From Poseidonibacter ostreae (GTDB lineage: Bacteria > Campylobacterota > Campylobacteria > Campylobacterales > Arcobacteraceae): DNA of 38,318 nucleotides. Under the pieces are notes generated by a model. That model was not told where the DNA came from, did not search any database, and saw only the letters and a list, made by a program, of their open reading frames with translations. Position 1 is the stretch's first letter. Every line of letters starts with the position of its first letter. The translations under genes and the position numbers were made by a program. The stretch is taken from contig NZ_WFKJ01000031.1 of assembly GCF_009208075.1 (NCBI RefSeq), positions 1 through 38,318 of the forward strand, written 5' to 3'. Shown here piece by piece: positions 1-38,318 of the stretch.

Positions 1-165
1 ACTTGTTTATATAAATTAGTACCAAATGAAATTAGTGCAAAGTTTCATTTAGGACAAGACTATAGTGAAGAAAGGTTTAATCGAGTAAGTGAGCATTTAA
101 AACAAAGAGGAACATCAAAAGATTTAAAAACATTAGCCTTAATCCAAGAGTTTAGAAAGAATTAA
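1..165 (+). CDS. C-terminal end of an unrecognised protein (partial)
   Basis: An open frame runs from the left edge to a TAA at 163-165, giving 54 residues of a protein whose start lies outside the window. The visible tail is charged and probably helical, ending in IQEFRKN. I do not recognise the family. A gap of 66 bases separates it from the next gene. That gap holds TATAAT-like hexamers at 172-177 and 183-188, which could be the -10 of the following gene. Confidence 0.6.
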   Translation, partial: TCLYKLVPNEISAKFHLGQDYSEERFNRVSEHLKQRGTSKDLKTLALIQEFRKN

Positions 166-231
166 ATACTATATAATCCTTTTATAATTAAAATTTTTAT
201 AGAATACGAGAATCATAAACTAAGGTAAACC

Positions 232-453
232 ATGTCTAGAAAAAATACTTCAAGTGTAGATACAACTGAAGGCGATAAAATCGCAAGAAAATCTCGGGAA
301 ATAAAAAATGCTATTCCTGTAAGTTTTGACCATAAGAAAGCAGATGAACAAGTAATCAATGCTAGAAAAGGTGCAAATGTAGCTTTAGCAAAAGCAAAAG
401 CTAAGAAAAAAGCTAAGATGGCAAAAGCCTCTAAAAAGAAAAATAAAAAGTAG
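232..453 (+). CDS. small lysine/alanine-rich basic protein, unknown function
   Basis: This is a 73-residue protein with no signal peptide or membrane segment. The second half is almost entirely Lys and Ala (repeats of KAK and KKA) and ends in a KKKNKK tail, so it is strongly basic and could bind nucleic acid or ribosomes; that is a guess from composition. The ATG at 232 follows AAGGT six bases upstream. The gene converges on the DauR-like regulator three bases away, and the two 3' ends share a terminator hairpin. I do not recognise a named family. Confidence 0.6.
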   Translation: MSRKNTSSVDTTEGDKIARKSREIKNAIPVSFDHKKADEQVINARKGANVALAKAKAKKKAKMAKASKKKNKK

Positions 454-472
454 TACTTAACTTTTTATTTTT
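439..472. terminator. bidirectional terminator overlapping two convergent 3' ends
   Basis: A perfect 13-base inverted repeat, AAAAATAAAAAGT at 439-451 and ACTTTTTATTTTT at 460-472, flanks an 8-base loop. It has a T-run on its right side and an A-run on its left, so it can act on both strands. It overlaps the last codons of the lysine-rich gene and reaches the end of the minus-strand regulator. The stem is nearly all A-T, so its strength is uncertain. Confidence 0.6.
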
Positions 473-1104
473 TTTATATACCTGTAAATTGATGGTTCAG
501 ACATTTGCAGTTTTGTTGCAACTTCTTGTACTGAACCTCTTATATTAAATATTCCACATTCATTTAAGGCTGAAATTACTTCAGTTTTTTCTTTAGGTGT
601 CATTCTTGTTGGAATAACATTAAATTGATTTATAATCGCATCAATTTTATTAAGTGTCAATTCTTGACCATCTGAACTTAGGTTTTCTTTTATAATATTT
701 AGTGAAGCTATTTTATCATCAACATAATTAGGTAGTAAAGATGTTAGAAAAGATAAAGAATTTTTTACATCTTGATAATCTGAATTTAAACCTAAAGCTC
801 CCACAATCTTGTTTGAATCATCTCTGATAAAATAAGTCGAAGAGTATAAAAGTTTGCCTTCTACGTTTTTTGAATTGTAATTACATATAAATTGTTTATT
901 CCCTTTTGATTCGCTAAGAATAAAGTCTAACATTAAATCTGTTATAGAATCTCCTATTTTTCTACCACTTATATTTCCATTGATAATATAAACAATAGAT
1001 TTTTGGTAATTTGTTAAATCATGAAGAATGATTTCAGTATTTTCCCCTAATACTTCTCCTAGGAAATCCGCAATTGATATGTATTTTTTTATATATTGAT
1101 TCAA
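457..1104 (-). CDS. DauR/YheO-like transcriptional regulator (PAS_6 + HTH_22)
   Basis: This 215-residue protein matches the YheO/DauR family. An N-terminal PAS-like domain (about 1-120) has the hallmark EIILHDL and a later NGNISGRKIGDS segment. The C-terminal HTH_22 domain (about 150-215) has MTPKEKTEVISALNECGIF, then IRGSVQEVA and SIYRYIKK. DauR of Pseudomonas represses D-arginine catabolism, and this gene is divergent from ridA-dadA-alr, so it probably controls that operon in response to a D-amino acid or derived signal; the ligand is inferred only. The start is a TTG (plus strand CAA at 1102-1104) with AAGG seven bases upstream. The shared upstream region (1105-1289) has repeated A/T palindromes that may be its operators. 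Confidence 0.85.
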   Translation of the reverse strand: MNQYIKKYISIADFLGEVLGENTEIILHDLTNYQKSIVYIINGNISGRKIGDSITDLMLDFILSESKGNKQFICNYNSKNVEGKLLYSSTYFIRDDSNKIVGALGLNSDYQDVKNSLSFLTSLLPNYVDDKIASLNIIKENLSSDGQELTLNKIDAIINQFNVIPTRMTPKEKTEVISALNECGIFNIRGSVQEVATKLQMSEPSIYRYIKKIKS

Positions 1105-1145
1105 GAATTAGCCTTAGATAATTTGATAAGAAACATTATAGAAAA

Positions 1146-1193
1146 ATAATAAATTATTGTCAATTAGATAATAAATTATTATTATGATAATAA
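1146..1193. promoter_or_regulatory. repeated A/T dyads in the regulator/ridA intergenic region
   Basis: The 13-mer ATAATAAATTATT occurs at 1146-1158 and again at 1168-1180, a 22-base period or about two helical turns. The second copy runs into a perfect 7-1-7 palindrome, TTATTAT-G-ATAATAA (1179-1193). The array lies between the divergent regulator and the ridA-dadA-alr operon, upstream of a plausible -10. It could be the operator of the DauR-like protein or a Fur/PerR-type site. In such AT-rich DNA, chance similarity is a real alternative. Confidence 0.4.
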
Positions 1194-1243
1194 AAATGTA
1201 TTAAATTTATACAAAAATTAGCACAAATGATAAAAATTTATTA

Positions 1244-1249
1244 TATACT
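1244..1249 (+). promoter_or_regulatory. candidate -10 box of the ridA-dadA-alr operon
   Basis: The hexamer TATACT lies 40 bases upstream of the ridA start in a T-rich context. This suits Campylobacterota vegetative promoters, which often lack a clear -35. Transcription would start near 1256, giving a leader of about 34 bases. Confidence 0.4.
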
Positions 1250-1289
1250 GTCTTTAATGAAAAAAAATTATTACAAATAAGGAATAAAA

Positions 1290-1673
1290 ATGAATTCTAA
1301 AAAAGAAATTAACTCAAAAAAAGCACCAGGTGCAATTGGACCATATTCTCAAGCTATAGAAAAAGATGGATTTGTATATGTATCAGGACAATTACCAATT
1401 GACCAAGTAACTGGTGAATTTGCTGGAGAGGATATTGCATCACAAGCAAAACAGTCTTTAGAAAATACAAAATATATTTTAGAAGAGTCTGGTTTAGAAA
1501 TGAATGATATTTTAAAAACTACAATTTTATTAAAAGATATAGAAGATTTTGCAGTGGTAAATGAAATTTATGGAGAATATTTTCAATCGCCATTTCCAGC
1601 ACGTGCAACATATGAAGTTGCAAGATTACCAAAAGATGCTTTAATTGAAATAGAATCAATTGCAAAAAAATAA
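1290..1673 (+). CDS. ridA: RidA family reactive imine/enamine deaminase
   Basis: This 127-residue protein spans the whole RidA/YjgF/UK114 family length. It hydrolyses 2-imino acids such as 2-iminopropanoate to the keto acid plus ammonia in the cytoplasm. Family signatures are GPYSQAI near residue 17, YVSGQLP near 30, and the C-terminal [20 protein letters not shown], which carries the conserved arginine that holds the substrate carboxylate. It starts at an ATG after AAGGAAT. It is the first gene of an operon with dadA (38 bases downstream) and alr. DadA makes 2-imino acids, so RidA here would speed their hydrolysis and limit damage to PLP enzymes. Confidence 0.93.
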
Positions 1674-1711
1674 AGTAAAATAAATTTATTATATATTAAT
1701 GGAGAAGTAAG

Positions 1712-2950
1712 ATGAAAAAAGATGTTGTAATTATAGGTGGTGGTTGTATTGGACTTATGTCGGCATATTGCTTACAAAAAAGTGGTAGAAGTGTTACTGT
1801 AATAGATAAAAATGATATTACTAATGGAACATCTTTTGGTAATGCAGGTTTATTATCTGCTTTTAAAAAAGCTCCATTAAGTGCTCCAGGAGCAATTACT
1901 GATACACTTAAATTAATGTTAAAAGGAGAGTCACCTGCAAGTGTTCATCCTACATTAAATCTACATTTATATAAATGGCTTTTAAAATTTGCAGCAAGTT
2001 CAACACAGGCTAGATTAAAAAGAACATTAGCTTTATTTGAAAGATATGGACAAATCAGTTTAGATATGTATGAATCTATGGTTAATGATGATGGAATAGA
2101 TTTCCATTTTAGAAAAGATGGATTACTAATGATTTATACAGAACAAGAAACATTTGATGCAAAAGCAGCTCATTGTAATGATCCTAAAGCATATGAAATT
2201 CTTTCAAAAGAAAGAACAAAAGAGTATATGCCAATTTTAAATGAAAAAGTAATTGGTTCAATTCTTTTAAAAGAAAATGGACATATTGATCCAGGTGAAA
2301 TGATGTTAGCTTTAAAAAAATATTTAGAAGAAAAAGGTGTGGAGTTTCTTTTAAATGAAGAAGTAGATAGATTAGAATTTGAAGGTTCAAAAGTTAGTAA
2401 AATAAGAACTTCTAAGAATGTTTATGAAGCCCAAACATTTATTCTTTCTACTGGTGCTGATGATAAACTTGCACGTCAAGCAAAAAATAAGTTTATGATG
2501 ACTCCTGCAAAAGGTTATAGTCTCACATTTAAAATGGATGACGAATTAAAACCTAAAACAACATCTTTATTTGCTGATTTATTTATAGCTATGACTCCAA
2601 GAAGAGATACAGTTAGAATGACTTCAAAACTTGAATTAGGTACTACAGACCCTTCAATTGTAAAAAAACAAATTGATAGTATTAAGAAAAACTTAGCGCA
2701 ATATACAAATGACTTTGAAAGAAGAGATGTTGTTGAATGGTCAGGATTTAGACCTCTTACACCAAATGATATTCCTATTTTAGGGTTTGATGAAAATTAT
2801 AATAACCTTGTTCATGCTACAGGTTTAGGTTGGCTTGGAATTACATTTGCTCCATCAATTGGGAAAATAATAAATGATGTAATTACAGTAGATAAGAAAA
2901 ATGAAACAAATGAAGATATTTTATTATTCTCTTCTTTTTTTCAAGGATAG
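1712..2950 (+). CDS. dadA: D-amino acid dehydrogenase (DadA-like FAD oxidoreductase)
   Basis: This 412-residue protein fits the DAO family (DadA is usually about 415-430 residues). It oxidatively deaminates D-amino acids, classically D-alanine, to the 2-oxo acid and ammonia, passing electrons to the respiratory chain at the inner membrane. The N-terminal Rossmann dinucleotide motif is VVIIGGGCIGLMSAYCL (residues 5-21), followed by the adenine-ribose acidic end VTVID. The C-terminal FAD segment has GFRPLTPNDIPILGF and TGLGWLGITFAPSIGK. The ATG follows GGAG closely. Context between ridA and alr fits a route L-Ala to D-Ala to pyruvate. The preferred substrate is not visible. Confidence 0.9.
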   Translation: MKKDVVIIGGGCIGLMSAYCLQKSGRSVTVIDKNDITNGTSFGNAGLLSAFKKAPLSAPGAITDTLKLMLKGESPASVHPTLNLHLYKWLLKFAASSTQARLKRTLALFERYGQISLDMYESMVNDDGIDFHFRKDGLLMIYTEQETFDAKAAHCNDPKAYEILSKERTKEYMPILNEKVIGSILLKENGHIDPGEMMLALKKYLEEKGVEFLLNEEVDRLEFEGSKVSKIRTSKNVYEAQTFILSTGADDKLARQAKNKFMMTPAKGYSLTFKMDDELKPKTTSLFADLFIAMTPRRDTVRMTSKLELGTTDPSIVKKQIDSIKKNLAQYTNDFERRDVVEWSGFRPLTPNDIPILGFDENYNNLVHATGLGWLGITFAPSIGKIINDVITVDKKNETNEDILLFSSFFQG

Positions 2951-2991
2951 ATTCTGTTAAAATAAGGAAATGTAAATAGGAGAAAAGATAA

Positions 2992-4173
2992 TTGAAATTA
3001 TCAAGACCTGTATGGGCTGAAATCAATTTAGATAATTTAGCCCATAATATAAGAGAAGTAAGAAGAGTTGTTAATAAAAACTCAAAAGTAACTGCTGTTA
3101 TAAAAGCTGATGGATATGGGCATGGTGCAGTCGTTATTGGACAAATTTTACTTGAAAATGGAGCAGATAGATTTGCAGTTGCTACTTTAAGTGAAGCAAT
3201 ACAATTAAGAACTGCCTTTGCTGATACTGAGATAATGGTATTAGGATACACTCCAAATGAATTTGCTAGTGATATAATAAAAAATAACATAATCCAAACA
3301 ATTTATACAATAGAACAAGCTAAAGAGTACTCAAATGTAGCACTTTCTTTGAACAAAAAAGCAAAAATTCATATAAAATTAGACACAGGAATGAGTAGAT
3401 TAGGAATGGTTTTTTCTGATGAAACTATCTATTCTATTTTAGAAATGTCAAAACTTGAAGGTTTATTTATTGAAGGTATTTTTACTCATTTTGCAGTTGC
3501 TGATGAACTTGATAAATCGTTTACATTTCAACAAGTAGATAAATTTAAACATATTGTTAGTAAATTAGAAGAAAAAGGATTAAATATTCCTATAAAGCAT
3601 GTATCAAATAGTGCTGCAATTATTGATTTGCCTGAGTTTAATTTTGATATGGTTCGTGCTGGTATTATGTTATATGGTTTATATCCATCAGAGCATGTAA
3701 ATAAAAATGTAGTTGAATTAAAAGAAGTTATGTGTTTAAAAGCAAATGTTTCACAAGTAAAACAACTTGATGCAAATTGTGGTGTTAGCTATGGTTTAAA
3801 ATATAAAAGTGATAAAAAATCTCATGTAGCAACTCTTCCAATTGGTTATGCAGATGGATATACACGAATGTTATCTGGAAAAGCAAAGGTTATGATAAAT
3901 GGAGTTAAAACATCAATAATTGGAAATATATGCATGGATCAATGTATTATTGATGTCACAAATCTTAATGTAAAAGTAGGAGACGAGGTAGTTTTATTTG
4001 GTGGAAATGATGCTAATGGTATCAGTATTGATAGTGTGGCAGAATCTTTAAATACAATTAATTATGAAATAGTATGTATGGTAGATAAAAGAGTTCCGCG
4101 TGTTTATATACAAGATAAAAAAATTATTGATATTAAAGATTATGTATTAATTTTAAGTAATAAAAAAAGCTAA
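2992..4173 (+). CDS. alr: alanine racemase
   Basis: This is a PLP-dependent alanine racemase of 393 residues, somewhat longer than the usual 360-375. The PLP lysine is K38 in AVIKADGYGHG, and the catalytic tyrosine is in CGVSYGLKY near residue 264. Other family blocks are KLDTGMSRLG, ISNSAAI-type HVSNSAAI, RAGIMLYG and NICMDQ. It interconverts L- and D-alanine for peptidoglycan and, in this operon, feeds DadA. The start is a TTG at 2992 with AGGAG nine bases upstream; no ATG fits the N-terminus. It follows dadA by 41 bases. Whether another alr exists elsewhere for cell-wall synthesis cannot be told here. Confidence 0.93.
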   Translation: MKLSRPVWAEINLDNLAHNIREVRRVVNKNSKVTAVIKADGYGHGAVVIGQILLENGADRFAVATLSEAIQLRTAFADTEIMVLGYTPNEFASDIIKNNIIQTIYTIEQAKEYSNVALSLNKKAKIHIKLDTGMSRLGMVFSDETIYSILEMSKLEGLFIEGIFTHFAVADELDKSFTFQQVDKFKHIVSKLEEKGLNIPIKHVSNSAAIIDLPEFNFDMVRAGIMLYGLYPSEHVNKNVVELKEVMCLKANVSQVKQLDANCGVSYGLKYKSDKKSHVATLPIGYADGYTRMLSGKAKVMINGVKTSIIGNICMDQCIIDVTNLNVKVGDEVVLFGGNDANGISIDSVAESLNTINYEIVCMVDKRVPRVYIQDKKIIDIKDYVLILSNKKS

Positions 4174-4303
4174 AATTTTTTCCATCAAACAACACATTTT
4201 ATAAGAGTCATGATATATTTATTATAATAATTACTTATAATTTAAACATAAATTAATATAAGAAAAGTTAATATTTGTTTATATAATATTATAAGGAAAA
4301 ATT

Positions 4304-4948
4304 ATGAAAAATAAAATATTAACTACTTTAACAATTTTAAGTACTTTTACATATTTAAACGCAATGGATATTGTTAAATCTCCCGAACCTAAGAAAGAAA
4401 AAGCTAAAACTACTTTAGGTCTTTATGTGTCAGGATCAGAAGCTGGAAAATATCTAAATGCAAATAAAAATGCAATACTTGTTGATGTAAGAAGCCCTAG
4501 TGAGCTATTGTTTATTGGTGCAGCTAATAGAATGGATATACACGTTCCATTAATGACAATAGACGATTCTAAATATAATAAAAAGTTTGGAAGCTATGAT
4601 GTGAAAAAAAATAAATATGCTATTGATGAAATTGTTTACGAATTAAACAAAAAAAGTGTTAAAAAAGATGAAGCAATATTTATAACATGCAGATCTGGTT
4701 CTAGTAGAGCAGCACCTGTTGTAAATGCATTAGCTAAAAAAGGTTTTACAAATGTTTGGACTTTAATTGATGGATATGAAGGTGGAAAAGCAAAAAGTGG
4801 TAATTTTAAAGGTGAAAGAGTAGTTGATGGTTGGCTGCATAGTAACTTAGAATGGTCATGGAAAGTTCCATCTGAAAAGTTGTGGTTTAAATGTAAATAC
4901 AAAGATTTAATGAATTCTAATGATGCTGCTAAGTGTAATAGTTTATAA
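4304..4948 (+). CDS. exported rhodanese-like protein
   Basis: The 214-residue protein begins with a signal peptide (MKNKILTTLTILSTFTYLNA, probable cleavage after LNA), so it is likely periplasmic. A rhodanese fold occupies about residues 40-165, with the CH2A-like DVRSPSE near 61 and the active-site cysteine C129 in ITCRSGSSRAAP. It may move sulfur or handle thiols outside the cytoplasm; the substrate is not known. A cysteine-containing tail (about 180-214, with a further CK and CN) lies beyond the rhodanese fold. The ATG is preceded by AAGGAAAAATT. It stands alone between alr (130 bases upstream) and a convergent small membrane protein. Confidence 0.85.
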   Translation: MKNKILTTLTILSTFTYLNAMDIVKSPEPKKEKAKTTLGLYVSGSEAGKYLNANKNAILVDVRSPSELLFIGAANRMDIHVPLMTIDDSKYNKKFGSYDVKKNKYAIDEIVYELNKKSVKKDEAIFITCRSGSSRAAPVVNALAKKGFTNVWTLIDGYEGGKAKSGNFKGERVVDGWLHSNLEWSWKVPSEKLWFKCKYKDLMNSNDAAKCNSL

Positions 4949-5122
4949 AAAATATACTTAATTAAAACATACCTCAGAGGATAGTATATAAAGAAATATA
5001 ACAAAAATACTATTCTTTGTGGCCTATAACTTTTTTATATGTCCTAATCAATCAATTATGCATCTATTAAAATACTTGATTAAAATTCGATAAAAGGTTA
5101 ATATCAAACTCTATTCTTTTAA

Positions 5123-5461
5123 TTAAATTTGTAGTAAAGCATCTCTTATTTGCATATAGGCAATTAAAAATTCAAATAGCATTCTCCAAAATAACTCCAT
5201 AAATATAAATACAATAAGAAAGAATAAAATAAATTTAGCTTTTTGTTTTCTAGTTAATATTTTCCATAATAACTCATTTGTATGAGTATATGAAGTTTTT
5301 AGTAGTTTATATTTTCTAATAATCCAAGTTAGTAAAACCCAAGAAAAAATTGGTAAGATAATTGCACCAAGATAATAAAACATTATTAAAGCGTCACTAC
5401 TAATAAAAGTTTTGAATGTTAGAAAATTGCTAAGACAGTCACTAAAAGTTATAGTTTCCAA
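5123..5461 (-). CDS. small two-helix membrane protein, unknown function
   Basis: This 112-residue protein has a hydrophobic segment at about 28-52 (IMFYYLGAIILPIFSWVLLT region) and another at about 76-100 (FILFFLIVFIFMELFW region), separated by a basic loop, so it is probably an inner-membrane protein. The start is a TTG (plus CAA at 5459-5461) with AAGG six bases upstream; the first in-frame ATG is within the first helix. DUF4282-like small membrane proteins have a similar look, but I cannot assign a family. The gene is divergent from the peroxiredoxin and convergent with the rhodanese gene. Confidence 0.55.
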   Translation of the reverse strand: METITFSDCLSNFLTFKTFISSDALIMFYYLGAIILPIFSWVLLTWIIRKYKLLKTSYTHTNELLWKILTRKQKAKFILFFLIVFIFMELFWRMLFEFLIAYMQIRDALLQI

Positions 5462-5564
5462 ATAAAACCTTTTTTTAAATAAGAAATATTATAGCTAAAA
5501 GCATTTAACTAAAGATTTAGTTATTCAGCAATATTAAAAAAGAAAATATGAGAGTGTTATTATA

Positions 5565-5600
5565 AGTAAATCTTATTTACTAAAATAAGATATTCTTATT
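5565..5600. promoter_or_regulatory. tandem inverted repeats upstream of peroxiredoxin gene (candidate operator)
   Basis: Three linked dyads occupy 36 bases: AGTAAAT-CTT-ATTTACT (5565-5581), TCTTATTT-ACTA-AAATAAGA (5571-5590) and AATAAGA-TAT-TCTTATT (5584-5600). All arms are perfect. The half-site TCTTATT thus appears three times in alternating orientation, 85 to 120 bases before the peroxiredoxin start. A peroxide or redox regulator (PerR/Fur class) is plausible from position, but the spacing is not the classical 7-1-7 box. A likely -10 (TATATT or TAGAAT, 5627-5637) lies just downstream. Confidence 0.5.
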
Positions 5601-5684
5601 AAAATTAAGCAAAGTTTTATTTTTATTATATTAGAATACTTTTATCAAAGGAAAAAGATTGTCTTTTGAGAGAAAGGATTTAAT

Positions 5685-6395
5685 ATGGCTTGTGATACAA
5701 GTGTAAAAGCTAGAAAAGAAAATAATTCAAATAATAATAACGATATAGAAAATAATACAGATATAAAAAAGGATAAAAAAATGAGTTCAAGTATGGTTCA
5801 AAAATTAATGCCAGAGTTTAAAATGGATGCATATGATGCAAAAACAGGTCACTACACAACAGTTTCAGATAAAGATTATATGGGTAAATGGGCAGTAGTT
5901 TGTTTCTACCCAGCAGATTTTACTTTTGTTTGTCCAACTGAAATTGCAGCTATGAATGCACACTATGATGAATTTCAAGAACTAGGTGTTGAAATTTTAG
6001 CAGTATCAACTGATACTAAATTCTCACATAAAAGATTTGTAGAAACTGAGCCTATTTTAGAAGGATTAAAACTTACTATTGGTGCTGATACTACAACTGC
6101 TGTTAGTGAAGATTTTGGTGTATTAATTGAAGAAGAAGGTATGGCATTAAGAGGAAGATTCTTATTTAATCCAGAAGGTATTTGTGTTGCTCAAGAAGTT
6201 CAAGCACCAATGGTTGGAAGAAATGTAAATGAATTTTTAAGACAAGTTAGAGCTTGGCAACATGCAACAAAAACTGGTGAAGTTTGTCCAGCAGGTTGGA
6301 GACCAGGTAAGAAAACACTTCCAGTTAATACAGATGTAGAACAAATGACAGGTAGAGTAGGTGATTATATTACGATTGAAGAAATTCTTTCTTAA
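5685..6395 (+). CDS. typical 2-Cys peroxiredoxin (AhpC/Prx1 type) with N-terminal extension
   Basis: This 236-residue thiol peroxidase reduces hydrogen peroxide and organic peroxides in the cytoplasm. The peroxidatic cysteine is C83 in DFTFVCPTE and the resolving cysteine is in GEVCPAGW near residue 205, so it is a 2-Cys type. FVETEPILEG and GRNVNEFLRQVRA are family blocks. The usual length is about 190-200; the extra residues are an Asn/Lys-rich N-terminal stretch (1-32) that begins MACD. An in-frame ATG at 5781 (residue 33) has its own AAAAGGA seven bases upstream, giving the family-typical 204 residues with C51. Both starts look usable. A perfect terminator hairpin follows. An upstream dyad array suggests redox control. 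Confidence 0.93.
   Translation: MACDTSVKARKENNSNNNNDIENNTDIKKDKKMSSSMVQKLMPEFKMDAYDAKTGHYTTVSDKDYMGKWAVVCFYPADFTFVCPTEIAAMNAHYDEFQELGVEILAVSTDTKFSHKRFVETEPILEGLKLTIGADTTTAVSEDFGVLIEEEGMALRGRFLFNPEGICVAQEVQAPMVGRNVNEFLRQVRAWQHATKTGEVCPAGWRPGKKTLPVNTDVEQMTGRVGDYITIEEILS
5767..5783 (+). promoter_or_regulatory. internal ribosome binding site and second start of the peroxiredoxin
   Basis: AAAAGGA at 5767-5773 lies seven bases before an in-frame ATG at 5781. The upstream start at 5685 also has AGAAAGGA (5671-5678) six bases before it. Translation from 5781 gives MSSSMVQKLMPEF and a standard-length enzyme. Confidence 0.55.
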
Positions 6396-6416
6396 TATTT
6401 AGCTTCATTAAAAAAA

Positions 6417-6438
6417 GGATTAGTATTAATACTAATCC
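6417..6438. terminator. terminator after the peroxiredoxin gene
   Basis: The perfect inverted repeat GGATTAGTATT / AATACTAATCC is preceded by six A and followed by TTTCTTTT, 22 bases after the peroxiredoxin stop. As drawn there is no spacer, so the central bases form the loop. It should work on the plus strand and probably on the minus strand too. Confidence 0.8.
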
Positions 6439-6459
6439 TTTCTTTTATAAGTTTGATAA

Positions 6460-6531
6460 TTGCGGTCAGCCCTTTGTGTTGTTACTAACATTTGACCGCA
6501 ACTATGAGATTTAACTCTTCATAGGTTTTTT
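6460..6531 (+). ncRNA. candidate structured RNA ending in a terminator-like hairpin
   Basis: The 310 bases between the peroxiredoxin and the aldolase-like gene hold no convincing ORF. Apart from the two gene terminators they contain a GC-richer island. TTGCGGTCA (6460-6468) pairs perfectly with TGACCGCAA (6493-6501), and inside its loop TGTT (6480-6483) pairs with AACA (6487-6490). Directly after comes a second hairpin, CTATGA (6502-6507) with TCATAG (6519-6524), followed by a run of seven T (6525-6531, after one G). Two stems ending in a T-run on the plus strand suggest a small RNA or the remnant of one. I could not identify a promoter with confidence. From 6532 to 6653 I see only AT-rich sequence with one weak hairpin. 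Confidence 0.35.
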
Positions 6532-6660
6532 TGTATCTAATATACTCTGTTCTAGAATAACTTATAAATATTAGTTTTGAATTAGTTGTCTAACTATCAA
6601 TTAATAGAAAATTTCTTTTATCTTTTACTAAATTAATAAATAATTTTTTCCATAAAAAAA

Positions 6661-6682
6661 GGTTAATTCTTTCGAACTAACC
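6661..6682. terminator. terminator after the aldolase-like gene
   Basis: GGTTAATTC (6661-6669) and GAACTAACC (6674-6682) pair with one mismatch around TTTC. A seven-A run on the left is the T-run of the minus strand, 24 bases beyond the aldolase-like stop codon. A T-run on the right makes it potentially bidirectional. Confidence 0.75.
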
Positions 6683-6705
6683 TTTTTGTTTTTTGAAGTA
6701 AATAT

Positions 6706-7674
6706 TTATTCAGCTAATAAATTTCTATAGAAATCTCTATAGTTTGTATCTTTTTCATCTCTAGCTTTCATTGCTGCTCTTGGATGTTCGTTTAATTGTC
6801 CTGTTAACATATATGGAATTGAGTAACCCCAGTCAAGTTCTTTTTCTAATGGAATAATAAACTCTTCAATGAATTTTAATACAGGCATTAATTTATACTT
6901 TGGATTTTTTAAAAAACCAATTAAAAGTTCCATTGGACAATTTCCAGCACCTCTTCCTAATCCAGAGATTGTAACATCAAGAAAACTTGTACCATATGTT
7001 AAAGCTTCAATAGTGTTTGCATATGCTAATTGCATATTATTATGTGCATGAATTCCAATTTGTTTACCATGTGCTTGTGCAATAGTTAAATACTTTTCAG
7101 TTAACTTGTTAATTTGCTCAGGGTAAAATGAACCAAATGAATCAGCAATATAAATTACATCAACACTAGATTTTGCAACAGTTTCTAAAACTTCTGTTAA
7201 CTCATCATCAAATGATTTTGAAATAGCCATAATATTAATAGTAGTTTCATAACCTTTTGCATGAGCTTCTTCTACAAGTTCGATTGCTGCTGGAATTTGG
7301 TGAATATAAGTTGCGATTCTAATCATATCAACAACAGATTCTTCTGCTGGAAGTAATTCTTCATTTACAGTTCTTCCAATATCAGACATTACTGCAATTT
7401 TCATATTAGTATCGTTGTTACCAACAATTCTTCTAATATCTTCTTCTTTACAGAAATTCCAAGGTCCAAACTCTTCTTCACTCATAATTGAAGGTGAATT
7501 GTTTTTTCCAATTTCCATATAATCAATTCCTGCTGCTACACATGTTTCATATTGTGCTTTTACAAAATCATCTGTAAAGTGAAAATTGTTTACTAATCCA
7601 CCATCTCTAATAGTACAATCAAATACTTTTATATCTTCTCTTACTGTAAGTATTGAACCTTTTCTTTCAATCAT
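6706..7674 (-). CDS. DRE-TIM metallolyase superfamily (HMGL-like) aldolase domain protein
   Basis: The 322-residue TIM-barrel protein belongs to the HMG-CoA lyase/isopropylmalate synthase/DmpG superfamily. Its first strand carries FDCTIRDGG (residues 18-26), giving the catalytic Arg-Asp pair R23-D24. The metal-binding histidines are in QIGIHAHNN near residue 205-212, and GLGRGAGNCPMELL supplies the conserved glycine-rich and Asn-Cys segment. It probably makes or breaks a C-C bond next to a 2-oxo acid using a divalent metal. It lacks the long C-terminal regulatory domain of LeuA-type synthases and the communication domain of DmpG, and no pathway partner is adjacent. The substrate is therefore unknown. 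Confidence 0.8.
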   Translation of the reverse strand: MIERKGSILTVREDIKVFDCTIRDGGLVNNFHFTDDFVKAQYETCVAAGIDYMEIGKNNSPSIMSEEEFGPWNFCKEEDIRRIVGNNDTNMKIAVMSDIGRTVNEELLPAEESVVDMIRIATYIHQIPAAIELVEEAHAKGYETTINIMAISKSFDDELTEVLETVAKSSVDVIYIADSFGSFYPEQINKLTEKYLTIAQAHGKQIGIHAHNNMQLAYANTIEALTYGTSFLDVTISGLGRGAGNCPMELLIGFLKNPKYKLMPVLKFIEEFIIPLEKELDWGYSIPYMLTGQLNEHPRAAMKARDEKDTNYRDFYRNLLAE

Positions 7675-7818
7675 AAATACTTCCTATTCTCTTTTAATAA
7701 TTATTGTTGAAATAATATCTTAACACTGCTCAATAGAACTTTAAAATCTTGATTTATTTCAATGAATAGCATAATTATTACATGTATAATATAAAAAATT
7801 AAAAAAATTGGATAAAAA

Positions 7819-8064
7819 ATGAAAAAAACAATAATTACAATTATAAGTACAGCTTTTATTTCTACTCTTTCTGTGCATGCAAGTTCAAAAGTTGAAGTAG
7901 TTACAAACGAGACTTCAGCAATAAATATAAATCAAAAAAAATCTAATGTTACAATTGATGAGTGCAAAAAATATTTAGGTCCTGAGAACTATAATTTTAT
8001 AATTGAAATTTATAGTGATGAAAATATTGCACTTTTAAAATGTGAGCAAGAACTTAAAAAATAG
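7819..8064 (+). CDS. small exported protein, unknown function
   Basis: This is an 81-residue protein with a clear signal peptide (KKTIITIISTAFISTLSVHA, cleavage after VHA), leaving about 58 residues. The mature part contains two cysteines (in DECKKYLG and LLKCEQ) that could form a disulfide in the periplasm. I do not recognise the family. It is divergent from the aldolase-like gene and is followed 73 bases later by the GH114 lipoprotein gene on the same strand. Cotranscription is possible, but the gap is long enough for a separate promoter. Confidence 0.6.
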   Translation: MKKTIITIISTAFISTLSVHASSKVEVVTNETSAININQKKSNVTIDECKKYLGPENYNFIIEIYSDENIALLKCEQELKK

Positions 8065-8137
8065 ATATTGACGCTATATTTCTATGTTATAGTATTGAAT
8101 TATTTACCTTTATTATTAAAATATTAAAAGGATTGTT

Positions 8138-8998
8138 ATGAATTTAATACAAAAAATATCGATACTAGTAGTATTGTTAGTATTTACTGCTTGTGACCAT
8201 AATAATCCAATACCTCCTTCTAAACCTAAAGTTTTTGACCCTAATGTAAAACCTATTATAAATGGTAATTGGTATAAACCAAAAGTAAATACTTCTTGGC
8301 AAATACAATTATATAAAGAAGATAAACTATTTAATACTTCTTATGATGTACAACTCTATGAAATTGATTTATTTGATGTAAAAGATGAAACAATTAAAAA
8401 ATTAAAAAATGACGGTAGAAAAATTATATGTTATTTCTCCGCAGGCACTTATGAAAACTGGAGAAGTGACAAAGTGTCTTTTCTTAAATATCCTACTTTA
8501 ATAGGAAAAAAACTAGATAATTGGCCAGGTGAGCGTTGGCTAGACATTAGAGATGAAAGACTTGCACATATAATGATAGCTAGACTTGAAAAGGCAAAAA
8601 GAATAGGTTGCGATGGTGTTGACCCTGATAATGTAGATGCTTATGAAAGTAGTAAAGAAGTTACAGGTTTTGAAATAAGTGAAAAAGATCAATTGGCTTA
8701 CAATAAGTTTTTAGCAAATGAAGCTCATAAAAGAGGACTTAGTATTGCATTAAAAAATGATATTGAACAAGTAGAATTATTAATAGATTATTTTGATTTT
8801 AGTGTAAATGAAAGCTGTATTAAACAAAAAAACTGTGAGAGCTTAATACCTTTCAAAGATAAGAATAAGCCTGTATTTAATATTGAGTATACAAGAAATA
8901 CTATAGATAAAGTTTGTAAAGAAAGTAAGAATTATAAGTTTAAAACTTTAATTATGGATGATTTATTAAGTGATGAATTTAGACATAGTTGTTTTTAG
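8138..8998 (+). CDS. GH114-family glycosidase lipoprotein (polygalactosaminidase-like)
   Basis: The 286-residue protein starts with a lipoprotein signal: hydrophobic ISILVVLLVFTAC with the lipobox cysteine at C19, so the enzyme is probably anchored to a membrane facing the periplasm or cell surface. The remainder is one glycoside hydrolase family 114 TIM barrel: SWQIQLYKE, YDVQLYEIDLFD, KIICYFSAGTYENWR, then WLDIRDERL, CDGVDPDNVDAY with the probable catalytic aspartate, and DFSVNESC with a probable second acid. The characterised member is an endo-alpha-1,4-polygalactosaminidase; PelA carries a related domain. No pel genes are visible here. Aminosugar polymer cleavage is inferred from family. 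Confidence 0.85.
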   Translation: MNLIQKISILVVLLVFTACDHNNPIPPSKPKVFDPNVKPIINGNWYKPKVNTSWQIQLYKEDKLFNTSYDVQLYEIDLFDVKDETIKKLKNDGRKIICYFSAGTYENWRSDKVSFLKYPTLIGKKLDNWPGERWLDIRDERLAHIMIARLEKAKRIGCDGVDPDNVDAYESSKEVTGFEISEKDQLAYNKFLANEAHKRGLSIALKNDIEQVELLIDYFDFSVNESCIKQKNCESLIPFKDKNKPVFNIEYTRNTIDKVCKESKNYKFKTLIMDDLLSDEFRHSCF

Positions 8999-9029
8999 AA
9001 CATCTATTAAATTGTAAAAGGAATTAGTT

Positions 9030-9497
9030 ATGAATAAATTAATATATATTTTTTTATCATTTTTTTTGATAAGTAGTTTATTGGCAAAAAGTGATTTTAA
9101 AAGAGTTGGTGATACGGTTATTGATAATAACTTAAATCTACAATGGCAAGACAATCCTCTTTCACGTGATACAAAGCTATTTTTAGCTGATGCAATTAAA
9201 CATTGTAATGACTTGGATTTTGTTGGATATAAAGATTGGAGATTGGCCTCTTATGAAGAGCTTTTAAGTTTAGGAGATTATGAAGTTTATAAACCTACAA
9301 TAAATGATATTTTTAAATTTACTGCTTCTGGACATTATTGGACTGTTTTATATAAAACTACTCAATTAGGAGAGCATATTACATTACAAGATTATACAGA
9401 AGTTAGAAGAATCTATTTTAGTGATGGATATTCTTATGATAATGATAGAACTGGAAAAGCTTATGTAAGATGTGTTAGAAGTACTTTAAAAGATTAA
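9030..9497 (+). CDS. exported DUF1566 (Lcl C-terminal-like) protein
   Basis: This 155-residue protein has a signal peptide (NKLIYIFLSFFLISSLLA, cleavage after LLA) and one DUF1566 domain. That domain is recognised by FKRVGDTVIDNNLNLQWQD at the start, the central GYKDWRLASYEELLSL, the YWTV strand, and the final AYVRCVRS. The domain occurs in exported proteins, including Lcl of Legionella, which binds sulfated glycans; the job of this short version is unknown. It lies 31 bases after the GH114 lipoprotein gene on the same strand and is probably cotranscribed with it. The pairing of an exported glycosidase with a possible glycan-binding domain is suggestive. Confidence 0.8.
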   Translation: MNKLIYIFLSFFLISSLLAKSDFKRVGDTVIDNNLNLQWQDNPLSRDTKLFLADAIKHCNDLDFVGYKDWRLASYEELLSLGDYEVYKPTINDIFKFTASGHYWTVLYKTTQLGEHITLQDYTEVRRIYFSDGYSYDNDRTGKAYVRCVRSTLKD

Positions 9498-9521
9498 AAA
9501 AAGGCAAAAAAACCTTTTTTT
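9496..9521. terminator. terminator between convergent DUF1566 and rnhA genes
   Basis: AAAAAAAGG (9496-9504) and CCTTTTTTT (9513-9521) form a perfect stem around an eight-base loop. Both convergent genes end next to it. Only two G-C pairs support the stem, but the flanking A and T runs favour bidirectional termination. Confidence 0.65.
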
Positions 9522-9530
9522 AATTGCTTA

Positions 9531-10319
9531 CTAGTATGAAGTTAAACTTAACACATCTTCTTTTTTATCGTATGAATACATCTCATAGTTTATAGTTTTC
9601 TCTTTAATAGCTGTTACTGCCATTCTATCAGCTAATTCATTTCCTTCAATTCCAGCATGGCCTTTTACATGTTTTATTTCTATTAAGTCTTTTATTCTTT
9701 CGTATAATTCATGTGTCTTTTTAATAAGTTCAAGATTTTTAATCTCTCCACCTTTTTTAGTCCAGCCCTTAGCTTTCCATCCATAAGCCCAAGTTGTAAT
9801 ACAATCTATACTATATTTTGAATCTGAAAAAATTGTGATAATATTTTCTGAACTTGTTTGTTTTGCAATAATTAAAGCTTGATAAAGTGCATTTAACTCT
9901 GCTATATTATTTGTGCCATTTTCTACAAAGTCTCCATGAAGAAGTACTGGATTTTTATGGTTTGAATATATTGCTAAACCACTTCCTGCAAGTCCTGGAT
10001 TTCCTGAGCATGCTCCATCACAATAGATTCTAATATGCTCTTCATCATCTTGATTATTTACATTTTCTACTTTTGTTTTTATATTATTAAATTTTAAAAC
10101 CATATTATAGTTTTTTAAAATCTGCTCTTGAGCTTTAATAGCTAATTTACCTTTTAAAAGCATTAGTCTATTTGCATCATTTTTTAAAATTTCTTTGTCT
10201 AAAATTTCTTTATCCCAAGTAAAACTTGGTGGATATGATAAGTTTAATATTTTACATTGTTCTTTATTCAGTGTTTGTTCGTGAGCTATAAGTTCTATAA
10301 ATTCTTCTGTTATTTGCAT
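9531..10319 (-). CDS. rnhA: ribonuclease HI with an N-terminal extension
   Basis: The 262-residue protein carries a complete RNase HI domain from about residue 95 to 242. The four catalytic acids are D101 (YCDGACSGNPG), E141 (NNIAELNAL), D166 (IFSDSKYS) and D231 (GNELADRMA), with H221 in HVKGHAGIEGNE. It degrades RNA in RNA-DNA hybrids during replication and repair. Typical bacterial RNase HI is about 145-155 residues. The extra first 95 residues are charged and helical and do not look like the hybrid-binding caulimovirus-type domain. The start codon sits directly against an inverted repeat that includes the ribosome site. The gene is the last of a seven-gene minus-strand series. Confidence 0.92.
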   Translation of the reverse strand: MQITEEFIELIAHEQTLNKEQCKILNLSYPPSFTWDKEILDKEILKNDANRLMLLKGKLAIKAQEQILKNYNMVLKFNNIKTKVENVNNQDDEEHIRIYCDGACSGNPGLAGSGLAIYSNHKNPVLLHGDFVENGTNNIAELNALYQALIIAKQTSSENIITIFSDSKYSIDCITTWAYGWKAKGWTKKGGEIKNLELIKKTHELYERIKDLIEIKHVKGHAGIEGNELADRMAVTAIKEKTINYEMYSYDKKEDVLSLTSY

Positions 10320-10346
10320 ATAATTTCCATATTTTTTGGAAATTAT
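10320..10346 (-). promoter_or_regulatory. hairpin that would cover the rnhA ribosome binding site
   Basis: On the minus strand ATAATTTCCA, a seven-base loop, then TGGAAATTAT form a perfect 10-bp stem ending exactly at the rnhA ATG. The only Shine-Dalgarno-like bases (GGA) lie in the stem arm nearest the ATG, so the fold would hide them. It could also act as a processing or stability element between the hemerythrin-PAS and rnhA genes. Confidence 0.5.
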
Positions 10347-10367
10347 ATCAAAATTATATGCTTTTTA

Positions 10368-11345
10368 CTATGCCCAATCTAGAAGTCTTTTATCGCCTTC
10401 AAGTTTTTTAATATCTGTAATATCTTGAGACATTTCAATTACACCTTTGTAATTAAGCTCTTCATCTCTTACTGCAAAATATCTAATGTGAATAAATTTG
10501 CCTTTAAATTGAATCCAAAACTCAGCAGTATCTTGACGTCCAGCTTTAAACTCTTCAAGAATTTTAAGTACTTGGTCAACACTTTTAGGAGGATGACAAA
10601 ATTTAACTTCACGTCCTATAATTCCAGCACTTCTTGGGAAAACCCTATCTTCACCTCTATTATAGAAAATTACAATATCATTTTCATCTACATAAGTAAT
10701 ATCAACAGGTAAGAACTTAAAGATAAAGTTTACATGTTCAGGAGTTAAGTATCCTTCATCATAATGTGTTCTATTATCAAGACTAAATGGAAGTTTTCTT
10801 TTTTTCTTATCAGCACTTGGATGAACATACTCATCTTCTTTAACTTCAGGATATCGTACTGGATCAGCTGCAAACATCCAACCAATCTCTTTATCTCCCT
10901 CATACATCTCTTTCCAATCATCTTCACTTAGCATATCAAGCGCACGTGGTAATAATCTTCCTTCTTCAACTTGTGAAAGATGATCTAAGCTGTTAAATAA
11001 AGCTATTGATTCATTTAAAATATTATGTGAATCTTTTTGCTCAACTTTTTTTCGTAAAGCTTTTATCTCTTCTCTAATTTGGTCATGGAACGCCCACATT
11101 CCCTGGCTTGGACCTGTCCATCCATACTTTTCTAAGTATGGAAATAGTTGATTTTCTTTTCTTGCAAAGTGTTTTTCTACTTCACATATTTGGTTAAAGA
11201 TGTTATAGAAAGTTTGATAATCTTCATCCATATTAGTTTCAAAAAGTTCTTGGAAAAGTTTTTTTATTAAAATATTTTCTTCAAGATAAACTCTTACAGG
11301 ATGGCCTTGCGGAAAATTTTCAGTTCTATTTGATAAGTTATTCAT
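10368..11345 (-). CDS. hemerythrin-domain and PAS-domain protein (DUF438-like)
   Basis: This 325-residue soluble protein has an HHE/hemerythrin-like domain at about 10-155. Probable di-iron ligands are the His of GHPVRVYLEE, EKHFARKENQLFPYLE, WAFHDQIREE and LDHLSQVEEGRLLPRAL. A PAS domain follows at about 210-315 (FKFLPVDITYVDENDIVIFYNR, then CHPPKSVDQVLKILEEF and GVIEMSQDITDIKKLEG). This is the architecture of the DUF438 group, proposed to sense oxygen, nitric oxide or redox state. No output domain is attached, so it may act through a partner or directly as an oxygen/NO-binding protein. It lies 48 bases upstream of rnhA on the same strand. Confidence 0.85.
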   Translation of the reverse strand: MNNLSNRTENFPQGHPVRVYLEENILIKKLFQELFETNMDEDYQTFYNIFNQICEVEKHFARKENQLFPYLEKYGWTGPSQGMWAFHDQIREEIKALRKKVEQKDSHNILNESIALFNSLDHLSQVEEGRLLPRALDMLSEDDWKEMYEGDKEIGWMFAADPVRYPEVKEDEYVHPSADKKKRKLPFSLDNRTHYDEGYLTPEHVNFIFKFLPVDITYVDENDIVIFYNRGEDRVFPRSAGIIGREVKFCHPPKSVDQVLKILEEFKAGRQDTAEFWIQFKGKFIHIRYFAVRDEELNYKGVIEMSQDITDIKKLEGDKRLLDWA

Positions 11346-11419
11346 TTTAGTTATATTCCTTAAATTATTTCTTACAAATATAACCGAATGAATTTACTTT
11401 TCCATGATATTTATCAATT

Positions 11420-12358
11420 TTATGTTTTGTTTTGATATTTTATAAATAAAAATAGTCCAAGCATAATAAGTACTAAACCTATTATTGAAAATGAAGAAAG
11501 GGAAATAGTTCCAAAAAGTAAAAAGCCTCCAAGCATTGCGAATATAACTTCACTAGCTTGTGTTGCATCAACTGCTGCTATTTCATTTGAATCTTTTGCT
11601 ATTCCTCTTGCATATAGAAAAATAGTTGTCGCAAATACTCCTGAAAATAGTGCTACAAGTGAAGAGTTTAAAACTTGTGAAGAGCTAGGGGCTGATGGTT
11701 GAATTATTAAAAGAAGTATAAGCCAAAAAGGAATAGAACCTAAACATAAAAGCATTACTTTATTAAAACTATTTTTTAATAAAGAGGATTTTATATGAGG
11801 TACTTTAGTACTTGATCCATTTTGACTCTCCCAAATTAATTGATTTCCTAAAGGATAACAAAATGATGCAAGAAGTACGGGAATTCCACCATAAATTAAT
11901 GTTGAAAGTTCAAAATTATCAATATGTGATAGATTTACTAAACAAACACCTATGAAAATTAAAGAAGAAAAAAACCAAATCTTTTTAGGAAAAGATTTTC
12001 CAAAAAATAGCAATACAAATAAAGTAGCAACAATAGTAAACTGCCAAGATGCTGCAATAACCCAACCAGGTGAAAAGTCAGCTGCAAAACATATAAGGGC
12101 ATAAAAGAAACCAAAGCCTATAGTTCCACTTATTGTCCAAAATAGGTAGTTTTGTTTAAAGAGTTTAACTATATCAGTAAGCCTTTTTATTCCACCTTGA
12201 AAAAGTAAAATAATAGCTAGAAATAAAATCATAAAAAAATATCTAAGCGTTGCTGAATATAACCAATGTCCACCTTGGACACTCATTAACTCATTTAGTA
12301 CAAAAGTTGTACTAAAAAAAGCTCCTGATAATATTCCTAAAACTATTAGTTTAAACAC
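11420..12358 (-). CDS. drug/metabolite transporter family exporter (EmrE/EamA-like)
   Basis: The 312-residue protein is almost entirely hydrophobic with about ten predicted membrane helices, arranged as two repeated five-helix halves as in the DMT superfamily. It opens with GILSGAFFSTTFVLNELM and closes with GGFLLFGTISLSSFSIIGLVLIML. The family called multidrug resistance efflux transporter (PF13536) is the best match from memory. The substrate is unknown; a small metabolite or cation is likely. The gene lies 15 bases after the four-helix protein gene and 74 bases before the hemerythrin gene on the same strand. Confidence 0.8.
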   Translation of the reverse strand: MFKLIVLGILSGAFFSTTFVLNELMSVQGGHWLYSATLRYFFMILFLAIILLFQGGIKRLTDIVKLFKQNYLFWTISGTIGFGFFYALICFAADFSPGWVIAASWQFTIVATLFVLLFFGKSFPKKIWFFSSLIFIGVCLVNLSHIDNFELSTLIYGGIPVLLASFCYPLGNQLIWESQNGSSTKVPHIKSSLLKNSFNKVMLLCLGSIPFWLILLLIIQPSAPSSSQVLNSSLVALFSGVFATTIFLYARGIAKDSNEIAAVDATQASEVIFAMLGGFLLFGTISLSSFSIIGLVLIMLGLFLFIKYQNKT

Positions 12359-12373
12359 GTTTTATCATTAACT

Positions 12374-12820
12374 CTAATATCTAAAAAGAGGACTTAAATT
12401 CCAAGGAATAGAAGCTAAGATTAAAACTAAACCAATTGTATAATATATTATTTGTGTTTTATATTTCTTTCTTTCATCTTCAATTCTTTTAGATTTAAAT
12501 GAACCTATAGTTATAAGAATAATCGCAAGTAGCATAATACTTGTATGTTCAACTGCAAAGAATCTTAACTCATAAATAGGCATTGAATCTTTTACATTTT
12601 CTAAGAATATGTTTATTTTTTCGCTTGTATAAAATACGTATAATCCAACTACAAACTGTAAATGAACAAATCCTACTGTTATATGTGAAAATATTCTATT
12701 AAATTTTGAAAATGGTTTATTTTGAAAAAAGCCTTTATATAAACAGTACAGATGTACAAATAGTGTTATAAGAACTAGCCAACGTAAAATTGAGTGTATT
12801 ATTAATTCTATTGTTTCCAA
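12374..12820 (-). CDS. four-helix membrane protein with conserved histidines (cytochrome b-like?)
   Basis: This 148-residue protein has four predicted membrane helices (about 8-28, 45-63, 88-108, 124-142). Histidines lie inside or next to the helices: H9, H23, H46, H53 and H91, in the motifs HSILRWLVLITLFVH, HITVGFVHLQF and AVEHTSIMLL. Similar small proteins in other phyla are often labelled cytochrome b-like, but heme binding is not proven and I make no firm assignment. It lies between the methyltransferase gene (34 bases upstream) and the DMT exporter gene (15 bases downstream). Confidence 0.6.
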   Translation of the reverse strand: METIELIIHSILRWLVLITLFVHLYCLYKGFFQNKPFSKFNRIFSHITVGFVHLQFVVGLYVFYTSEKINIFLENVKDSMPIYELRFFAVEHTSIMLLAIILITIGSFKSKRIEDERKKYKTQIIYYTIGLVLILASIPWNLSPLFRY

Positions 12821-12854
12821 TATTTTATTCCTTTAAATTTTTATATTTTAATTT

Positions 12855-13529
12855 CTATTCTTCATTTCTTTTATAAATAGCAAAGAAATGAGGAACTGAG
12901 GGTATTTGTGTATCATCATAAGCTAAAAAGTTTATTTCTTCTAAATTATCATCACGCACAAATTTATTAATTTCATCATAGTCTAAAGGCAAGGGTATAT
13001 CATTCTCTTGCTCACCTTTTTTTCTACTTCTACATGAAACTAGTGCATATCCTTGTTTTTTAACAAGGTTTGAAATAGCCTTTCTTGCTTGAATTCTATA
13101 CTTTCCTGGAAGTACTTGTATTGTATTGCACTCATAAACTACATCAAAGTTTTCAAGCCATTGTTTATCATAATCAAATAAATCTGCAACTAGATATGTA
13201 ACTTTTGAGTTTGGATATCTACTTTTACATAATTTTATTGCTTCTTTGGATATATCAAAGCCAATTACTTCATAGCCATATTCACTTAAAGCTTGGGCAT
13301 CATCACCAACACCACATCCTACAACAATTGCTTTTTTTTGTTTTGAAGAAGCTGGGTTTTCTTTTAGCCATTTTACTAAATAAGGACTTGGCTGTAAATC
13401 AGCCCAAAAAACAGATTTATAATCACCTTGTGCATCTATATAAATAGAATCAAACCAGCCTGTAGGATTATCATTTTCTTGAAACTTTTTAACCATTTGT
13501 TTATATGCTACAGGATCGAACTCTTTCAT
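12855..13529 (-). CDS. class I SAM-dependent methyltransferase
   Basis: The 224-residue protein has a Rossmann methyltransferase core. Motif I is IVVGCGVGDDAQAL (residues 68-81) and the acidic ribose-binding end of strand 2 is VIGFDIS with D95. Motif II/III follows in VTYLVADLFDY and FDVVYECNTIQVLP, and the later IPLPLDYDEINKFV segment belongs to the substrate side. The arrangement resembles thiopurine/tellurite-resistance-type small-molecule methyltransferases, but the substrate is not clear. It is six bases downstream of the DUF302 gene, which strongly suggests shared transcription. Confidence 0.8.
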   Translation of the reverse strand: MKEFDPVAYKQMVKKFQENDNPTGWFDSIYIDAQGDYKSVFWADLQPSPYLVKWLKENPASSKQKKAIVVGCGVGDDAQALSEYGYEVIGFDISKEAIKLCKSRYPNSKVTYLVADLFDYDKQWLENFDVVYECNTIQVLPGKYRIQARKAISNLVKKQGYALVSCRSRKKGEQENDIPLPLDYDEINKFVRDDNLEEINFLAYDDTQIPSVPHFFAIYKRNEE

Positions 13530-13535
13530 TTTGTT

Positions 13536-13913
13536 TTATTTAGCTTCGTTAATAATCTGTAATAATGTTTCTTGAGTTTCTTGAGCTAATTCTATAAAAT
13601 CAGGATTGATATCATCAACTAATTGTGTTAATGAATTCATAGCTATATTTGTAGTACCATTATCTGTATAAACTGATATCTTACATGGCATAATAACTGA
13701 TAAAGACATATCTTGTCCTAAAAACTCTTTTGCAACTTTTGGATTACAAACGTCTAAAATTTGACACTCTTTTTCAAAATCAATACCTTTTGAATTTAAA
13801 GTATTTTTTACATTATGAATATGTAAAACTCCAAAACTATAATTTGATACTATTTCTTGTATTGTATCTACTACTTCTTGAACGCTTTTAGTTGATTCTT
13901 CTATATAATGCAT
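13536..13913 (-). CDS. DUF302 family protein
   Basis: This 125-residue protein fits the DUF302 family: STKSVQEVVDTIQEIVSNYSFGVLHIHNVKNTL at the N-terminus (given here in parts: the SVQEVVDTIQE helix and GVLHIHNVK strand), then CQILDVCNPKVAKEFL and the MPCKISVYTDNGTT strand. The two cysteines in the CQILDVCNP segment and the one in MPCK are typical of the family. DUF302 proteins form small dimers of unknown function, often near sulfur or redox genes. There is no signal peptide. It sits six bases ahead of the methyltransferase gene. Confidence 0.8.
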   Translation of the reverse strand: MHYIEESTKSVQEVVDTIQEIVSNYSFGVLHIHNVKNTLNSKGIDFEKECQILDVCNPKVAKEFLGQDMSLSVIMPCKISVYTDNGTTNIAMNSLTQLVDDINPDFIELAQETQETLLQIINEAK

Positions 13914-13989
13914 TTATATATTCCTTTTTATTTTAAAATCTTTAAATTTTTTGTAATTATAATATCTTCTTTATGGAAAGTAGCTTTTA

Positions 13990-14481
13990 TTAATTATTTT
14001 TTGTTGTTGTTTTAATACTCTCTTTTTTCTTCTTTAAAAAAGATGTTGTAAAAAATATCTCTTTTTGAAATAAAATTAATGATGTAATAAGTGAAAGCAT
14101 TGCAAAAATAAATAAAGTTGCGATAATAATTGAAGCATCAAATTGCAAGATTGAACTTAGAAACATTGTAACAATTACTAAAGCTATTAAAAGTCCTGTC
14201 ATAGTACAAAGAGAAATAGATCGGTTTATATTTTGCATTCTAACTATTAGTGATAATCTTCTCATCCTTGATTTCTCTTCTGCTATTTGCTTTGCTTCTG
14301 CTGTTTTTTTATTCTCAATACCTGCATCAATTTTTTCTACTTTATCAATAATTCTAGCTAGTCTTCCTGTAAAAACATTTAATAGCCCAGCAACACCTGC
14401 TAGTAAGAATACAGGTGCTACTGATAATTGAATTAAGTGAGAAACTGTATTAACTTCATCTGGGGCAAGAGGTACTATCAT
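13990..14481 (-). CDS. DUF2721 membrane protein
   Basis: The 163-residue protein has three probable membrane helices (about 15-36, 90-113 and 117-139) and a charged coiled segment between the first and second (about 42-75). The N-terminal VSHLIQLSVAPVFLLAGVAG and NVFTGRLARIIDKVE blocks are characteristic of DUF2721. It is presumably an inner-membrane protein. The function is not known. It is the first gene of the seven-gene minus-strand series and is divergent from the 14604 gene, with 122 bases between them that must hold both promoters. Confidence 0.75.
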   Translation of the reverse strand: MIVPLAPDEVNTVSHLIQLSVAPVFLLAGVAGLLNVFTGRLARIIDKVEKIDAGIENKKTAEAKQIAEEKSRMRRLSLIVRMQNINRSISLCTMTGLLIALVIVTMFLSSILQFDASIIIATLFIFAMLSLITSLILFQKEIFFTTSFLKKKKESIKTTTKNN

Positions 14482-14561
14482 TATTTAATCCTATTTATTA
14501 GTATAATTTATTTGAATTGTGATTTTATCATAATTTGTATTTTCAATTATCTTTATTTGGA

Positions 14562-14567
14562 TATAAT
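14562..14567 (+). promoter_or_regulatory. candidate -10 box for the 14604 gene
   Basis: A consensus TATAAT lies 37 bases before the ATG at 14604, with T-rich DNA upstream and no clear -35. The leader would be about 30 bases and contains the AAGGG ribosome site at 14592-14596. Confidence 0.5.
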
Positions 14568-14603
14568 GCATAAAATTTATGAATATATTAGAAGGGCACA
14601 AGA

Positions 14604-15038
14604 ATGGCTAAAGGTAAAAAGACTGTAATTAAAGAGATTAAAAAATTAAGTGATAATGAAATTTTAATTAATGGTAAAGAGTATATTATTATAGATGATA
14701 CAGAAAATATTGAAACTGCAACAACTATGAAAATTTCATCAAATGGTAATAGAATTTTAAGATTCGAAGATGCTAATAAAAAAGCAAGAATTGATGTAAA
14801 AAGAAATATTAATATAATGAAATATACTTTTGGAAATAAAGAAGCAGCGGGAAATTTCAAAAAAGGTTATGATAAAAATTTTCTAACAAAAGATGATTCT
14901 TCTGAAGTTATAGGACATACAACATGTCATAAAAAAGCTATGGAAATGATATATAAATTTACTGACAAGAAAAGTGATGAATATGACAAAAAATCAGGAC
15001 ATACAAACTTTTATTTATTTGAGGAAATCAAAGATTAA
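14604..15038 (+). CDS. hypothetical cytoplasmic protein
   Basis: This 144-residue protein is rich in Lys, Asp and Asn, with no signal peptide or membrane helix. An N-terminal part (about 1-60) looks like short beta strands (ILINGKEYIIIDD), and the C-terminal half contains HTTCHKKAMEMIYKF, whose Cys and two His could bind metal. The ATG has AAGGG eight bases upstream. I do not recognise the family. It is followed after 86 bases by the DUF3010 gene. Confidence 0.6.
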   Translation: MAKGKKTVIKEIKKLSDNEILINGKEYIIIDDTENIETATTMKISSNGNRILRFEDANKKARIDVKRNINIMKYTFGNKEAAGNFKKGYDKNFLTKDDSSEVIGHTTCHKKAMEMIYKFTDKKSDEYDKKSGHTNFYLFEEIKD

Positions 15039-15039
15039 T

Positions 15040-15056
15040 AAATTGTATTACAATTT
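15040..15056. repeat. 17-base palindrome after the 14604 gene
   Basis: AAATTGTA-T-TACAATTT is a perfect 8-1-8 inverted repeat starting just after the stop codon and 69 bases before the DUF3010 start. No T-run follows, so it looks more like a protein-binding dyad or a weak stem than a terminator. Confidence 0.35.
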
Positions 15057-15124
15057 GAAATAAAACAAAAGCACTTCTTTAAAACTCTATATACTTTCAT
15101 AATCTTAAGCTTAAAAGGAAAATT

Positions 15125-15541
15125 ATGAGAGTATGTGGAATCGAGCTAAAATCTAACTACACTATATTAACACTTGTTGATTATTCATCTGATGATATTA
15201 TTGATTATATTGATTTAAAAATAAAAAAAATTGTTTTAGATGATGATGAAGATAAAAATAGTGTTTTAAAGTACTTTAATGAAATAAATGACTTTTTTAA
15301 TGATAATAATGTTGAAAAAATAATGATAAAAAAACGCTCAAAAAAAGGAGCATTTTCAGGTGGTGCTGTTAGTTTTAAAATGGAAGGATTAATTCAGTTA
15401 TACTCTAAAGCTTGCGTTGTATTGGTAAGCTCAAGAAGTATTAGTTCTTATGAAAAGAAAAATAATGTGATTTTTCCTAATGAACTTAAAAAATATCAAG
15501 AGCAATCTTTTCTAAGTATTCTCTCTCATATATGTAAATAA
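15125..15541 (+). CDS. DUF3010 family protein
   Basis: The 138-residue protein opens with MRVCGIELKSNYTILTLVD, a strand-turn-strand with a small acidic pattern like actin/RNase H-fold proteins, and has the central block IMIKKRSKKGAFSGGAVSFK and LIQLYSKACVVLVS. These match my recollection of DUF3010, a family of unknown function in proteobacteria. It is probably soluble. It follows a likely leader with AAAAGGA before the ATG. The diguanylate cyclase starts 51 bases downstream on the same strand, so the two may be cotranscribed. Confidence 0.65.
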   Translation: MRVCGIELKSNYTILTLVDYSSDDIIDYIDLKIKKIVLDDDEDKNSVLKYFNEINDFFNDNNVEKIMIKKRSKKGAFSGGAVSFKMEGLIQLYSKACVVLVSSRSISSYEKKNNVIFPNELKKYQEQSFLSILSHICK

Positions 15542-15592
15542 TAAGTTTAAGTTGCTATTATATTGTATCTAAAACATATATATAGGTTAATA

Positions 15593-17434
15593 ATGGGAAA
15601 AAAATTAGTTATTTTATCGTTTGTTATGGCAATAATTCTTTCTTTATCAGTAGTAGGACTAAATTTTTATAATTCAAATAATGCAAATATCAAAGCTTCT
15701 ATTAGTGTTGCTGAATCTATTTCAAAGCTTGTTATAAGTAGTTTAAATACTTTTAATTCAAATAAAAACATACATGATTCTAAAGAGTTTCTTAATTCCT
15801 TGTCTACTTTAAAAGGTATTAACAATCTATGGTTAGTAAAAAGTGAGTCTTTAAATAAGAGTGACATAAATAATCAAAAACAAATAAAAGATGAGATTGA
15901 TAAAAAAGTTTTATCTACAGGTTTAGTACAATATAAACTTGATAATAGTTTTTCTAAAACTACTATGCGTATTTCTATTCCCTATTATATAAATATAGAA
16001 AATGGCAATAGTTGTATTAATTGTATAAATATTTCTAAAGAGTACAAATTAGCTGCAATTTCTTTAAATTTAGATCTTATTGAAACTCAGGCTTTATCTT
16101 CAAAGCTAATTTATGTACTTTCTTTCTTTATTTTTATTACTATTTTGACTATTATTTATTTATCATCAAATATTATCAAGTCATATTATAATTTATTTGA
16201 TGTCTTCAATAATAGTATAAAAGAATCAAGTACAGGTAACTTTGCTTTAATTGCAAAACCGAAAAACTTAAATAATGAAATGAATCTATTAGTAGATAGG
16301 TACAATGATTTTATGTCAATTTTAAAAAATGCATTTATTGATATTGATAAAAGATTACAAGGTTTTATTGGAAATAAAACCACAACAAATATTATTAATC
16401 CTTTAGAAGAATCAAAAGAGATTGTTTTAAATTTATCTAATCTTTATCAATTTAAAAAAGAGATTGAACTTGATAATAACAAAGAAGAAATCTATGATAG
16501 ATTATCGCAAATTTTTATAAATCAATTTAATATTGAATCTTTTAGCTTTATAGAAATAGATGCGAGTAAGCATAAAATGAGTATTGTTAAGGAAGTTGGA
16601 AAGACACTTTATTGTCAAGAGTTTATTCATGAAAACCCAGAATTATGTAGATGTGCACGAACAAAAAATGATGTAGTTTCAATTGATTATCATAATTCAT
16701 GTCCTTATTTCAAAGAAGAAGATAATTATCATTATTGTACAAATGTTGATATTAGTAAAGATGTAAATTTAGTAATTAACTTTGTTTGTAAAACTACTAC
16801 TGAATTAGAAAAACTAAAAGATAAAATATCTTTTGTTAAAAGTTATATAAACGAAGCAGCTCCATCTATTGAAGTAAAATTACTTATGGATGCATTACAA
16901 GAATCAGCATTTAGGGATGGATTAACAGGGCTATATAATAGAAAATTCTTAGATGAACATAGTAAAAAACTAATTCCTTATGCAAAAAGAGCAAAAATCA
17001 ATATTGGCGTATTATTATTAGATATGGATCATTTTAAAGCAGTTAATGATGAATATGGGCATGATGTTGGAGATACAGTATTAAAAGAACTTGCTAGAAT
17101 TATGACAGAGAATGTACGAGAATCTGATATTGTAATTAGATATGGTGGTGAAGAATTTATTATTTTACTTGTTGGCGTTAATACTGAAGAAGATGCAATT
17201 AATGTAGCAAAAAAAATTGGTAAAAAAGTACGAGAAAATGAAATTGATGTTTATGCAGGTAATAAGTTGAAGAAAACTATTAGTATTGGATTATCAATGT
17301 TCCCAGCTGATACTACATCTTTAGATAGTGCTATAAAAAATGCTGATATTGCTTTATATGAAGCTAAAAATAGTGGTAGAGATAAAGTTGTAAGATTTAA
17401 AGAGGAACAAGTAAGTAGTGTAGATTTATTTTAA
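15593..17434 (+). CDS. membrane-bound diguanylate cyclase with a cysteine-rich sensor region
   Basis: Translation most likely starts at ATG 15593 (AGG six bases upstream), giving 613 residues; an in-frame TTG at 15563 has no good ribosome site. Membrane helices at about 5-25 and 172-192 flank a periplasmic segment with C141 and C144 (CINC). A cytoplasmic GAF-like region (about 290-420) has five cysteines: C341, C352, C354, C370 and C382. The GGDEF domain (about 440-605) has FRDGLTGLYNRKF and the active motif GGEEF (518-522); the RxxD inhibitory site is RESD (509-512). It should make cyclic di-GMP with product feedback. Sensing of redox state or metal through the cysteines is an inference. Confidence 0.9.
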   Translation: MGKKLVILSFVMAIILSLSVVGLNFYNSNNANIKASISVAESISKLVISSLNTFNSNKNIHDSKEFLNSLSTLKGINNLWLVKSESLNKSDINNQKQIKDEIDKKVLSTGLVQYKLDNSFSKTTMRISIPYYINIENGNSCINCINISKEYKLAAISLNLDLIETQALSSKLIYVLSFFIFITILTIIYLSSNIIKSYYNLFDVFNNSIKESSTGNFALIAKPKNLNNEMNLLVDRYNDFMSILKNAFIDIDKRLQGFIGNKTTTNIINPLEESKEIVLNLSNLYQFKKEIELDNNKEEIYDRLSQIFINQFNIESFSFIEIDASKHKMSIVKEVGKTLYCQEFIHENPELCRCARTKNDVVSIDYHNSCPYFKEEDNYHYCTNVDISKDVNLVINFVCKTTTELEKLKDKISFVKSYINEAAPSIEVKLLMDALQESAFRDGLTGLYNRKFLDEHSKKLIPYAKRAKINIGVLLLDMDHFKAVNDEYGHDVGDTVLKELARIMTENVRESDIVIRYGGEEFIILLVGVNTEEDAINVAKKIGKKVRENEIDVYAGNKLKKTISIGLSMFPADTTSLDSAIKNADIALYEAKNSGRDKVVRFKEEQVSSVDLF

Positions 17435-17451
17435 GAAGAATAATTAATAAG

Positions 17452-17479
17452 AGTTTGCTAATAAAAGTATTAGCAAACT
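17452..17479. terminator. terminator hairpin between diguanylate cyclase and CbiX-like genes
   Basis: AGTTTGCTAATA (17452-17463) and TATTAGCAAACT (17468-17479) form a perfect 12-bp stem around AAAG. It sits between the two convergent 3' ends. The T-run is poor, so termination efficiency is uncertain, but the stem is strong. Confidence 0.65.
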
Positions 17480-17487
17480 ACTTGATT

Positions 17488-17853
17488 TTATAGTGATAAT
17501 GAAATATCATCTAAAATAATGTCACTTATTCTATTAGATTTTCCAAAGTGCTCTAACAATATAAATTCAACCGCAGGGTTTTCTTCTTTTAGTTCATTTA
17601 TAATATATGGTAAATCAACACCTACATGTTTTCCAGAGTTTAAAAAATATGGATAAAAATATATTTTAGAAATATTTTGAGAAATAAGATTGTTTGATAC
17701 TGTCTGAATACTTGGCGTTGCAAGTTCTAAAAATGCTGCTTCTATTTTTGAAAAGTTTTTATCTTTACTTTTTATTTCATTTGCTAAAGATATAAACTCT
17801 TCATTTGATAAACTTCTTTTACTTCCATGTGCAATTAACACTAATGCATCCAT
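17488..17853 (-). CDS. CbiX/SirB-type single-domain chelatase-like protein
   Basis: This 121-residue protein has the short CbiX fold. The N-terminal strand is ALVLIAHGSKR, whose His9 is a probable metal-binding residue. The second metal site is LNSGKHVGVDLP, whose His lies near residue 74. EAAFLELATPSIQTV carries the conserved acidic residue between them. Such proteins insert cobalt, iron or nickel into sirohydrochlorin to make siroheme or cobalamin precursors. At about 120 residues it matches the small CbiXS form, which works as a dimer. No other tetrapyrrole genes are adjacent, so the metal cannot be told. Confidence 0.8.
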   Translation of the reverse strand: MDALVLIAHGSKRSLSNEEFISLANEIKSKDKNFSKIEAAFLELATPSIQTVSNNLISQNISKIYFYPYFLNSGKHVGVDLPYIINELKEENPAVEFILLEHFGKSNRISDIILDDISLSL

Positions 17854-17925
17854 TATAATCCTTTAAATTTTTATAAGCCTTAGTATATTTTAATTGTCTT
17901 TAATTCTTTATTCATAAATATCTTA

Positions 17926-19995
17926 TTATAAATCAATATTTATAGTAAATTTTGCACCCTTATAGCTCTTTTGATTATAAATAAATGTTTCATTTCTTAC
18001 ACTAATACTACCTTTTAAATGTGTTCTAATAATATTTTCACTCATATAAAGTCCTACTCCTGTACCTTGAGATTGGTGTTTTGTTGTGAAATAAGGGTCA
18101 AAAATCTTATTAATTATCTCTTCTTTTATACCTTTCGCATTATCTTTAATTTCTATAATTAATTTATTGTCTTTTTTATACGTATCTATGAAAACAAATT
18201 TTTCTTTATTTTCTAGTTTTTGTAAAGCATCTCTTGAATTATTTAATATATTAACAAAAACTTGAATTAATTCATTCTCAATTGTAATAATTGATATATC
18301 TTCAATATTTTTAATTATTTTTATATCTTTTGATACAAATTGTGAGTTTACTAATTTTAATGTTTTATTAATAGCATGAGAGATATTAAACTGTTTTAGT
18401 TTGCTATTTCTAGGATCAAAAAAGCCCCTAAAGTCTTCTATTGTTTGAGATAAGTATTGTGCGGATTCATTTATACTATCCATATTTTTATTTAAGTCTT
18501 CATCTTTTAATACATCCAACTCTTTTAGCAGTTTTACACCCGTAGAAGCTGTAGAAATAGATGAGAGTGGTTGTCTCCATTGGTGTGCAATATTTTCAAG
18601 CATTTCACCCATTGCAGCCATTTTTGTTTGTTGTATTAAGATTAAATCTTTTTCTTTTAATTCTTCTATTCTTTGTTGTATTTTTTCTTCTAGTTTATCA
18701 TTTAGTTCTTTTAATTCAAAAGTTTTATTTTCAACTTTTTCTTCAAGTGTGGCATTTAGATTTTCTAACATTACTTGATTAGTTTTTAGGCTATCTTTCA
18801 TTGTATTAAAAGATTCAATTGCTTCATTAATCTCAGTAATTGGAGAAAGTTCAATAGCATCAATATCTAAATTTAACTCTTTTAATTCATGAGCCATATT
18901 CTCTAACCGTCTAATTGGTTTTGAAATAATTCCTGCAATTTTATATATAAATACTATTGAAATTAATCCTATAATAAGAGTTAATACTATTCCTATTAGC
19001 TGATTCTTTTTAATTAAACTTAAATAGTCATTTTCAGGAGCATACATACCTATTATCCATGTAATATCATTTTTAATAAAAGGGAAAAACATAGCACTAT
19101 AATCTTCATTTTCATGTGTAAAAGTTAAAAAAGTCTTTTTTGAAAATGTCTCTATTTTTGTTGATTTTAATAACTCACTATAAGCTTTTTTTACTATCTC
19201 ATTATTTATCTCTTTTAGTTTTAAAAGTCTTGGTTTTTTATTTATAGAATTAATATTTTTAATAGGAAAAGACATCATATTTAAGGATTTATCCATCATA
19301 AATACTTTTCCATTTTCACTAATCTTTAGATTGTTTATAAATATTGACAAGTCATCAATTTCTATATCAATTCCTACTACACCTTTTAATTTGTTGTTTT
19401 CATAAATAGGAACTGAAGTTGTAATTCCTGGTTTTTTTGAAGTAAAAAAAGCATAAGGATCTGTCCAATTTAAACGCTTAGTTTTAACTGCTTGAATAAA
19501 CCATGGTCTTATAGTTGGATCATAATTATCATTTTCATCAAATACAATTGTTTTTTTATTTGTAGTATTATTGAAAAAAAGTTTTTTTACTACTCTTTTA
19601 TTTTCATTTAGAGTGATGCTTTTTTCCATATATCCATTTTTATTTTTATTTAGCATATAAAACTCACCATTACTATTTGCATAATAAATAGCTGAGAATT
19701 GTTCGTTTATTTTCATTTGTTCATGAAAGTATTTCATCATTATTTTAGGGTTGTTATTATTAATTACAGAGCTTGATTCAAGCTCTTTTGTAAGTTTTGT
19801 AGCCTTTGAGGCAATTCCCATATAGTATTCAGATTTATCAACTGCAAAACTAGATATATTTTCCATAATTTGGCGTGTATGCTCTGACATTATATTTTTA
19901 GAAGAATAATAAGAGGAGAGAATAATAAAGAATATTGTAATAAACATTATTATCGAAAAACTAAATATTAATATATTTTTAATGGAAAACTTCAT
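17926..19995 (-). CDS. transmembrane histidine kinase with dCache sensor
   Basis: The 689-residue protein has a helix at about 7-28, a large periplasmic dCache_1 domain (about 35-325; signature IRPWFIQAVKTKRLNWTDPY and VPIYENNKLKGVVGIDIEI), a second helix at about 335-357 and a HAMP-like linker. A long coiled coil precedes the kinase core. The phospho-accepting histidine is in MLENIAHQWRQPLSSISTA (near residue 470). The ATPase domain carries NILNNSRDAL, DNAKGIKEEI and GTGVGLYMSENII. It senses an extracellular small molecule and would phosphorylate a response regulator. None is adjacent except the 22253 gene upstream of the previous kinase. Its kinase core closely resembles that of the 35344 kinase. 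Confidence 0.92.
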   Translation of the reverse strand: MKFSIKNILIFSFSIIMFITIFFIILSSYYSSKNIMSEHTRQIMENISSFAVDKSEYYMGIASKATKLTKELESSSVINNNNPKIMMKYFHEQMKINEQFSAIYYANSNGEFYMLNKNKNGYMEKSITLNENKRVVKKLFFNNTTNKKTIVFDENDNYDPTIRPWFIQAVKTKRLNWTDPYAFFTSKKPGITTSVPIYENNKLKGVVGIDIEIDDLSIFINNLKISENGKVFMMDKSLNMMSFPIKNINSINKKPRLLKLKEINNEIVKKAYSELLKSTKIETFSKKTFLTFTHENEDYSAMFFPFIKNDITWIIGMYAPENDYLSLIKKNQLIGIVLTLIIGLISIVFIYKIAGIISKPIRRLENMAHELKELNLDIDAIELSPITEINEAIESFNTMKDSLKTNQVMLENLNATLEEKVENKTFELKELNDKLEEKIQQRIEELKEKDLILIQQTKMAAMGEMLENIAHQWRQPLSSISTASTGVKLLKELDVLKDEDLNKNMDSINESAQYLSQTIEDFRGFFDPRNSKLKQFNISHAINKTLKLVNSQFVSKDIKIIKNIEDISIITIENELIQVFVNILNNSRDALQKLENKEKFVFIDTYKKDNKLIIEIKDNAKGIKEEIINKIFDPYFTTKHQSQGTGVGLYMSENIIRTHLKGSISVRNETFIYNQKSYKGAKFTINIDL

Positions 19996-20067
19996 ACTAA
20001 TCCTTTAAAACAATCATTTTAAATTATAACAAAAAAATACACTATTTTATATCATTAAAAAATTATT

Positions 20068-22263
20068 TTATAAACTAGTGATAATTATTGAAAAAATAGC
20101 ACCATCTTTAGAGTTTTTTACATATATATTTCCATTCATTTTTTCTTTAATTATTAGTTTTGTCATATATAATCCAATTCCTGTACCATAGTCATATTTA
20201 GTTGTAAAATATGGGTCAAAAATTTTATCTATAATCTCTTTATCAACGCCACCTGCATTATCCTCAATACATAGTTTTGTTTCTTTATCTTCATCTAGAT
20301 AAATTTTTATTTTAGGATTTTTTATTTTTCTATCAATTAAAATATCTTTAGCATTTGAAATTATATTTACAATTGCTTGTGAGTATTCACTTTTGTAGCC
20401 ATTTATTTTATATTCTAAATTTATAGAAAAAGATATTTCTATTTTATGAAAATTAAGTGTTGCTTTTACAATATTTATAGCACTTGATACTGCGTCTATT
20501 ACTAAAAAGTCCTCTTTTTTAGAGTTTGGATTGAAAAAGTTTCTAAAATCATCTATGGTTCTTGACATATATTCTAATAAATCATTTGCTTCATTTACTC
20601 TATTTGAAAGATATTTTTTATCTAATTCTTTATAATCATAAGCTGATTCAATATCAAAAAATAGACCAGATACTTGAGATAATGGTTGTCTCCATTGATG
20701 TGCAATATTTCCAATCATTTCACCCATTGCAGCCATTTTTGATTTTTGAATAAGCATTTTTTCTTGTTTTAGTTTCTCTTCTTTTAGTAAAGTTCTTTCA
20801 CTAATATCTCTTAAAGATGCAAAAAGTAAATCTTGATTTTCATATGAATAGATAATTACATTTAACTCTACTGTTTTTATTTCATTGTTTTTTGTTATTA
20901 ATTTTATTGTTTTAAATAGAGATTTAGCTTCTAGAATTTCTTTTAAATTTAAGTCTTTAAATAATTTGAAGAAATCTTTATATAAAATCTCTTTTGACTG
21001 GTAGCCTATTGTTTTAAGTGCTGTATTATTAAGACTTAAGATACTAGCTTTTTCATCTTTTATTTCTGAGATTATAAATCCATCATTACTGTAATTAAAA
21101 AGTAGGGCATATTTCTCTTCATTTTGTTTTACAATTTTTCTATATTGATTAAAAAGTTTTTCAATTTTTCTAGTAAATCCTAATGAGAAAATAAAAAATA
21201 TTATAGTCATTATTATCATAATAATAGCAAGTTTAAAAATATTATTATATAAGTTTTCTAAAGAGATTATTCGCTCTTTCTCAATAATATTATTTATATG
21301 TGATAAGTTTACTCCCATACCTATGAAGTAGCGTAAATGTTTTACAAAAGTTCCATATAAAAGTTTATTATTATTTTCATAATAAATATAATCATTTCCT
21401 TTATAGTTAGTCTCAATTAATAAATCTTTTATTGCTTGAAGTTCACTTTTGTTAGGAATAATTTGTTTTTGAGTTAGCAGTTGACTATTTGTAGTGATAT
21501 TATTTAAACTATTTATTTTATATATAAGTACAAACTCTTCAACATTATAATTTTGGTTAAATATCTTTTTTATCATTCTACTTTTTAGCTTTTTCTTTTC
21601 AATTTCTAAAAAACTTCCTGAACCTATAATTATACCTAACTCTTCTAAGTGTCTTGAGTATGTGATTTTCTTGGCTGTTATATTACTTTTTGGTTTATAC
21701 CAAAAATACTCAATGAAGTTTTGTTTTTCTTTTTTAGAGTTAATCATTTCATTTATAAATTTAAAGCCATTTATATCTTCAAAATCTAAAAAAGATTCAT
21801 TTTCATCTTTTGAGTTTTCACTATTTAATAATAATCTTCCTTTTGTATCTAAAATAAAATAGTTTATATCACTCTGTTTTTTTGATATTTGATTTATTGC
21901 AGTTTTAATAAAATTTATTTGTTCTTTTTTTGATAAGTTTTTTGTTTTTTTGTATAGTGAATTTGCAAGATTAAATGCAATTATAGATTGTTTTTCAATT
22001 CTCTCTTTTTTATTATCTAAAATAGATTCTTCTTCAAATTTAATATCATTTAATAAGTTTTGAACTTCTGTTTTTATATAAAACTTTTCTCTTTCAATTA
22101 GTGTATTTTTGAAGTTTTTAATATGATTTTTAAAGTTACTATACTCTGTTTTTATAAGTGTTGAACCAATTACCGTTGCAACAATGATGATAATAATAGT
22201 GGAACTAAGTAGTGTAGTTTTTTTTACACCTTGTTCTATTCTTTTTCTGTAATTAATTTTCAA
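20068..22263 (-). CDS. transmembrane PAS histidine kinase, likely partner of adjacent regulator
   Basis: This 731-residue kinase has a first helix at about 18-38, a periplasmic Cache-like sensor region (about 40-345, with YFILDTKGRLLLNS and IGSGSFLEIEKKKLKSR), a second helix at about 350-372, a PAS domain (about 390-500, YALLFNYSNDGFIISEI to LRDISERTLLKEE), and a core with MIGNIAHQWRQPLSQVSG and IISNAKDILI, DNAGGV and GTGIGLYMT. It starts with a TTG (plus CAA at 22261-22263) inside the last codons of the response regulator, an 11-base overlap that implies coupled translation. Position after tctA and the regulator suggests it controls uptake of the TctC ligand, in the role of TctE but with unrelated length and layout. 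Confidence 0.9.
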   Translation of the reverse strand: MKINYRKRIEQGVKKTTLLSSTIIIIIVATVIGSTLIKTEYSNFKNHIKNFKNTLIEREKFYIKTEVQNLLNDIKFEEESILDNKKERIEKQSIIAFNLANSLYKKTKNLSKKEQINFIKTAINQISKKQSDINYFILDTKGRLLLNSENSKDENESFLDFEDINGFKFINEMINSKKEKQNFIEYFWYKPKSNITAKKITYSRHLEELGIIIGSGSFLEIEKKKLKSRMIKKIFNQNYNVEEFVLIYKINSLNNITTNSQLLTQKQIIPNKSELQAIKDLLIETNYKGNDYIYYENNNKLLYGTFVKHLRYFIGMGVNLSHINNIIEKERIISLENLYNNIFKLAIIMIIMTIIFFIFSLGFTRKIEKLFNQYRKIVKQNEEKYALLFNYSNDGFIISEIKDEKASILSLNNTALKTIGYQSKEILYKDFFKLFKDLNLKEILEAKSLFKTIKLITKNNEIKTVELNVIIYSYENQDLLFASLRDISERTLLKEEKLKQEKMLIQKSKMAAMGEMIGNIAHQWRQPLSQVSGLFFDIESAYDYKELDKKYLSNRVNEANDLLEYMSRTIDDFRNFFNPNSKKEDFLVIDAVSSAINIVKATLNFHKIEISFSINLEYKINGYKSEYSQAIVNIISNAKDILIDRKIKNPKIKIYLDEDKETKLCIEDNAGGVDKEIIDKIFDPYFTTKYDYGTGIGLYMTKLIIKEKMNGNIYVKNSKDGAIFSIIITSL

Positions 22264-22933
22264 GTTTTAATTTATATCCCATATTTGAAATGTTTTTTAT
22301 ACAATTAAAGGGAATCTTTTTTCGTAAAAAACCAATTGTCGTTCTTAATGAGTTTAAACTCATATATTCATCTTCCCAAACATATTGTTCAATCTCTTGA
22401 TAGCTTACAACTTTATCTTTATTTAAAACTAAAAGCTTTAGAAATAATAACTCTTTTTTATTTAATTCTAAAACTTTCTCATCTTTATAGAATAGGGAAG
22501 TTGTATTTGAATAGTAAAAATCTTTACTTAATACTACTTTTTCATCTTTATTCTTTTCTAAATCCTCAACAGCTTTTAATAAAGCAGGAATTAGATTTCT
22601 ACTTGTAAGTGGTTTGATTATATACTTTTCTAATCTTAATTCAATTGCTTCAAGTAAATAATCTTTATCACTAAATGCAGTTGATATTATGATTTTTGTG
22701 TCTTTGTCAGTTTTTCTAATATTTTTTGAAAGTGTTATTCCATCCATCTTTGGCATTCTTATATCTGTTAGAATAATATCTGGATGATATTTTTTATATA
22801 AAGCTAAACCTTCTTCTCCATCTTTAGCTTCATATAGTTTTTTGAACATACGATTTAGAAAACGTGAGTTAATTGTTCTAACTCCCTCATCGTCTTCTAC
22901 ATATAAAATAGTATAGTTCTTAAACTTTTCCAT
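22253..22933 (-). CDS. OmpR-type response regulator (TctD-like role)
   Basis: The 226-residue protein has a receiver domain (1-120; acidic pocket D14-D15, phospho-acceptor D57 in ILTDIRMPKMDG, switch Thr in IISTAFSD and Lys in YIIKPL) followed by a winged-helix DNA-binding domain (about 140-226; KKELLFLKLLVLNKDKVVSY, SLRTTIGFLRKKIP, NISNMGYKLK). It should bind DNA as a phosphorylated dimer. It begins 24 bases after tctA and overlaps the following kinase gene, and AGAGGT precedes its ATG. The layout tctCBA-regulator-kinase parallels TctDE of enterobacteria, so regulation of tricarboxylate-type uptake is likely. Confidence 0.92.
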   Translation of the reverse strand: MEKFKNYTILYVEDDEGVRTINSRFLNRMFKKLYEAKDGEEGLALYKKYHPDIILTDIRMPKMDGITLSKNIRKTDKDTKIIISTAFSDKDYLLEAIELRLEKYIIKPLTSRNLIPALLKAVEDLEKNKDEKVVLSKDFYYSNTTSLFYKDEKVLELNKKELLFLKLLVLNKDKVVSYQEIEQYVWEDEYMSLNSLRTTIGFLRKKIPFNCIKNISNMGYKLKLEN

Positions 22934-22957
22934 ATTAACCTCTTAAAGGTAAAAGCT

Positions 22958-24475
22958 TTAAGCTTCTTTACCTTTTTTCATTTTAACAAAAAATTCACTA
23001 ATAAGTGGCATTAATAACATGATAATTGTAATTATTAAAATACTTAAAGTAATTGGTCTCTCCCAAAGGAAAGCAAAAGATCCATCACTAATAGTTAATG
23101 CACGTCTTAAATTATCTTCCATCATTCCACCTAAGATAAATCCTAAAATCATAGGTGCCATAGGGTAATCAACTATTCGTAAAAATAAAGCAACCACTGC
23201 AAACAGTGTCATCATATAAATATCAAAATTGTTAAATGTAACTAAATAAACGCCAATAAGAGAGAAGAATATAATTAGTGGTAATAATAATTCTTTTTTT
23301 ATTGTTAATAGTTTTGCAATGTATGGAATTAGTGGTAAATTTAGTACTAAAAGTACAGCATTTCCAATATACATTGAAATAATTACAGACCAAAATAGTT
23401 CAGGATTATCTACATACATAGTAGGACCTGGTTGAATTCCATAAGAAATTAATGCACCTAAAATAATTGCTGTAGTTCCAGACCCTGGAATTCCTAAAGT
23501 TAATAAAGGAACAAAAGAACCAGAACATGCAGCATTATTTGCACTCTCAGGAGCTGCAAGTCCTTTAACACTTCCTTTTCCAAATTTTAGTTTCTCTTTT
23601 GCACTTGCAATACTTCGCTCCATTCCATAAGCTAAAAATGAAGCAATTGTTGCACCCGCACCTGGTAATACACCAACAAAGAAACCTAAAACAGATGAAC
23701 GTCCAACAGTTGGAGCCATCTCTTTTACTTCTTCTTTTGTAATTTTTAAAGAACCAATATCTTTTTTTAGTGCATCCATTTCTTCTTTTGTTTGCTTATG
23801 ATTTTCTAAAATATTCATCATAGCTTCAGATAAGGCAAATGCTGCCATTGCTAAAAGTAAAAATGAAATTCCATCAATTAAATCAAGTCTTCCAAAAGTA
23901 AATCTCGCAATTCCTGAATCAGAATCAGTTCCTACAGTTGCAAGCATTAGACCAAATATTGTCATAATAGCAGCTTTTAAAAACTTTCCCTTACCAGCAA
24001 ATGCAGCAACAGCTGTAAGACCTAGAACCATTAAAGCAAAGTAATCAGATGATTGAAAACTTAAACTCACATTTGCTAAAGCAGGTGCTGCAAAAAGTAA
24101 AAATACTGCTGCAATAGTTCCACCTGTAAAAGATGAATAAGCTGCAATTGCTAAAGCTTTTCCTGCATGTCCATTTTTTGCCATTGGATAACCATCAAAA
24201 GAACTAGCAACCGTTCCAGCAACTCCTGGAGCGTTGATTAAAATTGAAGAAGTAGAACCTCCGAAAATTGCACCATAATAAACACCAGCGATTAAAATAA
24301 GGCCAGAAGAGGGCTCCATTCCATAAGTTATTGGAATCATTAATGCAATTGCAGAAATAGGTCCAAGTCCTGGAAGCATTCCAATAAATGTTCCAGCAAA
24401 ACATCCAACTGCAACCATCATAATATTATATGTAGTAAACGCAGTAACTACACCTGTTAAAATACCATCCATCAT
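22958..24475 (-). CDS. tctA: tripartite tricarboxylate transporter large permease TctA
   Basis: The 505-residue membrane protein matches TctA in length and sequence. The signature GMLPGLGPISAIALMIPITYG near residue 30 and YGAIFGGSTSSILINAPG near residue 67 form the family substrate/ion region. The second repeat has GVLPGAGATIASFLAYG near 265 and PLLTLGIPGSGTTAIILGALI near 325, reflecting the internal duplication. About 12 helices are expected. It imports a carboxylate by sodium or proton symport using TctC. The tctB stop and tctA start overlap by four bases (ATGA). Confidence 0.95.
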   Translation of the reverse strand: MMDGILTGVVTAFTTYNIMMVAVGCFAGTFIGMLPGLGPISAIALMIPITYGMEPSSGLILIAGVYYGAIFGGSTSSILINAPGVAGTVASSFDGYPMAKNGHAGKALAIAAYSSFTGGTIAAVFLLFAAPALANVSLSFQSSDYFALMVLGLTAVAAFAGKGKFLKAAIMTIFGLMLATVGTDSDSGIARFTFGRLDLIDGISFLLLAMAAFALSEAMMNILENHKQTKEEMDALKKDIGSLKITKEEVKEMAPTVGRSSVLGFFVGVLPGAGATIASFLAYGMERSIASAKEKLKFGKGSVKGLAAPESANNAACSGSFVPLLTLGIPGSGTTAIILGALISYGIQPGPTMYVDNPELFWSVIISMYIGNAVLLVLNLPLIPYIAKLLTIKKELLLPLIIFFSLIGVYLVTFNNFDIYMMTLFAVVALFLRIVDYPMAPMILGFILGGMMEDNLRRALTISDGSFAFLWERPITLSILIITIIMLLMPLISEFFVKMKKGKEA

Positions 24476-24957
24476 GACTCAACTCCTACAAAATACTCAT
24501 AAACCATACCTGGGTCTATATAAACACCTAAAACATTGTTTAATAATAAATAAAACCCGATTGAAACACCACTTGAAATTAATAATATCCTTTTTATATT
24601 TTTCTCTTTTAGTAATAAAAATCCAATTGTTAAAAAGATTATAGTTGCTATTATAAAACCTAATGTTCTAATTGTAAAACCATAAAAAAGCATAGCTAGA
24701 ACAAAATAGAAAGTTGTTTTAAAATCTAATTTTCTTAAGTATTCTAAAGTTAGAAAATCATTATCTTTTTTTACAAAAGAAAGAACTAGTATAAGTGAAG
24801 AGATAATTATTCCACCCAATCCTAAATAAAAAGGAAAAGTAGATGCTGTCATCACTTCAAATTGAGAACCTGGCATTTTTTTAATACTAAAAACATTAAA
24901 AAAATAAAAGCTTGAAAAAGCTAAAAAAAATATTGAACCTATTGCATTTTTTGTCAT
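24472..24957 (-). CDS. tctB: tripartite tricarboxylate transporter small permease TctB
   Basis: This 161-residue protein has four predicted helices (about 7-26, 41-62, 80-97 and 104-142 as a pair) and the typical TctB start FFLAFSSFYFFNVFSIKKMPG, with a periplasmic PGSQFEV loop. TctB proteins are short and poorly conserved, so position between tctC and tctA supports the call strongly. It has AAAGGA before its ATG. It completes a three-gene secondary transporter in the order tctC, tctB, tctA. Confidence 0.9.
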   Translation of the reverse strand: MTKNAIGSIFFLAFSSFYFFNVFSIKKMPGSQFEVMTASTFPFYLGLGGIIISSLILVLSFVKKDNDFLTLEYLRKLDFKTTFYFVLAMLFYGFTIRTLGFIIATIIFLTIGFLLLKEKNIKRILLISSGVSIGFYLLLNNVLGVYIDPGMVYEYFVGVES

Positions 24958-24998
24958 ATTATTATCCTTTAATAAGAAGAGCTTACGCTCTACTTATT

Positions 24999-25970
24999 TT
25001 ATAGAAATCCCATTTCTTTCATTAAAGAATCAATAACTTCTTCTTGTTTCTCTAAAAATGATTTAAACTCAGCTCTTGGTTGATATAAGTTTGCCCAACC
25101 ATTTCTTTTTCTTACAACTTCCCATTCAGGAGTGTCATACATTTTTCCAATTACATCAGCAAATGCTTGTGTTTTTTCTTCAGAAAGGTTTGGAGCTCCA
25201 AAGAATCCTCTCCAGTTTGCGAAAAATGCATCAGCACCCATACTTTTAAAACTAGGAATTCCATCAATGCTTTCATTAGAAGTTACACCAATAATTTTAA
25301 GTTCACCTTTTTTATGCTTTTCTAATACTTCACCAAGACCAGTTGAAAGAACATCTACTTCACCTGTTAATAATCCAGCTAAGGCTTTTCCACCTGCGTC
25401 ATAAGGTACATATCTTACAGATGTTGGATTTCCACCAGCAGCTTTAAAAATTTGTGCAGCAACTAAGTGATCCATTGAACCTCTTGAACTTCCACCTGCA
25501 ATTTTTACTTTTCTTGGACTTTTTTCAAATGCAGCTTTTACATCAGCCCATGATTGATATTTAGAGTCTTTCTTTACAACTAACACACCATAATCAGCAA
25601 CAACAGAAGATACTAATGTTAAGTCTCTAAAAGATTGAGGAAATACACCTTGAAGTGATCTAATTACTATTGGAGTTGAATTTACCATTAAAGTATTTTG
25701 TTGTTTTTTAGCAGTTTCAATAATATAAGCAATGGCTTTTCCTCCACCACCACCTGACATATTTTCAAATGAAGTTTCTTGAACTAGGTTTGATTTTTTT
25801 AAAGCTTCACCAACACCTCTAGCAGTTCCATCCCAACCGCCACCAGCACCACCTGGAATAAGGAAGTGAACCTTATCAACACTTGCTGCTACTGAAGATG
25901 TAGCAAGTCCTGCAACTAAACATCCTGCGAAAGCAAGATTTTTGTAAACTTTTGTCATTGAATTTTTCAT
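24999..25970 (-). CDS. tctC: TctC-type periplasmic tricarboxylate-binding protein
   Basis: The 323-residue protein has a signal peptide ending LATSSVAAS and then the TctC/Bug solute-binding fold. Typical stretches are FLIPGGAGGGWDGTARGVG (the first ligand loop), ENMSGGGGGKAIAYI, KVKIAGGSSRGSMDHLVAA and RYVPYDAGGKALAGLLTGEVD. It captures a carboxylate such as citrate or another small acid in the periplasm and hands it to TctAB. The acid is not readable from sequence. It is the first gene of the transporter operon, has AAAGGA before its start, and lies just after the tRNA-Ser gene on the same strand. Confidence 0.93.
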   Translation of the reverse strand: MKNSMTKVYKNLAFAGCLVAGLATSSVAASVDKVHFLIPGGAGGGWDGTARGVGEALKKSNLVQETSFENMSGGGGGKAIAYIIETAKKQQNTLMVNSTPIVIRSLQGVFPQSFRDLTLVSSVVADYGVLVVKKDSKYQSWADVKAAFEKSPRKVKIAGGSSRGSMDHLVAAQIFKAAGGNPTSVRYVPYDAGGKALAGLLTGEVDVLSTGLGEVLEKHKKGELKIIGVTSNESIDGIPSFKSMGADAFFANWRGFFGAPNLSEEKTQAFADVIGKMYDTPEWEVVRKRNGWANLYQPRAEFKSFLEKQEEVIDSLMKEMGFL

Positions 25971-26072
25971 AATTATCCTTTTAGTTTTGTTATGAAAACA
26001 GTTTAAAGGAAAAAAATGTAAGAAAAATAAAATTAAAATTTAATTGTGATTTTTTTGTATATTTATCAAGAC

Positions 26073-26161
26073 TGGCAGACAATGTCGGATTCGAACCGAC
26101 GGTAGAATAAACTACGTTACCCTTCCAAGGTAGTGGATTAAGCCAGCTCTCCCAATTGTCT
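26073..26161 (-). tRNA. tRNA-Ser (anticodon GGA)
   Basis: The minus strand folds as an 89-base class II tRNA. AGACAAT (26161-26155) pairs with ATTGTCT (26083-26077), followed by discriminator G and encoded CCA (26075-26073). The anticodon loop TTGGAAG contains GGA (plus TCC at 26124-26126), the long variable arm typical of tRNA-Ser follows, and the T arm is GTCGG-TTCGAAT-CCGAC. It reads UCC and UCU serine codons. An open frame over it on the minus strand is a shadow. Confidence 0.95.
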
Positions 26162-26239
26162 ATAAATAAAAATGTGTTTGTTTTGAAAATTAAAGTGTGA
26201 ATATTTAAAAGATAGATTAAAAATAAGTGCAAAAAAAAA

Positions 26240-26259
26240 GGATAGTATAAATACTATCC
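26240..26259. terminator. terminator after the cold-shock gene
   Basis: GGATAGTAT (26240-26248) and ATACTATCC (26251-26259) form a perfect 9-bp stem. Nine A on the left side become the U-tract of the minus-strand transcript, 19 bases past the csp stop codon. Confidence 0.85.
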
Positions 26260-26277
26260 TTTAATTAAATGAAAAGA

Positions 26278-26496
26278 TTACAGTCCTGTAACGTTTTCTG
26301 CTTGAGGACCTTTTTCACCTTCAGCAACTTCAAAAGTAACTTTTTGATTTTCTTCTAAAGAAACTCTTCCGTAACCTGAGTTGTTGATTTGTCTATAGTG
26401 TACAAATAAATCTTTACCACCATCGTCTGGTTGAATAAATCCAAAACCTTTTTCACTGTTGAACCATTTTACTGTTCCGTTTACTAAATCTGCCAT
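26278..26496 (-). CDS. cold-shock domain protein (CspA family)
   Basis: This 72-residue protein is a single cold-shock domain: [19 protein letters not shown] with RNP1 (KGFGFI) and RNP2 (DLFVHY). It binds single-stranded RNA and DNA and melts structure in mRNA. The region after RNP2 ([19 protein letters not shown]) differs from the usual FSAI pattern. AAAGGA precedes the ATG. The 273 bases upstream hold no gene; a TATAAT-like hexamer lies on the minus strand at 26606-26601, which would give a leader of roughly 97 bases. Long leaders are common in cold-inducible csp genes. Confidence 0.93.
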
Positions 26497-26769
26497 TGCA
26501 ATTCCTTTTGTGTTTAATATGCTAAATAATCTAAGATCAAATCAAAAATGCATATTAACTCTGTCAAAATTGTCGCAGCTAAACTGGCAAATATGGCAAA
26601 ATTATATAAATTTAAAGATGTATACTTCTAGATTAAAAACTTGAACGGATATATTATCCCAATTTTGCTTTGTTTTAGCCTAAAAGTTATAAAAAAATAA
26701 GAATATTTGATAATTTGCAAATAAATCTTTTAAATTCTTTATAAACACTAGTAAAAGCTAATGTTTAAT

Positions 26770-27885
26770 TTATAAATCATCAAATTCTAAAATAAATTTA
26801 ACACCATCAACAGAGTTTTCTAGACTTAATTTACCTGCAAAACTATTCATAACTACTAGTTTTACCATATATAATCCTACTCCTGTTCCCTCAGATTTTG
26901 TTGTAAAGTACGGATCAAATAGTTTTTCTAAGTTAGACTCTTTAATTCCACCTGCATTATCTCCAATAACAAGATAGTGTTTACTGTCTTTTGAGTAACA
27001 TTCAATAGTAATATCTCTTTTCTCAATATTTCTTTCATTAAATGCTTGTATCGAGTTTGTTAGTATATTTACTATAACTTGTGACATCTCCATTTTTACA
27101 CCAAATAGTTTAAAGTTATCATCAATATTTTTTGTAATTACTACATTATTATTGTTAACTAAAGATTCAATAAGAGAAAAACTATACTCAATTGCATCAA
27201 GGATAGCAAACTCTTCTTTACTTTTATCTGGATTAAAAAAACCTAAGAAATCATCAATTGTATCAGACATATAATGTATTTGTTTTTTTGTATTTTCAGA
27301 GAACTCTTTTATTTGTTGATCATTAAGTTCATTAAAATTATATGAGAACTTAATATCATCACAATAAAGAGATAAAATATTTAAAGGCTGTTTTAATTGA
27401 TGTGAAATAAGTCCAATCATTTCTCCTAAGCTAGCCATTTTAGTGTTATGAGTAATTATTGCATTTGCTTGTGTTAAGGATTTTTTTGTTTTTTTGTTTT
27501 CATTAAATAATTGAATATAAACTTTTAGTTTTGATATTAAAAGAGTATCATCTATAGGTTTACTAATATATTCAATAGCTCCTAATTCATAACCTTTTTT
27601 CTGATAAGCATCTTTATCATATATACCTGTAATAAATATAATTGGTATATCTTTTGTTTTTTCAACAGATTTTAAATATTTAGCAAATTCAAAACCATCA
27701 ACTTCTGGCATTTGTACATCACTTAAGATTAAATCTATATCGTTATTCATTAAACATTCAACGGCACTATTTGCATTATCTGCTGTAAAAACATTTAAAT
27801 CAAATGCGTCATTAATTAAAAGTTCTAATGAATAAATATTCTCTTGTACATCATCTAAGATTAGAATAGAAAACTTATTTTCCAT
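26770..27885 (-). CDS. soluble receiver-kinase hybrid (REC-HisKA-HATPase)
   Basis: The 371-residue protein has an N-terminal receiver (1-125; acidic pocket D11-D12, phospho-acceptor D56 in ILSDVQMPEVDGFEF, Lys in YISKPID) followed by a kinase core. The core has ASLGEMIGLISHQLKQPLNIL with H162, then NILTNSIQAF, GDNAGGIKE and GTGVGLYMVK. There is no membrane segment, so it is cytoplasmic. Such a reversed hybrid can receive phosphate from another kinase and pass a signal on through its own H-box. It is the last gene of the five-gene operon, 14 bases after the transmembrane kinase gene, with AAGGACTC before its ATG. Confidence 0.92.
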   Translation of the reverse strand: MENKFSILILDDVQENIYSLELLINDAFDLNVFTADNANSAVECLMNNDIDLILSDVQMPEVDGFEFAKYLKSVEKTKDIPIIFITGIYDKDAYQKKGYELGAIEYISKPIDDTLLISKLKVYIQLFNENKKTKKSLTQANAIITHNTKMASLGEMIGLISHQLKQPLNILSLYCDDIKFSYNFNELNDQQIKEFSENTKKQIHYMSDTIDDFLGFFNPDKSKEEFAILDAIEYSFSLIESLVNNNNVVITKNIDDNFKLFGVKMEMSQVIVNILTNSIQAFNERNIEKRDITIECYSKDSKHYLVIGDNAGGIKESNLEKLFDPYFTTKSEGTGVGLYMVKLVVMNSFAGKLSLENSVDGVKFILEFDDL

Positions 27886-27899
27886 GATATGAGTCCTTA

Positions 27900-29756
27900 T
27901 TATACATTTGTAATTTCCTTATTTATATTAGATTTATTAATTTTAAGACAGATATTATTATCATATTGAGAATAAGTATCTTCACTCTTATCCTCATAAA
28001 TTGCTATTATCTTCTTTTGTTCTTCTATTTCTATCTCTTCAAGCTCTTCTTTTTTAATACTTGAAAAATCTATTATGGTCTTTACTATACTATTTTTTTT
28101 ATAAATATTTAAAAACTCTTTTGTATTACTTACTTGAAAAACATTATATTTTTTTCCTAGTTTTATCGTTACATTAAAGAAAAACATTGGGTCACTATTA
28201 AAAATAAGAATACTCTCTTTTTCTTGATATTTATTAATAGGTTCTTCTTTCTTTTCACTTATTTCAATTCTTTCGATTTCACTCTCTTCATCTATTTTTG
28301 TAAGATTAATATCTATATCATTTTGATTTTTCTTTGGAATAGTTAATTTAAAGTTACTACCAACATTTTCAGTACTTTGAATATGAATTGTTCCTTTTAA
28401 TAGAAGTGCTAATTCTTGTGATATAGCAAGACCTAATCCAGTTCCCCCATATTGTCTGGAAGTACTTGAATCAACTTGTTTAAACCTATCAAATATATGA
28501 GCTAGTTTCTCTTGAGGAATTCCAATTCCCTCATCATTTACACTAATAGTAATATTTTTATCTTCATCTTTTACAATTAAGCTAATTGTTCCTTCTTTTG
28601 TAAATTTTAATGAATTACTTAAAAGGTTTTTGATTATTTGATTTATCTTATTTTCATCAGAATATATTGTTGTAAGTGTTGAATCAATATCTAATACAAA
28701 GTTTAAGTTCTTTTCTTTTGCTTGTGGTTTTATTAAGTCATAGACTTGTGTAATAAATTTATGAATATTTATCTCTGCATAATTTATTTTTATTTCATGT
28801 GCTTCAAGCTTTGATATATCTAATACATCATTAACTAAATATAATAAATCATTTCCACATTTATTTATAATTTCTAAACTTTTTATCTGTTTTTCATTTA
28901 GATTATTATCTCTATTTCTTTTCATTACTGAAGAGACTACATTTATTGAGTTTAATGGTGTTTTTAATTCATGACTCATATTTGCTAAAAAATCATCTTT
29001 TGCTTTATTCGCTCTTATTAGTTCTTCTTTTTGCTCTTCTAGTTTTTTATTAGTATGAATTAATTGATAATTTCTCTTTTTTAAATCCTCTTGCATCTCA
29101 CTCATGGACTTTGACAAAATACCTATTTCATCTTTAGTATTAGTAAAAGGAACTTCAATATTTTCTTCTTTTCCTATTTTGATTGCAATATTAGATAATT
29201 GTGTTAATTTTTTAGTTAATCTACTGCCTAAAATATAAGATAGTAAAGTTGATATAATTATTTCAATAAAGATAATAAAAAGAGTTCTTGTTTTATTGTC
29301 TTCAATAGATTTTGAGCTACTAGTTGTATCAAATATAATGTATAAAGAGCAAACTAGCGTTTCCTCTTCAAAAATTTCTTTATAGATAATCTCATATGTT
29401 TTATTATCTACTTCAACACTTTTATTCTCTTTAATTTTTAATAAATCTTCTTCTTTTAAATGCTTATATGTATATCTACTTGATAAGATTCTATCATGTG
29501 AATCTAAAACAATAATAGAGTTTATATACTTATTAGTATTTGCATTTGTTACTAAATCGTCAAGTGTTCCTATATCGTATATACTAACTGGTACTTTTAC
29601 TAATTGTCCTAATAGAGTAACATTAGATTCAATTTTTTCATTTGTTAAGTTTTTTGTAGAAGTATTAATTGTAAAAAAGTTTACTGATACAATTAATATA
29701 ATAAAAAAAGTTTCTAATAGTACAAAGGATAATATAAAACGATATTTAAAAGACAT
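27900..29756 (-). CDS. transmembrane histidine kinase with degenerate C-terminal receiver
   Basis: This 618-residue protein has helices at about 8-28 and 155-176 around a periplasmic domain, a HAMP domain (about 176-228), and a coiled coil. The kinase core has FLANMSHELKTPLNSINVVS (His near 262), NQIIKNLLSNSLKF, NDEGIGIP and GGTGLGLAIS, so it is an ArcB/BarA-like class, unlike the HQWRQPL kinases around it. Residues about 510-618 look like a receiver remnant: strand ILIFNSDP replaces the usual DD pocket, IIDFSS holds a possible acceptor Asp, and LKINKS ends in a Lys. Its ATG abuts the stop of the binding-protein gene (TAGATG), so the two are translationally linked. Confidence 0.9.
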   Translation of the reverse strand: MSFKYRFILSFVLLETFFIILIVSVNFFTINTSTKNLTNEKIESNVTLLGQLVKVPVSIYDIGTLDDLVTNANTNKYINSIIVLDSHDRILSSRYTYKHLKEEDLLKIKENKSVEVDNKTYEIIYKEIFEEETLVCSLYIIFDTTSSSKSIEDNKTRTLFIIFIEIIISTLLSYILGSRLTKKLTQLSNIAIKIGKEENIEVPFTNTKDEIGILSKSMSEMQEDLKKRNYQLIHTNKKLEEQKEELIRANKAKDDFLANMSHELKTPLNSINVVSSVMKRNRDNNLNEKQIKSLEIINKCGNDLLYLVNDVLDISKLEAHEIKINYAEINIHKFITQVYDLIKPQAKEKNLNFVLDIDSTLTTIYSDENKINQIIKNLLSNSLKFTKEGTISLIVKDEDKNITISVNDEGIGIPQEKLAHIFDRFKQVDSSTSRQYGGTGLGLAISQELALLLKGTIHIQSTENVGSNFKLTIPKKNQNDIDINLTKIDEESEIERIEISEKKEEPINKYQEKESILIFNSDPMFFFNVTIKLGKKYNVFQVSNTKEFLNIYKKNSIVKTIIDFSSIKKEELEEIEIEEQKKIIAIYEDKSEDTYSQYDNNICLKINKSNINKEITNV

Positions 29757-30542
29757 CTATTTCTTCACATTTAAATTTCTAATTACATCATATTCAGATG
29801 TATTGGTTTTTATAAACTCTTTGATACTTAAAATACTTTTTATCTCTTTTGGCATATTTAAAAATACATTTTGAAGTTTTTGAATATCTTCTTTTTTAAC
29901 TCTTGGATGATAAGCTATTGGATGACTTGGATATTTAGCTGTTTTATATACAATATTTAACTTATTTTTGTCGGTGTTGTTTTTGAAATTATTATATGTT
30001 CTATTAATTCCCCCACCAATATATCCAATATCTCTTGAGATACCTTTATATACAGAATCATGAGAGTTTACATATAATACTTTTGCCTCTTTATCTATAT
30101 CAAAATCAAATTTGTTTTTAAATTCATATTTTGGTAATAGTGTTGCTGCAAAGGCATTTGGTGCAGGAAATAAAAATACTTTTCCTTTTAAATTTTCTTT
30201 TGAAAAATCGACTTTCTTTTCTTTTGAAAGCACAATTCCTTGAATATTTTTTTGCGCTCTTATAAAAGCAGTGAAACTAGCTTCCTTATTAGCAACTACA
30301 AAATGATATGGATTCATATACGCTATATCGTATTTTCCGTTATACAACTCTTTTTCAAAGTTAGGAATAGATCTCTCTGTTTTAAAAACTACATTTATCC
30401 CTGTTTGCTCTTTTAAGTAGTTTGTAACAATTAGCCATTTTTTAGATAGTTTTAAAGGACTTTGCTGTGGAACAACACCAAGAACTAAATCTGTTGAAAA
30501 TGCATAAGTTGTTATTAGTAGTAAAGCAATTGTTTTTTTCCT
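29757..30542 (-). CDS. PhnD-like periplasmic binding protein gene lacking a normal start codon
   Basis: The reading frame is open from 30542 to a stop at 29757-29759. It codes for a signal peptide (KKTIALLLITTYAFS) and then a phosphonate-binding-like fold: VLGVVPQQSPLKLSKKW, YNGKYDIAYMNPYHFVVA, FLFPAPNAFAATLLPKYEF and VYKGISRDIGYIG. At the position where ATG should be (30542-30540) the codon is AGG, with AAAAAGG seven to eight bases upstream, so one T-to-G change explains the loss. The only conventional in-frame start is a TTG at 30347, which would delete the signal peptide and 65 residues. It may be a pseudogene, or start at a rare codon such as the ATT four codons later. It lies between the REC-PAS gene and the transmembrane kinase gene it probably serves. 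Confidence 0.7.
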   Translation of the reverse strand, partial: RKKTIALLLITTYAFSTDLVLGVVPQQSPLKLSKKWLIVTNYLKEQTGINVVFKTERSIPNFEKELYNGKYDIAYMNPYHFVVANKEASFTAFIRAQKNIQGIVLSKEKKVDFSKENLKGKVFLFPAPNAFAATLLPKYEFKNKFDFDIDKEAKVLYVNSHDSVYKGISRDIGYIGGGINRTYNNFKNNTDKNKLNIVYKTAKYPSHPIAYHPRVKKEDIQKLQNVFLNMPKEIKSILSIKEFIKTNTSEYDVIRNLNVKK

Positions 30543-30567
30543 TTTTTTTCCTTTTTATATATTATCT

Positions 30568-31860
30568 TTATTTGCCAAAAGATAAGAGTGATTTATTCGT
30601 TTTTAATTTTTCATTTTCATTTTCTAAGTTTGAGACTAAATCTTTTAAATTATTTATTCTTTTAATAAAGTCTACTTCTTTTTCTCTGTAACTTTCAAGT
30701 GCTGTATTATTTCTTTCTTCTAGTTTTAGCAGTTCTTCTATTTGTTTTTCTAATTTTGCATTTAAACTTTTTGCTTTTGTTAAAGAATCATATATTATAT
30801 CAAATTGTTTGTTCTTATCTTTTTTTGCCATTAATTGTAGTTTAGAGTTTTCTAAGTTATTTTGCTCATATGATTCTAATTGTTTTAATAAATCAACTCT
30901 TTTATTATTTATTTCATTATATCTTGTCTCATAATCATGCATATTCTTAATTAAACTTGCAGTCTCTTCTTTACTTGTATTTAATTCTTTTTGCATATTT
31001 GCAATACTTTTTTTATAAAAACTAATTTGCTGCAAAATATTTTTATTATTTTGTCTTTTAATATGTTCTTCTTCTGTATTAATAAATTGGATATATAAAT
31101 ATTCTTCTATTTCTTTTCCTGTGCTATCATATAATGGTACGATTTTAGATTTTGAGAAATATTCACTATTATCTTTTGCTCTATTTTTATATGTTCCTGT
31201 CCATGTTTCACCTTTTAATACTGTTTTCCATATATTTTTAACAATAGAATCTGATACATCAGGATGCTTAGTTATATAGTAGGGTTGACCAATTAGTTCT
31301 TCTTCATTATAAAGTGATATATTACAAAAAGCTTCATTTACAAAAGTAATAATTCCCTCTTTATTTATTTTTGAGACAATTGCTTCTTGATTAATAATAC
31401 TAATATAGTTTTCAAGCTCTTTTTTTTGACTTTCATAACTACTTCTGTAAAATAAATCTTTTGTAATTTTTTCTAATTTTGCATCGATTACTTCTAAATC
31501 TAAAGGCTTTGTAATATAATCTTCTACATGAAGATGAATGGCTTTTAATAAATTACTTGTTTCAGTTCTAGCTGTAATTAAAATAACAGGTATAGTTGAA
31601 TCAATTTCTCTGATTTTTTCAAGCATTGTAATACCATCCATCATCGGCATATTTATATCACTAATAATTAAATCAAATTTTTCATTCTTTGATTTTTTTT
31701 CATGAAACTTTATAAGGCCTTCTGCTCCGTTAATTGAGGATTCTATATTATTAAATTTACGACTTAAAAATTTTGTTAATTTCTCTCTAGTAGTGTCATC
31801 ATCTTCAACATATAAAATATTAATCTCTTTTTTATATATTTCAAATTCTTTCATTTTCAA
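30568..31860 (-). CDS. REC-PAS-coiled coil protein without output domain
   Basis: This 430-residue soluble protein has a receiver (about 10-135; DD pocket near 20-21, phospho-acceptor D68 in LIISDINMPMMDG, Lys in YITKPLD), then a PAS domain (about 150-265; KEGIITFVNEAFCNISLYNEEELIG, YITKHPDV, TWTGTYKNRAKDN), close to the Aer-type redox PAS subgroup. The rest (about 270-425) is a long coiled coil full of Lys, Glu and Asn. No kinase, cyclase or DNA-binding domain is present, so it may be a scaffold or a regulated protein-protein connector. Its ATG overlaps the end of the OmpR-type regulator gene by 20 bases. Confidence 0.9.
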   Translation of the reverse strand: MKMKEFEIYKKEINILYVEDDDTTREKLTKFLSRKFNNIESSINGAEGLIKFHEKKSKNEKFDLIISDINMPMMDGITMLEKIREIDSTIPVILITARTETSNLLKAIHLHVEDYITKPLDLEVIDAKLEKITKDLFYRSSYESQKKELENYISIINQEAIVSKINKEGIITFVNEAFCNISLYNEEELIGQPYYITKHPDVSDSIVKNIWKTVLKGETWTGTYKNRAKDNSEYFSKSKIVPLYDSTGKEIEEYLYIQFINTEEEHIKRQNNKNILQQISFYKKSIANMQKELNTSKEETASLIKNMHDYETRYNEINNKRVDLLKQLESYEQNNLENSKLQLMAKKDKNKQFDIIYDSLTKAKSLNAKLEKQIEELLKLEERNNTALESYREKEVDFIKRINNLKDLVSNLENENEKLKTNKSLLSFGK

Positions 31861-32584
31861 TCCTTATTTGATAACCTAATCCATAAATATTTTTAATATT
31901 TAATTCAGGTATTTTTTTTCTAATCCTAGATATTAGATTCTTAAGATTTATTACTGCTGTTTCAAAATCTAAACAATCTTCCCAAAGTTTGTATATGATT
32001 ATTTCTGAACTAACTGTATTATTTAGATTTATAAATAGTTCATTGAGTAATTCAACTTCTTTTTTAGTTAGTGTAATAATAGAATCATTAAAATGTAGGT
32101 TTTTTGTTTTTAAATTCCAGTAAAAATTGTCTTTTATAAAAATAATATCTGATTCTTTTTTTAAAAATTCTTCTTTGTATTTTTTCTTTGTAGTTTTATT
32201 TATACTTGCAATTAATTCTGTTATTGATATGGGTTTTGTCAAATAGTCATTTATATCTAACTTTACTACTTTTAATAAAGTATCTAGTTCTAAATGAGCA
32301 GTTAGAAAAATAAAGGGTATAAACTCATCTATAATTCTAATATGTTCTAAAAGTTCTATCCCATTTATCTTGGGCATATTTAAATCACTAATAATTAAAT
32401 CAAAGTATTTATCTTTTGAATAGTAATCTTTAAATTTTACTAATGCTTCACTTCCGTTTTCTGCAACAACAACGTTTGCATATACTTTATTTAGCATTTT
32501 ATGTAATTTTTCAAGAGTTTGAATATCATCTTCAACGAGTAATATTCTAATGTTTCTATAGTTGTTATTTAGTATGTATTCCAT
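31841..32584 (-). CDS. OmpR-type response regulator heading the five-gene operon
   Basis: The 247-residue protein has a receiver (10-130; acidic pocket D19-D20, phospho-acceptor D67 in IISDLNMPKINGIELL, Thr in FLTAHLEL and Lys in YLTKPIS) and a winged-helix domain (about 165-247; ITLTKKEVELLNELF, NLKNLISRIRKKIP, NIYGLGYQIRIE). It is the probable DNA-binding output of the downstream kinases. The promoter region upstream (32585-32794) contains on the minus strand a TATAAT at 32649-32644, inside a palindrome (32639-32651). The next gene starts inside its 3' end. Confidence 0.9.
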   Translation of the reverse strand: MEYILNNNYRNIRILLVEDDIQTLEKLHKMLNKVYANVVVAENGSEALVKFKDYYSKDKYFDLIISDLNMPKINGIELLEHIRIIDEFIPFIFLTAHLELDTLLKVVKLDINDYLTKPISITELIASINKTTKKKYKEEFLKKESDIIFIKDNFYWNLKTKNLHFNDSIITLTKKEVELLNELFINLNNTVSSEIIIYKLWEDCLDFETAVINLKNLISRIRKKIPELNIKNIYGLGYQIRIENERI

Positions 32585-32643
32585 ATCAATTTATTATCAA
32601 TTTAATTATTAAAGAGATAATTTCCTTCTAGTATTAATCTTAT

Positions 32644-32649
32644 ATTATA
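32644..32649 (-). promoter_or_regulatory. candidate -10 box for the five-gene signalling operon
   Basis: A minus-strand TATAAT lies about 60 bases before the regulator ATG, within a perfect CTTATA-T-TATAAG dyad (32639-32651). A -35 is not obvious. The dyad could be an operator overlapping the promoter or simply AT-rich coincidence. Confidence 0.35.
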
Positions 32650-32794
32650 AGTATAAATAGTATCATAAAAGTACTAATAACTAAAATATTTAATAATTAT
32701 ATCGAAATTTTATTGCTTTTAGTACCAAAAAATAGCTATTTAATTTTTTTATAAAAAATTGTAAGAGTAAAAAATAACAATACTGTAATAAGTT

Positions 32795-34330
32795 TTATTT
32801 ATAAAATACTCTTGCAATTCCAAGTAGAAATAAAGCAATAGCAAAGTTATCATATCCATTATCTAAAGATAAAACAAAAAATGAACCAAGCATAAGTGCA
32901 AAGCCACCAAGTTTGGGGTTTATATGACTTTTTAATTCTTTTAATATATATTCTAGTTGCCCTTTTGAAAGTTCAACTTCTAAATTTCCTTTGCTAGCTT
33001 TTGTAATTACAGATTTTAAATCTCTTACAATAAAAGGTAAATCTTTTACTTCATCAACTAATGTTTCTAAAACACTCTCTTTTGCCCCTAAAGCTTTTGG
33101 AATATTAACTTGTAAAATAGGTAAAATATCTTTAACACCATTAAAGTTTTCAATATAAGTAGTTCCTAAGCCTTCAATAATAGCACTAACTCTTAAAATA
33201 TAAATAGCATCACTTGGAAGTTTAAAAGGAAAATCCCTTGTCGTTTCTAGTATTTCAAAAGCAAGTTTTTGCATGGATTCACTGTCAAGGTTATTGTTTG
33301 AAAATATTTCAAACATTTTTGCTGTAAATTCTGCTAATTCACTAACAGGTGCTTCATAACTTATAGTTCCTAAACGCTTATTCGCATCTATGTAAGCTTC
33401 ATAATTTTGTTCATTTGCAGCTTTTATAAGCTCAATTATTGCAACTCTTGTTTCATTTGGAACGGTTTTTACCATCCCAAAATCTAGAAATACTATATTT
33501 GAATCTTTTGTAATTAAAATATTTCCAGGATGTGGATCTGCATGGAAATATCCATTTATCAGCATTTGAGTAGTATAAAATTCTACAAGTTTTCCAATTA
33601 CTGCTTTTGCATCAATATTGTTTTTAAAGATATTTTCTTTATCGTCAAACCTAAAACCTTCTTCGTAACTCATTACAATTGCATCGTTTGAACAAAACTG
33701 TTCATATGGTTTTGGAAAGATTATTCCACTATCTTTGTAAGTACTTGAAAACTTTTTGAGATTTGTTAACTCTGTATTAAAGTTTACTTCTTCTAAAATC
33801 ATTTTAGAAAACTCACTTATAACGGCATCTATAGAGTTTTTTGTGTAAAAAGAAAAAAATGGTTTAAATATAGAGTTAAAAAAGTTAATTATTTTTATAT
33901 CTGCGCTTACTTGCTCTTTAATTAGATGTCTTTTTAGTTTTACAGCAACTTTTGTATCATCATGTAAAAAAGCTATATGAACTTGTCCAATTGATGCTGA
34001 AGCAATTGGAGTTGTATCAAAAGACTTGAAAGTATTTGTAAAGAAACTTTGTTTGTAAACAGTATCAAAATGCTCTTGTGACATATGAGGAATTTGATCA
34101 TGAAGCTCTTTTAATTCATCAAGATACTCTTGTGAAAAAAAGTCAGCTCTAGTTGCTAAAACTTGAGCTAGTTTTATAAAACTAGCTCCCAAAGCTGTAA
34201 TAGTACTTTTTAGTTTTTTTGGTTTTAAGGGTTTAAAAAAAAGAAACTTATCCTTTTTTTTAATAACCATAAATAAAGTAAGTAAAAAAGTAAATACTTT
34301 ATAAACTCTAAGAGGGGAATAAAGTCTCAC
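32795..34330 (-). CDS. UbiB/ABC1 (AarF) family atypical kinase-like protein
   Basis: The 511-residue protein has the UbiB fold. The alanine-rich nucleotide loop is PIASASIGQVHIAFL, the ATP-site lysine is in KVAVKLK, and the catalytic and metal blocks are GYFHADPHPGNILI and IVFLDFGMV. One or two C-terminal membrane helices follow (about 480-510). UbiB proteins support ubiquinone or other isoprenoid lipid work, probably as ATPases at the membrane. Two otherwise conserved motifs differ: KxGQ reads KLAQ (FIKLAQVLATRAD), and ExD reads EVN in ILEEVNFNTEL. The start is a GTG overlapping the phasin-like gene by four bases (GTGA), so the two are translationally coupled. Confidence 0.88.
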   Translation of the reverse strand: MRLYSPLRVYKVFTFLLTLFMVIKKKDKFLFFKPLKPKKLKSTITALGASFIKLAQVLATRADFFSQEYLDELKELHDQIPHMSQEHFDTVYKQSFFTNTFKSFDTTPIASASIGQVHIAFLHDDTKVAVKLKRHLIKEQVSADIKIINFFNSIFKPFFSFYTKNSIDAVISEFSKMILEEVNFNTELTNLKKFSSTYKDSGIIFPKPYEQFCSNDAIVMSYEEGFRFDDKENIFKNNIDAKAVIGKLVEFYTTQMLINGYFHADPHPGNILITKDSNIVFLDFGMVKTVPNETRVAIIELIKAANEQNYEAYIDANKRLGTISYEAPVSELAEFTAKMFEIFSNNNLDSESMQKLAFEILETTRDFPFKLPSDAIYILRVSAIIEGLGTTYIENFNGVKDILPILQVNIPKALGAKESVLETLVDEVKDLPFIVRDLKSVITKASKGNLEVELSKGQLEYILKELKSHINPKLGGFALMLGSFFVLSLDNGYDNFAIALFLLGIARVFYK

Positions 34331-34590
34331 TTTAACTCTTGTTTTAACTTTTCAAGATCATCTTTAGTAGCAAGTCCTAAATCATCAATTATATCTTTTA
34401 ACATAGATTTTAGTTTTTCTTTATTTTTTTGCTCTTCTTCTTTGGCTTTTTGCTCAATAGATTCTAGAAAATTTTTGGCATCATCAGTTTTTATTTTTCC
34501 TGATTTTTCCATCTTATGTATTTCTTCTTCAACTTTTTCTTTTATAAGTAATCCTGCACCAATACCTGTATATAATAAATCTTTTAACAT
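34327..34590 (-). CDS. phasin-like coiled-coil protein
   Basis: This 87-residue protein has a short hydrophobic N-terminal part (LLYTGIGAGLLIKEKVEEEI) followed by a charged coiled coil to the end. The layout matches small phasin-superfamily proteins (PhaF/PhaI-like), which coat polyhydroxyalkanoate granules. No polyhydroxyalkanoate genes are in the window, and in other bacteria such proteins commonly precede a UbiB-like gene. A function as an accessory of the UbiB-like protein is an inference from the GTGA overlap. Confidence 0.65.
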   Translation of the reverse strand: MLKDLLYTGIGAGLLIKEKVEEEIHKMEKSGKIKTDDAKNFLESIEQKAKEEEQKNKEKLKSMLKDIIDDLGLATKDDLEKLKQELK

Positions 34591-34618
34591 TCTTTTTCCT
34601 TTTTTTTGTATCTATTTT

Positions 34619-34903
34619 TTACCAAGGACCTTGGAACCTGTCTGGTTTATGCTCACATTTTTTGCTATGTTTTGTAACTCTTCCGTGGACTCTTTTTCTC
34701 CATCTATCATAAGCTTTTTTGCTTAAAAGTTTTCTCATCTTATTTTTTACTTGATTCTCTGTTAATCCATATTGTAAATATATTATCTCAAAAGGCATTC
34801 TATCTTGCCATGCCATTTCAATAAGTCTATTTTCATCAGATTCTTGAAATTGTAAATCTCTTTTTTTAAGTGCTTTTAACTTAACTTCTTTTTTATAGTT
34901 CAT
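34619..34903 (-). CDS. TIGR03643/DUF2805 family protein
   Basis: The 94-residue basic protein contains the family hallmarks: ENRLIEMAWQDRMPFEIIYLQYG, then LTENQVKNKMRKLLS, then AYDRWRKRVHGR, with a HSKKCEHKPDRFQGPW tail (some blocks shortened here). The middle looks like a helix-turn-helix with an arginine-rich third part, so nucleic acid binding is plausible but unproven. It follows the preceding small gene by one base and lies 28 bases before the phasin-like gene. Confidence 0.8.
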   Translation of the reverse strand: MNYKKEVKLKALKKRDLQFQESDENRLIEMAWQDRMPFEIIYLQYGLTENQVKNKMRKLLSKKAYDRWRKRVHGRVTKHSKKCEHKPDRFQGPW

Positions 34904-34904
34904 C

Positions 34905-35261
34905 TTATTGTATTAAAAAATCTTGTAAATTTGTTTTTCCATAACTTACATCGCTATTAGAGTCTTTTACTGTTTTTGCTATTAAAGCCATAAGTGTTTT
35001 TACACCTTTCGTTTTTTCTGGATCAGTTTGAGGAAGAAGTCGAACAGTTACGGCATCACCTTTACTTGAAAGCTGAATAAAAAAGTTTTGTGATTTGCCA
35101 TCTTCAACAGCAATACTTTCTATTAAGGCTGAGTTTTCTTTGTGATTTATATACTTATCCGCAGTTTTTAAAATACCTTTGTCTACTTTGTGCATAATAG
35201 GTTCAATCACATCATAACACTCTTTAACACTTTTTGCTTTTTCTAATACTATATGTGGCAT
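34905..35261 (-). CDS. tautomerase/CHMI-like small protein, start corrected to MPHIV
   Basis: Translation likely starts at the ATG at 35261 (MPHIVLEKAKSVKECYDV), not at the upstream ATG at 35273. GGAG lies six bases before 35261, but nothing ribosome-like precedes 35273. This gives 118 residues starting Met-Pro, so Met removal would leave an N-terminal proline, as in tautomerase-superfamily enzymes such as CHMI. The length and MPH start fit 5-carboxymethyl-2-hydroxymuconate isomerase, and later residues (VTVRLLPQTDPEKTKGVKT) contain the expected arginine. No aromatic-degradation genes are adjacent. The call is moderate. Confidence 0.6.
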   Translation of the reverse strand: MPHIVLEKAKSVKECYDVIEPIMHKVDKGILKTADKYINHKENSALIESIAVEDGKSQNFFIQLSSKGDAVTVRLLPQTDPEKTKGVKTLMALIAKTVKDSNSDVSYGKTNLQDFLIQ

Positions 35262-35343
35262 ATATTTCTCCATTTTTTAACTAGTGTTATTTTATAGGAA
35301 ATATCTATTTTTTTGTAGTTCTTTTATGGCAGTTAATGTTTTT

Positions 35344-36738
35344 TTAGTAAAGTTTTTTATTTAGGCTTAATTCAATGCTGAATTTAGCTCCTATATATTT
35401 AACAGATTCATATGTATATTCATTATTTGAAACACTAATTTCTCCATTTAAATGAGTTGTAATAATATCATGACTCATATATAAACCAATTCCTGTACCT
35501 ACAGATTGATGTTTAGTTGTAAAGTAAGGTTCAAATATCTTTTCTATTATATGTTCTTTTATTCCACCAGCATTATCTATTATTTCTACACATAAAACAT
35601 TGTCTTTTTTATATGTATTTATAATGATTAATTTGTCTCCGTCTTCTTTTTCAAGTAGTGCATCTTTTGCGTTATTCAAAATATTTATTAATACTTGAAT
35701 AAATTCGTTTTCAATAGATTCAATAGTAATATTTTGAATATTTTTTATTATTTTTATCTCATTAGCTATAAATTGAGAACCAATCATATTTAATACTTTG
35801 TCAATAGTGTTAGAAATATCAATCTCTTCTATCTTTCTATTATTAGGATCAAGAAAACCTCTAAAATCTTCTATTGTTTGTGATAGGTATTGTGCTGAAT
35901 CATTAATGGAATCCATTGCTCTATATAAATCTTTATCCTCTAGTACCTCCATCTCTTTATGCAATTTTATTCCTGTTGCTGCAGTTGAAATAACACTTAA
36001 AGGTTGTCTCCATTGATGTGCAATATTACCTAACATTTCACCTAATGAAGCCATTTTTGATTGTTCTGCCAGAAGCTTTGTTTTATTTCTATTCTCTTTT
36101 ATTTCGTTATCTAATTGTCTTATCATTTCATTTATATTATTTGCTAAATCTTTGAATTCATCATTAGTATTCATTTCAATGGGTTTATGTAAGTTATTAA
36201 GCTTTATCTCTTGTGTACTTTTTGAAATAAAATTAATTTTATTAATAAGAAAATATTTTATAATTAAGATTAATAGTAAAATTAATAAACTTGTAACAAA
36301 GATTGATACAAAAACTATATCTTTAATTCTTTTATCTATAAGTTTAGAGTTTTCTAAATTTGAGATACTTACAACAACTTTTGCTAAGATTTGGTCATTA
36401 ATTACAACATTAGATTTGAATAAACTTTTTTTATCTTCACTCATTCCTTTCTTAAAAGTTTGAGATACGATTTTCTTATTAATAATTACTCTTATTGTGG
36501 CAATGTTTTTATATGCGTGAGAAGTATTTTCAACTATAGTATCAATAGCAGAATAATCTTTTAGTAATACAGAATCTAAAATAGATATAGAAATAGTATT
36601 TACAATTGTTTTTCCTTGTTCATTTTGTAGTTTTTCAAGAAAGTTTTTTTCATCTTTAATTATAAAAAATCCAAAGAATGATAATAAAGACATCACGCTA
36701 ATTAAAACTGTTGCTGTTATTTTAAATGTTAGTTTCAT
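35344..36738 (-). CDS. transmembrane histidine kinase paired with PhnD-like binding protein
   Basis: This 464-residue protein has helices at about 6-27 and 140-165 around a short periplasmic segment of about 110 residues, then a HAMP domain (about 165-215), a coiled coil, and an HQWRQPL core: MASLGEMLGNIAHQWRQPL, ILNNAKDALL, IDNAGGIKE and GTGIGLYMS. Its ATG overlaps the TGA of the upstream binding-protein gene by one base (TGATG). The periplasmic part is too small for a large ligand-binding domain of its own, so the binding protein may supply the ligand, as LuxP does for LuxQ. The core closely matches the 17926 kinase. No response regulator is adjacent. Confidence 0.92.
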   Translation of the reverse strand: MKLTFKITATVLISVMSLLSFFGFFIIKDEKNFLEKLQNEQGKTIVNTISISILDSVLLKDYSAIDTIVENTSHAYKNIATIRVIINKKIVSQTFKKGMSEDKKSLFKSNVVINDQILAKVVVSISNLENSKLIDKRIKDIVFVSIFVTSLLILLLILIIKYFLINKINFISKSTQEIKLNNLHKPIEMNTNDEFKDLANNINEMIRQLDNEIKENRNKTKLLAEQSKMASLGEMLGNIAHQWRQPLSVISTAATGIKLHKEMEVLEDKDLYRAMDSINDSAQYLSQTIEDFRGFLDPNNRKIEEIDISNTIDKVLNMIGSQFIANEIKIIKNIQNITIESIENEFIQVLINILNNAKDALLEKEDGDKLIIINTYKKDNVLCVEIIDNAGGIKEHIIEKIFEPYFTTKHQSVGTGIGLYMSHDIITTHLNGEISVSNNEYTYESVKYIGAKFSIELSLNKKLY

Positions 36739-37565
36739 CAGAATCTAGATGAATTATCCATACTTTCTTTAATAATAGTATAGTCATCATCCATTGCCTC
36801 TAAGAAAGCAGTTTTTTTAATCGATTTTAATACTTCTTTATCTTTTAAATTTAATAAAGATTTTTTTAAAGTATTGTAAACCTTATCATCCAGCCCAGCT
36901 TTTACTAACCATGGTTTTGTAATATTTTGGAAGCTAGCAATACTTTTTAATCCTCTGTTTTTATATTTTTTATATGAACTCTCTTTTACAACTCCTGAAT
37001 CAAAGTCTCCATGTACAACTGCTAAGGCAACCTTGTCATGTCTATTTAAATAATCGAATTTTTTTAAATCTTTTGAGGTAATATTAACTTTTAAGAGTTC
37101 ATTTTGAGCTAAATATCTTCCTATAGTTGATTGTTTATCTCCAAATGCAAAACTTTTGTTTTTTAAATCTTTTAAAGACTTTATAGTTGAGCCTTTTCTT
37201 ACTATAAAAACTCCATTAAAAACTTTTTTTCCTTTATGCTCTTCTTTTACAAGAAGCTTTATATCTTTATTTCTTTGTTTTGCTAAGATGTAACTAGCTG
37301 GTCCAAATCGTGCGAAATCATAATCTCCTTTAACTATACCTTCTAAAGCACTTTCATAAGATGGATATATTTTAATAGAGATTTTTAAATCAAGTCCTTG
37401 TTTTTTTGCATCTTTTTCTAAATATTTAATGATTGGACTAAATTGCTTATACATAACAGAAGCTTTATCTGAAGTATAAACACCAAACTTTAAATCTATT
37501 GCATAAGTACTTGTAAGAAAAGACAATAGTAAAAAAAGTAAAATTATATTTTTATTTTTTTTCAT
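36738..37565 (-). CDS. PhnD-like phosphonate-type periplasmic binding protein
   Basis: Translation most likely starts at ATG 37565 (MKKNKNIILLFLLLS, with GAGGG five bases upstream), giving 275 residues; an earlier ATG at 37604 would add 13 residues before the signal peptide. The signal peptide ends TSTYA. The mature protein is a type-2 binding fold of the PhnD/phosphonate-bd family: LKFGVYTSDKASVMYKQFSP, YDFARFGPASYILA, FGDKQSTIGRYLAQNELL, VHGDFDSGVVKESSY. Phosphate-type ligand loops are typical of the family but the actual ligand is unknown. No phosphonate ABC permease or ATPase is adjacent, which supports a sensory role with the overlapping kinase gene. Confidence 0.88.
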   Translation of the reverse strand: MKKNKNIILLFLLLSFLTSTYAIDLKFGVYTSDKASVMYKQFSPIIKYLEKDAKKQGLDLKISIKIYPSYESALEGIVKGDYDFARFGPASYILAKQRNKDIKLLVKEEHKGKKVFNGVFIVRKGSTIKSLKDLKNKSFAFGDKQSTIGRYLAQNELLKVNITSKDLKKFDYLNRHDKVALAVVHGDFDSGVVKESSYKKYKNRGLKSIASFQNITKPWLVKAGLDDKVYNTLKKSLLNLKDKEVLKSIKKTAFLEAMDDDYTIIKESMDNSSRF

Positions 37566-37750
37566 TAAACCCTCTTTATAGATTACATGGTTTTGAATCT
37601 TCATAATAACAAAATAATAAATAAAATCTTCTTGTTACCATATTTAATTATAAATATATCAATATAATAATTATACATTAATATACTTAATACAAGAACT
37701 AATTAGTAGATTTGTTAAGAGATTTTAAAGCAGGTGCTTTTTTATTTCTA

Positions 37751-38318
37751 TTAACTTTCTAATGTTTGAATTAGTGTTTGTCCTAAATGAATATTAGTTT
37801 GTGAACCATTTATAGCTTTTCTTGTATCTTCAACTACATTATGGATTTTATTTTTAATTGTATCTGAGCTTTGTAATTGTTGATTTACATTACATGAAAT
37901 ACTATTTGAATTTTCACTATTTTGATTTGCAACAAGAATAAGGTTTTTAAGTTTTAAGATTGCATCTTTAGAAATTTCGACACTATTTTTTACTAAGACT
38001 TGAACAGCTTCATTTTTATTTGTTACTGAACTTGTCATTTCTTTGATATTATCAATTTCATTTCCAATATTTAAGGTAGACTCTTTTGATGATGCCGCTA
38101 GTTTTTTAACTTCAGTAGCAACAATAGCAAATCCTCTTCCATACTCTTTAGCTTTTGATGCTTCTATTGCTGCATTAATTGCTAGTAAATTTGTTTGCAT
38201 AGAAATTTTATCATTCTCTTTTACTAAATCAGTAATAGAGTTGTTTTTATCATTTAATTCTTCGATTGTATGTGAAAATTCATCTATAGCATTTGACATA
38301 TTATTTATTAAATCAAAC
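37751..38318 (-). CDS. methyl-accepting chemotaxis protein, C-terminal part (cut by window edge)
   Basis: The frame is open to the right edge, so the start lies outside. The visible 188 residues are the signalling half of a chemoreceptor: the hairpin tip [24 protein letters not shown] (shortened here to its core [14 protein letters not shown]) and [16 protein letters not shown], with heptad coiled coils on both sides. It contacts CheA and CheW at the cell pole. The sensor domain and membrane helices are not in the window. It ends without a CheR-binding pentapeptide (final residues [11 protein letters not shown]). Confidence 0.92.

Follow-up and report, generated by a model that had tools for sequence, protein, structure and literature searches.

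The question raised by this locus of Poseidonibacter ostreae is whether five adjoining signalling genes form a single circuit and, if so, which known systems that circuit resembles. The window, i.e. the whole stretch of DNA analysed (38,318 nucleotides), is the complete contig C82 of a draft genome in 156 contigs. The initial annotation had described five genes, and all five ORFs were recovered on the reverse strand between 32584 and 26770, in the order and with the spacing given there (Table 1); Pfam agreed with every domain call, detecting HAMP, HisKA and HATPase in the membrane kinase and REC, HisKA and HATPase in the soluble one. The genes for the response regulator (RR) and the REC-PAS-coiled-coil protein (REC-PAS-coil) overlap by 14–20 nt, depending on the start of the latter. 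That start is probably, by comparison with the relative G006, the ATG at 31854, and counted from there the phospho-Asp D68 becomes D66. Gaps of 25, 0 and 14 nt follow, separating REC-PAS-coil from the binding protein, the binding protein from the membrane kinase HK1, and HK1 from the soluble REC-kinase, respectively. Scans for promoters and terminators inside the block returned matches at chance level. An acidic pair and a Lys accompany the phospho-Asp in the receivers of RR (D67), REC-PAS-coil (D68) and the REC-kinase (D56), and H-boxes are present in HK1 (H262) and the REC-kinase (H162), in agreement with the three intact receivers and two kinase cores previously reported. An Hpt domain, also reported as lacking, was found by Pfam in none of the five block proteins, and the five Hpt matches in the same genome are all on contigs other than that of the window.

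Table 1. Features of the five-gene block, with positions in the window
Feature	Position	Strand	Basis
OmpR-type response regulator (RR): REC D67 and winged helix	31841..32584	-	ORF, Pfam REC+Trans_reg_C
REC-PAS-coiled-coil protein, without recognised output domain; phospho-Asp D68	30568..31860	-	Pfam REC+PAS
PhnD-fold periplasmic binding protein	29757..30542	-	Pfam Phosphonate-bd PF12974, E 1e-44
HK1, membrane sensor kinase: Cache/PAS-like periplasmic domain, HAMP, HisKA (H262), HATPase, pseudo-receiver	27900..29756	-	
Pseudo-receiver tail of HK1; acidic pair replaced by N-S, Asp kept	27903..28220	-	
Soluble REC-kinase: REC D56, HisKA H162, HATPase; LvrB-like architecture	26770..27885	-	

The initial annotation had treated the five genes as one operon. 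Of the 24 Arcobacteraceae loci that carry the binding-protein gene, the window is the only one with the exact order, and because lack of conservation in relatives had been set beforehand as the refuting result, the strict claim of a conserved operon fails. Judged from the sequences, the block is a junction of two modules, one made up of the binding protein and HK1 and the other of RR, REC-PAS-coil and the REC-kinase.

The binding-protein gene is present in 24 of the 104 Arcobacteraceae genomes, the window counted, and a gene for an HK1-type membrane protein lies directly downstream in all 23 of the loci that are not cut inside it (the G017 gene includes a run of unread bases, and in G026 HK1 is interrupted further on). 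Every full Arcobacteraceae locus pairs the binding protein with a sensor kinase or a GGDEF protein, and the same binding-protein/kinase pairing is seen in nearly all distant relatives from Gammaproteobacteria and Planctomycetota, Rhodocyclaceae L029 being one exception. By profile comparison, homology of the membrane sensor domains extends across phyla (hhalign 98.5 %, E 3e-15). In G078, G080 and G081 (genus g10), the front end is joined to PAS-GGDEF and the kinase has been replaced. The pairing across the family and across phyla, together with the PAS-GGDEF swap, therefore marks the pair as a portable sensor, and the binding protein and HK1 very probably form a sensor pair. These neighbourhoods also support the earlier suggestion of a sensory rather than a transport role for the binding protein. 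Structure comparison (Foldseek/VIA) with the AlphaFold model of HK1 placed its periplasmic domain among Cache/PAS-like domains, with WalK (Z 12) and LuxQ (Z 10.8) among the nearest, and named no ligand. A literature search on Arcobacter binding-protein kinases returned nothing relevant. PAS-GGDEF proteins with the binding-protein front end are encoded at L073 6255–8249 and L074 6568–8235, both on the reverse strand.

The start of the binding-protein gene requires comment. The codon at 30542–30540 (reverse strand) is AGG in the window assembly and ATG in G006, though the bases upstream and the first signal-peptide codons after it are identical in the two. The frame holds no ATG, GTG or TTG ahead of 30347, a position that falls within the mature protein. 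The AGG reflects either an error in sequencing or a genuine start loss, and the sensor may be silent or unmade in the window strain; the anatomy of the block is unchanged.

The AlphaFold model of the binding protein (pLDDT 92) has the PtxB/PhnD/ArrX fold, and its structural matches include ArrX and AioX. The arsenic-oxyanion pocket of AioX is formed by C106, S161 and S163, which are conserved in ArrX (PMC5908839). In the binding protein, A-F-A aligns with the S-F-S of ArrX and N77 with its Cys, while the His is kept. N77 is invariant in 31 sequences, and the oxyanion-binding serines are replaced across the binding-protein family. Hence, the pocket gives no support for either arsenic or phosphate as ligand. 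The PhnD NCBIfam model scored 71.7 bits on this protein, short of the cut-off of 261. A gene of the Na/Pi-cotransporter family lies directly 3′ of HK1 in G024 (L036 5362–7098, reverse strand), a single case that was not used in considering the ligand.

The C-terminal tail of HK1 had been described as a degenerate receiver, and this description stands: the tail has no PF00072 match in Pfam and carries N-S in place of the acidic pair, but a profile comparison identifies it as derived from a receiver (probability 93.5, E 2e-7). HK1 thus does not have the intact C-terminal receiver of the ArcB/TorS class (acidic pair, Asp, Thr/Ser, Lys). The kinases of G011 and G107, by comparison, combine the HK1 sensor domain with an intact receiver, their tails scoring 1e-29 and 3e-27 against PF00072, and have no REC companion beside them. 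The kinases collected from these loci include 44 whose cores share 47 % identity or more with that of the window, and none of these has an intact receiver motif. One is truncated, and the other 43, in which the tail is complete, all finish in a pseudo-receiver regardless of sensor; so do eight additional kinases encoded elsewhere in the same genomes. Kinases with cores no more than 45 % identical mostly have intact receivers. Given that the phosphosite Asp is retained in most pseudo-receivers, some residual phosphorylation may occur.

In a tree of the kinase cores, kinases of different sensor types cluster by lineage, and the window HK1 groups with both HK1 and the soluble kinase HK2 of G006 (support 100/99). 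The core of the window kinase is about equally close to both, and its origin as an HK1-HK2 fusion was considered but is not supported, as the N-terminal half of the window kinase and a stretch near its end side with G006 HK1 (residues 571–600, 53 % identity to HK1 against 33 % to HK2). Two tandem kinases of G089 (L094 6215–10556) differ in length and N-terminus, yet their cores are identical in the tree, which is what recent gene conversion would produce. Two more pseudo-receiver kinases were seen in the genome of the window (L108 1554–3983, reverse strand; L109 1416–3314, forward strand), both unlinked to its only REC-kinase of this family.

The REC-kinase was detected in 45 of the 104 family genomes, and all 45 also carry a kinase with the HK1 core; neither is present in 55, and four have the kinase only, using E-value cut-offs of our choosing. 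The Fisher value for this co-occurrence, 3e-25, is overstated because genomes of one family are not independent. A kinase with the HK1 core lies directly upstream of 34 of the 58 REC-kinases, and six have no such kinase nearby. At E 1e-70, the REC-kinase was not found in the non-family genomes of a 200-genome sample of the order. In 23 of the 26 loci looked at, REC-PAS-coil has a relative no more than about 8 kb from the REC-kinase, a proportion that leans upward because some loci were picked as both genes scored. The window REC-kinase shares 83 % identity with that of G006, with receiver and H-box kept, and the next closest are from genus g19 (63–67 %). Four g19 genomes (G101, G102, G104 and G115) have orthologues of the window RR (50–53 %), REC-PAS-coil (44–46 %) and REC-kinase (63–67 %) arranged around the soluble HK2, and the binding protein is absent from that place. 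A gene for a FIST protein is found upstream of HK2 in G102, G104, G105 and G115. The G006 locus includes, in order, RR, REC-PAS-coil, the binding protein, HK1, an opposite-strand regulator, FIST, HK2 and the REC-kinase; relative to it, the window is missing the FIST, HK2 and reverse-strand regulator genes. No FIST gene adjoins the REC-kinase in the genome of the window, which has two FIST_C matches elsewhere. The same parts are found in a different order in genus g10 (G060, G069, G077).

As the same RR, REC-PAS-coil and REC-kinase surround FIST and a soluble kinase in sister genomes, and both sensors are found together in G006, the window looks like the product of a sensor swap. The sequences show the binding protein and HK1 in the place taken in relatives by FIST and the soluble kinase, beside the same hub genes. 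Most simply, the sensor pair would have been inserted first and FIST-HK2 lost afterwards, a direction that we infer, with G006 as an apparent intermediate. Transposase-like genes were seen at several of these loci; they interrupt HK1 in G026 (L037 11422–12786) and HK2 in G069 (L069 around 6000–8000), and split FIST from HK2 in G060 (L072 around 4800–6400).

The initial annotation had stated that the architecture matches no named system. This holds for the combination but not for its halves, each of which resembles a named one. The binding protein and HK1 resemble AioXSR, ArxXSR and ArrXSR, in which a PhnD-fold periplasmic sensor serves a membrane histidine kinase and a regulator (PMC5908839). 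The differences from these systems are the arsenic pocket of AioXSR and ArrXSR, which is replaced here, the pseudo-receiver on the kinase, and the added REC-kinase and REC-PAS-coil. No arsenic oxidase or reductase genes were recognised among the neighbouring ORFs read. The other half resembles LvrA/LvrB of Leptospira, where a sensor kinase gene likewise adjoins that of a soluble REC-DHp-CA kinase (PMC5863495, PMC13269768). Most of the REC-kinase aligns with LvrB (371 aa, for a model of 377 positions), and its phosphosites, D56 and H162, correspond to D56 and H161 of LvrB (PMC13269768). However, the NCBIfam scores fall well short of the cut-offs for both LvrA (167 bits, cut-off 1200) and LvrB (77.5 bits, cut-off 500), and the sensor and the downstream regulators are different, LvrC, the downstream partner of LvrB, combining a REC with an anti-sigma effector domain (PMC5863495, PMC13269768). 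The block is thus a member neither of the arsenic systems, based on the pocket, nor of the named Lvr families, based on the cut-offs, and by analogy the best model is AioX/ArrX-like sensing joined to an LvrA/LvrB-like step.

Other systems share single features with the block. In LuxP-LuxQ and TorT-TorS, a separate periplasmic binding protein also acts through a kinase, and the Cache-like periplasmic domain of LuxQ resembles that of HK1. LuxQ signals via the HPt protein LuxU. In structure and phylogeny, LuxP and TorT stand apart from the AioX group (PMC5908839). NosP-NahK recalls the FIST/HK2 gene pair of G006 and genus g19, in which a FIST protein accompanies a histidine kinase, but the FIST protein, where scanned, scores 21.6 bits against the NosP cut-off of 450, and the window has no FIST gene. 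The GacS/RetS multikinase networks include several sensor kinases with related cores and one downstream partner (PMC8175716), whereas the sensor kinases considered here have pseudo-receivers and would converge on a partner that is itself a REC-controlled kinase.

On balance, we think the block is probably a signalling hub conserved in Arcobacteraceae, with its sensor swapped and a relay running through the REC-kinase. We infer the phosphotransfer wiring from the sequences as follows. The ligand-loaded binding protein would dock on the periplasmic domain of HK1 and alter its activity, with HK1 autophosphorylating on H262. The HK1 pseudo-receiver is probably unable to take the phosphate, which would pass in trans to D56 of the REC-kinase. 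The phosphorylated REC would then free the REC-kinase for self-phosphorylation on H162, a step borrowed from LvrB, which shares its architecture and phosphosites (PMC13269768). The REC-kinase would in turn phosphorylate D67 of RR, leading to transcription, and also REC-PAS-coil, a second branch that may be a scaffold or a sink. That the REC-kinase is the shared partner of the pseudo-receiver kinases is quite likely; for its feeding both RR and REC-PAS-coil, the chances are evenly balanced. Counting against a relay, cores at 47–67 % identity could reflect shared ancestry and gene conversion and not a common partner.

Two readings dispense with the relay. The block could be two ordinary systems that touch, an AioXSR-like set of binding protein, HK1 and OmpR-type regulator, and a REC-kinase left over from a decayed FIST module and outside the circuit. 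This would fit the restriction of the five-gene order to the window, the lack of FIST and HK2 partners for the window REC-kinase, and the several genomes, such as those with the G011 and G118 loci, in which the binding protein and HK1 have no REC-kinase within reach. It is nevertheless unlikely, as the supposed remnant keeps its receiver, its H-box and its high identity to the G006 protein, and HK1 ends in a pseudo-receiver like the kinases beside REC-kinases elsewhere; furthermore, the order binding protein, HK1, REC-kinase is found in G106 (g19), and REC-only homologues directly follow HK1 in G103, G108, G109 and G110. A branched network, with HK1 acting directly on RR and REC-PAS-coil and the REC-kinase serving as a phosphate sink or as a second, independent kinase on the same RR, is distinctly improbable. 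All three receivers are intact and those of RR and REC-PAS-coil are close (47–49 % identical), which speaks for such a network, but the constant companion of this kinase class is the REC-kinase and not RR, and about half of the REC-kinase loci lack an OmpR-type regulator of this family.

We give hardly any credence to the idea of a binding protein that works for an ABC transporter of phosphonate or phosphite and adjoins a kinase by chance. The protein does belong to PF12974 and has the PtxB/PhnD fold, and genes for phn-type (PhnE-type) permeases exist in the genome. However, these are on contig C70, beside a binding protein of their own that scores better against PF12974, and no phosphonate permease or ATPase gene is near the block. 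The consistent pairing with sensor kinase or GGDEF partners and the replaced oxyanion-binding serines also count against this idea, and a role in phosphonate transport was rejected.

The preferred reading, a relay through the REC-kinase, can be extended tentatively to a plug-in hub, which is plausible but somewhat doubtful. Kinases with a shared core and a conserved pseudo-receiver would carry exchangeable sensors (the binding protein with Cache, FIST, another small binding-protein-like partner, and dCache), and all would feed one REC-kinase and through it the OmpR-type regulator and REC-PAS-coil. During swaps, the fit between cores and hub would be maintained by gene conversion, and the pseudo-receiver would have been conserved for a role in control instead of being a product of decay.

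Further sensory genes were observed in the window, all on the reverse strand. A second PhnD-type binding protein directly precedes a membrane histidine kinase of the AtoS/TtrS type (35344–37604), approximately 2.7 kb upstream of the block, and an MCP signalling domain is cut by the contig end (37751–38317). On the other side, at 20068–25970, there are three genes resembling a tripartite tricarboxylate transporter set, then an OmpR-type regulator and a dCache-PAS kinase.

The apparent replacement of a sensor beside a conserved receiver-controlled kinase provides an example of new sensors being re-plugged into one fixed hub. The workings of pseudo-receivers in sensor kinases and of REC-controlled kinases are poorly known (PMC12632262, PMC13269768). 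If the hub is real, the Arcobacteraceae would hold a family of sensor kinases whose pseudo-receivers are conserved, together with a REC-controlled kinase outside Leptospira. They would also offer a natural series of sensor swaps around a fixed phosphorelay, with G006 as the apparent intermediate, and a test bed for how kinase cores stay matched to their partner while the sensors change.
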